From contig JAUPFP010000061.1 of assembly GCA_036925085.1 (NCBI GenBank), positions 361,001 through 425,000 of the forward strand: 64,000 nt of DNA. The letters run 5' to 3'. The notes under the pieces are model-generated. The model made no database searches, was not told the origin of the DNA, and saw only the letters and a program-made list of their open reading frames with translations. The translations under genes were made by a program, and so were the position numbers. Below, in pieces: positions 1 through 64,000 of this stretch. The DNA is from Brachycybe producta (taxonomy: Eukaryota > Arthropoda > Diplopoda > Playtdesmida > Andrognathidae). The stretch's first letter is position 1, and the number at the start of each line of letters is the position of its first letter.

Positions 1-262
1 CCAGAATCACACGATATTAGAAAAACCAGTGTATATAGAAACTTAACCGAAAGTCTATACAAAATTAAATTCTTCAGTATATATATTAATTAATTTGATT
101 ATACTTGTAATGTTAAGTTAACATTACAAGTATATAATCAAATTAATTAAAATAAAAATAGAATGTTGGATTGATTCCAATATTCTATTTTTCCTGTTTT
201 TGCAAGTATAAGAAATGAGTGGTTGAAGAATAAAGTAAAATATTACATAATGTAATGTGACA
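1..262 (+). pseudogene. Broken copy of UGT exon 1
   Basis: The stretch aligns by eye with the 5' flank and first exon of the UGT gene starting at 16284: shared blocks include AAACCAGTGT, the start-codon context, TTCTTCAGTATAT, CTTGTAATGTTAA and CCAATATTCTATTTTT. The start codon is ATT (64-66) instead of ATG, and the signal-peptide region is replaced by a long palindrome at about 86-150 plus a second small foldback at about 155-200. The end is eroded and a MITE sits directly behind it. It is a dead gene fragment and not an expressed exon. No matching exon 2 is visible before UGT 1. Confidence 0.75.
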
Positions 263-467
263 ACAGGCAATTAGAAATCGGGAAGAACAGAAGTTGGCTC
301 CGCCCTTTTTATGACGACCGGAAACTTCTAATTGGTTTGTTGTGTGATTCCACGTTGAAAAAGGCGGAGCAGGTGACGTCAGACTACATAACCAACCAAT
401 TAGAAGTTGCGTCCGTCATAAAATGGGCGGAGCCAACTTCTGTTCGTCCCGATTTCTAATTGCCTGT
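263..467. mobile_element. MITE with 9-base target duplication (Mutator-like candidate)
   Basis: The ends ACAGGCAATTAGAAATC and its complement form long terminal inverted repeats, and both arms carry the block GAAGTTGGCTCCGCCC or its complement. AATGTGACA flanks it on both sides (254-262 and 468-476). A 9-base duplication suggests a Mutator-type transposase in trans; this is inference, since no coding sequence is present. Related copies occur at 779-870, 5727-5861, 8682-8740 and 34951-35091. Confidence 0.8.
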
Positions 468-481
468 AATGTGACATGCCT

Positions 482-870
482 GTTAATGCCATCTTGGCGT
501 GACAGACGCATTTTAACAGGCAGTTGGGCGCAGCTAAAAAAATTCTGTTAGCCCCGCCCTTTTATGAGCATCAGACCAATAACAAACCCATAACGAACAG
601 AATGAAACGCGTAACAATCCTAAATAACCAATCAGAACAAACTTTTCTGGCTGTGCGCCCAACCGCTTCTCGCGTTTTACTTTGTTGAAGTCTTCTTGAC
701 CTCAAGACAAAACCGTAGCATAAAGTCAGGGGCACACATGTAGACACATATACAACAAGAAACACACAAGAAAACCACACAGGCAATTAGAAATCAGGAC
801 ATACAGAAGTTGGCTCCGCCCTTTTTATGACGATCGGCAACTTCTAATTGGTTTGTTAATTGTGTGGTTC
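482..870. mobile_element. Fragments of the CAGGCAATTAG MITE family
   Basis: Two partial copies. At about 482-600 a diverged copy holds GCCCCGCCCTTTTATGA next to ACCAATAACAAACC. At 779-870 one half of a standard copy begins ACAGGCAATTAGAAATC and stops at the central TTGGTTTGTT. No coding sequence lies here; small ORFs on the minus strand are chance. Confidence 0.6.
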
Positions 871-884
871 GTTACAAGCGGGTC

Positions 885-1325
885 ACTCAACAGCTATTAC
901 TATCGCGACAATACTATCAACTATCTAGTCAAACGTGATATATACACGGCACAATGACGTCCGTTGGAAATCCAATGGGTTTAGTCAATGGATTATTATG
1001 ATATCCAGTGGACCTCCATGAATATCCCAATTGCCTTTATTAGATGTCCTGTGGACGTCCATATGTCTAACCTATGGATGTAGATAGAACATCCATCATG
1101 GATGACTGTGGATATCCAGTGTGCATGTCATGGATGTATATATAAAAGCCATCATGGATGACTGTGGATATCCAATGTGCATGCTATGGATGTAGATATA
1201 CCATCCACCACAGAAGACTGTGGATATCAAGTGTGCATGTTATGGATCTCTAAAGAATTTCTCCCAGAACATTGTTATTACATCCAGAAGATGCACAATG
1301 GATGTCCAAAGCTTCATGTAGAGCA
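885..1325. repeat. Degenerate subrepeats (ACTATC and GGATGTCC types)
   Basis: 885-945 carries the ACTATC-rich motif shared with 3105-3240 and 15300-15640. 955-1320 is a run of diverged units around ATCCAGTGGACATCC and TGGATATCCAGTGTGCATG. The same word recurs at 2735-3085 and 7455-7795. It looks like the subterminal repeat array of a foldback DNA transposon. Confidence 0.5.
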
Positions 1326-1329
1326 GTGT

Positions 1330-2345
1330 TTCTGAAACTGTGGTTTGTGGCCTGCAGTGGACCATGAGGTTCCTTCAGGTGGGCTGCAAACAAATCCAAA
1401 AAATGATCAACGTAAGTTGATCAATTTTTGGATTCTTCTGCAGCCGAATGAATATATTCATTGTGAGTGTAAATTGTCAATGACAAAACATTTGATACGT
1501 GAATTTCACACTATAGTAAAATTATTCACCTTATTATTCTTTTATTTTCATATAAGAGTAAGAACATAGATAAGTAGTTACAACTTCCTACTAGGCAAGA
1601 AACAATTCTAGAGCACATGTATTAACATTCATTATCACTTCTGTTCATTCATTCATTTTTCCTTGTTTCACATTCAAATCTTAAGTGCCAGTTAGTTTAC
1701 TGTAACTTGCAAAAAGTTTAATGTCATGATTAATTTATGAACAAAAAAATTCCAAACTCCTTATTCTGCATTTCAGGATTAAAAAGAAATTGATATTATT
1801 TTAGAAAATAGAACTTTAGACTAAGCTTCGTTTGTTAGAAATTATTTGAGATCATAATGTTATGATCTTAAATAATTGCTAACAGACCAAGCTTAGTCTA
1901 AAGTTCTATTTTCTAAATTAATATCAAATCTAAAATAATATCAACATGAAAATATTGTCTGTTTAAAGTTAATATACAAACATATGAGCCAGTTGTAAAA
2001 ATCATTACCTTAAAATTGCTGTTAAGTGATTAAGATACCCCTTCTGGTTTCTAAAATAATTTCAAGCTTTTCTTAATTTTACTCCTGAAAGACAGAATAA
2101 CCAGAGTTTGGTTGGTGCTCACAGTTTAAAATAACAACAAGCGGAAGAAAAACTAGCTAGCACAAAGACCTTTAGCATAAATAATATTCTCATATAAAGT
2201 ACTGTGTATTTCATCTGGGAAATTCAATTTTAAAAAATCGAATTTTAGTTTTCCTAAGTTCGATTTTTAAGATTTTCTACTGCCATTGGCCAAGCACATT
2301 GAGGTATATGAATGTGCTTGGCCAATGTGTTTATAAATGCAAGGA
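1330..2345. mobile_element. Foldback-type repeat, copy A
   Basis: This segment recurs in reverse orientation at about 6600-7460. Landmarks are AAGTGCCAGTTAGTTTACTG near 1683 against its complement near 7150, and the CTGCCATTGGCCAAGCAC end near 2280 against its complement near 6605. An internal hairpin at about 1800-1925 pairs the TAGAAAATAGAACTTTAGAC region with its complement. No transposase ORF is visible. The two copies bracket about 4-5 kb in inverted orientation. Confidence 0.6.
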
Positions 2346-3100
2346 ATTTAGTAATCATAGCACAATATGGGAAGCAAAGGACTTAATGAAGAAACTGAAA
2401 TACAAATGAATAATGAATGTCAACTTACACATGAAATTAAGAGACTTTTCCATGAACCAACAATATGTAAAACCATTTAAAATGCTTCTTTTTTATGAGT
2501 TTTAAAAGTTTGCAAACTTTAAAGTCACTTCTGTGCTCTTTTAGCAAACATGCACCCTTTTATGATCCAACATTCCAAAAGCCTTACCCGAACCCTCATT
2601 GCTTTTCCAAAACAGGATTATAGGGTAGTACAGGTGGTACTTTTGCCACCCACTTAATGAAAACTTCCTTTTACAATCCTATATTACCTTAGGCTATGGT
2701 CAACATGTATATACACTATACTTGTATAAGCAGTTGCTATACATATCCATAAAACATCTTGTGGATATCTTCTAAAATGAATATTTAATATCCAGAAGAT
2801 GTCCTTTAGATATCATAATGATGTACACTTTTGATATTCACAGGATGTCCTGTGGACATGCTGTGGTATATACATAAAATTAGTGTAATATTTAAATCAC
2901 TATGATATAAATAGTTACATATTTTATTATAACCTTAAAATTCATTAATAATGATAAAATTAAGTAAAAAATTTTAAAATTTGATTTTTTTTGATGACAT
3001 CAGTGGGATGTCTTAAGAATGTTCAAATTATCCCAGGACATCTTGGACTTATTGTGGACATAACAGGACGTCCTGTGGATATTTTGTGAAACATCGTGAA
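2346..3100. repeat. AT-rich DNA with diverged GGATGTCC-type units
   Basis: No gene is visible. From about 2735 the sequence repeats variants of ACATCCTGTGGATATC, as at 955-1320 and 7455-7795. The piece near 2500-2600 resembles part of the MITE at 7841-8157. Confidence 0.4.
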
Positions 3101-3104
3101 AACC

Positions 3105-3240
3105 ACATGATAGTCACTATCGCACTGTCGCGAGATAGCGACAGTGCGATAGTGACTATCATGTGGTTTTCACGATGATAGTTCACGCGATAGTTGCTGT
3201 CATGACAGCAACTATCGTGACAACTATCATCATGAAAACG
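3105..3240. repeat. Long palindrome with ACTATC motifs
   Basis: Two nested inverted repeats. CCACATGATAGTCACTATCG pairs with its complement around a centre near 3135, followed by a second dyad around GTTGCTGTCATGACAGCAAC near 3195. The same motifs recur at 15340-15640. It is a foldback element or its terminal part. Confidence 0.6.
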
Positions 3241-4145
3241 GGGCTTTAAACTTTGAAATGATAGTTTTTAGCTAATACTTTGACCTTGATTCAGAGTTTT
3301 TCATCATACAATTCACGCAGCCTATTATAATTTTTTAATTTATTAAGTGGAATTTATGCTTTCGATGTTTTTTTCGGAGATATTTTTTTTATCGAGTTCT
3401 TACAGAGCCCTGTAAAGGACATGCGAGATTTGTTTTAAAATCTCAAAATTTCTACTTTTTCCAGAATCTCGAAATTTCGACTTTAATCTCGAAACTTCGA
3501 TTTTAATCTCGAAATTTCGATTTTAATCTCGAAATTTCGAATTTAGAAGTTGCGTTCGTCATAACAAGGACGGACTCAACTGAAGTCCTTCCCAATTTCT
3601 AAATGTCTGTTCTGTAGACATGTATAAAAGACGATTCTAATTCGTATGACGTCAAGGGTTGAAGGTGACGACTGGCTGTGACGTACACATTAGATTAGAG
3701 TGAACCTTTAAGCAATTTTATTTAGTATTTCAAAATAGAATAGTTGCCAAAAGTTGCCTATAAGCTCACATAACGTGTGTTCAAAATTTCAAGAAACTAA
3801 ATTTAAGTTTTGAGGTAATCAGAATTATTGAATTTGACATTTTGTAGCTCATTTTTAAGTGTTCTGTTAATTTTTCATGTTAAATTTGTTCAATAATTTT
3901 AATTGAATAGTCGGTCACTAGCTTGCTTAGTAGTCTTAGTTTTAACAGAATTAGTTGTATGGTTGCACTTGGGGGCAGAATGGAGGACAAAAAATTACAA
4001 ATCGTACAGAATGAATTTAAATTTGTTTTTAAATACTTTGGAAATAAATTAGCAGTGATTTTCATCTCGCCACTATTTGTAATGTATTTGTGCTCCATTC
4101 CACTTCTGTAATTTGCTCAAATTGTGTGATGGATCCTTCCTCTTT
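3241..4145. other. No gene seen; small repeats and a MITE scrap
   Basis: About 3425-3540 holds a short tandem run of ATCTCGAAATTTCGATTTTA units, each internally palindromic. About 3543-3615 is a diverged half of the CAGGCAATTAG MITE. The rest is unique-looking AT-rich DNA whose short ORFs show no recognisable product. Confidence 0.4.
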
Positions 4146-4152
4146 GGGGTAA

Positions 4153-4320
4153 AATCTGCTCTTAATTAATTAATTAATTAATAAATAAATTAATTAATTA
4201 ATTAATAAAGTAATTAATAAAGTAATTAATAAGATATTATTAATAAAGTAATTAATAGATTCATGAATAGATTTATGAATAGATTAATAAATAGATTAAT
4301 GAATAGATTAATGAATATGT
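4153..4320. repeat. TTAAT / TAATAGATTAATGAA simple repeats
   Basis: Tandem TAAT-type tetranucleotides pass into 12-16-base units such as AATAGATTAATGAATAG. The minus-strand ORF across it, reading FINLFINLF, is an artefact of the repeat. Confidence 0.8.
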
Positions 4321-4324
4321 GAGC

Positions 4325-5333
4325 ATTGATGGCGACCTCATGGATAATTACCAATCCATTATGATGTTTTTCTATAACTCGTTTCTTCTCTTGATCGCGT
4401 GGTGACCACACGGAGAAGATTCGAGCTATAGAAGTAGTCGGATGGTGATAGATTGTGATCATCCTTCTGTATAGGGGGTGTAATCTACACAGAAGGATGG
4501 TGACTTTCAATAAAAGTTAACACCTAAATTTTATGTAATGATAATGATAAGTGTGAGGATAAGTGTGTCAGCGGCTCAGCCTGTCTCATTCATTTGTATG
4601 CTGTCCTGCTGCTCTGCAGCAAATAATACAGTAATATTTACTTTCAATTATGTCACAAATTCACAATTTATCATTTATGTGCCTAAAAGAGCACCACCTT
4701 ATAGCTCCTTTTTAAGGAATGGACAGGGCCAATTGTTTCAAGTAAAAAGGGGGCTGCAGGTGCCAAAAAACTTGGGGGCGCCAAAAGACTTTGGCCTATG
4801 GGTGCAACATCTTTAAATCCGCCACTGATGGTGACCATCACTTCTGGCCGTCATTGATGTACGTCATCCTTCTTGAGTTGGAAGATATTGTTGCTCCTAA
4901 GGATCTGTATGTCTCCATTGCCCTATGGTGTCTCCGGCTTGTCTGGAGAAGGATTAGTTTCAGAACAGTAGACAACACAGTTTCATATTGTAAACACTTT
5001 TATTCCTTCTTGCATTGAAACATAAACGTTACAAGAATGAATATTCATTATTAAAGGTGCGTCCACTGGCCCATTCTGTGATACAGATATATAATCGAAC
5101 GTAGTACAAAGACAGGGCAAAAGAGTGAATAAAGAACAAGGAGGAACATGGTCTTTTTATACCTTGGACCTGTCTACACCTGCGAGGTGTAACCAGGTTC
5201 AAGTGACCATGATGGTTCTTAGAGTATCAATCCGCCACTTGAACGTTAATTAGAAAGAGGAGGGAGGGGCAAGCATGAGTTGTTTACCCCCCAGGCTATG
5301 GTTTTGGTGGGATCACAAGTTACTGGGTGTTAC
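4325..5333 (-). mobile_element. Diverged LTR (minus) split by a hAT-like end
   Basis: The right part (about 4830-5333) matches the LTR at 20647-21333: the shared end GGGTGTTACA, a TATA word (CTTTTTATACC on the + strand near 5153), the adjoining dyad, a poly(A)-region AACACTTTTATTC and CCTATGGTGTCTCCGGCTTG. The left part (about 4325-4505) matches the LTR's other end (GTGGTGACCACACGGAGAAG, ATGGTGATAGATTGTGATCA). Between them, about 4505-4830 is foreign DNA ending GGATTTAAA-type on the complement (ATCCGCCACTG), typical of a hAT terminus. It is a dead solo LTR with a nested insertion. Confidence 0.6.
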
Positions 5334-5337
5334 AAAT

Positions 5338-5726
5338 ACATTAATGAATAGATTAATAAATAATGAATAGATGAATGAATAGATGAATGAATAAATTTAT
5401 GAATAAATTTATGAATAAATGAATGAATAAATTAATGAATAAATGAATGAATAAATTTATGAATAAATGAATGAATAAATGAATGAATAAATGAATGAAT
5501 GAATAAATGAATGAATAAATGAATGAATGAATAAATGAATGAATAAATGAATGAATAAATGAATGAATAAATGAATTAATTACTACATTAATTACTACAT
5601 TAATTACTACATTAATTACTACATTAATTACTACATTAATTACTACATTAATTACTACATTAATTACTACATTAATTACTACATTAATTACTACATTAAT
5701 TACTACATTAATTAATAAATTAATTA
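5338..5726. repeat. Minisatellites: TGAATGAATAAA and ATTACTACATTA units
   Basis: 5338-5575 is a drifting run of GAATGAATAAAT-type units. About 5576-5711 is a very regular 12-base tandem of ATTACTACATTA with roughly 11 copies. The 153-residue minus-strand ORF across it, reading VINVVINV and FIHSFIHS, comes only from the repeat period being divisible by three. Confidence 0.9.
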
Positions 5727-5861
5727 AGACGGGACAAACAGAAGTTGGCTCCGCCCTTTTTATGACGACTGGCAACTTGTAATTGGTTTGTTGTTTAGAA
5801 GCTGCGTTCGTCATAAAAAGGGCGGAAACAACTTCTGTTTGACCCGATTTTAATTGCCTGT
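5727..5861. mobile_element. MITE copy just upstream of UGT 1
   Basis: An inverted-repeat element with GAAGTTGGCTCCGCCC at the left and its complement at the right, ending AATTGCCTGTA. It ends about 126 bases before the UGT 1 start codon and so lies within the likely promoter or 5' UTR. Confidence 0.65.
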
Positions 5862-5986
5862 ATTTTTTCCTAAACAGTTCTTAGTCATTCTCCAGTTTCA
5901 TTCAATATACCAGAATAGTGGATGATTTAGACGGTGTTTTGAGGACTTCATATATACTATATTTTATATATGCAATAGTAAAAAAA

Positions 5987-8900
5987 ATGAAATTCGTCAT
6001 CTACCTATTGATGTTGCTATACATTGTAAACCAAGTACACGGTTACAATATTTTGTTTTTTTCAACAGTTGGTTCTAAAAGCCACAAGAATGTAATGGAT
6101 CCAGTTATTCAAGAATTAGAAATTCGAGGACATAAGGTAAATATTATTATTCAGTGATGAAATCAAGTAATCAATTCATTACAGTGAGTGAAGAATCGTC
6201 TGCTTTTTTTTTTAAGCAAGAAGGGAGGCATTTTGCTTAAAAATGGCAACGATTAAGAGCCTTGATACACGTCCATCTTGTTGTTTTGAGCAGACAACAA
6301 GGAGACAAATGAGTGTTACTATATAGTGTTACTAAAACTGCAAGAAATCGCCTCACAATCGCTCAATTAAAGTACAGGAAAACGCAAACTGCAATAAAAA
6401 GTATTGTTCATTACGTGCTCGATTTATATAATTTTTGAAAAGGTCCTTCTATTTTTAAACGAGGTTCAAAATTGTTCGTTTTTTAACCCCATGTTAAACC
6501 TCATTGGATCAACAACCGTCCCACAAACATTTGAAGAACTCTCCTTAAAAACGATTGATTTAAGAATAACAAGGCGGTTGCCTCGCTCACCTTGCCCTAT
6601 AGTGCTTGGCCAATGGCAGTAGAAAATCTTAAAAATCGAACTTAGTAAAACTAAAATTCGATTTTTTAAAATTGAATTTCCCAGAAGAAATACACAGTGA
6701 ATACAGTGTCAGTTCTTTGTGCTAGCTAGTTTTTCTCTCTTTTGTTGTTATTTTAATCTGTGAACACCAACCAAACTCTGGTTACTCTGTCTTTCAGGAG
6801 TAAAATTAAGAAAAGCTTGAAATTATTTTAGAAACCAGAAGGGGTATCATAATCACTTCACAGCAATTTTAAGGTAATGATTTTTACAACTGGCTTATAT
6901 GTTTGTATATTAACTTTAAACAGTTTCAATATTTTCATGTTGATATTATTTTAGATTTGATATTAATTTAGAAAATAGAACTTTAGACTAAGTTTGGTCT
7001 GTTAGCAATTATTTAAGATCATAACATTATGATCTCAAATAATTGCTAACAAACTAAGCTTAGTCTAAAGTTCTATTTTCTAAGATAGTATCAATTTCTT
7101 TTTTGTAGTGTTAATCATAAGTTAATAATGACATTAAACCTTTCGCAAGTTACAGTAAACTAACTGGCACTTAAGATTTGAATATGAAACAAGGAAAAAT
7201 AAGGACTGAATGAATGAACACAAGTGATAATGAATGTTAATACATATGCTAGTAGGAAGGTGTAACTACTTATCTATGCTGTTACTCTTATATGAAAATA
7301 AATGAATAATAAGTTGAATAATTTCACTGTAGTGTGAAATTCATGTATCAAATGTTTTCCCATTGACAATTTACATTCACATGTGCACCTTCATGTTAGA
7401 TATTTATATATAAGCTTACATGAAAATGAAAATGATTTTAGGCATCGTTTGTTTTAGTGTTAGGACGTCATATGTACATCCTCAAATTGGACAATTGGAT
7501 GTCCACAGGCCATTTATCATGGATGTCCTGTGGATGTTTTTTGATGTCATATGTACATCCAGAGTAGACATTCAATGAACATCCATCTGGGATGTCCTGA
7601 GAATGTTTTTTTGAGGATGTCATATGTACATCCAGAGTAGACATCCAATGGAGATCCATCTTGGATGTCGTACGTACTTCCTCAAGTGGGACATTGGGAC
7701 ATCCAGTGGACATGCACTAAACGTAGAAAGGATATTCATGGATATCTTCAGGATGTATTGCCTGGACATTGAATACATCCATTGGATGTCCTTTGGACAT
7801 CATTGTGCTGTGTGGGGAGAGTCACCTGATGCTAATCTAAGGGTTGGTTTATACTTCCTTGTTAAGCAGCAAAGCAGCCTGCAAAGCTTGAAAAATGACA
7901 CCAGAGCTTTAGGTTTTTGCCTTCGCCAGAGCATGAAGGTAGCTTTGAAATTGTTCAACTTTTCAAATCTTAGCACATCAGGATTTAGTCTGCTCCTTCT
8001 AATTAAAGAAGGAGCAAAACTGGGTCATGAGAGTATTAAAATGACGTGAACCTTGCAAGACCACATGTTTGTATGAACAAGCTAAGCTTTGGGGAGCTCA
8101 TTTTTATAAGCTTCAAAGTTTGCAAATCTTAGCAAACTTTGGAGTATAAACATACCCTAAGTACCTTGTAGTTGCTGTTTGTTTAGCCAATTGTGGGTGA
8201 AGGATGTTACATTTTGTTTATGATGCAAAGCGGAAGCACATCGGAATTTATATAAATTTAAATAAATGAAGAAATGAAAAGCTTTTTTTCTTAAGGTCAA
8301 CTATGTGTTGCACCTTTCCCATCCATATATATATATATATATATATTAAGCCAGGTCTGTCTGTGTGTGTGAGTGATTAATGCTGTACAATTTATATAAA
8401 TTTAAATGAATAAATGAACCGCTTTTTTTCTCAAGGTCAAGTATATGTTGCCCACTCCCCATCCAAGAACCCCATGATATTAATTGGGAGAGGGTGAAAG
8501 GTTGGAAAGTGTAGAGAGAGGGAGAAAAAAGGGGGAGGGAGAAACTGAAATTGAAATGAAAGGAGTAAAAAAGGAACAAACGACGCGCATGCGCACACAA
8601 GAGAAAATGAAAAACTCATTTTCTCTTTTAAATATAAAAAGGGGAGAGGATAATAGTAGCAAAATTAAACTACAGTTTATCACAGGCAATTGTGCCCAGC
8701 ATTTCCTCCGCCCTTTTATGAACATCATCAATTTCTATTTTATTAACAGGTGATGTTCATTACAAGTGTCAACGACACAACATATAAAGGACCAAACATT
8801 AGAGAGATTTACATCGAAGAAGCTGAGAAAATAATGGCCAGTGAAGAACTTAACTTTTTCAAAGGCACATACGATAACGAGGAATTCACGAACATACTTT

Positions 8901-10793
8901 TTGATTCAGTTTGTCAAGTCATCAACGCATCGTATTCCCATCCTGAAGTGCAAGAATTCATTCGTAATCCTCGAAATCTCCTTACAAATACTCCCATATT
9001 TGATATAGTAGTGATTGACGCCAGTTATAATGAATTTGCCACATCCTTGGCTTACCACATTGGTGTCCCAGTGGTTCTCTTATCTCCGTCTATAATGTTT
9101 CTTCACATTGGATGGTCTATGAATATTCCAATTCCATTTTCTTATATTCCATCAGCGATAGTGAATATTTCAACTGAAATGAGTTTTACTCAGCGGGCAT
9201 CTAATGCGTTTCATTCCATTCTCTTAATAAATTTTATGTTGAATAAGATATTCCCCAGATATGACTCTATGATACAGAAATTTATACCGAATTCACCACC
9301 AATGAAGGAACTTGCAAATAAAGTGTCATTCTTCATAACAAATGATCATCTAGCTGTTGGACCCATTGTACCTACAATGCCCTATTATGTACAGCTTGGT
9401 GGAATTCACTGTAAACCGGCAAAAAGGCTACCACAGGTAAAAAAAATCGCATCGAGAACCAATTTATGATACTTTATTGTTGTAATTTGATTTGTGTTTG
9501 TCTTTAGGAGCTAGAGAACTTTATGCAAAGTTCTGGAAAAGATGGTGTCATTTATTTTTCTCTTGGATCTTTCACACAAGGAGCAAACATGCCAAAAGCA
9601 ATGACTGAAAAGATTGTAAAAGCCTTTGCTCAGGTGCCACAGAAAGTTCTTTGGAAGAATGAAATAGCTGTTGAAGGAATATCTAAAAATGTGAAACTCA
9701 TAAAGTGGGCACCACAATCAGATCTTCTAGGTATGAAACTTTCTAACAAAAGTAAAATAGTTTAATTTGGTTCATAGATATGCTAAAATTTTAATTTTAG
9801 ATAAGAGATTTTTTTGGCTTTGAATTATAAAATTAAAACAAAGTTCTTTTTTTAAAAGCCTAATTTAATAACTTGGCAAAAGCCAAAAAAAACTTTTTTT
9901 ATTTAATTTTTTAAATGAAAAATTTTAAAAGACGACTTAAAAACAAGTTCTTTTAATGAACTGTCGTTTCGACCTTAATTGGCCATCTTCAGAGCAAAAT
10001 AATTACAACAAAAAGAATCAAATATAGGCCAGAGACAGTATAGGGTGGTATGTAGATGCCAACGCAGAGGAGCTGTAGATGACAATTGCACAGCAGATTA
10101 GGAATCGTGGAAAGGATGTATAATGTTTAAGTGCCAAGTTTCTTTCTTGAATTTAGTCTATAGTAATAAGTAACGTTGCTTGTGTATTTTCTTATGGTAG
10201 CACATCCGAATCTAAAGCTGTTTATATCCCATTTTGGAGGACTCGGTACACAGGAAGCTATTTACCACGGTCGTCCCGTTCTTGGCTTTCCCTTAAGTTT
10301 AGATCAGTTGGGATACGGCGCAAATGCCGTACAACATGGATTTGCAGAATATCTAGACTGGAAAACGTTTACGACTGAAGATCTCGTGAATAAAATAAAG
10401 CTATTGATTGAAAATGAAAGGTATGTCTTAAATATTTTAATTTAACATTATCTGTTTTAATGACTATATAATGACATTTTGTCAAGGTATCGTATTAATG
10501 CTGAAAAGGCGTCCAACATTTTCAAAGACTATAATGAGCATCCAGCTAAGACTGCAGCTTATTGGATTGAATATGTTATTCGTCACAAGGGAGCACCGCA
10601 TATGAAAAGTGGAGCCGAAAATCTCAATATCTTTCAATACTTTTTATTGGACGTCATAGGTGCCATTTCGATACTGGGTATATGTTTGCTAGTTGTTTTA
10701 TTGTTTATTCTTAAACGGGTGTTTCGACTTTTGTTTGGTAAGAAACAGAAATTAAGTGCGAATCATGGCGAAAATAAACAAAAGACAAAGTGA
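5987..10793 (+). CDS. UDP-glycosyltransferase 1, five exons, intact
   Basis: A family-1 UGT: a type I ER membrane enzyme moving sugar from a UDP-sugar to small lipophilic acceptors. Exons read 5987-6136, 8750-9436, 9508-9730, 10201-10420 and 10487-10793, all joined at GT/AG with phases 0,0,1,2, giving 528 residues with no break. The ATG at 5987 opens a clean signal peptide (about residues 1-19) and is preferred over an in-frame upstream start. His33 (SKSHKN) matches the family's catalytic His and Asp140 (VVIDAS) its partner Asp. Exon 4 holds the sugar-donor signature (FISHFGG, TQEA, DQLG). The C terminus has one membrane segment (about 487-510), a basic tail and a KxKxx-type ER retrieval end. 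The 220-base exon 4 equals the size I recall for the matching vertebrate exon. The true acceptor substrate is unknown. Confidence 0.93.
6600..7460. mobile_element. Foldback-type repeat, copy B (inverted to copy A)
   Basis: Lies in intron 1 of UGT 1. It is the reverse complement of about 1640-2345, including CTTGGCCAATGGCAGTAGAA, AACCAGAAGGGGTATC, the hairpin at about 6970-7085 and AGTAAACTAACTGGCACTTA. Confidence 0.6.
7455..7800. repeat. GGATGTCC-type degenerate repeat array in intron 1
   Basis: About seven diverged units of the form CATCCAGAGTAGACATCCA or GGATGTCCTGTGGATG. They match the arrays at 955-1320 and 2735-3085 and adjoin foldback copy B, as the first array adjoins copy A. ORFs on both strands here are repeat-derived. 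Confidence 0.55.
7841..8157. mobile_element. MITE with TAA target duplication (PIF/Harbinger-like)
   Basis: Terminal repeats GGGTTGGTTTATACT at the left and AGTATAAACATACCC at the right, directly flanked by TAA on both sides (7838-7840, 8158-8160). A 3-base TAA/TWA duplication is the hallmark of PIF/Harbinger elements. Internal AGCAAAGCAGC and CAAAGCTTG words and their complements give further folding. It lies in intron 1 of UGT 1. Confidence 0.7.
8240..8480. repeat. Direct duplication flanking an (AT)n microsatellite
   Basis: Two copies of a unit beginning ATTTATATAAATTTAAAT and holding AAGGTCAA and a CCCATCCA end, about 125 bases apart, with (AT)n at 8324-8345 between. The (GT)n tract near 8360 follows. 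No coding function is seen. Confidence 0.5.
8652..8740. mobile_element. Partial MITE abutting the UGT 1 exon 2 acceptor
   Basis: Bases 8652-8702 match 34922-34972 closely, including the flank AGTAGCAAAATTAAACTAC and the MITE start ACAGGCAATTGTGCCCAGC. The copy continues with CTTTTATGAACATCATCAATTTCTA and breaks off about a dozen bases before the AG of the exon 2 splice acceptor (8748-8749). It therefore seems to supply part of the polypyrimidine and branch region. Confidence 0.6.
9731..10200. other. Intron 3 of UGT 1 with a short retroelement-like piece
   Basis: About 9950-10130 contains CTGTCGTTTCGACCTTAATT followed by GGCCATCTTCAGAGC, a word I associate with tails of invertebrate non-LTR or Penelope-like elements. 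This is from memory and weak. The rest is AT-rich intron. Confidence 0.3.
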
Positions 10794-11945
10794 TGTAACA
10801 TAATTAATTTTACTTTTGATCACGAGGACTCCATAGAAAAATACTTGTGTAAATGCAAGGTAGATGGCGCCAACCTCTATATTTGGCAAACTCCACTTAG
10901 TTGAAATAGAAAGCTGTTTAGCTATAAAAGCGTTCAAAACAACCTATTATTAGTGTGCAGACAAACCAAGAACATAAAAGTGAAGAGAAGATGTAGAAAT
11001 AGCAATGCAAACGTTTGCGTGAAAAAAAAGGAAGGTGAGTCAAGAGTTGAAGAGTGTCAATACATTTCTATGGGAGGGCTAGTGGCGCCGTTTACCACTA
11101 CAGGAACGAAATAAATGATTTACTTGCATTCTTAAGGTGGTTTTCTCTTTTTCTCTTTCCATTCCCTTTCTCTTCCCACTGCATTGGTTAATGCTTTGCT
11201 CCTTAGACTTTTTTTTGTATAATTTGGATGCAAAAACATCAGGCGAACGTTTTTTAAAAAACATTATAAAAAAAATCAGTGTTTTCAAAACTAAAACTGT
11301 AGAAAATTGACGTTAAAAGGTTTTTCAGGGCAATATCTTGAAAATAAACATTTTATTGCAGATTATAAGAATGATCCGTTTTGGGGTTTTCTCAATGATA
11401 TTTTATGAAAAACTGTCTTCACGTAGTTCAAACTCATAAAAAGTTTATTTTTAAGGGTCAGGGTTAAAGGATGAATAGAGGAACATCATCAGTACCTCTA
11501 AAACCTGAAACATATTGCATATAGAGTTGGATGAACACAAAACCTAACCTAATCACCTAATTCCATCTCCTCAAACAAACTTAACATAACCCCAACCTAA
11601 TCATAAATATAAAAAAAGTATATTGTTCATCAAATTCTATAAGCAGTCTGTTTCGGGTGTTAGAGTTATTCCCAATGTTCATCCGTTCATTTTTTTAATC
11701 TGTCCCAATCTTATGAAAAAGAAAAAAATTAGCATTATTTACTGACCATTCTAGTCTATAAAAATGTTAGGTTCTAAAATATAAATTTTCCTCAAAACTG
11801 CGGATGAGGAAATGTGGAACTCCTATAGAATGTAATAACCACACATTTGCACCATCAGGGGAAACAAAAACAGTATTTAAGTATATTCAACCACCTTAAA
11901 TGTTATTTAGGTTCACAGTGTGAACCTTAACATGAATTGAATCTC
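10794..11945. other. Intergenic DNA after UGT 1; no gene seen
   Basis: Holds a possible poly(A) signal AATAAA (about 11110). A short CCTAACCTAA word lies near 11545. Short ORFs are low-complexity and unrelated to anything I recognise. Confidence 0.4.
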
Positions 11946-11949
11946 ATTT

Positions 11950-13500
11950 TACAACCATGTTTCAAACTTGTTTGGGCCTTTCTCTACCCCTTTTAATCCC
12001 AGGTCGAAAGTTATCACCTGTTATAGCCATTTGTCCTCCCCACTCCTAATTACATGCCCTAACCACATCAGCCTAATTTCTGGCATATTGTCTATTCCTA
12101 CCTCTACACTCCCATTGATAGTCATTTATGATCCTATCCTTTCTTGTTACCCCAGACAAACCTTAGCATTTGTATTTCAGCCACCTGCAAGTCTGTATTC
12201 TTGCCTCTTCTTGGCTGCTGAACATTTTCTGAAAACGTGGTCTGCACCAACTACCAAAATGGCAATGCAGACAATATCCTGGTGGTGGTGGTCTGCTTCA
12301 TTACGTTGTAAGCAATGGCAGACCGCCATGTTGTGTCAGGTCTCGAACCTCTCACAAAGTAACCTAAAAATTACCAAAGTGACAGGTTGTTTATTTCACA
12401 GGTGTTCTACCAGGTGGCATTATGGGGGAATGGCATCAGGTGGCCTGGGTATAAAGGCTTATGCCCATGCTGTTCTGGAAAGGAGTCCGACCTGGAAAAC
12501 TGTCATGACTGGAGGCTGTGCTCTGAATGGCCAGCAGCAATTGTACATTATTTAGAGTAAGTGTTTTGTTTAATGAATTTTTATTTAAACCTTACTTTGA
12601 GAGTTTTACACATGTTGTCACAAACTGTACATTTTGCACTATGTGATAATTTTTAGGATGGTTTGGACTGTGCATTGTGGATTTTTTTGGCATAAACCCC
12701 AATTGATTTTAAGAATAGATATTTTTCTTCACAGTCTTCCTTCTATAACTGTGAGCGACACAATCTCGCCCTACTTTTGACACCTGTCATTTCCTCTATC
12801 TTATGATTACCATACAGGGAACATTGTAAAGTCAAAAGCAGACAAATGGCAATGGATGACCAATGGCTTCCTGAAGAGGATGAAACTCCTCAGAAAGGTG
12901 GTTACCACCCATTTCTGGATCATTTATCAAATGCTCTGGCAGGATTCTTTACATCCTTGTCCTATAATGCCTTCGATTGATCTAGAAGAATTGTTGACAC
13001 ATGAAAGGACTACACTATTTCTTGTAAAACACTTATTCATCCCAGAGCAAGAAATACAAAATCTGCAGATGGGAATTGTTACATTAAAGCGACAGTGTCC
13101 AAGGGCCCATTGTCTGTTTACCAGAATGTTATCGACGGAATAGTTTATAACCATACCCTATGTCCTATGTTTTGTCCTCCTTCCGTCTTGTTTCCTAAAA
13201 ACATTCAACATTTACTCTCCTAACCCGAAGCACCCCAGCTAACTACCTTGACTTTCTAGTCAAGCTCCTTATAATCCAGTTTAACACCCCCTTTTATCTC
13301 CAATTCCATGTCACTTATTGTAGGTATACCTACTATAGGTGCCCTAGCCAGATCTGAATTAATAACCTTCACCAATTTTGGTGAATCTTATGCCCAGCAA
13401 TGCATTTGTTTTGGTCTGAACTGAATATTTAATTTCCTACATTTATCTACATTTATATTTTTCTTACATTATCTTAAGCACCTGATGGGGGACCAGGAAC
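11950..13500 (+). pseudogene. Coding-like stretch with stops, unrecognised
   Basis: The base composition here is more balanced than its surroundings and several frames stay open for 100-195 codons (11968-12555; 12856-13143), but no single frame runs through. From 12846 another frame reads MAMDDQWLPEEDETPQ, continuing through YHPFLDHLSN to a stop near 12978. The look is of a decayed transposon or gene with frame changes. No domain was recognised, so no function is given. Confidence 0.3.
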
Positions 13501-14555
13501 CCCACACGTTAATTATATTAAAAGTAAAAAAACAAACCAAATTTTGCTAAAACAGCCTGAAAAAAAGATTTTAATTAAACGTTTTTATAAAATATCCTGC
13601 TATTGTAAAAGTTTATTTCCAACGAAAACAACTAATACATTTTCTCACAGGTTTTTTTTTTTGCAAACATAAAATGATGGTTCCATTCTTTTTTTTTTTC
13701 ATGTTAGGCAAGGCAGTTGATTGTCAATTTCAATTATAGCATAGCAGCTACAAATTTAGATGCAAAAACTGAAAATCAATAAATATATAGAGGGGCTATT
13801 TAGGATTAGTAGAAATAAACCTCCTCTTTTGATAAAGATGTTTCACTTAAGTGACATTGAGTAAATGATGTCATTTATGTTTACATCATCACTAGCGGAA
13901 ATCTTAGCAGGTGGATTAGAAATGCTCGATAACACTAATGCGGTTAAATTAACAGTTAAGTTTAGAAACTTGCAGATTACGTTCAAATCAACTCAGTATA
14001 CACCTGCAACCAGCTCGAGAGCCATCTGGCAAAAGGAACCATTCTTAATCAAAAGCGTTTGTTATTTAGACAAGGTTTGGACATCATTGTCAAATTGAAT
14101 TCCTCCTAAAACAAAACTATATGCTGGAAGAAAATTTTATAGTGCTTCGGAAAGAAAAACCACAAATATAAATCAGTTCTGGCCTATTCCTTTAAAGAGA
14201 CTATTACCTCCAGAAATATCTTTTCAAAATATTATCAAGACTTATCCAACGATTGTCAAACCGATTTTTAAATTTTAAAATAAGTCAATAAAACCATAAA
14301 AAACTTAAAAATGAAGTGACGTTTCGCGAGTCACCAAACGACGCCATTTTAAATTTACAAAAACGAAAGTCTCCCCCATTTTTGTGGCAAAGGTTGACAT
14401 CTCACATTTCCAGAATTCATTAATCAAATACATGTATTTCCTATTCATATTCAACTCAATACAATCTTCCATGTGACATAATTCAATTATTAAATCCATA
14501 GTACTTTGAAATGAAAGCAATGTGAAGTGACAACACTATCAGAATTCGAGTATAC
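13501..14555. other. Intergenic; nothing supportable
   Basis: AT-rich DNA with poly-T tracts near 13650-13700 and short ORFs (13865-14098 +, 14305-14520 -) without recognisable motifs. Confidence 0.35.
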
Positions 14556-14559
14556 AAGT

Positions 14560-15150
14560 ATATTTTGTGGGGTTTTGTTGCCAACGCCTGTTGTTTGGTG
14601 GCACAACTATCACTGGGTGGTGCACGACTCATCTCTGTCACTCCCTCTCTCTTTATTTGGACTCAGTGACCAATTGTCACTTGAACCTGGTTACACCTCG
14701 TGGTGTACGCAGTTCCAAGTGTATAAAAGGACCGTGTTTTCCTTTGTTCGATGTCCATGTTCACTTAACTTTTTTTCTATGTCGATTTTCATCCGTATCA
14801 CATCATGGGCATGTGGACACACCTTTAATGAAATAATTCATTCCTGTATGTCTTTATGCTTCTACCGCAAAAATGAATAGTGTTTATAACCAGAAACTGC
14901 GTGGTCTCTATGTCTGGAAACTAACCATTTTCTGAACAGGTCGGAGACACCATAAGGCAAGAGAACTATCGAACCCCTTTGGAACAACCATCCATCCTTC
15001 TGATAGATTTCACCCCTTCTCAAGAGGACATCTACCGTCTATCACCATCCGCCTATTAGCATCACTCCAATCTATTTCGTGTGGCTACCAAGCGATAGAA
15101 GTAGAAACGAGCTACCAAAATAGGGCCAAAAATCGTCGCCTGCCCACACT
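14560..15150 (+). mobile_element. Diverged solo LTR of the TGTAACACC family
   Basis: Runs in the + sense: a dyad (ACTTGAACCTGGTTACACCT with its partner GGTGTACGCAGTTCCAAGTG), TATA word GTATAAAAGG (about 14719), a GAATGAATAGTGTTTATAAC poly(A)-region, AGGTCGGAGACACCATAAGG, and an end rich in CTATCACCATCCGCC. The first bases are eroded. It matches 19957-20642 in order and spacing and is old by divergence. It sits upstream of UGT 2. Confidence 0.6.
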
Positions 15151-15269
15151 GTATACAGTTAGCCTTTTATAAAATAATGAGTTCATTAAAATTTTAATTT
15201 AAAATAACTTAAGGTGAAAATTTATTAAAAATGTTTTCAAAAGCCGATAGTTTTACAAACTATTGTACT

Positions 15270-15640
15270 AACTATTGTAACTAATTAACAGTAGGCTACT
15301 ATTGGTTGCTCAACCAATTGATAGTTTGACTATCAAATAGTTCACTATCATGATAGTATTCCTATCGTTTTCATGATGATAGTTTTCATGATGTTGCTGT
15401 CATGACAGCAGCTATCACGGGAACTATTTCCCTACAAAGTGGATATTTCCCTATAAGCGGTCACTCAACAACTATTACCATTTCGACAGTACTATCAACT
15501 ATCAAGTCAAACGAGATAGTGTGATAGTGCTATCGCAACAGTGTGATAGTGACTATCATGTGGTCTTCACGATGATGGTTCTCGCGATAGTTCCTGTCAT
15601 GGCATCAAATATCGTGAAAACTATCATCGTGAAAACGAGG
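15270..15640. repeat. Foldback repeat with ACTATC motifs
   Basis: Dense ATGATAGT/ACTATCAT words, a central GTTGCTGTCATGACAGCAGC dyad and TAGTGACTATCATGTGG as at 3105-3240. It lies about 650 bases upstream of the UGT 2 start. Confidence 0.6.
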
Positions 15641-16283
15641 CTTTAAAATCACTAACATTGAAAGCATTTTGACTTGGAAATATTGCGAGAATGTCGCTAC
15701 ACACTACACATTACTATAAAGCTTTATCAGCAAACTTAAACATGCTGAACTTGATTGAGATTGTTTATGCCTCTGTTCATGTCACTGCAATCGTGATTCA
15801 ACCACTTGAACTATACTGGAGACACAGAATTATCACCGCAGTCTACACCAAGTACAAAGTGCGCATTCAACCAATAATGTGCTCATTCAATTAATTAATT
15901 ATTAATTGTCAACCAATGTGTGGTTATTCAATTAATTATTAATTATTCACCTGTTGAACATACAAAAGAAATACAGTATACAACTGCTTCATTTAGTACA
16001 TACTCAACTGAAAATAACCTTTATCAATTTTCTCTGATAGAAACATATATTTCATCATGTTTTTGTTAGACTAGCTCGATATCTGTCGAACTTTGTTGTC
16101 AAATCAGTATTTTTAGTCTTTATCACGTATTGATATTAAATGCTTCAAAGGGCAGAGGTGAACCAATATCTGTAAACAGATAAATTCTTTATAAAATTGA
16201 TGCAATTCATAAATTCATTCACAATCATTTATAACACTGCAGAAACCAGTGTGTATAACATCTTTAACAAAAGTTTATACAAA
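15641..16283. other. 5' flank of UGT 2
   Basis: No separate gene. About 15885-15950 holds ATTAATTATTAATT repeats. The 60 bases before the ATG (AAACCAGTGTGTATAACATC and onward) are shared with the broken copy at 1-100, so at least this much 5' sequence was duplicated with the gene. I do not see a convincing TATA box. Confidence 0.4.
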
Positions 16284-19200
16284 ATGAAATTCTTCAGTAT
16301 ATTAATAGGATTACTTGTAATGTTAACAACAATAAATGGATCCAATATTCTATTTTTTTCTGCTTTTTCAAGTAGAAGTCATAAAAATGTATTAGATCCA
16401 GTGGCTGAAGAATTAGGAAAAAGAGGACATAATGTAAGTAATATTTTTTTTAGTAAAATGTAACATGTACGGATTGTACGTGGGATACCGTGATACGAAC
16501 ATGTGCCCTTAAAGGGGATATAGACATTAGTCCTAAGGACACTTGCCCTAAAGCAACCATTTGCCCTAAAGGGACATTTGCCTTAAATTCACTTGCCCTA
16601 AAACCATTTGCTCTAATGCGACATTTGCCCTAAAGTGACATTTGTCCTAAAGTGACATTTGTCCTAAAGTGACATTTGCCCTAAAGTGACATTTGCCCTA
16701 AAGTGACATTTGTTCTAAAGACACCTGCTCTAAAGAGACATTTGCCCTAAAACCATTTGCCATAAAAGGGCGTTTGCAATAAAACCATTTGCACTTAAGA
16801 AACATTTGCCCTAAAGAAACATTTGCCCAAAAACGATTTACCCTAAAAGGACATTTGCCCTAAAACCATTTTTCTTCTCTCTTTTCATATGGTTTAGTGT
16901 ATTTCAGTGGAGTGTGTTAAATAGGTTCTACATGCCAGAGGCATGCAAACACGCCAAATGACATAAATTTACACTACTGATTAGGGCAAATTTTCTTTTA
17001 GGGAAAATGGTTTTAGGGCAAGTGTTTGTAGGGCAAGCGTTTTTAGGGTAAATGTGACATGGCTATATCCAGATTCCAGATGGGATGATTCTTTGAGGCG
17101 AGTGAACGCTTGCAGTGAAGCTTGTAGCAGTGTAGTTTGTGTGTAGCTTGCCGGTAGCGAAGTAGGCTGCAAATCCTAACGTCGGCGGCGTTCCAGTTAA
17201 AATTGTCTGGAAAAAATCGTCTCAGATGGAACACACATGTCAGACATCCAACATGTACATGACGTAATATATCTATTCAAACCGACAATTTTCATTTCTA
17301 TTTCTACAGGTGGTTTTCTTTTCATCGATTAACGACACAAAAAAAGTTGCAAATGTTACTGAAGTTTACTCGGAAGAATTAGGGAAAACACTAGCTGATA
17401 GTCCAATGAATTTCTTTCAATTAAACGGGTTCATGTCTATGATGAAGTTTTCTAATGCATTTCTTGAACTATCTAAGAAGATTGTGAGGCTTACTTATTC
17501 ACATCCACTAATAACAGATATTATTCAAAATTCCAGAACCCTAACAACAGATAACCCGAAGTACGATTTACTTGTTGTTAATGGTGCAATGAACGACTTC
17601 GCACTACCATTAGCTTATCTTATGAAAATTCCAGTAGTATACATATCTCCAACATTATTATTTCCTTATCTTGCTGATAACTTGAATATTCCATTTCCAT
17701 TGTCATATGTAACTAATGGATTGTCGTTCATTCCAAAACAAATGACATTTCTGGAGCGGGCAAGGAATGCATTGAGTTCGTTGTTTATGAACAATTTCTT
17801 TATGTATTCTTCTTTCTCTATGCTTGACAATGAAATAAAACAGTATATTCCCAATGTCCCACGATTGCAACAATTACTGCAAAATGTATCTTTTGTTGTA
17901 TCAAACGACCATCCCAGTTTGGGACATAGTGTACCAACCATGCCCTACTATATTCGACTCGGTGGCATGCATTGCAAACCGGCAAAGGAACTACCTGATG
18001 TAAGTTCTCATAAAAGTTTTCAAATGATTTTATTATTAATAAAAAAAAAATGTGTTTACTTTATATAACGTAGGAATTAGAAAACTTTATGCAAAGTGCA
18101 GGAGAAGATGGTGTCATATATTTCTCTTTGGGATCCATTACGAAAGGAGCAAATATGCCAATTGAAATGCGGCTAAAACTTGCAAAAACGTTTGCACGAT
18201 TGCCACAGAAGATTCTTTGGAAGAATGAGGACATCTTTGAAGGAATGTCTGATAATGTGAAATTCATCAAATGGGCTCCTCAACAAGACATTCTTGGTTA
18301 GATTTTGATAAGATTTTTTTTGGCAAGCTTTCAAAGCCAATTAAAAAATGATGGTCGTTGAAAAAACGTTTATTTTGTTTTTGTTTATGTTCTATATAGG
18401 AGGTCTTTTCCCACCAATTGTGGTTTCGAGAAAAATATTCAGAGTGTTTTAGAAACTAAAAGTTTTTTATGATAATTCCTTAAAAGTAAGGCTGTAACGA
18501 GCCGATTTTGGCGAATCGATTTTTGCCGATTTACTGCTTAATAGGTAAAAATCGGATTGGCGAACAAAATTGAAACATTTTGGGCATTCCAGACATCCCA
18601 GACATTCCACTTATTTTATTTTAGCGCCGTTTCGTTTTGGGGCTCTAACTTTTTGTTTACATCCTGTATTTATTGTAGCTTCTGGGCCACTCGGTACATT
18701 TAGGCACCGATTGACCCAGATTCTATTTTTCTACTTGACCTTATCGTTCTCCCCTCTTATGCCATTGTTCTCTACTTCCACATGTGTTAATTTTTATGTA
18801 TTTTTAATTGAGTTGTGATAACAGAACTAACCCTTTGTTTTTTAAACTTTGTTTTTCTCCAATCAACGAAATGTGCCCTGAGAATCCGACTTGTGGGTTC
18901 TCAGGGTATATAAAAGAACGTTTTTATATGTTCCTATGCCCAATTTTGGCTAGGTTTGGCTAGGTTGTGTTATGCACCAAGTTCGATTTTCAACTATTTG
19001 ATATTTGGAATAAATTCCTCTTTTACATTTAAACTAAAGCCAGTGGTGATTTTTATTCGTTATTCGATTAATGCAAATTTTGGATACTTCAAGTCATCAA
19101 CAGGTGCAAACCTGCAACATCGAGTTTGTGAGTATTTTCGCACTATTTTCAAGGGTAAATTTACGGACGCAAGTCCGAGAAGTACAGAGATAAAAGATCC

Positions 19201-22200
19201 TCAAGACTGTGAGTCTTTACAAGAGACTAGTGAGGACATTAAATAGACATTATATTGGTCTAGTCGTCCCCGGCAGATAGAATTAGTGACCTAGCCACTC
19301 ACTATAGATACGAGTGAAAACTCGCTCGTACCACTTAAAAAGAGCAGATTCTATCCACGGAAAAAGGTCTGTCACAAAATGTTAACTGATTTCCACACTA
19401 AACAGTTAGGTCTGCTCTCTGATAAAGCGGCAGCAGTGGAGGGTCAATCAATATATTACAAACTTTATCCCTAATTCCTCTTTAAAAGGAAATCATTGTC
19501 TTGCCATTGTTTTGTAAACTCGAAAATTATGATTTAACTCTTTTTCCATATGTTCTTGTGCGAACAGCTTCTCTCTTGGTTGACACAAGCAGACAAAATC
19601 GGTGGTGAAAATCGGCTTGATGGGCTAAGTTAAATCGATCGACATGCCGATTTTTTTATGATTGGTTCGGGATTGGCTCGGTAAAAATAAGTGTGATCGG
19701 TGGATTCGGTGCAGCTTTACTTAAAAGTAAACTTTTTATGACTTTTTGAAAAACGCGAAAATATGTCTTAAAAAAGTAAAAACGGGTCATTTTCGGATTG
19801 CTAAAAAATTGCTAAGATATTATCGTTGCTAATACTTTTAACATAATTTTCTACCATTCTAATTTTGAAAACAATTTCATTTTCTTTTCATAATGTTTTT
19901 TTTCTAGAGAGGTCTGATGATGTTTTTACAACCAAATTCTTAGATGTATTAGATGTTGTAACACTCAGTAATTTCCATTCCCGCGAAAACCATAGCCTGG
20001 GGGGTAAACAACTCCTGCTTGTCTCTCTCTCCTTTCCTAATTAATATTCTGATGGCAGATAGATACTTCTAGGACCATGGTCACTTGGACCTGGTTACAC
20101 CTTGTAGGTGTACACAGGTCCAAGGTATAAAAGGACCATGTTCCTCTTTGTTCATCGTCCTTCTCTTTGCTCAACTTTGTATTACGTAGATCTTCATTCG
20201 TACCACATCATGGGTTCGAGGACGCACCTTTAATGAAACCAATTCACCTTGTAAACTTAGTAGTTTTCGTATGAGGATGAATAAAGCGTTATAATGGAAA
20301 ACAGCTTTGTCTCAATGTTTGGTAACTAATACTTCTCTACAGAGGCCGGAGACATCATAAGGCAGGAGACATACGATCCTGAAGCAGCTACAATATCATC
20401 TTCTATTGGTAACCACAACAGGAGAAGATGTATATCAGCGTCGACGAAAGGAAAGATGGCCACCATCCTTCTGCATCGATTTCACCCCCATGCAGGACGA
20501 TGATTGCAATCTGTCTCCATCCGACTATCTCTGTAGCTCGAAGCTTCTCCGTGCGGGCACCGCACGATGCAGAGAAGTAAGAGCTATAGGAATCAACATC
20601 TACAAGTTGGTAAAATATTAGAGTCGATGTCAAAAGCTCACAATGTTGTGAGCTTTTGACATCAACCAATATTTTATTACCAACCTTTAGATGACATTTT
20701 CTACTTTTCGTTTCTTCTCTGAGCAGTATGACACCTGCACAGAGAAGATCCGAGCTGTAGAGAGAGCTGGATGGAGATAGATTGTAGTCACTCTTCTGCA
20801 TGGGGGTGAAATCGATGCAGGAGAGTGGCGGCCATCTCTCTCTCTTCCGGTTGATGCTGATATACATCTTCTCCATCGGTATTCCGACTAGAGAAGATGT
20901 TGTAGCTGCTGAGAATCGTATAGCTCCTGCCCTATGAAACCTCCGGCCTCTGAAGAGAAGTTATTTACATAAACATAGAGACAACGCTACTTCTTATTAC
21001 AACACTTTTATTCATTCCTTGTAAGAAGTACAGATACAAGGGTGAATAGTAAAATACTAACTGGAAATCCTCAGGCCCATTGATTTGGAATGTATCGCAA
21101 AAACAGGCAAAGGAAAGAACTGAGGAACAAAGAGGAACATGGTCCTTTTATACCTTGGACCTGTGTACACCTGCGAGGTGTAACCAGGTCCAAGTGACCA
21201 TGGTCCTTTATGTATCAATCCGCCGCTTGGGCATGAGTCAGAAAGGTGAGTCAGAGAGGAGGGAGGGACGGTTGAGAGTTGTTTACCCCCCAGGCTATGG
21301 TTTTGGCGGGATCACGATTTACAGGGTGTTACATACCCTCCAACTTTGCTTGGAGTACGTCCTCGTACTCCAGCCAAGGGTGGAAGGTTTTCAAGTTACG
21401 CAGCGGGGAGACATGGGTGGCTGAGGACTTACCGTGTACAGAGGTGGTTATGGAAAGGCACTGGCACCGAAGTGTCAGCGCCCTTAAAAATTGGAAAAGG
21501 CTGAAAACATAAAACAAAGATAATTAATGCTCGCTGAGTGGCGAGCCGCTATTGAAATCTAAAAAGAAAAGAACAGTTGCAACGTATTTTATTTTTTATA
21601 AATTTTTCGATAATGCCACCCGGATGGGTGGCAACCACATGAGTACATGTGGCGCGCAGCTATCCCTGCTGCGGAGGGTGGGGAGGATCCTGGGTCCATG
21701 AACCGTACGGGGGGGTAATCCCGCCGGACCTGGCCTCATCGGTAGCTGGATGCGGCAGACAGCCATTGTCCCTGGTCGTCAGGTAGATCCCGGTGGAAGA
21801 TATTGAAGATGTCCCGGTCCCCGATAATCTTACGGGAGGACCGCTTGTTGTACAGTGTAGCCCAAGCGGCGTCCCATAAGACGGCGATTCGGTAGCGAGG
21901 ATCCGGTTCCGGAATGTAGTGACGACTGGTACGGAACGTCTGTCCAGCTGGCAGTCTAAAGACGGAGTTGACGAAAGCTCCCAAAAGGGCTTCCGTGGCT
22001 TCATCGATGGCATCTCCGGCGAAACTGGTGGTTTCAACAATCCGTCTTCTTGGGAAGACGATGGTGATGAGGACACTTGTTAGGCGGGAGAGTCCCACGA
22101 CATATCGCTCCCGGGGAGGGAGGTCCAGACGGGGAAACCCTTCCTCCAAAGAGAAGTGTCCTACGTAAAGGGTGTTGGCAGAGCGCACTTCGCGCTGCCA

Positions 22201-25200
22201 AGTGACCCACCGATTGTTGAGCAACCTCTCGCCGGAGGTGGCTGCACGGAACGGATGATCCAGCGGTAACCGCCCCAGAGTAGTCCCGGCATGGGGTACA
22301 GTGGGCGGTGCGGCTGGTCGGGCTGGTGTTGGAGCCACAGGTTCCAAAGAAACTGATGCGCCCGTGATAGGCCTGGCATGGCGCAAGGCGGACCGGGCCA
22401 TATCGCGGGCCCGCTGACGTAGTCGCTTCGATGCCGACTTCCTGCTCAGCGCCTCCAGTGGCTTGGCACTTCCTGGTGCACGGCCCAGTGCTTCCATGGG
22501 GTCACCTCCCTGTCGCATGACGTCTTGCAGAAGGTTTGTGATGGCCTTCTGTTTTTTCAAGAACGCGGCACGCTCTGCGGAAGGTGGCGGCATCAAAGGT
22601 GTAGGCGTAGGTTGTCCAGAAGGGCGGCCCGGAGGTGGCGGAGGAGGAGAGCGACGCGGGACCCAAGTAGGAGGGCCCCGAGTTTCATAGCGATGGTCGC
22701 GGTCCAGTTGGACTCGGTGATCCTGTAGGTCTTGCCTGACCCTTGGGTCGAAGTTATTACGCGGCGGAGGGCCGCGTCCAGAGGAACCACGTTGTTCCTG
22801 CTGACTTCTTCCGTCGGGTCGGCGTCGGGGCGAAAGATGGGAACCACGTGGCGAAGAGCGACGTGGTTGTGGCCGTTGAAGAGAGTCTCGAGAAGAGTGG
22901 TGGCCCCTGTAGGACTGTTGAGGCTCCTTGGGGCGAGCCCCAGTGGGAACCTGAACACGAACAGGTTGGGGAACCACCACTATGGAAGGTAGCTTTGGAG
23001 TCGGAGTTGGTGTGGCGGCCTCGCTGCGTGGAGGCGTGGCACATCGGGAGGTTGGTGGTGACGATAATGGTGTATGAGGAGGAGGCGGCGGAGTGATTGA
23101 CGGCACCGGTGAGCAGTGTTGGAAAGGCTCTGGTGGCGTTATGGGTGGAGAAGGAGATGTGGAGAGGCCAGTTGTCAGGGTTGCTGGCGAGTTTGAGGAT
23201 GGAGGTGATGACGTGGCCGATGACGTAACTCGGACGGCTTCTTGGAGTCGGGCCTCGATTCGCAGGAGCTCCTCCTTCGGGAGTTGCGCCGTACACGGTA
23301 AGCCCAGCTCGACAAGGCGGGCGCAAACCGCACGGAGGTACGCCAGATTGTCCTCCCCTTCCTTTTTATCTCTGGCTGCCTGGCGAAGGGCAGCCTCCCT
23401 CTGCATCTCCAAGTGGAGGTCTTCGAGGGGGGAGGGCACAGATCCACCTCCCCCACGCTTCCCTCTTGCTTCAGCTCCACCCGGAATGGGTTGACCAGGC
23501 ACGATGCTATCGCGAAACGCCTGGTTAACCCCCCATGCCATGAGGTTGATATCGATGCGGTCTTCCCGCTCCTCCCAGTAGTGTTTTGATGTCGTGACGT
23601 CGAAGGGGACGATGCTGCTTGGAGCAGCAGGCTTCCCTTCGCGCCCGACATTGGCAGGTCGCTTGAAGCTTGCTTTTAGGCGCTTTTCCCCACGCCGGTG
23701 AAAATTCTCCGGTTCGGAGGAGGTGCGGCGCCTATCTATTATGTTTGGCGACTCTCTTCTCGTTACTGGCGCACTGGCGGCGCCCGCCCTTTGTAGCTGG
23801 CAGGTAGATTGAGAGAGGGGTTCAGCGGTCCCCGCCGTTCCACTCTCCGTCTCATCTTCACTAGAAGAGGCAGACATCATTCTGCCTCCTCTCCATGAGC
23901 CTCTACCTGGCATATTTTCTTAAGAGTTTAAAAGTTCTTACTTTTTCAAAAGTCCCGCTGCTGGTGGTTACTTCCAAATAATAACAGAAATCGGTCCCCG
24001 ATCACTCTGTTATTATTTCAAGAGGTCCAAAGAGTTCTGAAGGCCTGATGCACTGCACGTGAGTTCAAAGGCTTGAAGGTGGCACTCAAGCTTTTGATTA
24101 ATAACAAAAACTGATGAAGTCCGAAATTAGAGTTTGGAACTTGGCACAAAAAGGACTTGAAGATTTGAAGAATCGAAGGTGAATATAATTGAGATGACAG
24201 GATGAATAAAACGAGTGCTTCTTTGAAGAGAGCAAATCAAGTGGTAATTGACCAAGTTTGGTCACTTTTCTTATTTAATTTTAAAAGTTAGAAGGGCCGG
24301 CCCCTTTTAGAATAAGACACCTTACTCTAATTGGTTTCTTCACGACTTTATTTATTGGGGGTGGGGGTTGTCCCACCGACATTAGATGTGAGAGGTGTTG
24401 ATCTAATTCTTATCAGAGTCGGTCCTGTTTATTATTTTTAGATAAACAAAAGGACTAAGGAATCTCGAGGGAGAGGGGCCGTTATTTTATTTCACACCGC
24501 GGTGTGAAGTTGCCCATTAACTTTCTCCCCTTCTTTTCCTTAATGCCTTTTTTTTTGGAAAAGAATAGGTCAGCAAGGTTACTAATGTACCTTGCTGTTT
24601 GTTATTATTTTTAGGGGGGAGTGGGACAGGAGTTGGTGTCCCACAATTCGATCTTAATTGAGAGGGTGACAGGTTCTTCAATTTTATTTTTTAATTGAAG
24701 GTGTCCGCTCTCACAAAATCTTCAAAACTGATTTTCTTCTTTTTTTTTTTTATTTGTTTATGGCCAGCAGTTTTTGTTGTTTGTTTTTTTTTCTTTGAAG
24801 TCCCAGTGCATTGGTCTGGCCCCCAGAGCAATTGTCTCTTTGAAGTTTTCTATCCCTCTACTGTCAACAGCATGGTCAATGACGTCCGTCCACAATAAAG
24901 GGGAGCACGGTGTTTTTCCTTTTGCTGACCCTTTTATGGCTCTTGATTTTTTTTCTGAACGTCCTTGACTGGCCTTCGGCGTTTTTCTCAGGTGCACCAC
25001 GTGGTTGACAGTTGTTTGTGAAGGCCACGTGGTTCCGGTGTAGTTTATTGCATGTTTGAAATGGTTGCCAATATGTAAATATTGGCGGCCATTTTGAAAA
25101 GTTTAGAAGTGTTTCAAAAATTAAAGTTGTGTGAATTTTGTAGAGTTTTGGGAGTTATTTGAGAGTGTTTAGAGGGGTTGTTGATGCTGTGGGGTTGTTT

Positions 25201-28200
25201 ATTCGTTGGGGGGTTCCTTTTATCCCCTCCCCCACCTCTTGACAACTGTCCTCAGTTGTTTCTCAACACAACAATTCTCAAATTCCTCCCGCTCTTCTAT
25301 TGTTGATATTTGATGGTTGCTGGTGTTTATTTCCATAGTCATGAAATAAACACTGGTGAATTATTGTTTTATTTTCGTCGCGTTTGGTTTCTTGACAGCG
25401 TGGGTGGCCGTTGCTTCCGTCGTCACTCACGGGGTGGAGTTTCGAGGTTTTCCTTAGAGGTACTGGCAGATTTGCCAAGGGCCTCTACGGAAGTTTCTCC
25501 CAGAGCCCATCCGATGTGCGCTTCGATGCATTTCTGTCGGAGTGTGGACTCGAAGAGGTCGTCCTCCACATATACTTTGTTTGTTGTCATGGACACAGCT
25601 AAGTGCAGAGCCCGGCCTAGATCTCGGCCTAAGATGGCTTCGTGCCGGCCGGTGATCACTAGTAAGTGCCCTCGCACAGCGTGGGGGCCTAGCTGGACCG
25701 TCGCGGCGAGTCGCCCCACCACGGTGATCCTTTGGCCTCCCACACCCTGAATGTTGGGTGGGATTAACACAGGCTCGATTTCGAACTTGTGTTCCTGCGC
25801 GAGTTCAATGGTGATAACGCTGCCCGTAGCTCCGGTGTCCGCGAGCATTCGTATACTCTTCCCGTTGATTGTGACGGCGATGCGTGGGTTCTTGTCGCTG
25901 GCATCGTAGTCTCCGACTTCTTGAGGTGAGCAGCTGCTTACCAGCTGCTCATACACCGTTGTCATTAGTCTTCGGCAGCAGGAGTGGCCCTTCGTCGGCG
26001 ATTGGGTTCCGGGAGCCATGATGGCTATTGTTTTATTTTCGCGGCACCCAATCTCCTTGGTGGATTGTTTAAGGACGTCGAGCGTGTCCTGCCAAACGAT
26101 TAGCTCGTCCGGGGTCCACTTATGTGCAGGAGCCCGGTCGAGCACCTTGACTGGTATGTCCTCAGAGTCGTCAGAGCTGTCGTTGTCGGGTTTGTCAGGA
26201 GTAGGTGCTCCGGCGGCTGAGTCTGCTGCTGGGAGAGGAATCCGGCGGATTTGTCCCGCCACTCGTATCAGAGCAAACTCAATGCCGTCTTCGGTGATAT
26301 CCGTTTCAGGCACCTCTCCTTTGATGTCATAGGCGGTAACCGGCTCTCCAAACTGCTTGATTGCAACCTTCTTCTTTGGTTGCCGACACTCACGGACGAA
26401 ATGCCCCAATTTGCCACAATTATAACACGTCGACTTTTGTCGAACGTGCGAGTGGTCTCTGGTTGGGTGTCCGCTGCAGAGTGTCGGTTTGAATTGGTGG
26501 CAGCAGTCTGACTAGGCTTTTTATCATGCCTAGACCGGTGTGTTTTGTCTTTAGGGCTGGCGGCTGCCGCCGGCTCCTGGTCGGTCTTCGATGCTCCTTT
26601 ACCCGACTGTGAATCAGCTGCGGGTTTTGGTTCCGTCGGCCATTTATCCAAGGACAGCAAGACCACCTCCATATTGAGGACGGCGTTTGCGAAGTCCTTG
26701 AACGACGTCGTAGATGCGTGATGCGCGGCGTTCTGTATGGTGGGATGTAGAGCGCGGCGCAACTGGCTTATACGCAGCTGATCGTCAAGTTGCGGGTAAA
26801 CTCGGTCGCCGAGTATCATAAACTCCCAGATGAAAGCTTGTGTACTCTCACCTTCCTTCTGGAGCATCTCTGTGTACTTTTTCTCCAAGATGGCCAGTTC
26901 GTTCGGCTTCCCGAACGTATCTACCATCTGTACTCTCAGTGCTGGCCAAGGAATGTCCTGAAGCTCATACCTCAGTTTACTCAGCCACGTACGGGCGGCC
27001 CCAGTGAAACACCCCGTGATGTATTCCTCCTTGTGGTGGTCTTTCCAACCGTACAGGTGTGCCACTTCCTCGAATTCTTCCAGGAAGGGACGGAAACCTG
27101 TCAATCCGTTGAATTTTTGGATTGAGTCGGCAGGGTGGCGACCGCTGTATTTCTTATTGAACTCTTCCACGGAGGGTTCTCTGGGGGTTGGTCGATAGAT
27201 GCCATCCTGGACGTTTGACATTCCAGCCGGCATCAGACCTACCCCTTGCGGTGGAAAACGTGGCGCGTAAACTGAAGTGCCTTGTGTCGCTCCTTGGTTA
27301 GGCTGTTGTTCCGGGGGTGTCGAGCGGCGACCGCTACGTGCAACCCGGACAAGCGAGTGAGGAGAATCAGCACGTGTCATAATCGGTATTTCCGCACGCT
27401 CATCTCTGTGACGCGGGTCATCTGACTGCCCTTGTTGTTGCCAGTCAGGGTTACGCGGTAGATGACGTGTGTGCGGTGTGTAATGTCTTTCGTAACGATC
27501 GTGACGCTCTCTGTAGCCAACATAGGGAACTGAAGAGGCGTCCGAGTCATCGTCGCGAAGTCGGTGTGTGCGTGTTGTCCGCCGTGGTGTAGTCGGCCGA
27601 TTCGGTGTGAATCGGTCGTCTATGAGCTGAGACATGCGAGTCGAAAGTGCAGCCACTTGTTGTGACAGGTGGTCAAACTCGGCCCCAGTCGGCCGCGGCG
27701 GTGGTGTCACATCAGTAGTCACGGGTACTTCCAACAGATCTTCGTGTGAACCCTGGTGATCAGACAGGGACCCCGTATTGTCGTGTGAGGCAGCCATGAT
27801 TAATGATGTGGCTTGTGTAATGTGAATGTGCGGTGATGAACGAGTCCGGCGAAGTCCAAGTCGTTGTGTGCAGCTCCGAGGGTTCTCGAGTACACTCTGA
27901 GCTATACTTTCGGGTTCCAGTATGATGGGACTCGTTCAGTTCGTGAAGTTGTAGGTCGGTGATGTCACTGCGCGTTGGCAATTTAGTGCTTGTCGGCAAC
28001 CGACACTATCGTACTCTTATACACTGAGTAACGATAGATTACCTAAGCTCGTGACGTGTATAACGAAGTGGCCGTTCACTCCGTTAGTGTGGTGATGGTT
28101 GTATCGTGTTCTCAGTTGGGCGTGTGACGAGTTTTGGTTCCCAACTGGTGTAGCGTCGTGAGTTCTTTATTGAGCGTCAGATTTTGGAAGGATCTCTCTC

Positions 28201-31200
28201 GACACGTGGTATTTGGCGACCACGTGGAGGTTACGAGAATTCCAAAAACCTCAATAAAGAAACAGCAGATGTACAATACAACCTCGAGCGTGGTACACCA
28301 CCCAATCAAGATTGCACTGCGGAAAGTGAATTAGAAATGAAAGTGCATTGCAATTGCCTGAAGAAGAGGAAAGCAATACGAAGAGTAAAGCTAGAGCGCG
28401 GTGCCCGCACTTTTAGTTTTACTTGAAAACAAGAATGAAGAGTGTGTGTGTGAAGAACACACAAAGAACAAAAAGTTCAAGATGGCTGAACTTTTTAAAT
28501 GCACAAACAAAGGAGAAGTTCAAGAGAAGAAAGCTGTTTTACTTGAAAAGTTTAAAACTTAGGTGCGGTGCCCGCACATCAAAAGTTTTAATTTAGTTTT
28601 ATTAAAAAAGTAAAACAGTGTAGAAATTGAAGTGTGTTCAACAAGCTAAATGCTTGGTGAACCAGAAGAAATGTTCAGACTATAGAAATTTTGAGTCCTC
28701 ACTGCTGGATGGCTCTGGATGAAAAAGACAGAGTCAGTGCCCAGTGAGGGACTATATTGAGTAGAATGAAGAGGTCCGTAGGTGGCGCTGTGGTGGCCAC
28801 TTCCGGTCAGTTTATTGCAATGTCCAAAAATTGATGATTGAAAAGTTCCTCCGGGGCACGTTTTTATGGTGGCCAGGAGAAAGACACAAAAAGAGAGAAA
28901 ATTCAAAGAAAAAGAGAAGTTTTCTCTAACAAGAGGAACTCCGCCAGGGGGCGCGTGAGTGCAACCCTCTGGAAGAGAAGAGAAGAGAAGAGAACACAAA
29001 AAGATGAGAGAAGGTACAACAATGAGTCACATGGAGCGAAAAACCGCTCCGTTGGCGCTTTTTGAAGAGTGTCCGGTCGATCCAAGATGGCGGCCGGGCT
29101 TCAGTGCTGTCCAATGGAGAAAGTTCATGTGATGATGCATTGAGGTGATGATGATGAAGAAACTGAAGAACATGACTTGGGACATAGAGGGTCCCAAGGG
29201 AAACACAAGTGTAAAAACAAAGAACAAAGAAAAGGGGGGACAAGAAAGTCCCACGTGGCTAGAAAAAGTGTGTTTTAAGCTTGTAAGCCCCCTAACAATG
29301 AGATAGAGTTAGGGAGAATCTTGCTTGAAAATTAAAGATGAAGAGTGAAGGTAATAGGACATTTTAAAAAGACACACACGTCCTTTAAAAGGGCCTATTA
29401 ATAGGTCCATAGATAAGTAGATGAGGTTTATTTGCATAAGCAAACTCCTCTCAGAGAGTAAAAAGAATTTGTTTTGAAGTGTTGCCCACACACCAACCAA
29501 TGATACGGAGGAGGGTCGAGTGGGTTTCACTTCAGAAATTAAAGAAGAATGAAGGTAACAGTGGGTGATGGTAATGAAACATAAAACACAAAAAACATGG
29601 ACGGAAACACATGTGTCAAAGAACTACTACCAAGGTGTTGCCCACGTGCTCAATGGATGTCGATGCAGCAGTTCCTTTAACATGTGCCTCTAAGACAGGA
29701 CACAGAATTGCGCGGTCGACACGTGGTGTGTGTAGCCACGAGTCTCTCTCAACACGCGATCCTACAAAAACGGTACCATGCGGTTGGCTTTGACGTGATC
29801 GAGGGCCTCCATACATGGTCCCAACATAAAAAGGCGCCACGCGGTTGGCTTTGACGCTATCGAGGGCCTCCATACGTGGTTCCAACACAAAGGACGCCGC
29901 GCGGTTGGCTTTGACGTGATCGAGGGCCTCCATACGCGGTTTTACAAAGGCGCCACGTGGTCGACTTTGACGCTATCGAGGGTCTCCACACGTGGTTCCA
30001 ACACAAAGGACGCCGCGCGGTTGACTTTGACGTGATCGAGGGTCTCCATACGCGGTTTTACAGACAGGCGCCACGCGGTTGACTTTGACGCTATCGAGGG
30101 TCTCCATACGTGGCTCCAACATAGAAAGGACGGACGAAGCCTCGTGAGGCACAATCACGAGACTTAGGACAAAGGACGGCTTCTGTTTACAGGTCGGAGA
30201 AGGCAGATGGAGCTATACCCCGCACCTCCACCAAATGTGAGCTTTTGACATCAACCAATATTTTATTACCAACCTTTAGATGACATTTTCTACTTTTCGT
30301 TTCTTCTCTGAGCAGTATGACACCTGCACAGAGAAGATCCGAGCTGTAGAGAGAGCTGGATGGAGATAGATTGTAGTCACTCTTCTGCATGGGGGTGAAA
30401 TCGATGCAGGAGAGTGGCGGCCATCTCTCTCTCTTCCGGTTGATGCTGATATACATCTTCTCCATCGGTATTCCGACTAGAGAAGATGTTGTAGCTGCTG
30501 AGAATCGTATAGCTCCTGCCCTATGAAACCTCCGGCCTCTGAAGAGAAGTTATTTACATAAACATAGAGACAACGCTACTTCTTATTACAACACTTTTAT
30601 TCATTCCTTGTAAGAAGTACAGATACAAGGGTGAATAGTAAAATACTAACTGGAAATCCTCAGGCCCATTGATTTGGAATGTATCGCAAAAACAGGCAAA
30701 GGAAAGAACTGAGGAACAAAGAGGAACATGGTCCTTTTATACCTTGGACCTGTGTACACCTGCGAGGTGTAACCAGGTCCAAGTGACCATGGTCCTTTAT
30801 GTATCAATCCGCCGCTTGGGCATGAGTCAGAAAGGTGAGTCAGAGAGGAGGGAGGGACGGTTGAGAGTTGTTTACCCCCCAGGCTATGGTTTTGGCGGGA
30901 TCACGATTTACAGGGTGTTACAATGTATAAAATGATAGCAAACTTTATAGAAGCAAAACCAACATTCAGATCTTGTTAGAAACTAGAATATTACAAAATT
31001 ATTCAAAAATAAAGTATTTTCATTACAATATATTTAAAATTTACTTTTTTTCTGAATTCTAATATTGTTCGTTTTTTTGCAATAATATTTCAAAATAATT
31101 TAAATTTGCTATATTTTATATTTTTAAATCTATTTAATCATATAACATTTTCTATGCACCTTAGTGTTTGCTTTTCTGTACAAGTATATCGTTTGTCTTA

Positions 31201-31821
31201 TTCGTATTCCAGCACATCCAAGTGTTAAGCTTTTTATATCACATGCTGGAGGTTTAAGTACTCAAGAAGCTGGATATCATGGATGCCCTATACTAGCATT
31301 TCCATTGGGTGCTGATCAATTTGGAAACATTGGAAATGCTGTAAAGGTTGGATTTGGCGAATATCTTGATTGGGTGACTTTCACTAGTGAAGAACTTTTC
31401 GATAAAATAAAGTTGATGTTGGAGGACGAAAGGTATATTTACGAATGACACGTGTTTTTAGTCAACCTTTTGTAAAATTTAATTTTATTTTTAAAATATA
31501 TATTGATTTAGCTATAGGATTCATGCTGAAAAGGTATCAAGAATCTTCAAAGACCGTCCTGAACATCCAGCAAAAACAGCTGCCTATTGGGCAGAATATG
31601 TTATACGTCACAATGGAGCGCCGCATTTGAAAAGTGGAGCCGAAAATCTCAACTTTTTTCAATATTTTTTACTGGACGTTATAGGTTCCATTTTGGCGAT
31701 AGGTTTATGTTTGCTGGGTGTATTATTGTTTGTTATTAAACGGGTGTCTCGACTTCTTTTTGGTAAGAAACAGACTTCCAGTGTGAATCATGACAGAAAT
31801 AATAAACAAAAGAAGAACTGA
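16284..31821 (+). CDS. UDP-glycosyltransferase 2, five exons, Asp-to-Asn at catalytic site
   Basis: Exons 16284-16433, 17310-17999, 18074-18296, 31213-31432 and 31518-31821, in phases 0,0,1,2, give 528 uninterrupted residues. It has a signal peptide (about 1-19), catalytic-type His in SRSHKN, donor signature in exon 4 (FISHAGG, TQEA, DQFG), a C-terminal membrane segment and a KxKxx end. The exon 4-5 junction rebuilds an Arg codon just as in UGT 1. Two oddities. The residue aligned with Asp140 of UGT 1 is Asn141 (AAT at 17580-17582, in VVNGAMND), while UGT 3 keeps Asp. Intron 3 is 12.9 kb, packed with LTR elements, and its donor reads G/GTTAGA, a weak 5' splice site. The protein could be a low-activity or altered-chemistry enzyme, or the gene may be decaying. 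Confidence 0.88.
16500..16880. repeat. Minisatellite ACATTTGCCCTAAAGTG in UGT 2 intron 1
   Basis: About 20 drifting copies of a 13-18-base unit built on TTTGCCCTAAA. A short reverse-complement array (TTTAGGGCAAGTGTTT and similar) follows at about 16981-17055, so the transcript could fold into a long imperfect stem. Confidence 0.8.
18480..19745. mobile_element. Degenerate element with ATCGG-rich ends, interrupted
   Basis: The left end (GCCGATTTTGGCGAATCGAT) and right end (TCGATCGACATGCCGATTTT) enclose a region whose inner part GGAGGGTCAATCAAT, ACTTTATCCCTAATTC and AAAGGAAATCATTGTCTTGCC also occurs at 42480-42730. Relative to that copy, about 18610-19380 is extra. It holds a TATA word (GGTATATAAAAGAACG, 18906) and may itself be a solo LTR. 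No coding sequence is recognised. Confidence 0.45.
19957..20642 (+). mobile_element. Solo LTR (+) flanked by ATGT
   Basis: Starts TGTAACACTCAG and ends AAAAGCTCACA, with ATGT on both sides (19953-19956, 20643-20646). Inside are the GGACCTGGTTACACC dyad, TATA word AGGTATAAAAGGACC (about 20123) and a poly(A) signal in GATGAATAAAGCG (about 20277). It is the same family as, but in opposite orientation to, the complete element that begins four bases later. Confidence 0.85.
20647..21333 (-). repeat. 3' LTR of the pol-less element
   Basis: 687 bases with TATA word (+ strand CCTTTTATACC, 21144-21154), an upstream dyad (CTTGGACCTG...CAGGTCCAAG across about 21154-21202) and a poly(A)-type AATAAAAGTG on the minus strand near 21005. 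The purine-rich stretch just outside its start (TTGGAGGGTA read on the minus strand) is a fair polypurine-tract candidate. Confidence 0.85.
21736..23913 (-). CDS. 725-residue ORF of unknown function in pol-less LTR element
   Basis: One open frame of 725 codons starting MPGRGSWRGG. About residues 1-130 are basic and Ser-rich with a WEERED motif. Residues 165-225 look helical (LEDLHLEMQREAALRQ, then LRAVCARLVELG). Residues 230-470 are a Pro/Ser/Arg-rich disordered tract with SPPITPP- and PRRSSPRG-type runs. The last 185 residues look globular (HPFRAATSGERLLNNRWVTW, then ERYVVGLSRL, then FRTSRHYIPEPDPRYRI, ending WLSAASSYR). I recognise no polymerase, integrase or envelope features and no membrane segment. 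Its place after gag-protease suggests an accessory product expressed from a subgenomic or spliced RNA. Antisense ORFs across it are GC-rich shadows. Confidence 0.65.
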   Translation of the reverse strand: MPGRGSWRGGRMMSASSSEDETESGTAGTAEPLSQSTCQLQRAGAASAPVTRRESPNIIDRRRTSSEPENFHRRGEKRLKASFKRPANVGREGKPAAPSSIVPFDVTTSKHYWEEREDRIDINLMAWGVNQAFRDSIVPGQPIPGGAEARGKRGGGGSVPSPLEDLHLEMQREAALRQAARDKKEGEDNLAYLRAVCARLVELGLPCTAQLPKEELLRIEARLQEAVRVTSSATSSPPSSNSPATLTTGLSTSPSPPITPPEPFQHCSPVPSITPPPPPHTPLSSPPTSRCATPPRSEAATPTPTPKLPSIVVVPQPVRVQVPTGARPKEPQQSYRGHHSSRDSLQRPQPRRSSPRGSHLSPRRRPDGRSQQEQRGSSGRGPPPRNNFDPRVRQDLQDHRVQLDRDHRYETRGPPTWVPRRSPPPPPPGRPSGQPTPTPLMPPPSAERAAFLKKQKAITNLLQDVMRQGGDPMEALGRAPGSAKPLEALSRKSASKRLRQRARDMARSALRHARPITGASVSLEPVAPTPARPAAPPTVPHAGTTLGRLPLDHPFRAATSGERLLNNRWVTWQREVRSANTLYVGHFSLEEGFPRLDLPPRERYVVGLSRLTSVLITIVFPRRRIVETTSFAGDAIDEATEALLGAFVNSVFRLPAGQTFRTSRHYIPEPDPRYRIAVLWDAAWATLYNKRSSRKIIGDRDIFNIFHRDLPDDQGQWLSAASSYR
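23914..25422 (-). other. Non-coding block between protease and the 725-residue ORF
   Basis: Lower GC than the flanking ORFs, with T-rich tracts (about 24545, 24740) and no frame of substance. This is where reverse transcriptase and integrase would be expected; nothing of them remains. It could hold an internal promoter or splice acceptor for the downstream ORF, but none is convincing. Confidence 0.5.
25423..26409 (-). CDS. Zinc knuckle and aspartic protease of pol-less element
   Basis: Overlaps the gag frame at -1 relative to it. Just upstream of the first Met (26409) the same frame already encodes a CCHC knuckle (CYNCGKLGHFVREC), so the Met is probably internal and the product is made by -1 frameshifting from gag. 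RMLADTGATGSVI is the retroviral-type aspartic protease active site, at about residue 190 from that Met, followed by AILGRDLG, the family's second conserved block. The frame ends at 25423 with no reverse transcriptase. This is a maturation enzyme for the element's own Gag. Confidence 0.8.
   Translation of the reverse strand: MGHFVRECRQPKKKVAIKQFGEPVTAYDIKGEVPETDITEDGIEFALIRVAGQIRRIPLPAADSAAGAPTPDKPDNDSSDDSEDIPVKVLDRAPAHKWTPDELIVWQDTLDVLKQSTKEIGCRENKTIAIMAPGTQSPTKGHSCCRRLMTTVYEQLVSSCSPQEVGDYDASDKNPRIAVTINGKSIRMLADTGATGSVITIELAQEHKFEIEPVLIPPNIQGVGGQRITVVGRLAATVQLGPHAVRGHLLVITGRHEAILGRDLGRALHLAVSMTTNKVYVEDDLFESTLRQKCIEAHIGWALGETSVEALGKSASTSKENLETPPRE
26268..27797 (-). CDS. gag: Gag of pol-less LTR element
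   Basis: 509 codons. The N-terminal 200 residues are polar and Arg/Pro-rich. A capsid-like region at about 205-390 reads KFNGLTGFRPFLEEF, then AARTWLSKLR, then GESTQAFIWEFMILGDRVYP. This is the helical pattern of Ty3/gypsy Gag (a retrotransposon-gag domain of the Retrotrans_gag type). The tail after residue 400 is rich in Lys, Ser and Thr. The zinc knuckle is not in this frame but in the overlapping -1 frame. The 140-base overlap with the protease frame is where ribosomal frameshifting would occur. Confidence 0.82.
   Translation of the reverse strand: MAASHDNTGSLSDHQGSHEDLLEVPVTTDVTPPPRPTGAEFDHLSQQVAALSTRMSQLIDDRFTPNRPTTPRRTTRTHRLRDDDSDASSVPYVGYRERHDRYERHYTPHTRHLPRNPDWQQQGQSDDPRHRDERAEIPIMTRADSPHSLVRVARSGRRSTPPEQQPNQGATQGTSVYAPRFPPQGVGLMPAGMSNVQDGIYRPTPREPSVEEFNKKYSGRHPADSIQKFNGLTGFRPFLEEFEEVAHLYGWKDHHKEEYITGCFTGAARTWLSKLRYELQDIPWPALRVQMVDTFGKPNELAILEKKYTEMLQKEGESTQAFIWEFMILGDRVYPQLDDQLRISQLRRALHPTIQNAAHHASTTSFKDFANAVLNMEVVLLSLDKWPTEPKPAADSQSGKGASKTDQEPAAAASPKDKTHRSRHDKKPSQTAATNSNRHSAADTQPETTRTFDKSRRVIIVANWGISSVSVGNQRRRLQSSSLESRLPPMTSKERCLKRISPKTALSLL
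29778..30131 (-). repeat. Six 56-61-base repeats in the leader
   Basis: Six copies of a unit containing GCGGTTGGCTTTGACGTGAT followed by CGAGGGCCTCCATACGTGGT, starting near 29778, 29838, 29898, 29954, 30013 and 30071. GACGTGAT and GACGCTAT variants alternate. A degenerate seventh lies at about 29711-29777. CACGTGG/CACGCGG cores recur at each junction. The array lies where the gypsy insulator sits in gypsy. Confidence 0.85.
30216..30233 (-). promoter_or_regulatory. Primer-binding site of the pol-less element
   Basis: Two bases inside the 5' LTR, the minus strand reads TGGTGGAGGTGCGGGGTA, complementary to a tRNA 3' end ending CCA. The implied acceptor and T-arm sequence (ACCCCGCACCTCCACCA) looks like tRNA-Ala, judged from memory. 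Confidence 0.7.
30236..30922 (-). repeat. 5' LTR of the pol-less element
   Basis: Same sequence as 20647-21333 as far as I can see. TATA word at 30733-30743 (+ strand CCTTTTATACC). It drives transcription leftward, antisense to UGT 2. Confidence 0.85.
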
Positions 31822-32820
31822 TGAAACATAAATAATTTTACTTTTTTGTCAGGCTTAACTTTTTAAAAGCAAATTATTGAATATATTTTAATATTCAAAA
31901 CTTATTTCGCACTGGATAAGTAAAATATTTCGCTGATATTTTATCTTTAAAATGAAATAAAAACGTTTTGAATTTGAATTTGAAATTTACACTGAATGCA
32001 GCCAAGGTCTGTGGCAGAGGAACAAAAGTCCAATTGAACCATGTCACGAACCAATTTGGGCCGGACAAACTTTCCACAACTAATACAGTTTCACCCTCAA
32101 CCTTAGCTTTTGTAAGTAACTTATAAAATAAATTGAAACTATTTTGACACTGGATGACTGGAACACTGGATTCGCTGATATGGTCTTTAAAATGAAATGT
32201 TTTTGAGAGTTTTTTTTAAAAAAGTAAGATTTCTCTTTTTGAAATTTGTAATATGCCTGGACCCTGTCCATGCATTTTTTGCTTTGACTGTCTCTTTGTT
32301 GGGTGGCTGGTCCCAGACCAGCCGGTTGAGTTTGGATCGTGCAACGCTTCACACCCGCAGAGCTCGGGCTTTGTGATCTGCCGCGTGATCCAGGTCTACT
32401 GGTTGACCTGGATGCGCGGCCCTTGGTCTCACCTCCACTTCTGATTGGAGTCGGACTACCTGGCATTGTCGATACTTGTCCTTTTTGGGGTTTCCGTGTA
32501 GACGGGACTTCCGAATGTCCACAATTTAAAGAAAGAGTGATGCATACACCTCCCAGAGGTGTTCGCGAAGAAAAAAGACTTTTCTATGATGATTAAACTG
32601 GTTTATTTTATAGGATAATGCAATACATTATAAAGCGATATAAAGTAATACAAGCGACTGATCCAAGGATATTCTGGAACTTCGATTCCACAACGTACTG
32701 CAAAACATATAGAAATATCAGCCTCGAGCTTGCCTTGTGCAAGTTCTTTTATCCTCTCGGCACTTGGCAGGGGCCACAATTGGCTAAGGTTTTTGAATTT
32801 GAATTTGAATTTGAAAAATT
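31822..32820 (-). mobile_element. LINE 3'-end fragments with (GAATTT)n tails
   Basis: Two blocks end in the same microsatellite, TTTGAATTTGAATTTGAA, at about 31966-31986 and 32791-32818. Each is followed by a matching segment (GCAGCC, then GGTCTGTGGCAGAGG or GGCCTATGGCAGAGG). They are 3' tails of one non-LTR family in minus orientation. A minus-strand ORF at 32080-32466 with SRSTSRPGSRGRSQSPSS may be an ORF1 scrap. Confidence 0.55.
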
Positions 32821-32993
32821 ACTTCTGCAAGCAGCCTTAAAGGCCTATGGCAGAGGGACAAGAGTCCAAGTGCAGCATAGAAAATGCATTGTCAAAACCA
32901 GAAAATATAAAACCCTAATGATATAAATCAAACAACAATTTCAATATTTTTTAATGCTGCAAATATATGCATTGCCAAAACAAAACAAAATTA

Positions 32994-33620
32994 TTACTCC
33001 CATAAAATACGTTTTTCCTGCACAAAATCCCCAGCAAGCGAGTTCCATTGTCGAATTGCCCTCAGGACAAATGACCAGTAATAAGAATCTGTTCGTGCAA
33101 AAATCTCTCCAACTTTGTTAGAGTGGTCACCCCTACCCAAATATAATGCCCTGCAAAGTTTACTTGAAGTAGGTTTAGGGCAAGAGCCTTCTAGCATTCG
33201 ATTAAAGATATTAAGACTAAAATCTGAACGTCTTGCAAGTAAACTATCCCAACCAAGCTCTGAAAGCATTTTAGTTACACTGTTGGCATATCCATATTTA
33301 CCACAAACAAACCTAGCAGCCCTGCGTTGGACCATTTCTATAGAGTGAGCTAAGTCTTCAGTGTGGGGATTCCACATGGAGCTGCAGTATTCTAGATGGG
33401 GACGTACTAATGATTGATATGCTATACATTTTACCTCCCTGGGACACCTTAGAACACGTTGACTAAACCTAAGCATCTGCATAGACTTGGAAATAATCTG
33501 TTCGACATGCAGCTTCCAAGAAAGTTTAGCTGTAGTCGTTACCCCCAAATATTTATAAGAATCTACGTTATTAAGTGGAATGGCCCCTATGACCAATGAG
33601 GACCTTTTGTTCCCAAACAT
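32994..33620 (-). pseudogene. C-terminal end of a LINE reverse transcriptase
   Basis: 208 codons reading YKYLGVTTTAKLSWKLHVEQ, then LVRPHLEYCSSMWNPH, QRRAARFVCGKY and LSELGWDSLLARR. This is the thumb and downstream region of Jockey/CR1-clade reverse transcriptases. The palm domain with the catalytic YxDD is absent, so it is a 5'-truncated insertion, normal for LINEs. The adjacent 3' tail at 32791 belongs to it. Another tail at about 33838-33900 marks a third copy. Confidence 0.85.
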
Positions 33621-34178
33621 CTCCTTATTTGGTACTAAATTCTTAGAAGAATTTAAATAATTACAGAAAACTTATTCTGGAATTAATGGCTATTTTTAAT
33701 TGTGGGAAACTTCAAATTTTCTATTTGAAGTTTCTACTTTTAGAAACTATTTTCTCCCAAAAATCGTTTAAGTGTCAAAATTCGTGAATACCATCACCAA
33801 AGTCATTTTTACTTTTTGAGTTTTTGTAATAGAAACATTTTGAATTTGAATTTGAATTTGATAAATTACCCTGTTTGCAGTCAAGAAGGCCTGTGGAGAG
33901 GAACAAAGAACATTGTTAAACCTCACCTATATCAAATCCCAATAACAATTGCAATGTGTTCTGAAGGAGCTGAAATAATGAATTGCATTGTTAGATTAGA
34001 TACAACACTTTTGCATGTATATGTTAGTGATACATTATCTCAAATTTTCAAAATGTCACACATTCATCAAACAACAGTAAGAACATCAGTAAGAAACTGA
34101 TCTTCAAACGTGGATGAACATAAGCCTATCTCTTGTAATTATGCGAAATGTTTTTAATTTTTTTATCATTATATATAT

Positions 34179-34921
34179 TGTTACAAACCACCTTGTGGTG
34201 GATAAGCTGTCTGCTACCCCTCGGGCTTTCGCCCGTTAAAAGCTAGTTGATCGTGCTGTCCCTTGAAGTTGCATCTAGAAGTGTTGATCCGGGTTTTCAC
34301 CCGGATTGATAATTCGAGATGAAGATGATTTGAGAACTTTCGTTCTATCCATTAAGTATAAAAAATTAGACTTGGCAATTTTAAAGCATAACATTCGTTT
34401 ATTTACAGTTCTATTCCTTGAGGTCTATCCCAAATCGGGCATAGATTCTCTATTTACAGAATGCTTTCAGTGAATCCTTTTTTTACACAAAAATACACGG
34501 CCTTTTATACCCAAAAAGAGGATACTGAGAACCATTTCTCAGTATTCTCTGATTGGGTAAAATCGAAATGAAAAACCAAACTGGCCAATCAATTTGATTG
34601 ACCAGTGGTCACCAAAATATAGAAAGATGATTCATTCTATAACAACAATAATTTTCCAAGAAAAATACAACCCCATTGACTTAATGCTACTGCTTATCAG
34701 CATGATCTTTTTGTATTAAGGGGTGGGACTGGGAGAGAAAGAGACCCAAGACCCAAAAGGTGACCTAAGACAGGATATTGGCGTTGTCAGCTGAGAGAAC
34801 TAGGTCAATCCTCTGTGCATCAGTACAGAGGGTTGACAAAGTTCCAGGCCAATTTAAAACAAAAACAAACGATCCACAAAAAACTAAGTGAGCCAGGAGC
34901 ACTCCTGGACTGATCGTTTCA
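34179..34921 (-). mobile_element. Candidate solo LTR
   Basis: Begins TGTTACAAACCACC and ends GATCGTTTCA. On the minus strand it has the TATA word GGGTATAAAAGGCCG (about 34502-34516) and, farther in, an AATAAA-like region. The flanks (ATAT and ATAG) do not match as a target duplication, so the ends are uncertain. Confidence 0.4.
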
Positions 34922-34950
34922 ATAGTAGCAAAATTAAACTACAGTTTATC

Positions 34951-35091
34951 ACAGGCAATTGTGCCCAGCATTAGAGTTTCTTTTGCTGCGCCCTTTTATG
35001 AACGTCATCAATTTCTAATTGGTTTGTTACTTGGTCTGACGTCATAAAAGGGCGGAGTAAAAGAAATTCTAATGCTGGGCACAATTTGCCT
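34951..35091. mobile_element. MITE with CAGGCAATTGTGCCCAGC ends
   Basis: Near-perfect inverted repeats (AGGCAATTGTGCCCAGCATT and AATGCTGGGCACAATTTGCCT) around a short centre with TTGGTTTGTTAC. A full copy of the element truncated at 8682-8740. Confidence 0.75.
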
Positions 35092-35094
35092 CTC

Positions 35095-35560
35095 GTCATT
35101 TATGACAGGTTACCCCACTAGTTTTATTAAAATACTGAACGTCACTCAATGAAGACGTTTCCTTCTCCCCTCTCCCCCACCGCCCTCACATGTGTTTGCT
35201 TAAAGGTTTTGTTCTTGTTTGTACAGCGTTACACATACATGGAAAGAAAGAAAGGCAAACGGGGCTTACTATACTGTATACACTGTATATACTAGTGGGG
35301 TAACCCGTCATAAATGACGGGGGTAACCTGTCATACATGACGTGGGTAACCTGTGTCCCGTGATGTATGACGGGACATTCTATTTTAACTATTTTATTCA
35401 AATTCTGAAGGTCACTCAAATTCTCAATGAAGGCCGTTTCCTTCTCCCCTCTCCCCCACCGGCCTCATGTGTGTTTGCTTAAAGGTTTTTACAGTAGGCT
35501 TACTGTATATACAGTACAGAGGAGAAAAGTAGACGTTGCGTGATGAATCATTTGTAAACT
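35095..35560. repeat. Direct repeat and GTCATNNATGAC motifs
   Basis: Two copies of a block holding ACGTTTCCTTCTCCCCTCTC, CCCACCG and GTGTTTGCTTAAAGGTTTT (about 35130-35215 and 35400-35490). They are separated by several GTCATACATGACG-type palindromic units with GGTAACC. No gene is visible. Confidence 0.5.
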
Positions 35561-36199
35561 CTACAGTATAGAAAATGGCTTATAAATTTGAACAAGTGGT
35601 AAGATAGTGAAATTCAAAAGTTGTTTCCGACTTTTGAACAATGAAACATATAATAAACGAGCCGAACACTTTTGTATGGGTTTCTTTTTAAGCGACAAAG
35701 TGCGCCTTCGTCTTTCGATGGCCTACTTCCATTTATTTATTTAACTTCAGACATATATGACGTGTTCGATGATTGACAGTATTCTTGCAAAAAGTTCAAG
35801 AAAAGGTAAATTATGATTTGCAATAGGTAAAAATCATCAGAACAATCTGTGGTTATCATACAGGAACATTAAACTTACGTGGCAAGTCAAATTATATAGG
35901 TGTAGATATAGTCTCTACGTATTCTCCATAAGAATATATCTTTGTGATGAAGATATAATAATTGCATTATTTATACATACTTTTATGCAAATGAGTATGG
36001 ACAATGTTTGTTGTACGACTTGCGTGAAAATGAATAGAATTTACATATCGCTTTTATAATAAACATAAAATATTTAACTGTGATGGTGTTAACACTTTAA
36101 CAATTTAGAAATTAAGTGGACAAAAAAAATAAGAGTCTTCAGAAAATAATTATTATTTATTCGATCACGTTAAATAATAGTACCTAACCGTCTTTCACA
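35561..36199. other. 5' flank of UGT 3
   Basis: AT-rich, with no ORF or recognised repeat. The promoter should be here, but no clear core element stands out. Confidence 0.35.
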
Positions 36200-39100
36200 A
36201 TGAAAATCTTCTGTATTATACTTGGAATCATCCTATTCTTGAATCAAGTGAAAGGATCTAATATTCTATTCTTTTCTGCCATTGCAAGCAAAAGTCATAG
36301 ACATGCTTTTGATCCGATTATGGAAGAATTGGGAAAAAGAGGACATAATGTAAGTAAGGAGTTTCTTCTTTTTTTAGTAGTTTGCATACAACATTATCTT
36401 TATTAAACATTCTGGAATTTTAATTCTTAAAGAGATCATAATTGCCTAAGAATTTTTTTTGTTGAAATATTTTCTGGACTTATCCAAGAAATGCCAAAAT
36501 AATTTTTAAAATAAAACGAAAGTGTTTAATTAAAATCATAAAAAAAAACAATTAAGGGACAATATAATTTTAATTTTCAAAAATACGAAATTCTACTCCT
36601 CTACTCAGGTGCCAATGTTGTCACTTGACATGTTCGTAACTCCTTATAGTCCAGTAGCTTGGTGCAAAAAAGGGGTGAATTGTGCACATTGTGATAAAAG
36701 CAAAAAACTTGGCAGATGTGAAGAACAATGTAAAAGACTTGATTTCAGATATGGAGGCACTTTGGCATGACGCCATTTTGGCGGCCATCTTGGAAAATGG
36801 CTGACTTTAGTTTCTTCTTAATATATTGGGAACCACAAGCCCAATTGATGTGCGGATTGTCTTAAAAGATGTACAACAGTACATTGCACGTAGTTGTTGT
36901 CTAACATAATTAACATAAAACGTTCACATTTTTAGATATTATGACTTTTTTGGAGAACTTTATATTATCTTAAAGTGTACAGATGCGTGATTTTAACATT
37001 ACATGTAACTTCAAGACACATTCATTGTGAACATTTTTGTTATATAAATGTTATGAGTGGCCAATTACTTACTGAGTAAAAGTAATTTTAGTAATGCTGT
37101 ATCAATGAAATGTAACATTTGAATGAAAGTGTGTAACCTTTCCTATGCTGCTTTAGCTAGCATTGTACATGCACAAAAAATTATTTCATGGAAAGCACTT
37201 TATCTGCAGGTTGATTGGTTAGAATTTTAACTTAGCCTATACCCAGATTAGATAAATTATCTGTCATTTTCTTGGCCATGTTGCTAAAATCGCTGACTTT
37301 CTTCTAAATATATTGGGAATTAAAACTCCAATTAATGTGCAAATTGATCACTGATCAGAAAGGTTCTAGAATGTTTCAGATTGTTTATGAAATTTCTATA
37401 ATATTCTGGATAGTTCTAGATTTTTCCAAAAGACCTCATATAACCTATTACACAACAAAGATTGCCCACGCAAGTGGACATTTTGAGAGGTACATCTGAA
37501 AGGTTATGTTTATTGCAGAATTGCATAATATTGACCTATAGGTGCTGCAACACTTTTCAATACTAAGTATCTAACACTCACAATCCAATTGAAATAAGTT
37601 TAAAATTTAAACCATTTTATAAAATGAGTGCACTTATGTTTATCATTATGATATATTGTGATTTTTCAGATCTTAGTAGCGATTATTGTTCAAAATTAAA
37701 ATTATTTTACGAAAATTATTTTTTTTTTATAATGGAACAGATTCAAAATATGCCCCTAACTGTTTCCTAATTGCAAATAAGTATTGCCGGTGTGATAAAA
37801 GGACTGGAAGCTAGTACAAGAAACTTTGCACATGATATTGCATGCCTACCATAGTAATGTAACACCCAGTGAGTCACAATCCTCCCGGAATGCTAGCCTG
37901 GGGGGGTGCAAAACTCATCTCTGTCCCTCCCTCTTTCTATGTTTAGACCTAAGTGGCAGAGTGATACCTTTAGGACCATGGTCACTGGGATCTGATTACA
38001 CCTCATAGGTGCACACAGGTCCAAGGTATAAAATTACCATGTTCCTCCTTGTTCCTCATCCACTCTTTCACTCAACTTTTTGTACTAATCGATTCTTTTC
38101 TTATCACATCATGGGCACATGGATGCACCATTAATTCTGAACATTCATTCTTGTGTATCTTAAGGTTATCTGTACAAGAATGAATAGTGTTTATAACAAG
38201 AACCTGCATTGTCTTTATGTTTGGAAACTAACCCTTCTCTGAACAGGCCGGAAACACCATAGGGCAAGAAGACATACACATCCCTTACGAAGCACGTCTT
38301 CAGATGAAAAAAGAAGAAACACTGGCAATCAGAAGTATATGGTAACCATTCTTCTGAGAGATTTCATCCCTACTCAGGAGGATGACTACAATCCATCACC
38401 TGCCGCCTGCTATGGTAACTCCAATCTTCCTCGTGTGGCTACCACACGATCAATGGAAGAGACGAGCTACTGATTTAAAGGTCAAAATCGCCACACATGC
38501 TCACATTTGTTTGAGATGTGGAGTATGCCTTCATTTTTTTTTCTCAGACCAGTTCACAAAAGATGTCCTTTGTCTTAAGTTTAGTGATTGTGCCTCACGA
38601 GGCTTCGTCCGTCCATTTTATGTTTTATGTTGGGGCCATGTGTTGAAATAGTGCTAGGCTGCTCCGAAAAGCCTCCCACATGGTTCCTACTGGAAGAATC
38701 TTTCAGGGGAAAAACGGTCAGCCGACTTGGATTCTCTTTGTCCCATCCACGCTGATGTAGAGGCTACCAAAATGGAGAAATTGTCTGCCAGATAGGAACC
38801 TCTCTTCGTCATAAGAGGCACGTGATGAAAATTTTTTGTAGGTCATCCGCTTAGCACGCAGGGGAAAGTGGAGGCAATGGTTGTAGACACACGTGTTTCC
38901 ATCTTTGTTTGTGTATTCTATGTTCTGCGTTATCATCATCATCAATTATACTCCAGTCTTTTATTTCCATTTTAGAGGTGCGTGTTTATCAAACTCTGAA
39001 ACCATTGTTTGATGAATAAACAAACTTCATCTACATCTTTTTCATGTTTTTCAAGAGATGTTTGTCTCTTATCTTTTCTTTCAATCCACACTTTTATTTC

Positions 39101-42070
39101 ACCACATGGGACATTGTTCCACTTTTTCATTGTCTACAACTTATTACATTTTTTCTTGGGACACCTGCATTCCAAGTCAACATCTCCACAACTGAACCCT
39201 TACATGAACTTTCTCAATTGGACACAATTGAAGCTGGCCGCCATCTTGGTTCGACCAGAAGTTTTCAAAAAAGTGCCAACAGAGCGATTTTTGCTCTATG
39301 TAAGTATCATTGTTGTTTCTTCTCTCCTCTTTTTGATCTTTTCTCTTTTTCTCTCTTCCAGTGGGTCTGCACTTGCATGGCCTCTGGTGGAGTTTCTCTT
39401 TTTGAGAATTCCCTCTTTCTGTATAGGATTTTTTCTCTTTTTGTGAATTTCCTATTGGTGGCTACAAAATGCCACCTGGTGGAATTTTTCTTTTGGAACA
39501 ATACCATTTTTCATCAATTGGAAGCAGCTGCACCTGCATGCTACCTGCCGGATTTTCTCTCCATCAAACTCACCATAGTTCCTCATCTGCTCTTGGCTCT
39601 TGTCTTTCAATCCAGAGCCCATCCACCAGTGAGGACCTCCAAATTCATAAATCTGAACATTTCTTCTTGTTTAGCAAGCATCACTTTTTGCTAAACAATC
39701 ATCATTTTAACCTTTCTTCACTGAATTTGATTTCATTTTCAATAAAAAATTCTGTATTGTATGGTTGCCACACTTGGGATTTTCTACACTTTTAATCAAA
39801 TTCAGCTTTCTTTATCTGCTCTTTTTGTATTAAAATTCAGCCATATTGGGCTTTTATCTTTTTGTCTGCTCTCTGTACACACTCTCTTGCTTCTTGTTCC
39901 ATGTGAATCTACAAGTGTGCGGTTACCGCATTTTTAGTTTTCACTTTTCCACTTGCTTTCCAATTTCATCCAGTGCAATCTTTGATAGTGTGGTTTGCCA
40001 ACCCTTCCGTTTCTTCATTGAGGACTTTAGAACTCTCGTGTCCTCCATATGGTTGCCATATATACCATGTATTGAGAGAAATTTCCCAAAGTCTAATAAA
40101 ACTCAATAAAGAACTCACATCTGTACACCAGTTGGGAACTACCAGAATCCACATGCCCAACTGAAGAACAACATCACAACCAATGTAACAGTTTGAAAGT
40201 CAGAATAACAGTCAGAAACTTCGGGGAACCGCAGCAGGGCACCATGGAGCAGTACTTACCCTCCGTGGTGCCCTGCTACAGTTAACGCCGGAAACAGGAC
40301 AGTGGTGTTCCCCCTTGACCAGCCAAGCCCCCATAAATATACAAAGGCCACAAGGCAAACTAAAGATAAAAGATGCAAAATGGAGGTCTTCTTGACCTCC
40401 ATCAACAGGGCAGGTCTAGTCTTCAGCCTACAACACACTGCCCAGACTTAATGGCTGACCATCAACTTCTGGGCACCATTGTAGTTCATCTTTCTTTGTT
40501 GGAAGATCTGCTGCTCCATAAGAGATCCGTATGCCTTCTTGCCCTATGGTGTCTCTGGCTTGTCTAGAGAAGGATTACTTTCATAACAGAAGACAATGCA
40601 GTTTCATATTGTAAACACTTTATTCATTCTTGGTTAGAAATAGTAAAATTACAAGAATGAACATTTAATATTAAAGGTGCGTCCACATGCCCATTATGTG
40701 ATACGGATATAGTAATCGACATAGTACAAAAGCAGAGCGAAAGAGTGGACCAAGAACAAAGAGGAGCATGGTCCTTTTATACCTTGGTATGCCTACTAGG
40801 TGTAATAGGTCCAAGTGACCTCGGTCCTCAAAGGTATTAATCCGCCACTTCAATTTAAATATAGAACAAAGGGAGGGACAGAGATGAATCCCTCTTTCCC
40901 AGGCTAGTGTTTTGTCAGAATCACGAATTACTGGGTGTTACAGACTGAAGGCAGCCCTAGTAACTGCTAACATGTCCCACCCAAGTTCTGATAGAGTTTT
41001 AGTCACGCTTTCAGAGTAAAATTATTAGGATAGTTGCTAAAGTTTATAGTTGTTTTTAGATTTTTAGTAATCATTTACAAATTTTTCTTGGAACATTTAC
41101 AGGTTGTTTTCTTTACTTCAAATAAGGCCACAAGAACGTTAGCAAATGTCACCGAGGTTTATTCGGAAGAATTAGCTAAAACGCTACAAAATGGTGAAAT
41201 CTTTTTCTATGAGTCGGGAGCAAACGTCCGCAGTGCTGTACTGGAAATAATTACTAATAATATCAATCTGAGTTTTTCACATCCTCTAATTCAAGACATA
41301 ATCCGTAAACCGAGAGACGTTAAAACAAATGCTCCTAAATATGATTTGCTTGTCATTGACGCTGTAATGAACGACTTTGCACTTCCTTTAGCTTACCGCA
41401 TGCAAATTCCCGTAGTCTACATTGCCCCAGCATTTCTAGTACTTTCTCACGCTTGGTACATGAATATACCATTCCCCGTATCGTCAGTTAGTAATGGAAT
41501 GACAAACATGCCGCTTAGAATGTCATTTGTAGACAGGACACTTAATGCATTTTTTTCATTAAGAATTTGTATCGACACGTGGCTTTTTTTGGACGTATTT
41601 GACAATCTGATAAAAGACTATATTCCCAATGTTCCCAAGCTGGTCCAATTGCTGCATAACGTGTCTTTTGTAATATCAAACGATCATCCAACTTTGGGAA
41701 GAGTTGCACCAACTATGCCCTACTATGTTCAACTCGGTGGCTTGCATTGCAAACATGCTCAGAAACTGGATGATGTAAGTTTGTGTGCCAAATTAATGAC
41801 AATTTTACAAGTGAAAACTAAATCGATATATATATAATTGACTCTAGGAATTGGAAAACTTTATGCAGAGTGCAGGAGAATACGGCGTTATATATTTCTC
41901 GCTGGGATCTTTTGCAGACGGTTCAATGATGCCAGCTGAAATGAAGCAAAAAATCGCAAAAGCATTTGCAAAATTGCCTCAAAAGATTCTATTCAAGAAT
42001 GAAGAAGTCATTGAAGAAATGCCCAAGAATGTGAAATTTATTAAATGGGCTCCACAACAGGACATTCTTG
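36200..42070 (+). CDS. UDP-glycosyltransferase 3, exons 1-3 (3' end outside window)
   Basis: Exon 1 36200-36349, exon 2 41103-41774, exon 3 41848-42070, in phases 0,0,1 and with the same exon sizes as UGT 1 and 2 (150, 672, 223 bases). Exon 1 gives a signal peptide and the His motif (SKSHRH). Exon 2 keeps the Asp (VIDAVMND, codon 41358-41360), so the catalytic pair looks intact. Exon 3 ends in WAPQQDIL at a good donor (G/GTATAATG). No exon 4 (donor signature) occurs between here and 64000. The 19.3-kb retrovirus-like element at 44072 therefore lies in its intron 3, unless the gene is truncated. A TE-filled intron 1 of 4.75 kb precedes exon 2. Confidence 0.85.
36350..37857. other. UGT 3 intron 1, left part
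   Basis: No gene. An imperfect direct repeat links about 36780-36870 (CCATCTTGGAAAATGGCTGA, then TATATTGGGAACCACAAGCC) with about 37270-37345, suggesting an old dispersed repeat. Otherwise AT-rich. Confidence 0.4.
37858..40190 (+). mobile_element. Remnant of a related LTR element: LTR plus leader
   Basis: LTR (+) from TGTAACACCCAGTGAG to about 38465, with TATA-like GGTATAAAATTACC (about 38025), dyad and AGGCCGGAAACACCATAGGG. Then follows leader-like DNA without ORFs that shares blocks with the leader of 20647-30922: GTGCCTCACGAGGCTTCGTC near 38590, and near 39205-39300 a GGCCGCCATCTTGG segment matching 29065-29140. The gag region is missing. ORFs here are shadows. Confidence 0.55.
40440..40941 (-). 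mobile_element. Diverged LTR (minus) of the same family
   Basis: Ends ACTGGGTGTTACA at 40941. It contains CCTTTTATACC (about 40772), a reduced dyad, AACACTTTATTCATTC and CCTATGGTGTCTCTGGCTTG. It faces the LTR at 37858 head to head, so the two are not the ends of one element. Confidence 0.6.
40942..41018 (-). pseudogene. Scrap of LINE reverse transcriptase
   Basis: The minus strand reads ESVTKTLSELGWDMLAVTR, aligning with NSVTKMLSELGWDSLLARR of the fragment at 32994-33620. It ends about 85 bases before UGT 3 exon 2. Confidence 0.7.
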
Positions 42071-42874
42071 GTATAATGTCGATTGTTGCTTTGTTCATTT
42101 TTATAAAAATATAATTTGCTTGTTTCAAAACGTTTCAATTTGAAAGTGTTTTAGAAACTAGAATAGTAAATGAATCGAGTAGGCCTAAAAATATTGTTTT
42201 ATTATTATTATTTTTTGTATTTAAAATAAGCTTTTTTTGTGTGTGACAAGTTTGAAATAAATGAACAGTTCTTACATTTACTGCTTTTTTAATTCAATGA
42301 ATGATAATTATCGATAATTATCGATGTTTTCAAATAGTAATAAAAAGTTTATTTTTAAACACATTTGCCTCTTTCCAGTGACAATTATAGGATTTAAAAC
42401 ACTTTCAATTTCTTCTTAAATTTCCTTTGATATATATTTTATGACCAGCGGGGGTTTTCGAACTTTGATTATTTTGTATTACAAGTGCATCACATATACT
42501 GAGCAGATTTTGCCAAACCGATTTTTGCCGATTTACTGATAATCGGCAAAAATCGGATCGGCTAACAAATGTTGACCAATTTTTGATCAATAACGCACTC
42601 AACAATTAGGTCTCCTGCTCCTCTATAAAACGGTTAACGGTGGAGGGTCAATCAATTTATTACCAACTTTATCACTAATTCATGCTTAAAAGGAAATTGT
42701 TGTCTTGCCGTTCATTGCTCTGTAAACTCTGCCAGTAAACGTCCAAAAAGGGCAAGGCTTTGGACATTTCTTTGGCCTGCTAATGATTCCCATTTTAGTT
42801 CCTGAAGCATAGGCCCTATACGATACAATGAAACTTTGAACTCCACTTTGAATCCTATAGAGTGGATTGGGGAT
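42071..42874. other. UGT 3 intron 3 start; degenerate ATCGG-type repeat
   Basis: About 42480-42730 is a second copy of the element at 18480-19745 (CCGATTTTTGCCGATTTACT, GGAGGGTCAATCAATTTATT, AAAGGAAATTGTTGTCTTGCC). The remainder is AT-rich, without a gene. Confidence 0.5.
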
Positions 42875-43436
42875 TGTAACAATGTAGAGCTCTTGTTACG
42901 GGGTTCAGGTTGTAGACTCTCGACTAGAGCGGATACCGCTGTTCGTTGAGAGTGTTGGTATTATACTACCTGAGTCCTGCTGGTGCCGGGGTCGTTCTCC
43001 TAGATATTTCATAGGTCAACGTTGCTATGGAAAAGAATTATGAAGACAGGCGAGACAGATGCAGATTGACGATGTACTTGTTTTATTATGCTCAATCATT
43101 AAACTATAATAAAATAGAGAAGGGTTACGAGTGTGGCTTGCTTTCGCCACTGGACCATTGAATGAGATTACTTCATAGTTTCGATATCAGAGAATGGACC
43201 CAGAATCTATCGAAACATGATGTTTTATACCTAGAGCCTGTGTACACCTTTCCAGGGGTACCCATGCCCTAGGGACCAAGCTTCGATGGGTATCCATCTG
43301 CCGATACCAGAACCAGGATGTGTCTTGGAGCTTTAGGATCTTCAGGAGGAAGGGATGGGACGGAAGTACGTCCCTTAGATCTCCAGGGACCCCCAGGCTA
43401 TCAGAGGGACAAAAAGGCGAAATACAGGGTGTTACA
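42875..43436 (-). mobile_element. Solo LTR with GGAT target duplication
   Basis: 562 bases between TGTAACAATGTAG and ACAGGGTGTTACA, flanked by GGAT (42871-42874 and 43437-43440). TATA word on the minus strand (+ strand TTTTATACC, about 43224), with GTGTACACCTTTCC beside it, and a poly(A)-type region near 43105. It shares its terminal bases with the 20647-30922 family but is a distinct family inside. Confidence 0.8.
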
Positions 43437-43859
43437 GGATTGCTGATAGCTGAGGATTAGATCATTCAAAAAATCAAATTCATTTTGGGCTAAACGTATT
43501 CTTAAAGTTTGTCATAATTGAAGTATTAATTTACATGATTAATTTAAATATCAAATTAGGATAATTTACAGAATAAAAACAAAATGAATCATAAAATAAA
43601 TATAAAATGTTCCTATAGTAAAGAGTAGAATAAATACACAACACATTTCAATTAAAAGATATTTCACTTAAATTATTTTTCATCTAAACAATTGCACCTA
43701 ATTGTTTTAGTGCAAATTAAGATTAAAACTTATCTTTTTAAAAAATCGAGGGAGAAAATGAATTAAATTGGACCCTAAAATAAGGGTTAAACAAGGGATT
43801 CAAGGAATCCTATAGACCTCCATTGCTTTAATATACACTTTCATATATCAAACAACCAA

Positions 43860-44067
43860 TTTTCTTTCATTGTTACATGCGTATGCAAATGTACACACGT
43901 GCGCGCATGTGTATGCACATGTACGCACAAGCCATTGCGAACCGGACCTTACCGAACCGGCCCTTACCAAACCTCGCCGAGCAAACCTTACCTAGTGAAA
44001 CCTAACCTAATCGAACCTTACCTAACCTAACTTAATGAAACCTAATCTAACATAAACTAAACTTAAT
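43860..44067. repeat. Alternating purine-pyrimidine tract and CCTAA-rich stretch
   Basis: 43870-43930 is nearly pure alternating purine/pyrimidine (TACACACGTGCGCGCATGTG), prone to Z-DNA. 43940-44060 is built of AACCTTACC and AACCTAACC units, a degenerate relative of the arthropod telomere repeat TTAGG. The retrovirus-like element inserted at its right edge. Confidence 0.6.
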
Positions 44068-45588
44068 GACCTGTTAGGTGTTGAAAAAATAAGTAAAGCA
44101 ACACCTAACAATAATTTGAAAGAGGGGCAGAAATTAGTAAAAGAGAAAATTAAAATAAAGTAAAAAGAGAAAGAGGCGGAGCTAGAAAGAGAAACAATGA
44201 AAGAGAAGTAAAAAAGAGAAGAAAAAATGAGGAAATAAAAAATGGCGGGAAAGTAGTAGTAAAAGAGGGGGTGGATAAAGTATGAATGAATCACACCCAC
44301 ACACACACACTCATAGTAAACAGAGGCAAAAAAGGGAGAGGCTGAAAAAAGTAAAAGAAACCCACCCACCCATAAGAGAATGACGAAGCAAGAAGAAAGT
44401 CAAAGAAAGGGGGGAAACAAAAAAGAAACCCACCCACACAAGTAAAAAGTAATAAAAAGTTTTTAAAGAAAACAAGAGAGGGGGGAAATAGAAAGACTAA
44501 ACCCACCCACACACACTTTAGAAGGGTGAGCCCAAATAAGTGTACCATGTTAAATAAAAACTTTTTTACAAAATTAAATGTAATTAAAGAATGAAAAGAG
44601 TGGAAAACATACTATAAAGTGTAATAGATAGATAGATGAAGTGGTTAATTAACCTGATATAATCTGATTACCTAGTGGAGTGTAAAATAAGAGAAAAGTA
44701 AAGTTGAACAATGAAAAAGTTTAAATGTGACACTTAAAGAAGAAAAACATATGGTTTATACTTCATACTCACACGGTAGAAGACCACCTGTTTTACAAAT
44801 AATTATGACGTCATTATAGAAAAAAAAATAAAAAGAAAGAAGGGATGGAAAAAGTGTAACAAGATACTTTTTACCATACACTCTCTTCAATATGCAAAAC
44901 AGCAAAGTAATAAAAAGTTTAAAAGAAAAAGTAAAGCACATAACAGGTTCTCAACACATTAAGAAAAGGGCCGTTAATAATATATAGAGTATATTGAAGA
45001 CTATAGAGAGGAAACTTATGAATGAGTATAATGAAATGAATGGAACAATATGTGAAGTCAAACATAACCCAAAAGAGGTACCGACAAGTAGCGAAAGAGT
45101 TGTATGATGTTAGGGTTCTCAACAGAGTAGGGGTAAAAGGGCCAAAATCGTATTTAAATAGAAATACATTTCGGAGGGCCTAGAAAACCAAATAAAGGAA
45201 CATTGGGAATGTTAGTCATTCAAATGAAATGTTATGAGTTGCCGAAAACTAAAACTTTCGATGAAAAGTTAAAAGGTTAACTATACTAATTCATAGAAAA
45301 TGACGGTTAGTGGAAATAACAGTATGTATCGACGATCGTAAAAAATTTATAAAAAATCCAAATTGTAATTTTACGACCGGATGCATATTAGGCAGATGTT
45401 CGTAGAAGAAGATCAAAAGCCAGTTGACCGATTGGTTATTTTAATTTTAGAAAATTAATTCTAACCAATCAGAATACTTAAAATTCATTTCTGACTAAAC
45501 AAGATGCGATGAACATCGTATTCTAGAGAGAGTCCTACATTGGAGTTCTAGAAGAGAGGACATATGTTATAGATTTAGTAAAAAGAAA

Positions 45589-45948
45589 GAAGTCATTTGG
45601 ACTTAGAATTATTTTGAATTGAGTTTGTGAAGTCATTTAGACTTAGAATTATTTTGAATTGAGTTTGTGAAGTCATTTGGATTTAGAATTATTTTGAATT
45701 GAGTTTGTGAAGTCATTTAGACTTAGAATTATTTTGAATTGAGTTTGTGAAGTCATTTGGACTTAGAATTATTTTGAATTCAGTTTGTGAAGTCATTTAG
45801 ACTTAGAATTATTTTGAATTGAGTTTGTGAAGTCATTTGGACTTAGAATTATTTTGAATTGAGTTTGTGAAGTCATTTAGACTTAGAATTATTTTGAATT
45901 GAGGTTGTGAAGTCATTTGGACTTAGAGTTGTTTTGAGTTGAGTTTGT
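45589..45948 (+). repeat. 40-base tandem repeat in the 5' LTR
   Basis: Nine copies of GAAGTCATTTGGACTTAGAA followed by TTATTTTGAATTGAGTTTGT. TTTGG and TTTAG variants alternate strictly, so the true period is 80 bases. The last copy has drifted. The 3' LTR repeats it exactly at 62661-63020. It lies just upstream of the AATAAA and may be enhancer material. Confidence 0.9.
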
Positions 45949-46070
45949 GAAGTGTTTTGAGAAATAAACCTAGGAGTTGGTTTTTCATGTAATTTGGATT
46001 TTGAGTCTGAGACCAGGAAAGTGTTTTCACGAAGCTATAATTCTCCGAAGACAACAAGAAGCCATCTAAG

Positions 46071-46076
46071 GTAAGG
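46071..46076 (+). promoter_or_regulatory. Major 5' splice donor of the element
   Basis: TCTAAG/GTAAGG matches the metazoan donor consensus closely. It lies after the AATAAA and about 200 bases before the end of the 5' LTR. Matching acceptors precede the first small ORF (TTTTCCAG/G, 48028-48029) and env (TTTATTTCAG/A, 57033-57034). Confidence 0.6.
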
Positions 46077-46282
46077 TTAACAACTCTTGTTATCTTTATT
46101 AGGCCCAGTCCAAGAAAATTAAAAAATTACTACCACTCACTGATAAACTACAAAACCCATTCCCTACATAAGCCTTCATTGGCTGGGAGGGTCGAACCCT
46201 AAACCCAATAGGTACTATTTGGCTGAAAGGGGAATCACAGAACACCACTGTGATAGCCGTGAAAACGGAAACTTACAAAAAG

Positions 46283-46300
46283 TGGCGCAGTCGACAGGAT
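46283..46300 (+). promoter_or_regulatory. Primer-binding site, tRNA-Ser type
   Basis: TGGCGCAGTCGACAGGAT, five bases inside the LTR. Its first 11 bases equal the site I recall for the Drosophila 297/17.6/ZAM group, which pairs with tRNA-Ser. The implied tRNA end is ATCCTGTCGACTGCG plus CCA. Confidence 0.85.
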
Positions 46301-48029
46301 TAGTTAAAAAATCGGTTGGGTGGTTGAATTGTTTTATTAGAAAGTTTTGTGGCAAAGCAATTGGAACATTAGTTGGGGTTTTGGGATGGCAATTTGATTT
46401 TTAGAGTGTATTTTATTGAAGTGTATTGTCTTTTTCCTATTATTTGGTTGGGCTAAATTTGGATAAATAAAATTAGTTTGAGTTCAATTGGGTTGGATTG
46501 ATTTTTTTTTTGTTTGGTGTTTAAATAATTCATTAGTTGCTTTGGTTAACAGTTGGGTTATTTTAAAGAAGTTCAGTTGAGACAATTGAGTTGTTTTGAA
46601 GCTTATATGGTCAAAGTTAATTGAAGTTATTAGATTATGTTGATTGGGATCTAAAAAGTGAATACATGAAAAAATTTTTTTTGGATTACAGAATAAATTG
46701 TGCATGCTTACCTTGTTTTAAAATTGATGAACAAAGAGGTTAAAGAAATGAGTATTGAGTGATAGACAGAGTTGGATTAATTTATGAAGTAAAACTGAGA
46801 ATAATTTGCATGTTCTAGGGAGAATTGATTTTTAGAAAGCTGATTGAGATATTTTATGAATTTTAATTGTAATTTTTTAGGGGTGAATTGGAATTGCGAT
46901 TAACATGAGAAAATTAATTGAATTTTGAGAAAAGTTAATTGATTTGCTTCATTAAGTGTGGAATATCTTATTTGTTAATGTGTGAATTGGCTAATTCAGA
47001 AAAACTAAAAAATTTTTGGGTTTGGATTAATTAGGGTTATTTGAGGAATTCAACTGATTGCTTATTTTGGAATTAATTATATCAAATAACATTTGTGGCT
47101 AAAAGATACTAGAAGATCTTTCACAACTTAAATGGGATTATTTTCAAAATTTTGAAAATTATTTGTATCTTAATGAGTTTTGAATTTTTGTGTTTAGTAT
47201 TTAATCTTTATTAAAATTGTAGAACCCTGCAAAATATTATTTTCTTGGGTTACTATAGGAGAATTATTGTTTGCAACTAAAACCTTTTTATTTTATGTAT
47301 CTAAGACTGTTTTGTTTCATTTTTACCAAAATTGTCGAGGTTTGTCTAGTACAAGAATTGGACTGGACAAACATAGAAATAGCAATCGAAGAGATTGCTT
47401 ATTTCTTTATTGCTTTATGGGCAATTAAAGCATTCTGGGGTTAAATAAAAATACTTACTGGTGAACAAAGAAATGAGCTGGAAATTGTTAGTGTATTGTT
47501 GCATAAAGTTAACTGACTTGTTCTGGTTTAGAGGATTTGATTGGGAGGAGGTAGATATTACTGCTAGAGACCTCATTTATCTTTGTGTTCATCTTATCAT
47601 GGTTAAAATACTTTGGGGTTAGAAGATAATGAAATTTGCAAGTCAATTAATGGTTTAATGAAAAAAAAAAAAATTTCTGGAAGATTCTTAGGTTTACCCA
47701 TATTGTTGTTGTGAGTGGATATGTTGAGTACATTATTATTGATTTTGATCAAGATTTTTGGGGGTCCTAAAAGAGATTAAGTGGCCTATTAAGTGCATGA
47801 TTAAATTAAGTCATATTGCCTGAGTTGTTTTGTTTCAATTGTTTTGCAAATTGTTTTTGTATTGTACTTGTTTTTAAGATTTGCTCCCAACACACATACG
47901 CACGCTCCCATACAGAATTGCATACATAATTGCGCATAAAGTAATTAATTGATTAATTAGGTAATCGATTAATGGGCCTTATTAGAGTGTTTGGGGGGAT
48001 GAAAGAATCGTAATAATGCTCTTTTCCAG
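46301..48029 (+). other. AT-rich leader, probable intron of the spliced RNAs
   Basis: 1.7 kb without a coherent ORF, T/A-rich and with many stops. It is bounded by the donor at 46071 and an acceptor at 48028-48029. The packaging signal should lie here. Confidence 0.5.
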
Positions 48030-48032
48030 GTT

Positions 48033-48464
48033 ATGGCCGAAGCACCAGAAGACCGTAAACTGAACAATTTTAAGCCAGTGTGCAGAGTTTCCCCTAGAAT
48101 TATAACGGAGGAAGAGTACCGAGAGCGACGAGAAAGATTCATCGACGAGGCGGAATTAGCGTATCACTTACTCTTGGCTAACCTAAGACCGTTGGCGGGT
48201 TACCAGTCGGTACGATTTAGCTTGCCGTCTCCGGTGAGCCCAACACCGAGTTCAATACCAAGTCCAATACCAAGTCCGATACCAAGTCCGGTACATTTTT
48301 TGGAGAGTGGAGTGGCACAATTTTATCTTCACGGAACTCCAATCTTTAACGTGAGATCGGATCTTGCTGGTTTCATCGCACCTCCTTCGTCTCCCGTGGA
48401 AAGAGAACCACCGGAGCCACAGGACGAACGATTGGCAGACGACGGATTGCCATATCACGTTTAA
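48033..48464 (+). CDS. Accessory ORF 1, Pro/Ser-repeat protein
   Basis: 143 residues beginning MAEAPEDRKL, three bases after a good splice acceptor (TTTTCCAG/GTT). The N-terminal 60 residues are charged and helical (EEEYRERRERFIDEAELAYH). Residues 68-87 are SPxP repeats encoded by 12-base units. The acidic tail ends DDGLPYHV. It lacks the Cys/His module of the ORFs that follow and shows no similarity to them. No family is recognised; codon use looks less AT-rich than in its neighbours. As first ORF on a spliced RNA it is the best translated candidate of the cassette. Confidence 0.65.
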   Translation: MAEAPEDRKLNNFKPVCRVSPRIITEEEYRERRERFIDEAELAYHLLLANLRPLAGYQSVRFSLPSPVSPTPSSIPSPIPSPIPSPVHFLESGVAQFYLHGTPIFNVRSDLAGFIAPPSSPVEREPPEPQDERLADDGLPYHV

Positions 48465-48500
48465 AGGTGATTATATATGTAAGGTTAAGAAAATTTGTTT

Positions 48501-48740
48501 ATGGATGAGTGCATGTTGCAGGACATTTGCATATTACCCTGGTGCCCATTAAGACCAGAGTGTAATATCATTGACTTGAGTGACATTGATGTTATTTTTG
48601 TATGTACTACACATTTGAGAACATTTGAGGGTGCCGAATATAATATTTGGATGAATGCTAAAGAATTAATTGTTTCCGTCCACGATTTATGGCAGATATT
48701 AGATGGATATTCCACTGATTTTGTAGGATTTGAAATATGA
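48501..48740 (+). CDS. Accessory ORF 2, CPx4C...CxxH protein, type I
   Basis: 79 residues from the ATG at 48501 (a second ATG four codons on would match its relatives' starts better). Module: LPWCPLRPEC, 13 residues, then CTTH. A helical C-terminal half follows (YNIWMNAKELIVSVHDLWQI). ORFs 7 and 9 are clear paralogues, with the same LPWCP(L/I)R start, NIIDL-type strand and EYxxWL helix. Three Cys and one His at fixed spacing suggest one bound zinc. Its stop overlaps the next start (ATGA). No known family is recognised. Confidence 0.75.
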   Translation: MDECMLQDICILPWCPLRPECNIIDLSDIDVIFVCTTHLRTFEGAEYNIWMNAKELIVSVHDLWQILDGYSTDFVGFEI

Positions 48741-49027
48741 GTTTTGTGGATGAATACGAGGTATCCTCAACCAATGATTTTGTATGCCCTTATAGTAATA
48801 TTTGTTTCAGAGCTCCAGATTTCTCAGACAATTCATATATGTGGAAGTGTATGAGCCACAATTACCTGTTTGATATTAGAGATTACCCATTTGTTGCACT
48901 AGGAAGACCTGGATCAAACAATTTAGAAGCAAGTATAGAATATAGTGAATTTTGTGAATATATTGGACAATTTATCATACATCCAAATCTGGTTGAAATC
49001 AAAAACTTTTTCAATAGCAGGAATTGA
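48737..49027 (+). CDS. Accessory ORF 3, CPx4C...CxxH protein, type II
   Basis: 96 residues, starting within the stop of ORF 2 (ATGA), an arrangement typical of coupled translation. Module: VCPYSNIC, 14 residues, then CMSH. The C-terminal part RDYPFVALGR, then YSEFCEYIGQ and a final NFFNSRN, parallels ORF 10 (RNYPEIAFGR, then LIDFNEYLSR and DFFVQRD), so these two are paralogues from opposite ends of the cassette. Confidence 0.75.
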   Translation: MSFVDEYEVSSTNDFVCPYSNICFRAPDFSDNSYMWKCMSHNYLFDIRDYPFVALGRPGSNNLEASIEYSEFCEYIGQFIIHPNLVEIKNFFNSRN

Positions 49028-49042
49028 GAAGAAGTAAAGATT

Positions 49043-49243
49043 ATGTGTAGAAAAAAATCTTTAGTAAGTATAACTTGTCCATTTAGTTTAAATTGTGTTT
49101 TTATTATAAAGAAAAGAGATAATTTGGTGAAGTGTGTTTGTCATCTTAATCATTTTCAAACTGAATACATTCAAAGTAATCGTGACTTGAAAGATAAGTT
49201 GGAAATTTTATCAGTAAAAAAGCATGAACTTAGAAGACACTAG
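49043..49243 (+). CDS. Accessory ORF 4, minimal CPx4C...CxxH protein, type III
   Basis: 66 residues: almost only the module (TCPFSLNC, 12 residues, CVCH) followed by a short charged tail (SNRDLKDKLEILSVKKHE). Overlaps ORF 5 by 20 bases. ORF 5 is its nearest relative. Confidence 0.7.
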   Translation: MCRKKSLVSITCPFSLNCVFIIKKRDNLVKCVCHLNHFQTEYIQSNRDLKDKLEILSVKKHELRRH

Positions 49244-49433
49244 TAGGAACATACCACAGTGCCCAATAGGTCCTTATTGCATTGTAAGATTTTTTCGAGA
49301 AAGTGGTCGAGTTAAGTGTTTTGTACATGATACCTGGTATCAGACAGAAAAAATCCCAGAGAAAATTATAATTAAAGAGACAAGTAATTTGAAGTTGAAG
49401 GTAATAAAGGAAGAGGAAAAGAAAGAAAGTTAA
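49224..49433 (+). CDS. Accessory ORF 5, minimal CPx4C...CxxH protein, type III
   Basis: 69 residues. Module QCPIGPYC, 12 residues, CFVH, then WYQTEKI and a Lys/Glu-rich tail ending KEEEKKES. The first module of ORF 6 (QCPIGPDC, CLTH, FWY) is very close, so ORF 6 may have arisen by fusing a second module to an ORF 5-like gene. Confidence 0.7.
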   Translation: MNLEDTSRNIPQCPIGPYCIVRFFRESGRVKCFVHDTWYQTEKIPEKIIIKETSNLKLKVIKEEEKKES

Positions 49434-49443
49434 GATATTTAGT

Positions 49444-49803
49444 ATGAGTGAGGATTATCAAACGAATAGGTTACAGTGCCCCATAGGACCAGATTGTATT
49501 ACTAAGTTTCATCGATCTATAGGACGGATTGAATGCCTCACCCATAAATTCTGGTATTTACCTGCAGATTACGTATACAGGTGTGCTAATCAAGGTTATT
49601 TCCCGATACAAGCTGTTGTTGATTGTACTGATCAAGACACTGAGGAAGACATTCGAAGAATAATTATAAGTAGATGGGAATCGTGTCCTTATGCTAGGAA
49701 TTGTGCCTTTGTAGCCATCACACAAAACGAAGCTCCAAGGGAATTCCAGTGCATTATACACGGAACAGTAATTAATACTCTTTTTAACGTAATCCATATG
49801 TAA
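49444..49803 (+). CDS. Accessory ORF 6, two-module protein, type IV
   Basis: 119 residues with two modules: QCPIGPDC, 12 residues, CLTH near the N terminus; SCPYARNC, 15 residues, CIIH near the C terminus. They are joined by an acidic linker (VVDCTDQDTEEDIRRI). The start lies just after an AG (ATATTTAG/TATGAG). ORF 8 has the same two-module plan and spacings (12 and 15). Confidence 0.75.
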   Translation: MSEDYQTNRLQCPIGPDCITKFHRSIGRIECLTHKFWYLPADYVYRCANQGYFPIQAVVDCTDQDTEEDIRRIIISRWESCPYARNCAFVAITQNEAPREFQCIIHGTVINTLFNVIHM

Positions 49804-49810
49804 AGAGGGT

Positions 49811-50035
49811 ATGGACTTAAATGTATTACCATGGTGTCCTATAAGACTTAATTGTGTAATAATTGATAGAAGAAACATAGATAACACATATGCTTGCCTT
49901 ACACACCAAAGAATTTTTCAGATAGAAGAATACGAAAATTGGCTTCAAGTTAGAACATTATTGACAACACTAGGTGAACTATTGCAAGATATATATAGCT
50001 TTTTCATAAGAATAGAAGAAGAAGAAAGTGTATAA
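49811..50035 (+). CDS. Accessory ORF 7, type I
   Basis: 74 residues beginning MDLNVLPWCPIRLNC, 13 residues, CLTH, then QRIFQIEEYENWLQVR and an amphipathic helix with an acidic end (EEEESV). Starts seven bases after the stop of ORF 6. Paralogue of ORFs 2 and 9. Confidence 0.75.
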   Translation: MDLNVLPWCPIRLNCVIIDRRNIDNTYACLTHQRIFQIEEYENWLQVRTLLTTLGELLQDIYSFFIRIEEEESV

Positions 50036-50094
50036 AGAATTCCAGTTATAGACAGAAAATATTATGGTTTATTAATGAGTGATATTTAAAGGGT

Positions 50095-50454
50095 ATGGAT
50101 TTAAGCATACAAAGGAAAAGGGAACGAGATGCCAATAGATGTCCTTTTGGGAAAAGTTGTAGTATAGTACACGAAGATTTTCAAGAATTTGTAACATGCG
50201 AAGTCCACAACGTAAATTTTGCATTTCCTGAGTATCTATACATGTGTGGTATAAATCCTAATGTAAACAGAGTAATTTTTGAGACTAAGTGTAAAAGTCC
50301 CTTAGAAGAACTTCAGTTATTAACAGATAGAATTGGTAATCATTGTCCATTGCATGACGAATGCTTTTTTGTCCTAGTTTCACCAAAAACTTGGCCTAAA
50401 CAGTATCAATGTGCAGTTCATCAAAAGATATTTAATGAACATTTGGGAGTATAA
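50095..50454 (+). CDS. Accessory ORF 8, two-module, type IV
   Basis: 119 residues, the same length as ORF 6. Basic N terminus (QRKRERDANR), first module RCPFGKSC, 12 residues, CEVH; second HCPLHDEC, 15 residues, CAVH, then QKIFNE. ORFs 6-7 and 8-9 form two tandem copies of a type IV plus type I pair. Confidence 0.75.
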   Translation: MDLSIQRKRERDANRCPFGKSCSIVHEDFQEFVTCEVHNVNFAFPEYLYMCGINPNVNRVIFETKCKSPLEELQLLTDRIGNHCPLHDECFFVLVSPKTWPKQYQCAVHQKIFNEHLGV

Positions 50455-50496
50455 AAAATAAAGGAAAAAAGCGTGTTTGTTTGAATTCTTAATAAA

Positions 50497-50733
50497 ATGA
50501 GTGTTGATTTAGAATTATTACCATGGTGTCCCTTAAGGTTTAGTTGTGATATTATTGATTTAACAGAAATAGAGAACATTTATGTGTGTCTCACACATCA
50601 TAGAGCTTTTCAAGTAGAAGAATATGAACTTTGGCTTCGTGTTAAACAGTTGTTAACCTCATTAAATGAATTATTGCATGAATTAGATGAATATTCCATA
50701 GAGTCAGAAATAGATATTGACCGATTTAGATAA
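50497..50733 (+). CDS. Accessory ORF 9, type I
   Basis: 78 residues: LLPWCPLRFSC, 13 residues, CLTH, then RAFQVEEYELWLRVKQLL. Nearest relative is ORF 7, then ORF 2. Confidence 0.75.
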   Translation: MSVDLELLPWCPLRFSCDIIDLTEIENIYVCLTHHRAFQVEEYELWLRVKQLLTSLNELLHELDEYSIESEIDIDRFR

Positions 50734-50766
50734 AGAAGTTTTATTGTCAGAAAATAATTTAGAATA

Positions 50767-51066
50767 ATGAGCGAGAATTTTAGTGATCAAGATAAGGTTT
50801 ATAGGTGTCCTGAACTAAAAAATTGTTTCAAAACACAGTGTCACCATCATAGACAAGATTATAGGTGGAAGTGTGTTACACATTATAGGCATTTTGATAA
50901 AAGAAATTACCCAGAGATAGCATTTGGGAGAGTTGCATGTTCATATGAAAAAGCAGTTAGAGAATTGATAGATTTTAATGAGTATTTGTCCCGCTTAGGT
51001 CACCCCGCAAAAACACAGGAAAGAATAGATTTTTTCGTACAAAGAGACTTAGAAGGGGAAGATTAA
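50767..51066 (+). CDS. Accessory ORF 10, type II
   Basis: 99 residues. Module RCPELKNC, 15 residues including an extra CHHH cluster, CVTH. The C-terminal half parallels ORF 3. Ends 31 bases before the gag start codon. The extra Cys and three His could allow a second metal site. Confidence 0.75.
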   Translation: MSENFSDQDKVYRCPELKNCFKTQCHHHRQDYRWKCVTHYRHFDKRNYPEIAFGRVACSYEKAVRELIDFNEYLSRLGHPAKTQERIDFFVQRDLEGED

Positions 51067-51097
51067 AGATTAAAATTAAAAGTTGTTTGGAAATTAG

Positions 51098-52309
51098 ATG
51101 GAAGAAGACAAAATGGCTTCCAATGATGGAGAAGTCGGTAACTCCAATGGTGGTGCAGAAGGTAACGCAAATACGAATCTTAACATGCATCACACAGGGT
51201 TAATTCCATATTTTTCTGGGGATGAGAAAGGACCATCCGCCAAAGAGTTTTTCGAGCAAATAGAAGGTGTAGCTAATTTAGCAAGATGGACAGAAGAGTT
51301 TCAGATCATTCTGATAAAATCCAAGTGCAGAGGTCCTGCTGCGGAATTTTTCAGAGATCATCCAAGCATTCGACAGATAAACTCAATTGAAGAGTTAAAA
51401 GCGTTGATGATACAAAGATTCGAGCCAATCGAACCTAAGTTGGTATCAATGCAGAAGTTTTTAGAAGAAAAACAGAGCAACACGGAAAGCGCTATTGAGT
51501 ATATTTCCAGAGTAAAGACCAGAGGAAGAGCCTTCACCGAGGAAAATCCCAGTGCCGACCAGATAGCAGTCAGAGATGGGATGATACAAAATCAAATCAT
51601 CAAAGGATTGCATCCAAGAATAAAAAGATTTGTACTTTCACGGAATCCTGCTGATTTGAACGAAACAATCAGAATCATTCTAGCGGAAGAAGAAAATGAG
51701 AAGTTGGTTCATGCGAAATATGGAATAAATGTGCTAGAGACGATTACTGAAGAAAAGGAGATGCTGAAGAAATTTGAAGAGAAATTAAAGCAATTGGATG
51801 CTCAGAGAACAAAAGACATTGCAGTATTGGACCAGAAGTTTCAAGAAAAAATAAAGGCTCAAGAGAATGCCAAGAAAGAGGAAGGAAGTAATCAAAGGAT
51901 GGATAAACGAAATGTTGAATGTTTCAGATGTCACAAGAGAGGACATTATGCTAATGAGTGTTGGTCAAAACCAACAATTCCACAGCAATGGAGAAATCCG
52001 AGTTACCCACAACCAAATTGGAATCAGCCACAAGCTTTTCAGCCTAATGGTAGAGCTCCTAATTTTGGAAATACACAGAGAAATGTGCAGATTGAAAGGC
52101 AGAGAGGCCAAGGATGTTATAATTGTGGGAAGATGGGTCATTATGCAAAGGATTGTAGAATGAAACAAGTCCAAAGACAAAGTGAACCCATAGTATGTTT
52201 TAAATGTGGAAAGCAAGGTCATTTTGCAAATGTTTGTAGATTAGGAGCAAGACAGAACCCAGGGAATCAGGTTCGAAGAAATCAAGCAAATGGTAGGACG
52301 GAAAACTAG
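51098..52309 (+). CDS. gag: Gag polyprotein
   Basis: 403 residues. A capsid-like helical region (about 30-215) reads IPYFSGDEKGPSAKEFFEQI, then GPAAEFFRDHP and SAIEYISRVKTRGRAF, as in Ty3/gypsy Gag. A coiled, Lys/Glu-rich stretch covers about 215-265. Three CCHC zinc knuckles (CFRCHKRGHYANEC near 274, CYNCGKMGHYAKDC near 340, CFKCGKQGHFANVC near 367) form the nucleocapsid. The pol frame lies at -1 and overlaps only the last 13 bases. GGAAAAC right before the stop is a candidate, though imperfect, slip site. It builds the particle and packages RNA. Confidence 0.92.
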   Translation: MEEDKMASNDGEVGNSNGGAEGNANTNLNMHHTGLIPYFSGDEKGPSAKEFFEQIEGVANLARWTEEFQIILIKSKCRGPAAEFFRDHPSIRQINSIEELKALMIQRFEPIEPKLVSMQKFLEEKQSNTESAIEYISRVKTRGRAFTEENPSADQIAVRDGMIQNQIIKGLHPRIKRFVLSRNPADLNETIRIILAEEENEKLVHAKYGINVLETITEEKEMLKKFEEKLKQLDAQRTKDIAVLDQKFQEKIKAQENAKKEEGSNQRMDKRNVECFRCHKRGHYANECWSKPTIPQQWRNPSYPQPNWNQPQAFQPNGRAPNFGNTQRNVQIERQRGQGCYNCGKMGHYAKDCRMKQVQRQSEPIVCFKCGKQGHFANVCRLGARQNPGNQVRRNQANGRTEN

Positions 52310-52347
52310 AAACTCCTTCAAAGAATAGAACGCATCAATGGGGGAGA

Positions 52348-55300
52348 ATGTATGAAAACCGCGTCACATTAAACATTCTGAATGACACAACATGTCCTAT
52401 CTTTTTAGCTCAGTCGAAAAACAATCTGATAAAGATTCTATATGACACAGGAGCAGGAATATCGATAATTTCCAAATCCTTATTTGAAAAGATAAAAGGA
52501 CGGAAATCACGAGATATAAAGCCTATCACTGATCAAGCTAAGGTTATAATTACCACAGCGAATGGTACACCATTTCGTACAAAGGGATTATATGAAATAC
52601 CCGTACGTATTACAGCAGAGAAAGTGGAAAAGGTTCCTTTATACGTGAGTGCAGAAGATTTGCCAAAGAAATATCAGATGATTTTCGGCATAGATGTGAT
52701 AAAGCAGTTAGGATTAACATATGAACCCTTGCTTGATGTAATTGGTTATAATGGGATGAAAATTAAGACAAGAAGTTTAGAGAAAAATGAAATGATTAAT
52801 ATGTTGCAGAAAAAGGGAGATAAAGAATGGATATTAGAAGTAGTAAGTAAAACGGAGACAGAGAATCAGAATCAATTAAGAAATTTTTTGGAGAAAAATG
52901 ATGATATATTTGCATGTTCACTTAAAGAACTGAAACCGACACCTGTTGTTGAACAAGAAATCCACATGGTGGATCAAGTTCCAGTTTTTATACGACCATA
53001 CAAGTTGCCACAGAAATCAGAAGTAGTTATGAAAGAGAAAATTGATGAGTTATTAGATGCAGGAATAATTAGACCATCGTTAAGTCCTTACTCAGCACCT
53101 TGCATGCTTATAGGAAAACCAGATGGGAGTCAAAGATTAGTTGTTGATTATCGAGCATTGAATTTAAAGGTAGTTAGTGATAAATATCCATTACCAGAGC
53201 TTTTGGGAGTAAGTAATCAATTAGGAGAAGCTGTTTATTTTTCTACTTTAGACATGGCAAGTGGTTTTTACCAGATTCCCATAACAGAAGAAGATAAAGC
53301 AAAAACAGGTTTTAGTACACCTTTTGGACACTATGAATTCAACAGATGTCCAATGGGACTAAAAACATCTCCAAGTGTATATCAGAGACTTATGGATAAT
53401 GTATTAGGTGATTTGAAAGGGAAAATTTGTTTTGTTTACATGGATGATATTATTGTATACAGTAAAACTATAGAGGAACATTATGAAAGGTTAAATTTAG
53501 TGTTTGAGCGACTTAGAAATGCAAACTTAAAAGCAAAACCAACAAAATGTTTGTTCCTACAGAAGGAAATAAACTATCTAGGACATACATTTACACAAGG
53601 GAAATTCCAACCAGGTGGAAAGAAAGTAGAAGCAGTAGAAAATTTTCCGAGACCAACAAGTGTCAAGAAAATACAAAGTTTTGTGGGATTAGTAAACTTT
53701 TATAGAAAATTTATTCCAAATTGTGCAAGTTTAGCAGGTCCATTAACAAAGTTGTTAAGTAAAGATACTCCATTTCTTTGGACAAAAGACTGTGAAGAAT
53801 CTTTTCAGAAATTAAAAGGATGTTTGATTACATATCCAGTTTTGATAATGCCAAATTTTGAAAGACCATTTTATTTGACTACGGATGCAAGTAATGAAGC
53901 AATCGGGGCAATCCTCGAACAAAAGATTGACGGTCAATTACACCCAATATCTTATGCGAGTAGGAAGCTCACCAAATCAGAACAAAATTATTCTACGACA
54001 TGGAAAGAGGCATTAGCATGTGTTTATGGTGTAAATTATTTTCGATATTACTTGATGGGAAGAAAGTTTACTCTTATCACAGATCATCAACCATTAAAAT
54101 ACTTGATGACTATGAAAAAAGATAAAGCTATGTTAACTAGATGGGCATTACAGTTACAACAATATGATTTTGAGGTTTTATATAGAAAAGGTAAAGAGAA
54201 TACTAATGCAGATGCTTTGAGTCGAAATCCTGTAGAAAGCAAAGAATTAAATGTGTTAAATGAACAAGAAACTTGGGAAGAACATGAGGTTGCTAAAGAT
54301 CAAGAAAATTGCGAAGAATTGAAATCTTTCATGGAATGTTTATATGGTTGTCCAGTAGATAAAAAGGTAAAAGAAAAAGTTGATAAGTTGGGTTTAGAAT
54401 TAAATACAAAAGGTTGGTTAGTAAAAAAATCTGAAAATAAAGTAAGAATTGTAGTTCCTTTGAGTAAAAGAAATTATGTGTTGAAAATGTGTCATGATAA
54501 TATTACAGCAGGTCATTTTGGTATTGAAAAAACAACAAGCAAAGTTGCAGACAGATTTTATTGGGAAACTTTAAAGAAAGATGTGAAACAATATTGTGAA
54601 GCTTGTGTATCGTGTAATCAGAAAAAGATTCCACATGGGAAAAGTCCATTATGTAAGTTCCCAGCACCATCCAAACCATTTGAAAGAATTGGAATGGATA
54701 TACTAGGTCCTTTACCTACTACACAGAATGGAAATAAATACATTGTAGTTATTTGTGATTATCTAACAAGATACCCAGAAGCATTTGCTATTCCAGATCA
54801 GAAAGCTGAAACCATTGCAAATTTGTTAGTAAGAGAAATTATTTCACGGTATGGTAGTCCCCAGACTCTAATAACAGACAGAGGTGCAAACTTTATGTCT
54901 GAACTTATGAAAAGTCTGTGTGAGACATTCGGAATTAAAAAGATTTTTACGTCAGCATATCACCCGCAAACAGATGGTTTAGTTGAGAGATTCAACAGGA
55001 CACTAACAACAATGTTATCACATTATGTTGATAGTTCACAAAGAAATTGGGATGAGGAACTTCCATTAGTATTGATGGCATATCGTAGTGCGATGCATTC
55101 AAGCACTAAGGAGACACCTTATTTTTTATTGTTTGGACAGGATATGAATTTACCATTTGATTTAATAGGAGATGAACCTCAGCCAGTGTACAACACTGAA
55201 GACTATGGAAAGGTAGTGGCAAATAGGATGCAGAAGATACATGATATAGCAAAAGAGAGTTTAGAAAAATCAGCAGAAAATCAAATTAGATATCAAGGAA

Positions 55301-56160
55301 AGAAAAGAAAAAATAAAGGAATACAAGTAGGTGAAAAAGTATATTTGAATGTACCACAAGTAGCACAAGGTAAAACGAAAAAATTAGCGAAGTTGAACAA
55401 AGGTCCTTATCGAGTCATTAGACAAACGTCACCTGTTAATTTTGAGATAAAGCACATGTATAGACACAAAGATGTACAAATAGTTCATGAAGAGAGATTA
55501 AGAGTAGTAAAAGGAAAAAATCCATGGGAAAAGATTGAGGACTGTACAGAAAAGGTGAAAGAACCTAAAGAACAAAGCAGAAAAGGCAAAAGGCCTAGTG
55601 AATCGAGTAATTCAAGTTCAGATGAAGATGATGAAGACAATGCAGATAAAATTGATTATTGTTGTGAAAAGGTACCTACAGTAAATACTAAGACACCTAA
55701 GGGAATTATTCGGAACACAGAAGCCGTACCCAGTACTAGTGGTTATAATTTACGAAGTAAAGGTTCCATACAGTTTGCTACGCCATTACCAGTAAGAACA
55801 AGAAGAATTACACCTAGGACAGAAGTATTACCTAGACTACCAGATCCACCTAGAGTTGAACCAGGCGAATCTGAAGATGAAGGAGATTTGAGTTTAGCAA
55901 GGTTACGTAAAAAGTTGCAAGAGATATTGAATAAAGGAAATTCTAGGGATACCCAAGAGGAAGATAGACATCCTCCAAGTATTTCGGAATCCCAAGAAAT
56001 TAGTGCATCAGAAGAAGAAATTCAGAGTGAACAGGATTCTATAGTTGAAGAAGATACTAGAAAAACTGGTCAAGAAGAGCCAGAAGATAATGTAGCAGGA
56101 CAATTGTTAGACAAGATGTTTAAATTAGTAAGTGTGATAGAAAGAATGAGTAAGAAATAA
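52348..56160 (+). CDS. pol: Pol polyprotein: protease, reverse transcriptase, RNase H, integrase
   Basis: 1270 residues from the first Met, but the frame is open from 52297, so it is probably made as a Gag-Pol fusion by -1 frameshifting. Protease active site YDTGAGISI (about residue 32). Reverse transcriptase with LDMASGFYQIP (about 300) and the catalytic YMDD (about 366). RNase H starting TTDASNEAIG (about 511). Integrase with an H-H-C-C zinc site (about 715-758), catalytic D (GMDILG, about 782), D (TDRGANF, about 844) and E (GLVERF, about 879), and a GPY/F-type module (NKGPYRVI, about 1016). The last 200 residues are an acidic Ser/Glu-rich tail with YNLRSKG, longer than usual. All catalytic motifs are intact. 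Confidence 0.95.
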   Translation: MYENRVTLNILNDTTCPIFLAQSKNNLIKILYDTGAGISIISKSLFEKIKGRKSRDIKPITDQAKVIITTANGTPFRTKGLYEIPVRITAEKVEKVPLYVSAEDLPKKYQMIFGIDVIKQLGLTYEPLLDVIGYNGMKIKTRSLEKNEMINMLQKKGDKEWILEVVSKTETENQNQLRNFLEKNDDIFACSLKELKPTPVVEQEIHMVDQVPVFIRPYKLPQKSEVVMKEKIDELLDAGIIRPSLSPYSAPCMLIGKPDGSQRLVVDYRALNLKVVSDKYPLPELLGVSNQLGEAVYFSTLDMASGFYQIPITEEDKAKTGFSTPFGHYEFNRCPMGLKTSPSVYQRLMDNVLGDLKGKICFVYMDDIIVYSKTIEEHYERLNLVFERLRNANLKAKPTKCLFLQKEINYLGHTFTQGKFQPGGKKVEAVENFPRPTSVKKIQSFVGLVNFYRKFIPNCASLAGPLTKLLSKDTPFLWTKDCEESFQKLKGCLITYPVLIMPNFERPFYLTTDASNEAIGAILEQKIDGQLHPISYASRKLTKSEQNYSTTWKEALACVYGVNYFRYYLMGRKFTLITDHQPLKYLMTMKKDKAMLTRWALQLQQYDFEVLYRKGKENTNADALSRNPVESKELNVLNEQETWEEHEVAKDQENCEELKSFMECLYGCPVDKKVKEKVDKLGLELNTKGWLVKKSENKVRIVVPLSKRNYVLKMCHDNITAGHFGIEKTTSKVADRFYWETLKKDVKQYCEACVSCNQKKIPHGKSPLCKFPAPSKPFERIGMDILGPLPTTQNGNKYIVVICDYLTRYPEAFAIPDQKAETIANLLVREIISRYGSPQTLITDRGANFMSELMKSLCETFGIKKIFTSAYHPQTDGLVERFNRTLTTMLSHYVDSSQRNWDEELPLVLMAYRSAMHSSTKETPYFLLFGQDMNLPFDLIGDEPQPVYNTEDYGKVVANRMQKIHDIAKESLEKSAENQIRYQGKKRKNKGIQVGEKVYLNVPQVAQGKTKKLAKLNKGPYRVIRQTSPVNFEIKHMYRHKDVQIVHEERLRVVKGKNPWEKIEDCTEKVKEPKEQSRKGKRPSESSNSSSDEDDEDNADKIDYCCEKVPTVNTKTPKGIIRNTEAVPSTSGYNLRSKGSIQFATPLPVRTRRITPRTEVLPRLPDPPRVEPGESEDEGDLSLARLRKKLQEILNKGNSRDTQEEDRHPPSISESQEISASEEEIQSEQDSIVEEDTRKTGQEEPEDNVAGQLLDKMFKLVSVIERMSKK

Positions 56161-57034
56161 TTCGGTTAAGGTAGTCATTGAAAGGAAAATGATGAAAAAG
56201 TTATGATAAATAATAGAGATTTTGAGAAAAAATGTTTGAGTTTAGATTAGCGGACAAAGTATTGATATTGTTAATGAATTGTTAGACAACATGACATTGA
56301 GTTAGCTTATCTATATTTAACGACTAATGAGTAAAAATGAATGGTTTATTGAATTAATGAAGATAAAAAAGATGACAGAGAAATAAGAATAATTAAAGCA
56401 TTAATGTTAGACGACGGACTGTCTGGAATAATGAAAGAAGAAAATTAGGAATTATTAAAGCATTAATGTTGGACAATGGACTGTCCGGAATTAAGAGAAA
56501 TAGAAATAAGAGTGATTAAAGCATTAGTGTTGGACGACGGACTGTCCGGAAATAAGTAAAAGAAAATAAGAATAATTAAAACATTAATGTTGGACGACGG
56601 ACTGTCCGGAATTATGAAAAGGAAAATTAAGAATGATTGAAACAGTAATGATAAAAAAATAGACGGTCTAAGTGTTGAGAAAATAAGTATATTTTGAAAA
56701 GAGAGTATAGAAATAAAATTGAATCAAAGAAGTTCTCATTAAAGATCTAAGCTAGGAAAATAATTGTTGTAAAGCAACAAAGGCTAGTAAAGATTGACAG
56801 ATTATGCTAAAGAAGAATTTAATAGAAATAGTAGAAGCTTAGGGGGCAGGAGACCCACTACTAATGAATATAGGAAGAAGAGATTAATGAAATTGAAATA
56901 TTGTTTGTAGGAATTGAGATTTTGTTTTAAAGAGTTTGAAATTGTTGTTTAAAGATGTTGAGGAAATTGATTAACTATTTGTTATAAGTGTATAATGATT
57001 TGGTTTTAGGAGATGAGAAGTTTGTTTATTTCAG
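56161..57034 (+). other. Spacer between pol and env with hairpin repeats
   Basis: No ORF. About 56388-56640 holds four copies of a roughly 60-base unit with TTAATGTTGGACGACGGACT followed by GTCCGGA (cores near 56402, 56463, 56524 and 56582). CGGACTGTCCG is self-complementary, so each forms a short stem. The acceptor for env closes the region (57021-57034, a T-rich tract ending CAG). Confidence 0.7.
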
Positions 57035-57047
57035 ATAAAAGGAAGAA

Positions 57048-59741
57048 ATGGCGTTCGATAAGATGATTGGAATTTTGCTGTTGTGGACGATAGCAGTCAC
57101 GGGACAGGAATATTACGACATCGAAATTTGTAATTGGAAGAAAGGTGAAAAGGTTTGCAAAGAAGCGGTTATAAACAGTCCGGAACCGTATTCGGATAAA
57201 ATGTGCCCGCAAAATGGTTGCAGAGAATGTATGGTTAAATGGGTTACAAAATTAATAAGTAAAGAGGGAAAAAGCGAATCAGCTGTAGAATTTCAAGTTA
57301 AGCAAACAGAAGAAACAAATGGTAACAGTGAAATGTATAAGTGCCAAAATAGAGGAATGCCATGTAGTTGTGCTAAAAATGATACTTGTTCAGGAACAGA
57401 ACAATATTGCAAAAGCACAAGAAAATGCGCAAGTAAGAAGACAGAATGTCATTGCGAAATAGTTCGAGCAAATACAAGATTAATACATGTGAACAAAAAG
57501 GGTATTGAATCAGAAGGATTTGAAATAATATCTTATAGAGAATGTTACTTCAACACATCTGAGTTAAAATATGGAAGGAAAAGAAAACGTATTGGGCGAA
57601 ATTTATTGGGAATGGATACATTCAAAATTGAGGAAGGGGTAAACTTCATCAAATTTAATGATCCCGTCATAACAGTAAGTGCAGAAGGCACAGTTATAAT
57701 TAGAAAAGACGGAGTAGAAAGAAGTTTACATGTGGGAAAAAAGAAACAGGTTATTATAAATCCTGAATTTGGTATGGAATCTGGTACCCTTCATATCATC
57801 TTCATTTCCACAGAAGGTCATATGATGGAAGGAAAGTTCCATATTGAAGGTAAAGATATATGTCACAGATTAAAATGTGTTTTATGTTATGAGTTTGTCT
57901 ATAATATTCAATGTATGCCAACATATCTAACATATGCTATAATCATATTATTGATGTTAATGACTAGTATTGTTGTTTTATATATCAAAGCAGTGTTGAA
58001 ATCATTATGGAATTTATTATCTTGGTTTATTATGTGTTCATTGTTTATATATCGTATTGGTAAAAAGTGTTTAAAGGTATCTATGGTTATTGGTGTCGCT
58101 AGTGGTCGATCCGTAAAAAATAAAGTCAAAAAGGTTAAAGATAAGTATGATGATTTGGAAACAGGTACTTTATCAAGAAATAGTATCCTGAGTCCAACAG
58201 TCATTACTATAATAATTTTGATAGGATTTTTATTAAGTTTGGTTTCAAGTGCACAAGCGAAATGCACAGAACATAAAATGATAAAATCACAAATTACTGA
58301 ATGTCAAGAAACGAATCAGGGACAAAAATGTTCCCTAGCCACATCAATACAGGTAACTTTAACCAATTTAGAGTATACTGCATGTTTATGGCTAACTGAT
58401 CATCAAGAAAACTATGTTGCAAGTGTTGAAATAAGATTTGAAAGTGTAAATTGTGAATGGCGAACGGAAAGATTATACTATACATTTCCAACCGAACTAT
58501 TCACTTTAAATCAAATTGCATGTCCTCAAAATAAGTATTGTGGATGGGGAGATCATTGTCACCCAGATTACAAATTTGAATTGTTAACTAAAGAAGCTTT
58601 AGATTGGCCAGGAGTAACAGATTGTTTTCCAGGTGATTCTGGAACTTCATGTTTTATTGCCAGTAGACAACCATGTCATCATTTCCGATGGTATTTGAAA
58701 CCTGATTATAAAAATGTATTTGAAGTAAGAAAAATTTCTAGTATGAAGTGTCACCCTAAAATAATATTGACTATTAAGAATAATGATACTGAGACAAAAT
58801 ATGCAATCCGGTCGGCAAAAGAAGTGCCCGATCAAATATATGTTGAAGTAGTTGGAGTTTTTGATCAAGCTACTGATATTATTTCCAAGCATTTGATAAT
58901 CAAACATGGGAATGGGTCAGAAGCTTATTTAGATACAGCTGCAGAATTCTCAAGACCCTATAGAGGCCAAATTGGGGATGTACAAGCTGGTGAAGCCATA
59001 TCAAAGGATTTTTTATTTGATAAAAGAATGGTAGAATGTAGTTTCTTTGAGTCACGAATGACTTGTACGAAACAACAATCATATCTAGAATTAATGATGC
59101 AAAGTAAAAGGAATCTAATACCTATGGCATTAACGAATCATAAAGTGTTTGTTGACAAAGAAGGCCGATTGAAATCTTCTTTAATTGTATCTAGCCCAGC
59201 AGTAGTACATTTAATAGTAGAAAACTATCAGGTCATATTAAGTACAGTTCGAGTGTGTCCCCGTATATTAAGAATAGTAGCTCATCAGGGGTGTTATTCT
59301 TGCTCAATATTAGCAGTAGTGCAAATTGAAGCAATTAGCACATGTTTTCCAGGAACAGTAACAATTACCTTTGAAGACATACCTATGAGTACCAGAGCTC
59401 TCACTCTCACTACTAGTGCCAAAATATATGATATACAGATACAGATTAGTAAAAAATGTATTTCCGATAAAGTGTGTTTACAATCGCGAGTTGGAGTGTC
59501 GTGCGAGAAATTTGAAGGATGCTTCGAAGAACCACAGTTGAATCTTCAAAGAACTTTCGATGCTCGTGTTACATCTGTTGGAGGATATTCTCCAGGCGAC
59601 GAATTTACGTTCTCATCAATCTTTCCAAACTTTTTGGGAAGCTTGGGATCTATGTTCTACGCTCCGTTCATGATCGGACTAAGTATATTAGGATCATGTT
59701 TTGTGTTTTCATGTGTGCTCAGCATGATGCGAATGAGATAA
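57048..59741 (+). CDS. env: Envelope glycoprotein, phlebovirus Gn-Gc-like
   Basis: 897 residues, 13 bases after a good 3' splice site. Signal peptide about 1-19. Cys-rich first ectodomain (about 20-290) with N-glycosylation sites and a basic cluster RKRKR near 177. Two membrane segments (about 293-314 and 319-337), a basic cytoplasmic loop, then a third hydrophobic segment (about 384-404) ending SSAQA, which looks like an internal signal. The second, Cys-rich ectodomain runs to about 870 with WGDHCHPD and CFPGDSGTSC clusters, and a final membrane segment covers about 871-893. This two-glycoprotein plan and the Cys pattern fit bunyaviral (phlebovirus-type) Gn/Gc, whose Gc is a class II fusion protein. 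The classical errantivirus env is instead baculovirus F-like. Assigned by layout and motifs, not by search. Confidence 0.8.
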   Translation: MAFDKMIGILLLWTIAVTGQEYYDIEICNWKKGEKVCKEAVINSPEPYSDKMCPQNGCRECMVKWVTKLISKEGKSESAVEFQVKQTEETNGNSEMYKCQNRGMPCSCAKNDTCSGTEQYCKSTRKCASKKTECHCEIVRANTRLIHVNKKGIESEGFEIISYRECYFNTSELKYGRKRKRIGRNLLGMDTFKIEEGVNFIKFNDPVITVSAEGTVIIRKDGVERSLHVGKKKQVIINPEFGMESGTLHIIFISTEGHMMEGKFHIEGKDICHRLKCVLCYEFVYNIQCMPTYLTYAIIILLMLMTSIVVLYIKAVLKSLWNLLSWFIMCSLFIYRIGKKCLKVSMVIGVASGRSVKNKVKKVKDKYDDLETGTLSRNSILSPTVITIIILIGFLLSLVSSAQAKCTEHKMIKSQITECQETNQGQKCSLATSIQVTLTNLEYTACLWLTDHQENYVASVEIRFESVNCEWRTERLYYTFPTELFTLNQIACPQNKYCGWGDHCHPDYKFELLTKEALDWPGVTDCFPGDSGTSCFIASRQPCHHFRWYLKPDYKNVFEVRKISSMKCHPKIILTIKNNDTETKYAIRSAKEVPDQIYVEVVGVFDQATDIISKHLIIKHGNGSEAYLDTAAEFSRPYRGQIGDVQAGEAISKDFLFDKRMVECSFFESRMTCTKQQSYLELMMQSKRNLIPMALTNHKVFVDKEGRLKSSLIVSSPAVVHLIVENYQVILSTVRVCPRILRIVAHQGCYSCSILAVVQIEAISTCFPGTVTITFEDIPMSTRALTLTTSAKIYDIQIQISKKCISDKVCLQSRVGVSCEKFEGCFEEPQLNLQRTFDARVTSVGGYSPGDEFTFSSIFPNFLGSLGSMFYAPFMIGLSILGSCFVFSCVLSMMRMR

Positions 59742-60307
59742 CTGTACTCATCTTTCACTATGAAACAACAGTGAAAGGGAGAAGACTATTTTCTCAATAT
59801 TGCATCTATAATATACATCGAGAAGAATTATCTACAACAACGATACTGTAGAAGTTGTGACATTTTACCAGGTGATAAAATCTGTGAAAATGTACCAAAA
59901 AAGACTTCTAAAACAGTTTAAAGAAAGACATCAAAGAAAAGATCAGCCCATGACATCACACAAAAAGATGAACATGGATGATTTCTAAACATCATAAAGG
60001 TTGGAAAGAAGGAAAAAATTCAAGACATCAGAGATGAAAAGAATCAAGACATCAATGAAGAGAGAATTCAAGACTTCTGAGAATAATTAAGAGAAGACAG
60101 CAGATGGACAGCGTGGAAGACCACAGGAATCCATATGATTAAAGGCATCACGAAGATATGAAGATGACCAAGTGTGATGGCACGAAAGACTGAATTTCTG
60201 AACTTATTTGTGAGTAGAGACTTAATGGAAATAGTGTGTTTTTAGATGTGAAATTTAAGGTGTTATTAGGTTAGATTTGATGGTTAGGATGTAACATTTT
60301 TGAGAGT

Positions 60308-60520
60308 GAAGAGTGAAGGGAAAACATAGAATAATTTGAAAATAGAATTGGTACAGTAGAAAAATGAAGAAATTAATGTCCAATGAAGAGTGAAGGGAAA
60401 ACATAGAATAATTTGAAAATAGAATTGGTACAGTAGAAAAATGAAGAAATTAATGTCCAATAAAGAGTGAAGAGAAAACATAGAATAATTTGAAAATAGA
60501 ATTGGTACAGTAAAGAAACA
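60308..60520 (+). repeat. 77-base tandem repeat after env
   Basis: Two full and one partial copy of a unit containing GAAGAGTGAAGGGAAAACAT and AATTGGTACAGTAGAAAAAT. Copies differ at only a few bases. Minus-strand ORFs here follow from the repeat. Confidence 0.85.
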
Positions 60521-60677
60521 AAGATGAAATTGATGTCGAAGGAAACAAGAAAATATGTGAACTTTATATATAGAACATAGAATGATGTTGCTTATAAACT
60601 AGTATTATATTAGTAGTATCCTGATTATCTAACAAAAACAGGGCTTATTTTAATATTACTTATATATTATTGGAGAT

Positions 60678-60880
60678 ATCCTGTCGACTATATAATTGTA
60701 TCGACTGTGTATCCGGTCGACCATATAACCAAGCAGAAATTATGCTAATACCTATGTAACGGTTGGCTAATGAAGTAGTATCCTGTTGACAAAGCAAAAG
60801 TAAAGTGAAGAGAAAATAGGAAACATGATGTAAAAGGGTATATCCTGTCGACAAAATAATGGAAGATAATCCTGTCGGCT
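60678..60880 (+). repeat. ATCCTGTCGAC motifs complementary to the primer-binding site
   Basis: ATCCTGTCGACT at 60678-60689, ATCCGGTCGACC at 60711-60722, ATCCTGTTGAC at 60780-60790, ATCCTGTCGAC at 60842-60852, ATCCTGTCGGCT at 60869-60880. The first equals 12 bases of the tRNA end that the site at 46283-46300 is expected to bind. Confidence 0.75.
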
Positions 60881-61131
60881 AAAGGAATACTAAACAAAAA
60901 ACAGCAATGATGACAGAATCATATTGGTGAGACGTAAAGTCTTAATGATCCAATGAAAATTGATTCGGAAGAAATTCCCTTGCATAAAATATCACAAAGA
61001 TGATAGCAAGAAAATCTGAGCTGACTTAGAAATCATACAAGATATGATTATACACACTTAATAAACATAAAGTTAATTAAAGGGATTGAAAGGGATTTTG
61101 TATTGACATTGATAAAGAGAAGTAACATTTT

Positions 61132-61143
61132 AGGGGGTAGGGA
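61132..61143 (+). promoter_or_regulatory. Polypurine tract
   Basis: AGGGGGTAGGGA directly abuts the 3' LTR start, as needed to prime plus-strand DNA. A single T interrupts it. Confidence 0.75.
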
Positions 61144-63349
61144 TGTTAGGTGTTGAAAAAATAAGTAAAGCAACACCTAACAATAATTTGAAAGAGGGGC
61201 AGAAATTAGTAAAAGAGAAAATTAAAATAAAGTAAAAAGAGAAAGAGGCGGAGCTAGAAAGAGAAACAATGAAAGAGAAGTAAAAAAGAGAAGAAAAAAT
61301 GAGGAAATAAAAAATGGCGGGAAAGTAGTAGTAAAAGAGGGGGTGGATAAAGTATGAATGAATCACACCCACACACACACACTCATAGTAAACAGAGGCA
61401 AAAAAGGGAGAGGCTGAAAAAAGTAAAAGAAACCCACCCACCCATAAGAGAATGACGAAGCAAGAAGAAAGTCAAAGAAAGGGGGGAAACAAAAAAGAAA
61501 CCCACCCACACAAGTAAAAAGTAATAAAAAGTTTTTAAAGAAAACAAGAGAGGGGGGAAATAGAAAGACTAAACCCACCCACACACACTTTAGAAGGGTG
61601 AGCCCAAATAAGTGTACCATGTTAAATAAAAACTTTTTTACAAAATTAAATGTAATTAAAGAATGAAAAGAGTGGAAAACATACTATAAAGTGTAATAGA
61701 TAGATAGATGAAGTGGTTAATTAACCTGATATAATCTGATTACCTAGTGGAGTGTAAAATAAGAGAAAAGTAAAGTTGAACAATGAAAAAGTTTAAATGT
61801 GACACTTAAAGAAGAAAAACATATGGTTTATACTTCATACTCACACGGTAGAAGACCACCTGTTTTACAAATAATTATGACGTCATTATAGAAAAAAAAA
61901 TAAAAAGAAAGAAGGGATGGAAAAAGTGTAACAAGATACTTTTTACCATACACTCTCTTCAATATGCAAAACAGCAAAGTAATAAAAAGTTTAAAAGAAA
62001 AAGTAAAGCACATAACAGGTTCTCAACACATTAAGAAAAGGGCCGTTAATAATATATAGAGTATATTGAAGACTATAGAGAGGAAACTTATGAATGAGTA
62101 TAATGAAATGAATGGAACAATATGTGAAGTCAAACATAACCCAAAAGAGGTACCGACAAGTAGCGAAAGAGTTGTATGATGTTAGGGTTCTCAACAGAGT
62201 AGGGGTAAAAGGGCCAAAATCGTATTTAAATAGAAATACATTTCGGAGGGCCTAGAAAACCAAATAAAGGAACATTGGGAATGTTAGTCATTCAAATGAA
62301 ATGTTATGAGTTGCCGAAAACTAAAACTTTCGATGAAAAGTTAAAAGGTTAACTATACTAATTCATAGAAAATGACGGTTAGTGGAAATAACAGTATGTA
62401 TCGACGATCGTAAAAAATTTATAAAAAATCCAAATTGTAATTTTACGACCGGATGCATATTAGGCAGATGTTCGTAGAAGAAGATCAAAAGCCAGTTGAC
62501 CGATTGGTTATTTTAATTTTAGAAAATTAATTCTAACCAATCAGAATACTTAAAATTCATTTCTGACTAAACAAGATGCGATGAACATCGTATTCTAGAG
62601 AGAGTCCTACATTGGAGTTCTAGAAGAGAGGACATATGTTATAGATTTAGTAAAAAGAAAGAAGTCATTTGGACTTAGAATTATTTTGAATTGAGTTTGT
62701 GAAGTCATTTAGACTTAGAATTATTTTGAATTGAGTTTGTGAAGTCATTTGGATTTAGAATTATTTTGAATTGAGTTTGTGAAGTCATTTAGACTTAGAA
62801 TTATTTTGAATTGAGTTTGTGAAGTCATTTGGACTTAGAATTATTTTGAATTCAGTTTGTGAAGTCATTTAGACTTAGAATTATTTTGAATTGAGTTTGT
62901 GAAGTCATTTGGACTTAGAATTATTTTGAATTGAGTTTGTGAAGTCATTTAGACTTAGAATTATTTTGAATTGAGGTTGTGAAGTCATTTGGACTTAGAG
63001 TTGTTTTGAGTTGAGTTTGTGAAGTGTTTTGAGAAATAAACCTAGGAGTTGGTTTTTCATGTAATTTGGATTTTGAGTCTGAGACCAGGAAAGTGTTTTC
63101 ACGAAGCTATAATTCTCCGAAGACAACAAGAAGCCATCTAAGGTAAGGTTAACAACTCTTGTTATCTTTATTAGGCCCAGTCCAAGAAAATTAAAAAATT
63201 ACTACCACTCACTGATAAACTACAAAACCCATTCCCTACATAAGCCTTCATTGGCTGGGAGGGTCGAACCCTAAACCCAATAGGTACTATTTGGCTGAAA
63301 GGGGAATCACAGAACACCACTGTGATAGCCGTGAAAACGGAAACTTACA
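61144..63349 (+). repeat. 3' LTR
   Basis: Same length as the 5' LTR and, by eye, the same sequence: start hairpin 61144-61182, tandem repeat 62661-63020, AATAAA at 63035-63040, donor at 63143. The copy of the donor could splice element transcripts that read through, or host transcripts, into downstream UGT 3 sequence. Confidence 0.92.
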
Positions 63350-63367
63350 GACCCAAGTAGCTGTAGT

Positions 63368-63719
63368 CAGGGGCGGATTTACCTATAAGCTAAAAAAGCT
63401 GCAGCTTAGGGCCTCACTATACAAAATGGGCCTCACTTCATCAAAAAATATTTTTTCATTTTTAACACAGTTTTACAAAGTTAAGATAAAATAATGAAAG
63501 ATGATATTCCATGTGATATTTCGAATTTTTTTGAGCCTCATGATAAATTGTTCAGGGGAGAGAACTTTTAGCAGGTTAAAGAGGATAAAAAATGAATACA
63601 GAACTACAATGCACCAAAGTAAACTCTCCTCCCTGGGTATTTTGTGCATCGAGAATGACAAGCTTCGAAGCCTATCCTTTGATGATATAATAACCAACTT
63701 TTCTATGATTAAGTCGTGA
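63368..63719 (+). pseudogene. hAT transposon remnant: 5' end joined to dimerisation domain
   Basis: CAGGGGCGGATTTACC at 63368 is a typical hAT terminal repeat. About 130 bases on, a frame ending at 63719 reads NCSGERTFSRLKRIKNEYRT, then TMHQSKLSSLGILCIEND. This is the C-terminal hAT dimerisation region with its ERxFS motif. The transposase core is deleted, so this is an internally deleted copy. Start and codon phase before the motif are uncertain. Confidence 0.8.
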
Positions 63720-64000
63720 AAGAAAATGGTCTGAAATTTTTGTTTTCTATTTTATATTTTGTATTTCTCATATTGTTTCATACCACAAATGTAGATGGGC
63801 AATTTCATGAAATTCATTTTGTTGAAATATTTTGTGAAATATTTCATGAGTTGTGAAATTTATTGAAAAATAAACACACATAGAAACATGAGATATTAGG
63901 AGCATGCACAAGCGGCATTATGCTATCTATACATATTAGTGCATCCAGTGCAATCCAGGACCTATCGACCAATCTATTGAATGCGATTCTTAGATCCGAA
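63720..64000. other. AT-rich end of window, no gene seen
   Basis: Probably the 3' end of the hAT remnant followed by UGT 3 intron. TGAAATATTTC-type words give small palindromes. UGT 3 exon 4 is not here. Confidence 0.35.

Follow-up and report, generated by a model that had tools for sequence, protein, structure and literature searches.

The usual picture of insect LTR retroviruses is one of gag-pol-env elements to which the host responds mainly by piRNA silencing. Among retroviral proteins encoded beside gag, pol and env, Vif is a small, fast-evolving accessory protein with a zinc-binding motif (H-x5-C-x17/18-C-x3-5-H) and an SLQ-type BC box. Short coding sequences are also present between the leader and gag of some Ty3/gypsy elements, as sORF1 and sORF2 in the MDG1 group (PMC11952523) and as a short peptide-encoding exon in ZAM/Beagle elements (PMC12992720), so that the original prediction for the locus analyzed here, by which this interval is empty in known Ty3/gypsy and errantivirus elements, does not agree with the available portions of these reports. 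According to the same partial source, the Drosophila MDG1 sORFs are translated, with splicing not seen (PMC11952523).

In this work we analyze a 64-kb stretch of DNA, hereafter the window, in which a cassette of nine small open reading frames (ORFs) lies between leader and gag. The cassette resembles the MDG1 arrangement in having small sense ORFs (about 70-110 aa) with low non-synonymous rates at this location, but the two MDG1 ORFs are unrelated to each other, encoding a helix-turn-helix-like and a FAST-like membrane protein, MDG1 elements lack env, and neither a C-P-x4-C...C-x2-H module nor a multigene family is described for the MDG1 sORFs in the portion of the report available (PMC11952523). 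Burro, a giant gypsy-like element of planarians, offers a second likeness through its BCL-2 and other apoptosis- or ubiquitin-linked domains and its Env homology; these domains lie inside one giant polyprotein, however, and the available text describes no cassette of zinc mini-proteins (PMC6431247). LTR elements of bdelloid rotifers likewise show captured extra ORFs common to unlike elements, but their ORF3 encodes, as far as the accessible report goes, enzymes or env and not an upstream paralogous cassette (PMC5408684).

Results

The cassette and its host element

The element hosting the cassette is a young Ty3/gypsy (Metaviridae) provirus with a phlebovirus-type env (Table 1). Its two 2,206-bp LTRs are identical and the TSD is 4 bp. 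The class assignment follows from the PR-RT-RNaseH-INT order of pol and the CCHC knuckles of gag, together with LTRs with TG...CA ends, a short TSD, a PBS-like site (TGGCGCAGTCGACAGGAT, presumably of tRNA-Ser type) and a PPT, the purine tract GGGGGTAGGGA located directly 5' of the 3' LTR. A splice-acceptor-like CTTTTCCAG lies 5' of ORF0, the env match to G1 is weak (4.1e-5, below cut-off), and the genome holding the element has TTAGG telomeres. The cassette begins at the ATG of A1 (48501) and sits between leader and gag, as had been proposed for a retrovirus-like element.

Table 1. Features of the provirus and its cassette, in window coordinates
Feature	Position	Strand	Description
5' LTR	44072..46277	+	2,206 bp, TG...CA, tandem array 40-bp x 9; TSD GACC precedes
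Primer binding site-like TGGCGCAGTCGACAGGAT	46283..46300	+	
ORF0	48033..48464	+	143 aa, leader ORF without module
A1	48501..48740	+	79 aa, one module, acidic (charge -11)
B1	48737..49027	+	96 aa, one module; stop/start overlap ATGA with A1
C1	49043..49243	+	66 aa, one module, basic (charge +8)
E1	49224..49433	+	69 aa, one module; 20 nt overlap with C1
EF1	49444..49803	+	119 aa, two modules
A2	49811..50035	+	74 aa, one module, acidic
GH	50095..50454	+	119 aa, two modules
A3	50497..50733	+	78 aa, one module, acidic
B2	50767..51066	+	99 aa, one module
gag	51098..52309	+	403 aa; Retrotrans_gag-like (below cut-off), CCHC knuckles
pol	52348..56160	+	1270 aa; PR-RT-RNaseH-INT, Ty3/gypsy order
env	57048..59741	+	897 aa; Phlebovirus G2 1.5e-29
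3' LTR	61144..63349	+	same sequence as 5' LTR; GACC follows

Nine sense ORFs with ATG starts (79, 96, 66, 69, 119, 74, 119, 78 and 99 codons) cover 93.5% of positions 48501-51066 and encode 11 modules with the spacing C-P-x4-C-x12..15-C-x2-H. All 11 modules found when scanning both strands of the window fall within the cassette region, and the minus strand of 46501-51097 contains none. The module never arose when the region was simulated 1,000 times under a first-order Markov model, and plus-strand ATG ORFs of 66 or more codons numbered 0.15 on average (maximum 3), compared to the nine observed. Beyond the start Met, the only invariant columns in the nine proteins of the window are C, P, C, C and H, and the same five are invariant across 29 proteins from the window and sister loci, a set chosen for having the module. 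The number and orientation of the ORFs, the 11 copies of one module and the invariance of the CP pair and CxxH end were thus all correctly anticipated.

Searches for known relatives

In the searches run, the module matched no known protein family. A phmmer search with A3 against 5.8 billion proteins returned no match at E<=1, and the 29-protein alignment, scored on 256 candidates from the same collection, returned none at E<=10. This absence is weak evidence for other species, because the search depends on 5-residue words in common and short pre-gag ORFs often go unannotated. The PDB profile search gave a single chance-level match (0.24), PHROGs just three single-member matches (0.015-0.098), and no cassette ORF matched Pfam at the curated cut-off. 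When pol, env, gag, RT and type EF were used to scan IMG/VR, and gag to search prokaryote contigs, no relatives were confirmed, in collections that are not of insect genomes. The sole IMG/VR type A match (L052) is short, runs antisense to other ORFs of a 184-kb contig and was rejected as chance.

Described motifs also fit poorly. The spacing of the CCHC zinc knuckle (C-x2-C-x4-H-x4-C) differs in all 11 modules, and the cassette ORFs have no zf-CCHC match. The CHHC finger of U11-48K/GTSF1 follows C-x5-H-x9-H-x3-C; the ligands here are C, C, C and H, and Pfam gave no zf-U11-48K match at E<=10. Vif differs in that the first cassette ligand is C, within the rule C-x5-C-x10-17-C-x2-H, and in its BC box, which is absent from all seven type A proteins; BC-box matches occur in 3 of 26 proteins, always overlapping the module or the N terminus. 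No BH3 motif was matched in the 26 proteins.

The four C, C, C, H residues are, from their invariance, probable zinc ligands. The AlphaFold2 model of A3 (pLDDT 83.8) folds confidently in silico, with a predicted three short strands followed by a helix (40-76); that of GH was poor (pLDDT 53.7) and was left unused.

Sister families and slot identity

Three sister families in the same genome, 57-64% identical to the window in gag and 83-89% in RT, have a cassette of this kind at the corresponding position. Twenty further loci were picked from a larger set of module matches and fetched, and in 19 of them the modules lie upstream of a gag match on the same strand; the exception, L025, has a module, but its 9.9 kb lacks a gag match. 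The slot order C, E(F), GH before gag is kept in all four families, where gaps range from -74 to +59 nt. In a tree of 35 modules taken from 27 proteins, the modules group with their slot across families and not with their family (supports: G 0.92, B 0.87, F/H 0.81, C 0.62, A 0.50, E 0.00), which indicates that the paralogues predate the family split. The predicted paralogous family is supported. An ORF containing ERDWDLQ occurs in families 2 and 3; no such ORF was found in the leader of the window.

A Bcl-2-like ORF lies inside the family-3 cassette (L014:4540-5013). It matches PF00452 with an E-value of 1.9e-5 and 25.6 bits, under the curated cut-off of 31.4 bits, and a PDB Bcl-2/Bcl-xL chain at 0.0023. 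Its relatives in L028 and L050 match PF00452 at 9.6e-4 and 4.2e-4, and a Polinton-like element carries a relative; both strands of L047-L051 contain no modules. The presence of this ORF in a sister-family cassette points to a host-directed role, which may be antagonism.

Constraint and ORF integrity

The cassette pN/pS is 0.32 over all family-1 copies and 0.42 over the near-intact ones alone; family 3 gives 0.22-0.28 and family 4 gives 0.47; the ratio near 1 that would have spoken against selection was not observed. Counted from gap-free ORF alignments only, 22 copies show 81 synonymous changes versus 109 replacement changes and 4 stops. With six decayed copies set apart (L020, L021, L037-L040), the 16 near-intact family-1 copies alone show 26 versus 47, a weak synonymous excess that is significant at low assumed transition bias only (p of 0.002 at kappa 1, 0.009 at 2, 0.083 at 4 and 0.13 at 6). 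None of the 55 ligand or proline codons changes in near-intact copies. The change counts, the pN/pS over all family-1 copies and the Pfam search took A1 from 48510, three codons short. With ligand codons unchanged and pN/pS below 1, selection to keep a metal site is supported for what is a probable site.

The second outcome that would have weakened the prediction was random breakage of the ORFs in other copies. In near-intact copies the majority of the ORFs stay open, with E1, EF, GH and A3 at full length in 17 of 17, while B2 falls short in three and the C1 ATG is out of frame with its module in five. An A-tract after the second codon of C1 (49051-49057) differs in length between copies. Being broken in some near-intact copies, C1 and B2 are possibly dispensable, or the C1 tract may slip. 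That the ORFs are a by-product of a non-coding leader kept for RNA structure or regulation, to which these breaks lend some color, is very improbable given the depletion of replacement changes in the pooled data and family 3, the unchanged ligand and proline codons and the reading frames kept in families with synonymous sites near saturation.

Between families, cassette dN is 0.34-0.84, compared to 0.23-0.37 in gag and 0.07-0.12 in RT; pairwise dN/dS is unreliable here owing to the saturation of synonymous sites in many pairs. The cassette thus evolves faster than gag and RT, resembling fast-evolving accessory genes, and this rapid evolution fits relaxed constraint as well.

Discussion

We interpret the cassette, with a probability of about 0.5, as a polycistronic set of accessory genes that belongs to a lineage of env-bearing Ty3/gypsy insect retroelements and encodes small adaptors with a zinc fold, which most likely antagonize the host. 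The product of each ORF would have a mass of 8-14 kDa and contain the zinc-folded module (ligands C, C, C, H) once or twice; in most cases a tail particular to the slot would come next, for example the acidic, leucine-rich helix of type A. The slots would have arisen by duplication before the families split and specialized afterwards. The adaptors would bind host restriction factors of cell death, RNA silencing or the innate response, which they would block or redirect, and in one sister family they may act beside the Bcl-2-like protein of the same cassette. The simplest expression route would be the full-length RNA, with coupled termination and reinitiation.

The main rival to host antagonism, which we consider rather unlikely, is that the proteins act on the RNA or Gag of the element itself, in export, the control of splicing, packaging or chaperoning, in the manner of CERV or retroviral Rev/NC. 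The cassette adjoins gag, CERV of the C. elegans element Cer1 is needed for genomic RNA export (PMC10309623, available part) and MDG1 sORF1 is, in the portion of its report available, nuclear (PMC11952523). Charge divides the slots: type C is basic in four of four proteins, and basic charge also occurs in EF and GH of some families (+9.9 and +9.0), a property of EF and GH that fits nucleic-acid binding and counts against adaptors, whereas single type A proteins are acidic in six of six cases (-6 to -11), or seven of seven with the fused A+B protein (-21), as are four of five type B proteins. The opposite charges of types A and C argue against one shared nucleic-acid function. A single regulator, moreover, needs no nine diverged paralogues of changing copy number, and the Bcl-2-like neighbor suggests a host-directed region.

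It is doubtful that the cassette contributes to the make-up of virions or to transmission from cell to cell, in the way of MDG1 sORF2. It shares the sense orientation and position upstream of gag of sORF1 and sORF2, in elements that have env, but none of its nine proteins begins with MG, so that an N-myristoylation signal (MGxxxS/T in sORF2) is absent, no transmembrane stretch was seen by eye, and an env is already at hand. Two sORF2 proteins likewise lack this motif, according to the accessible text (PMC11952523). Somewhat less probable again is that the modules are host genes captured as weakly used cargo. Accessory ORFs of other retroelements are often captured, as the available parts of two reports indicate (PMC6431247, PMC5408684), and L025 has its module without gag; gag nevertheless adjoins the modules in all other loci read, the protein database gave no homologue, and the slots are kept across four families.

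Conclusions

Taking the cassette as host antagonists, we tentatively put forward, as a possibility short of even odds, that its slot-conserved zinc mini-proteins form a counter-defense toolkit, a viral-style multigene family, and that a pool of anti-host genes including the Bcl-2-like one moves between LTR retroviruses and Polinton-like elements. If so, some insect LTR retroviruses would carry a counter-defense set comparable to those of complex retroviruses or large DNA viruses, built on an independent fold. With defined small proteins, their host partners would be directly findable, and whether invertebrate retroelements fight back against their hosts would become a testable question.

Results

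Nine consecutive sense ORFs were expected, from the original prediction, to lie ahead of gag and to hold 11 copies of one predicted zinc-binding module, C-P-x4-C-x12..15-C-x2-H. The prediction was borne out: the 11 modules are present in nine ORFs (A1, B1, C1, E1, EF1, A2, GH, A3 and B2, named by paralogue class, or slot) between leader ORF0 and gag, and simulated sequence yields 0 modules. Adjacent ORFs are spaced by -20 to +59 nt, the first two overlapping in an ATGA stop-start. The host provirus is flanked by a GACC target-site duplication and has a purine tract and a primer-binding-site-like sequence; its LTRs are identical, which indicates a recent insertion. Its gag has CCHC knuckles, its pol the domain order of Ty3/gypsy elements, and its env matches phlebovirus G2 (E 1.5e-29), whereas passages of PMC12992720 report F-type env in Drosophila insect ERVs. 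Among the 120 pol relatives listed of 3,719, those named include ants, bees and a braconid wasp (42-49% identity), the top-scoring named one being axolotl (40%). TTAGG telomere arrays are present in the genome (295 Mb, 442 contigs).

Features of the window, of related loci (L numbers) fetched from the same genome, and of the sister-family cassettes
Feature	Location	Remarks
Inverted repeat pairs	window 1462-7381	Arms 92-98% complementary, enclosing ~4.3 kb; perhaps a foldback element
Direct repeats, 300 bp	window 20647-20946, 30236-30535	Identical, spaced by 9.6 kb; may be the LTRs of a further recent element
AACCT (TTAGG-type) array	window 43984-44060	Degenerate; adjoins provirus on left
5' LTR, 2,206 bp	window 44072-46277	Identical to 3' LTR
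40-bp x 9 tandem array	window 45589-45953, 62661-63025	In both LTRs
Cassette	window 48501-51066	Nine ORFs
C1 A-tract	window 49051-49057	Copies compared: L001-L008, L029-L036
~Four 60-bp repeats	window 56377-56650	Pol-env interval; GGAC-T-GTCC inverted repeat in each
env	window 57048-59741	Of Ty3/gypsy provirus; phlebovirus G1/G2-type
77-bp x 3 tandem array	window 60307-60544	Interval from env to 3' LTR
3' LTR, 2,206 bp	window 61144-63349	Identical to 5' LTR
hAT transposase C-terminal match	window 63501-63719	Right flank of provirus; weak (0.0096, below cut-off)
Family 2 cassette	L009-L013	G, B, A+B fused (one 200-aa ORF), C, EF, ERDWDLQ ORF, GH, then gag
Family 3 cassette	L014-L016, more decayed L017	A, B, C, E, Bcl-2-like ORF, A, ERDWDLQ ORF, GH, then gag
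Family 4 cassette	L018, decayed L019	B, A, C, EF, 85-aa ORF, GH, then gag
(E)RDWDLQ / EKDWDLQ ORF	L011:5774-6208 (-), L014:5260-5541, L028:2717-2950	
Bcl-2-like ORF, 157 aa	L014:4540-5013	In family-3 cassette; also L015-L017, L028, L045, L046
Polinton-like element	L051:4900-9899	Bcl-2-like ORF, RING-finger ORF on opposite strand, A32-like ATPase, integrase

With A3 as query, the genome returned 93 matches, 21 places (window counted) being at least 91% identical, and none of these 21 has an inner stop in A3. Besides the window, 22 copies of its family (family 1) were examined over part or all of their length, and the window and 16 of these form a near-intact set of 17. E1, EF, GH and A3 are each full length in all 17 and B2 in 14; in 16, A2 is an open frame of 66-89 aa that retains its usual module. 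A1 and B1 are covered by just nine of these stretches: A1 has 79 aa in eight and 75 aa in L031, which starts inside the ORF, and B1 is open in eight. In 12 of the 17 the C1 ATG shares the module's reading frame; in five it does not, because an A-tract directly after the second codon varies from ~6 to ~22 A among otherwise near-identical copies. This variation could be real slippage, transcriptional slipping of the tract or an assembly error.

In gap-free ORF alignments of 22 copies, the cassette shows 81 synonymous and 109 replacement changes as well as 4 stops, for a pN/pS of 0.32 with stops scored as replacements (near-intact copies alone 0.42; decayed copies alone 0.27); the 5' part of gag in eight copies gave 0.13. 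Only two replacement or stop changes fell in the 55 ligand and proline codons, both in decayed copies and 0 in near-intact ones. The neutral expectation varies with the assumed transition bias, p for the near-intact copies alone being 0.002 at kappa 1 and 0.083 at kappa 4.

Of 20 further loci fetched, two (L020 and L021) are decayed relatives of family 1. Modules lie upstream of a gag match, on the same strand, in 19; L025 has no gag match. Three other families (2, 3 and 4) have largely intact members, with cassette ORF gaps of -74 to +28 nt. L014, of family 3, has an extra B-like ORF farther upstream, and the first GH module of that family departs from the spacing as C-P-x3-C. ORFs of families 2 and 3 share an (E)RDWDLQ / EKDWDLQ motif and a basic C-terminus; those of L011 and L014 have no credible Pfam match.

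In a tree of 35 modules from 27 proteins, clustering follows slot, not family (split support: G 0.92, B 0.87, F/H 0.81, C 0.62, A 0.50, E 0.00), so the duplication into slots probably predates the split of the families. Together with slot-specific charge (type A acidic in 7/7, type C basic in 4/4), this clustering suggests that the slots differ in function.

Three comparisons within family 3, the third with a partly decayed copy, gave pN/pS of 0.22, 0.28 and 0.25 for all non-gag ORFs, the Bcl-2-like one included, and 0.04, 0.13 and 0.25 for gag; family 4, with one partner decayed, gave 0.47 versus 0.45. Between families, identity is 83-89% in the RT core, 57-67% in gag and 27-53% in cassette ORFs, a gradient of the kind that accessory genes usually show when selection on them changes.

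The 157-aa family-3 ORF gives a below-cut-off match to the Pfam Bcl-2 profile (1.9e-5); its two best PDB chains (0.0023 and 0.0037) are of Bcl-2/Bcl-xL type, and its C-terminus in L014 is hydrophobic. It has at least 146 genome matches, many Bcl-2-like matches being near-identical, and seven were assigned to family 3, on the strength of either a gag match or 88% identity. At four places of a second set (~53% identity; L047-L050), gag matches are absent within 1.5 kb and neither strand has a module. The 9.9 kb surrounding one of them, L050 (fetched as L051), hold a Polinton-like integrase, a poxvirus-A32-like ATPase and a RING-finger ORF adjoining the Bcl-2-like one, and no module was found there. 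With such ORFs in family 3 and in L051, related predicted Bcl-2-like genes are carried here by both LTR and Polinton-like elements. Planarians have a gypsy-like element that contains a BCL-2 domain, according to passages of PMC6431247.

Discussion

The protein family and its cassette are real and conserved, and apparently undescribed so far: no description of either was found in the passages covered of CC-licensed PMC papers. As accessory small ORFs before gag the cassette is known in kind; it is new in make-up and scale.

Tight packing suggests that the ORFs would be read from a single long RNA via reinitiation. Passages of PMC11952523 describe peptides of small upstream ORFs detected in MDG1 elements, with splicing not seen, a precedent for such translation of the cassette. 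Counted from the LTR end, the leader holds 26 ATGs ahead of ORF0 and 78 ahead of gag, a number that simple scanning could hardly get past; for gag to be translated, ribosomes would have to enter internally or reinitiate, or the RNA would have to be spliced.

A nucleic-acid-binding role shared by all cassette proteins is unlikely, judging by predicted charge, since 18 of the 26 compared have a charge of at most +1.6 and the slots are unlike in charge, although type C and a number of EF and GH proteins are basic. Paralogous expansion, fast change, the constancy of the metal-site pattern and the presence of a Bcl-2-like neighbour are best fitted by a reading of these proteins as putative host-directed adaptors.
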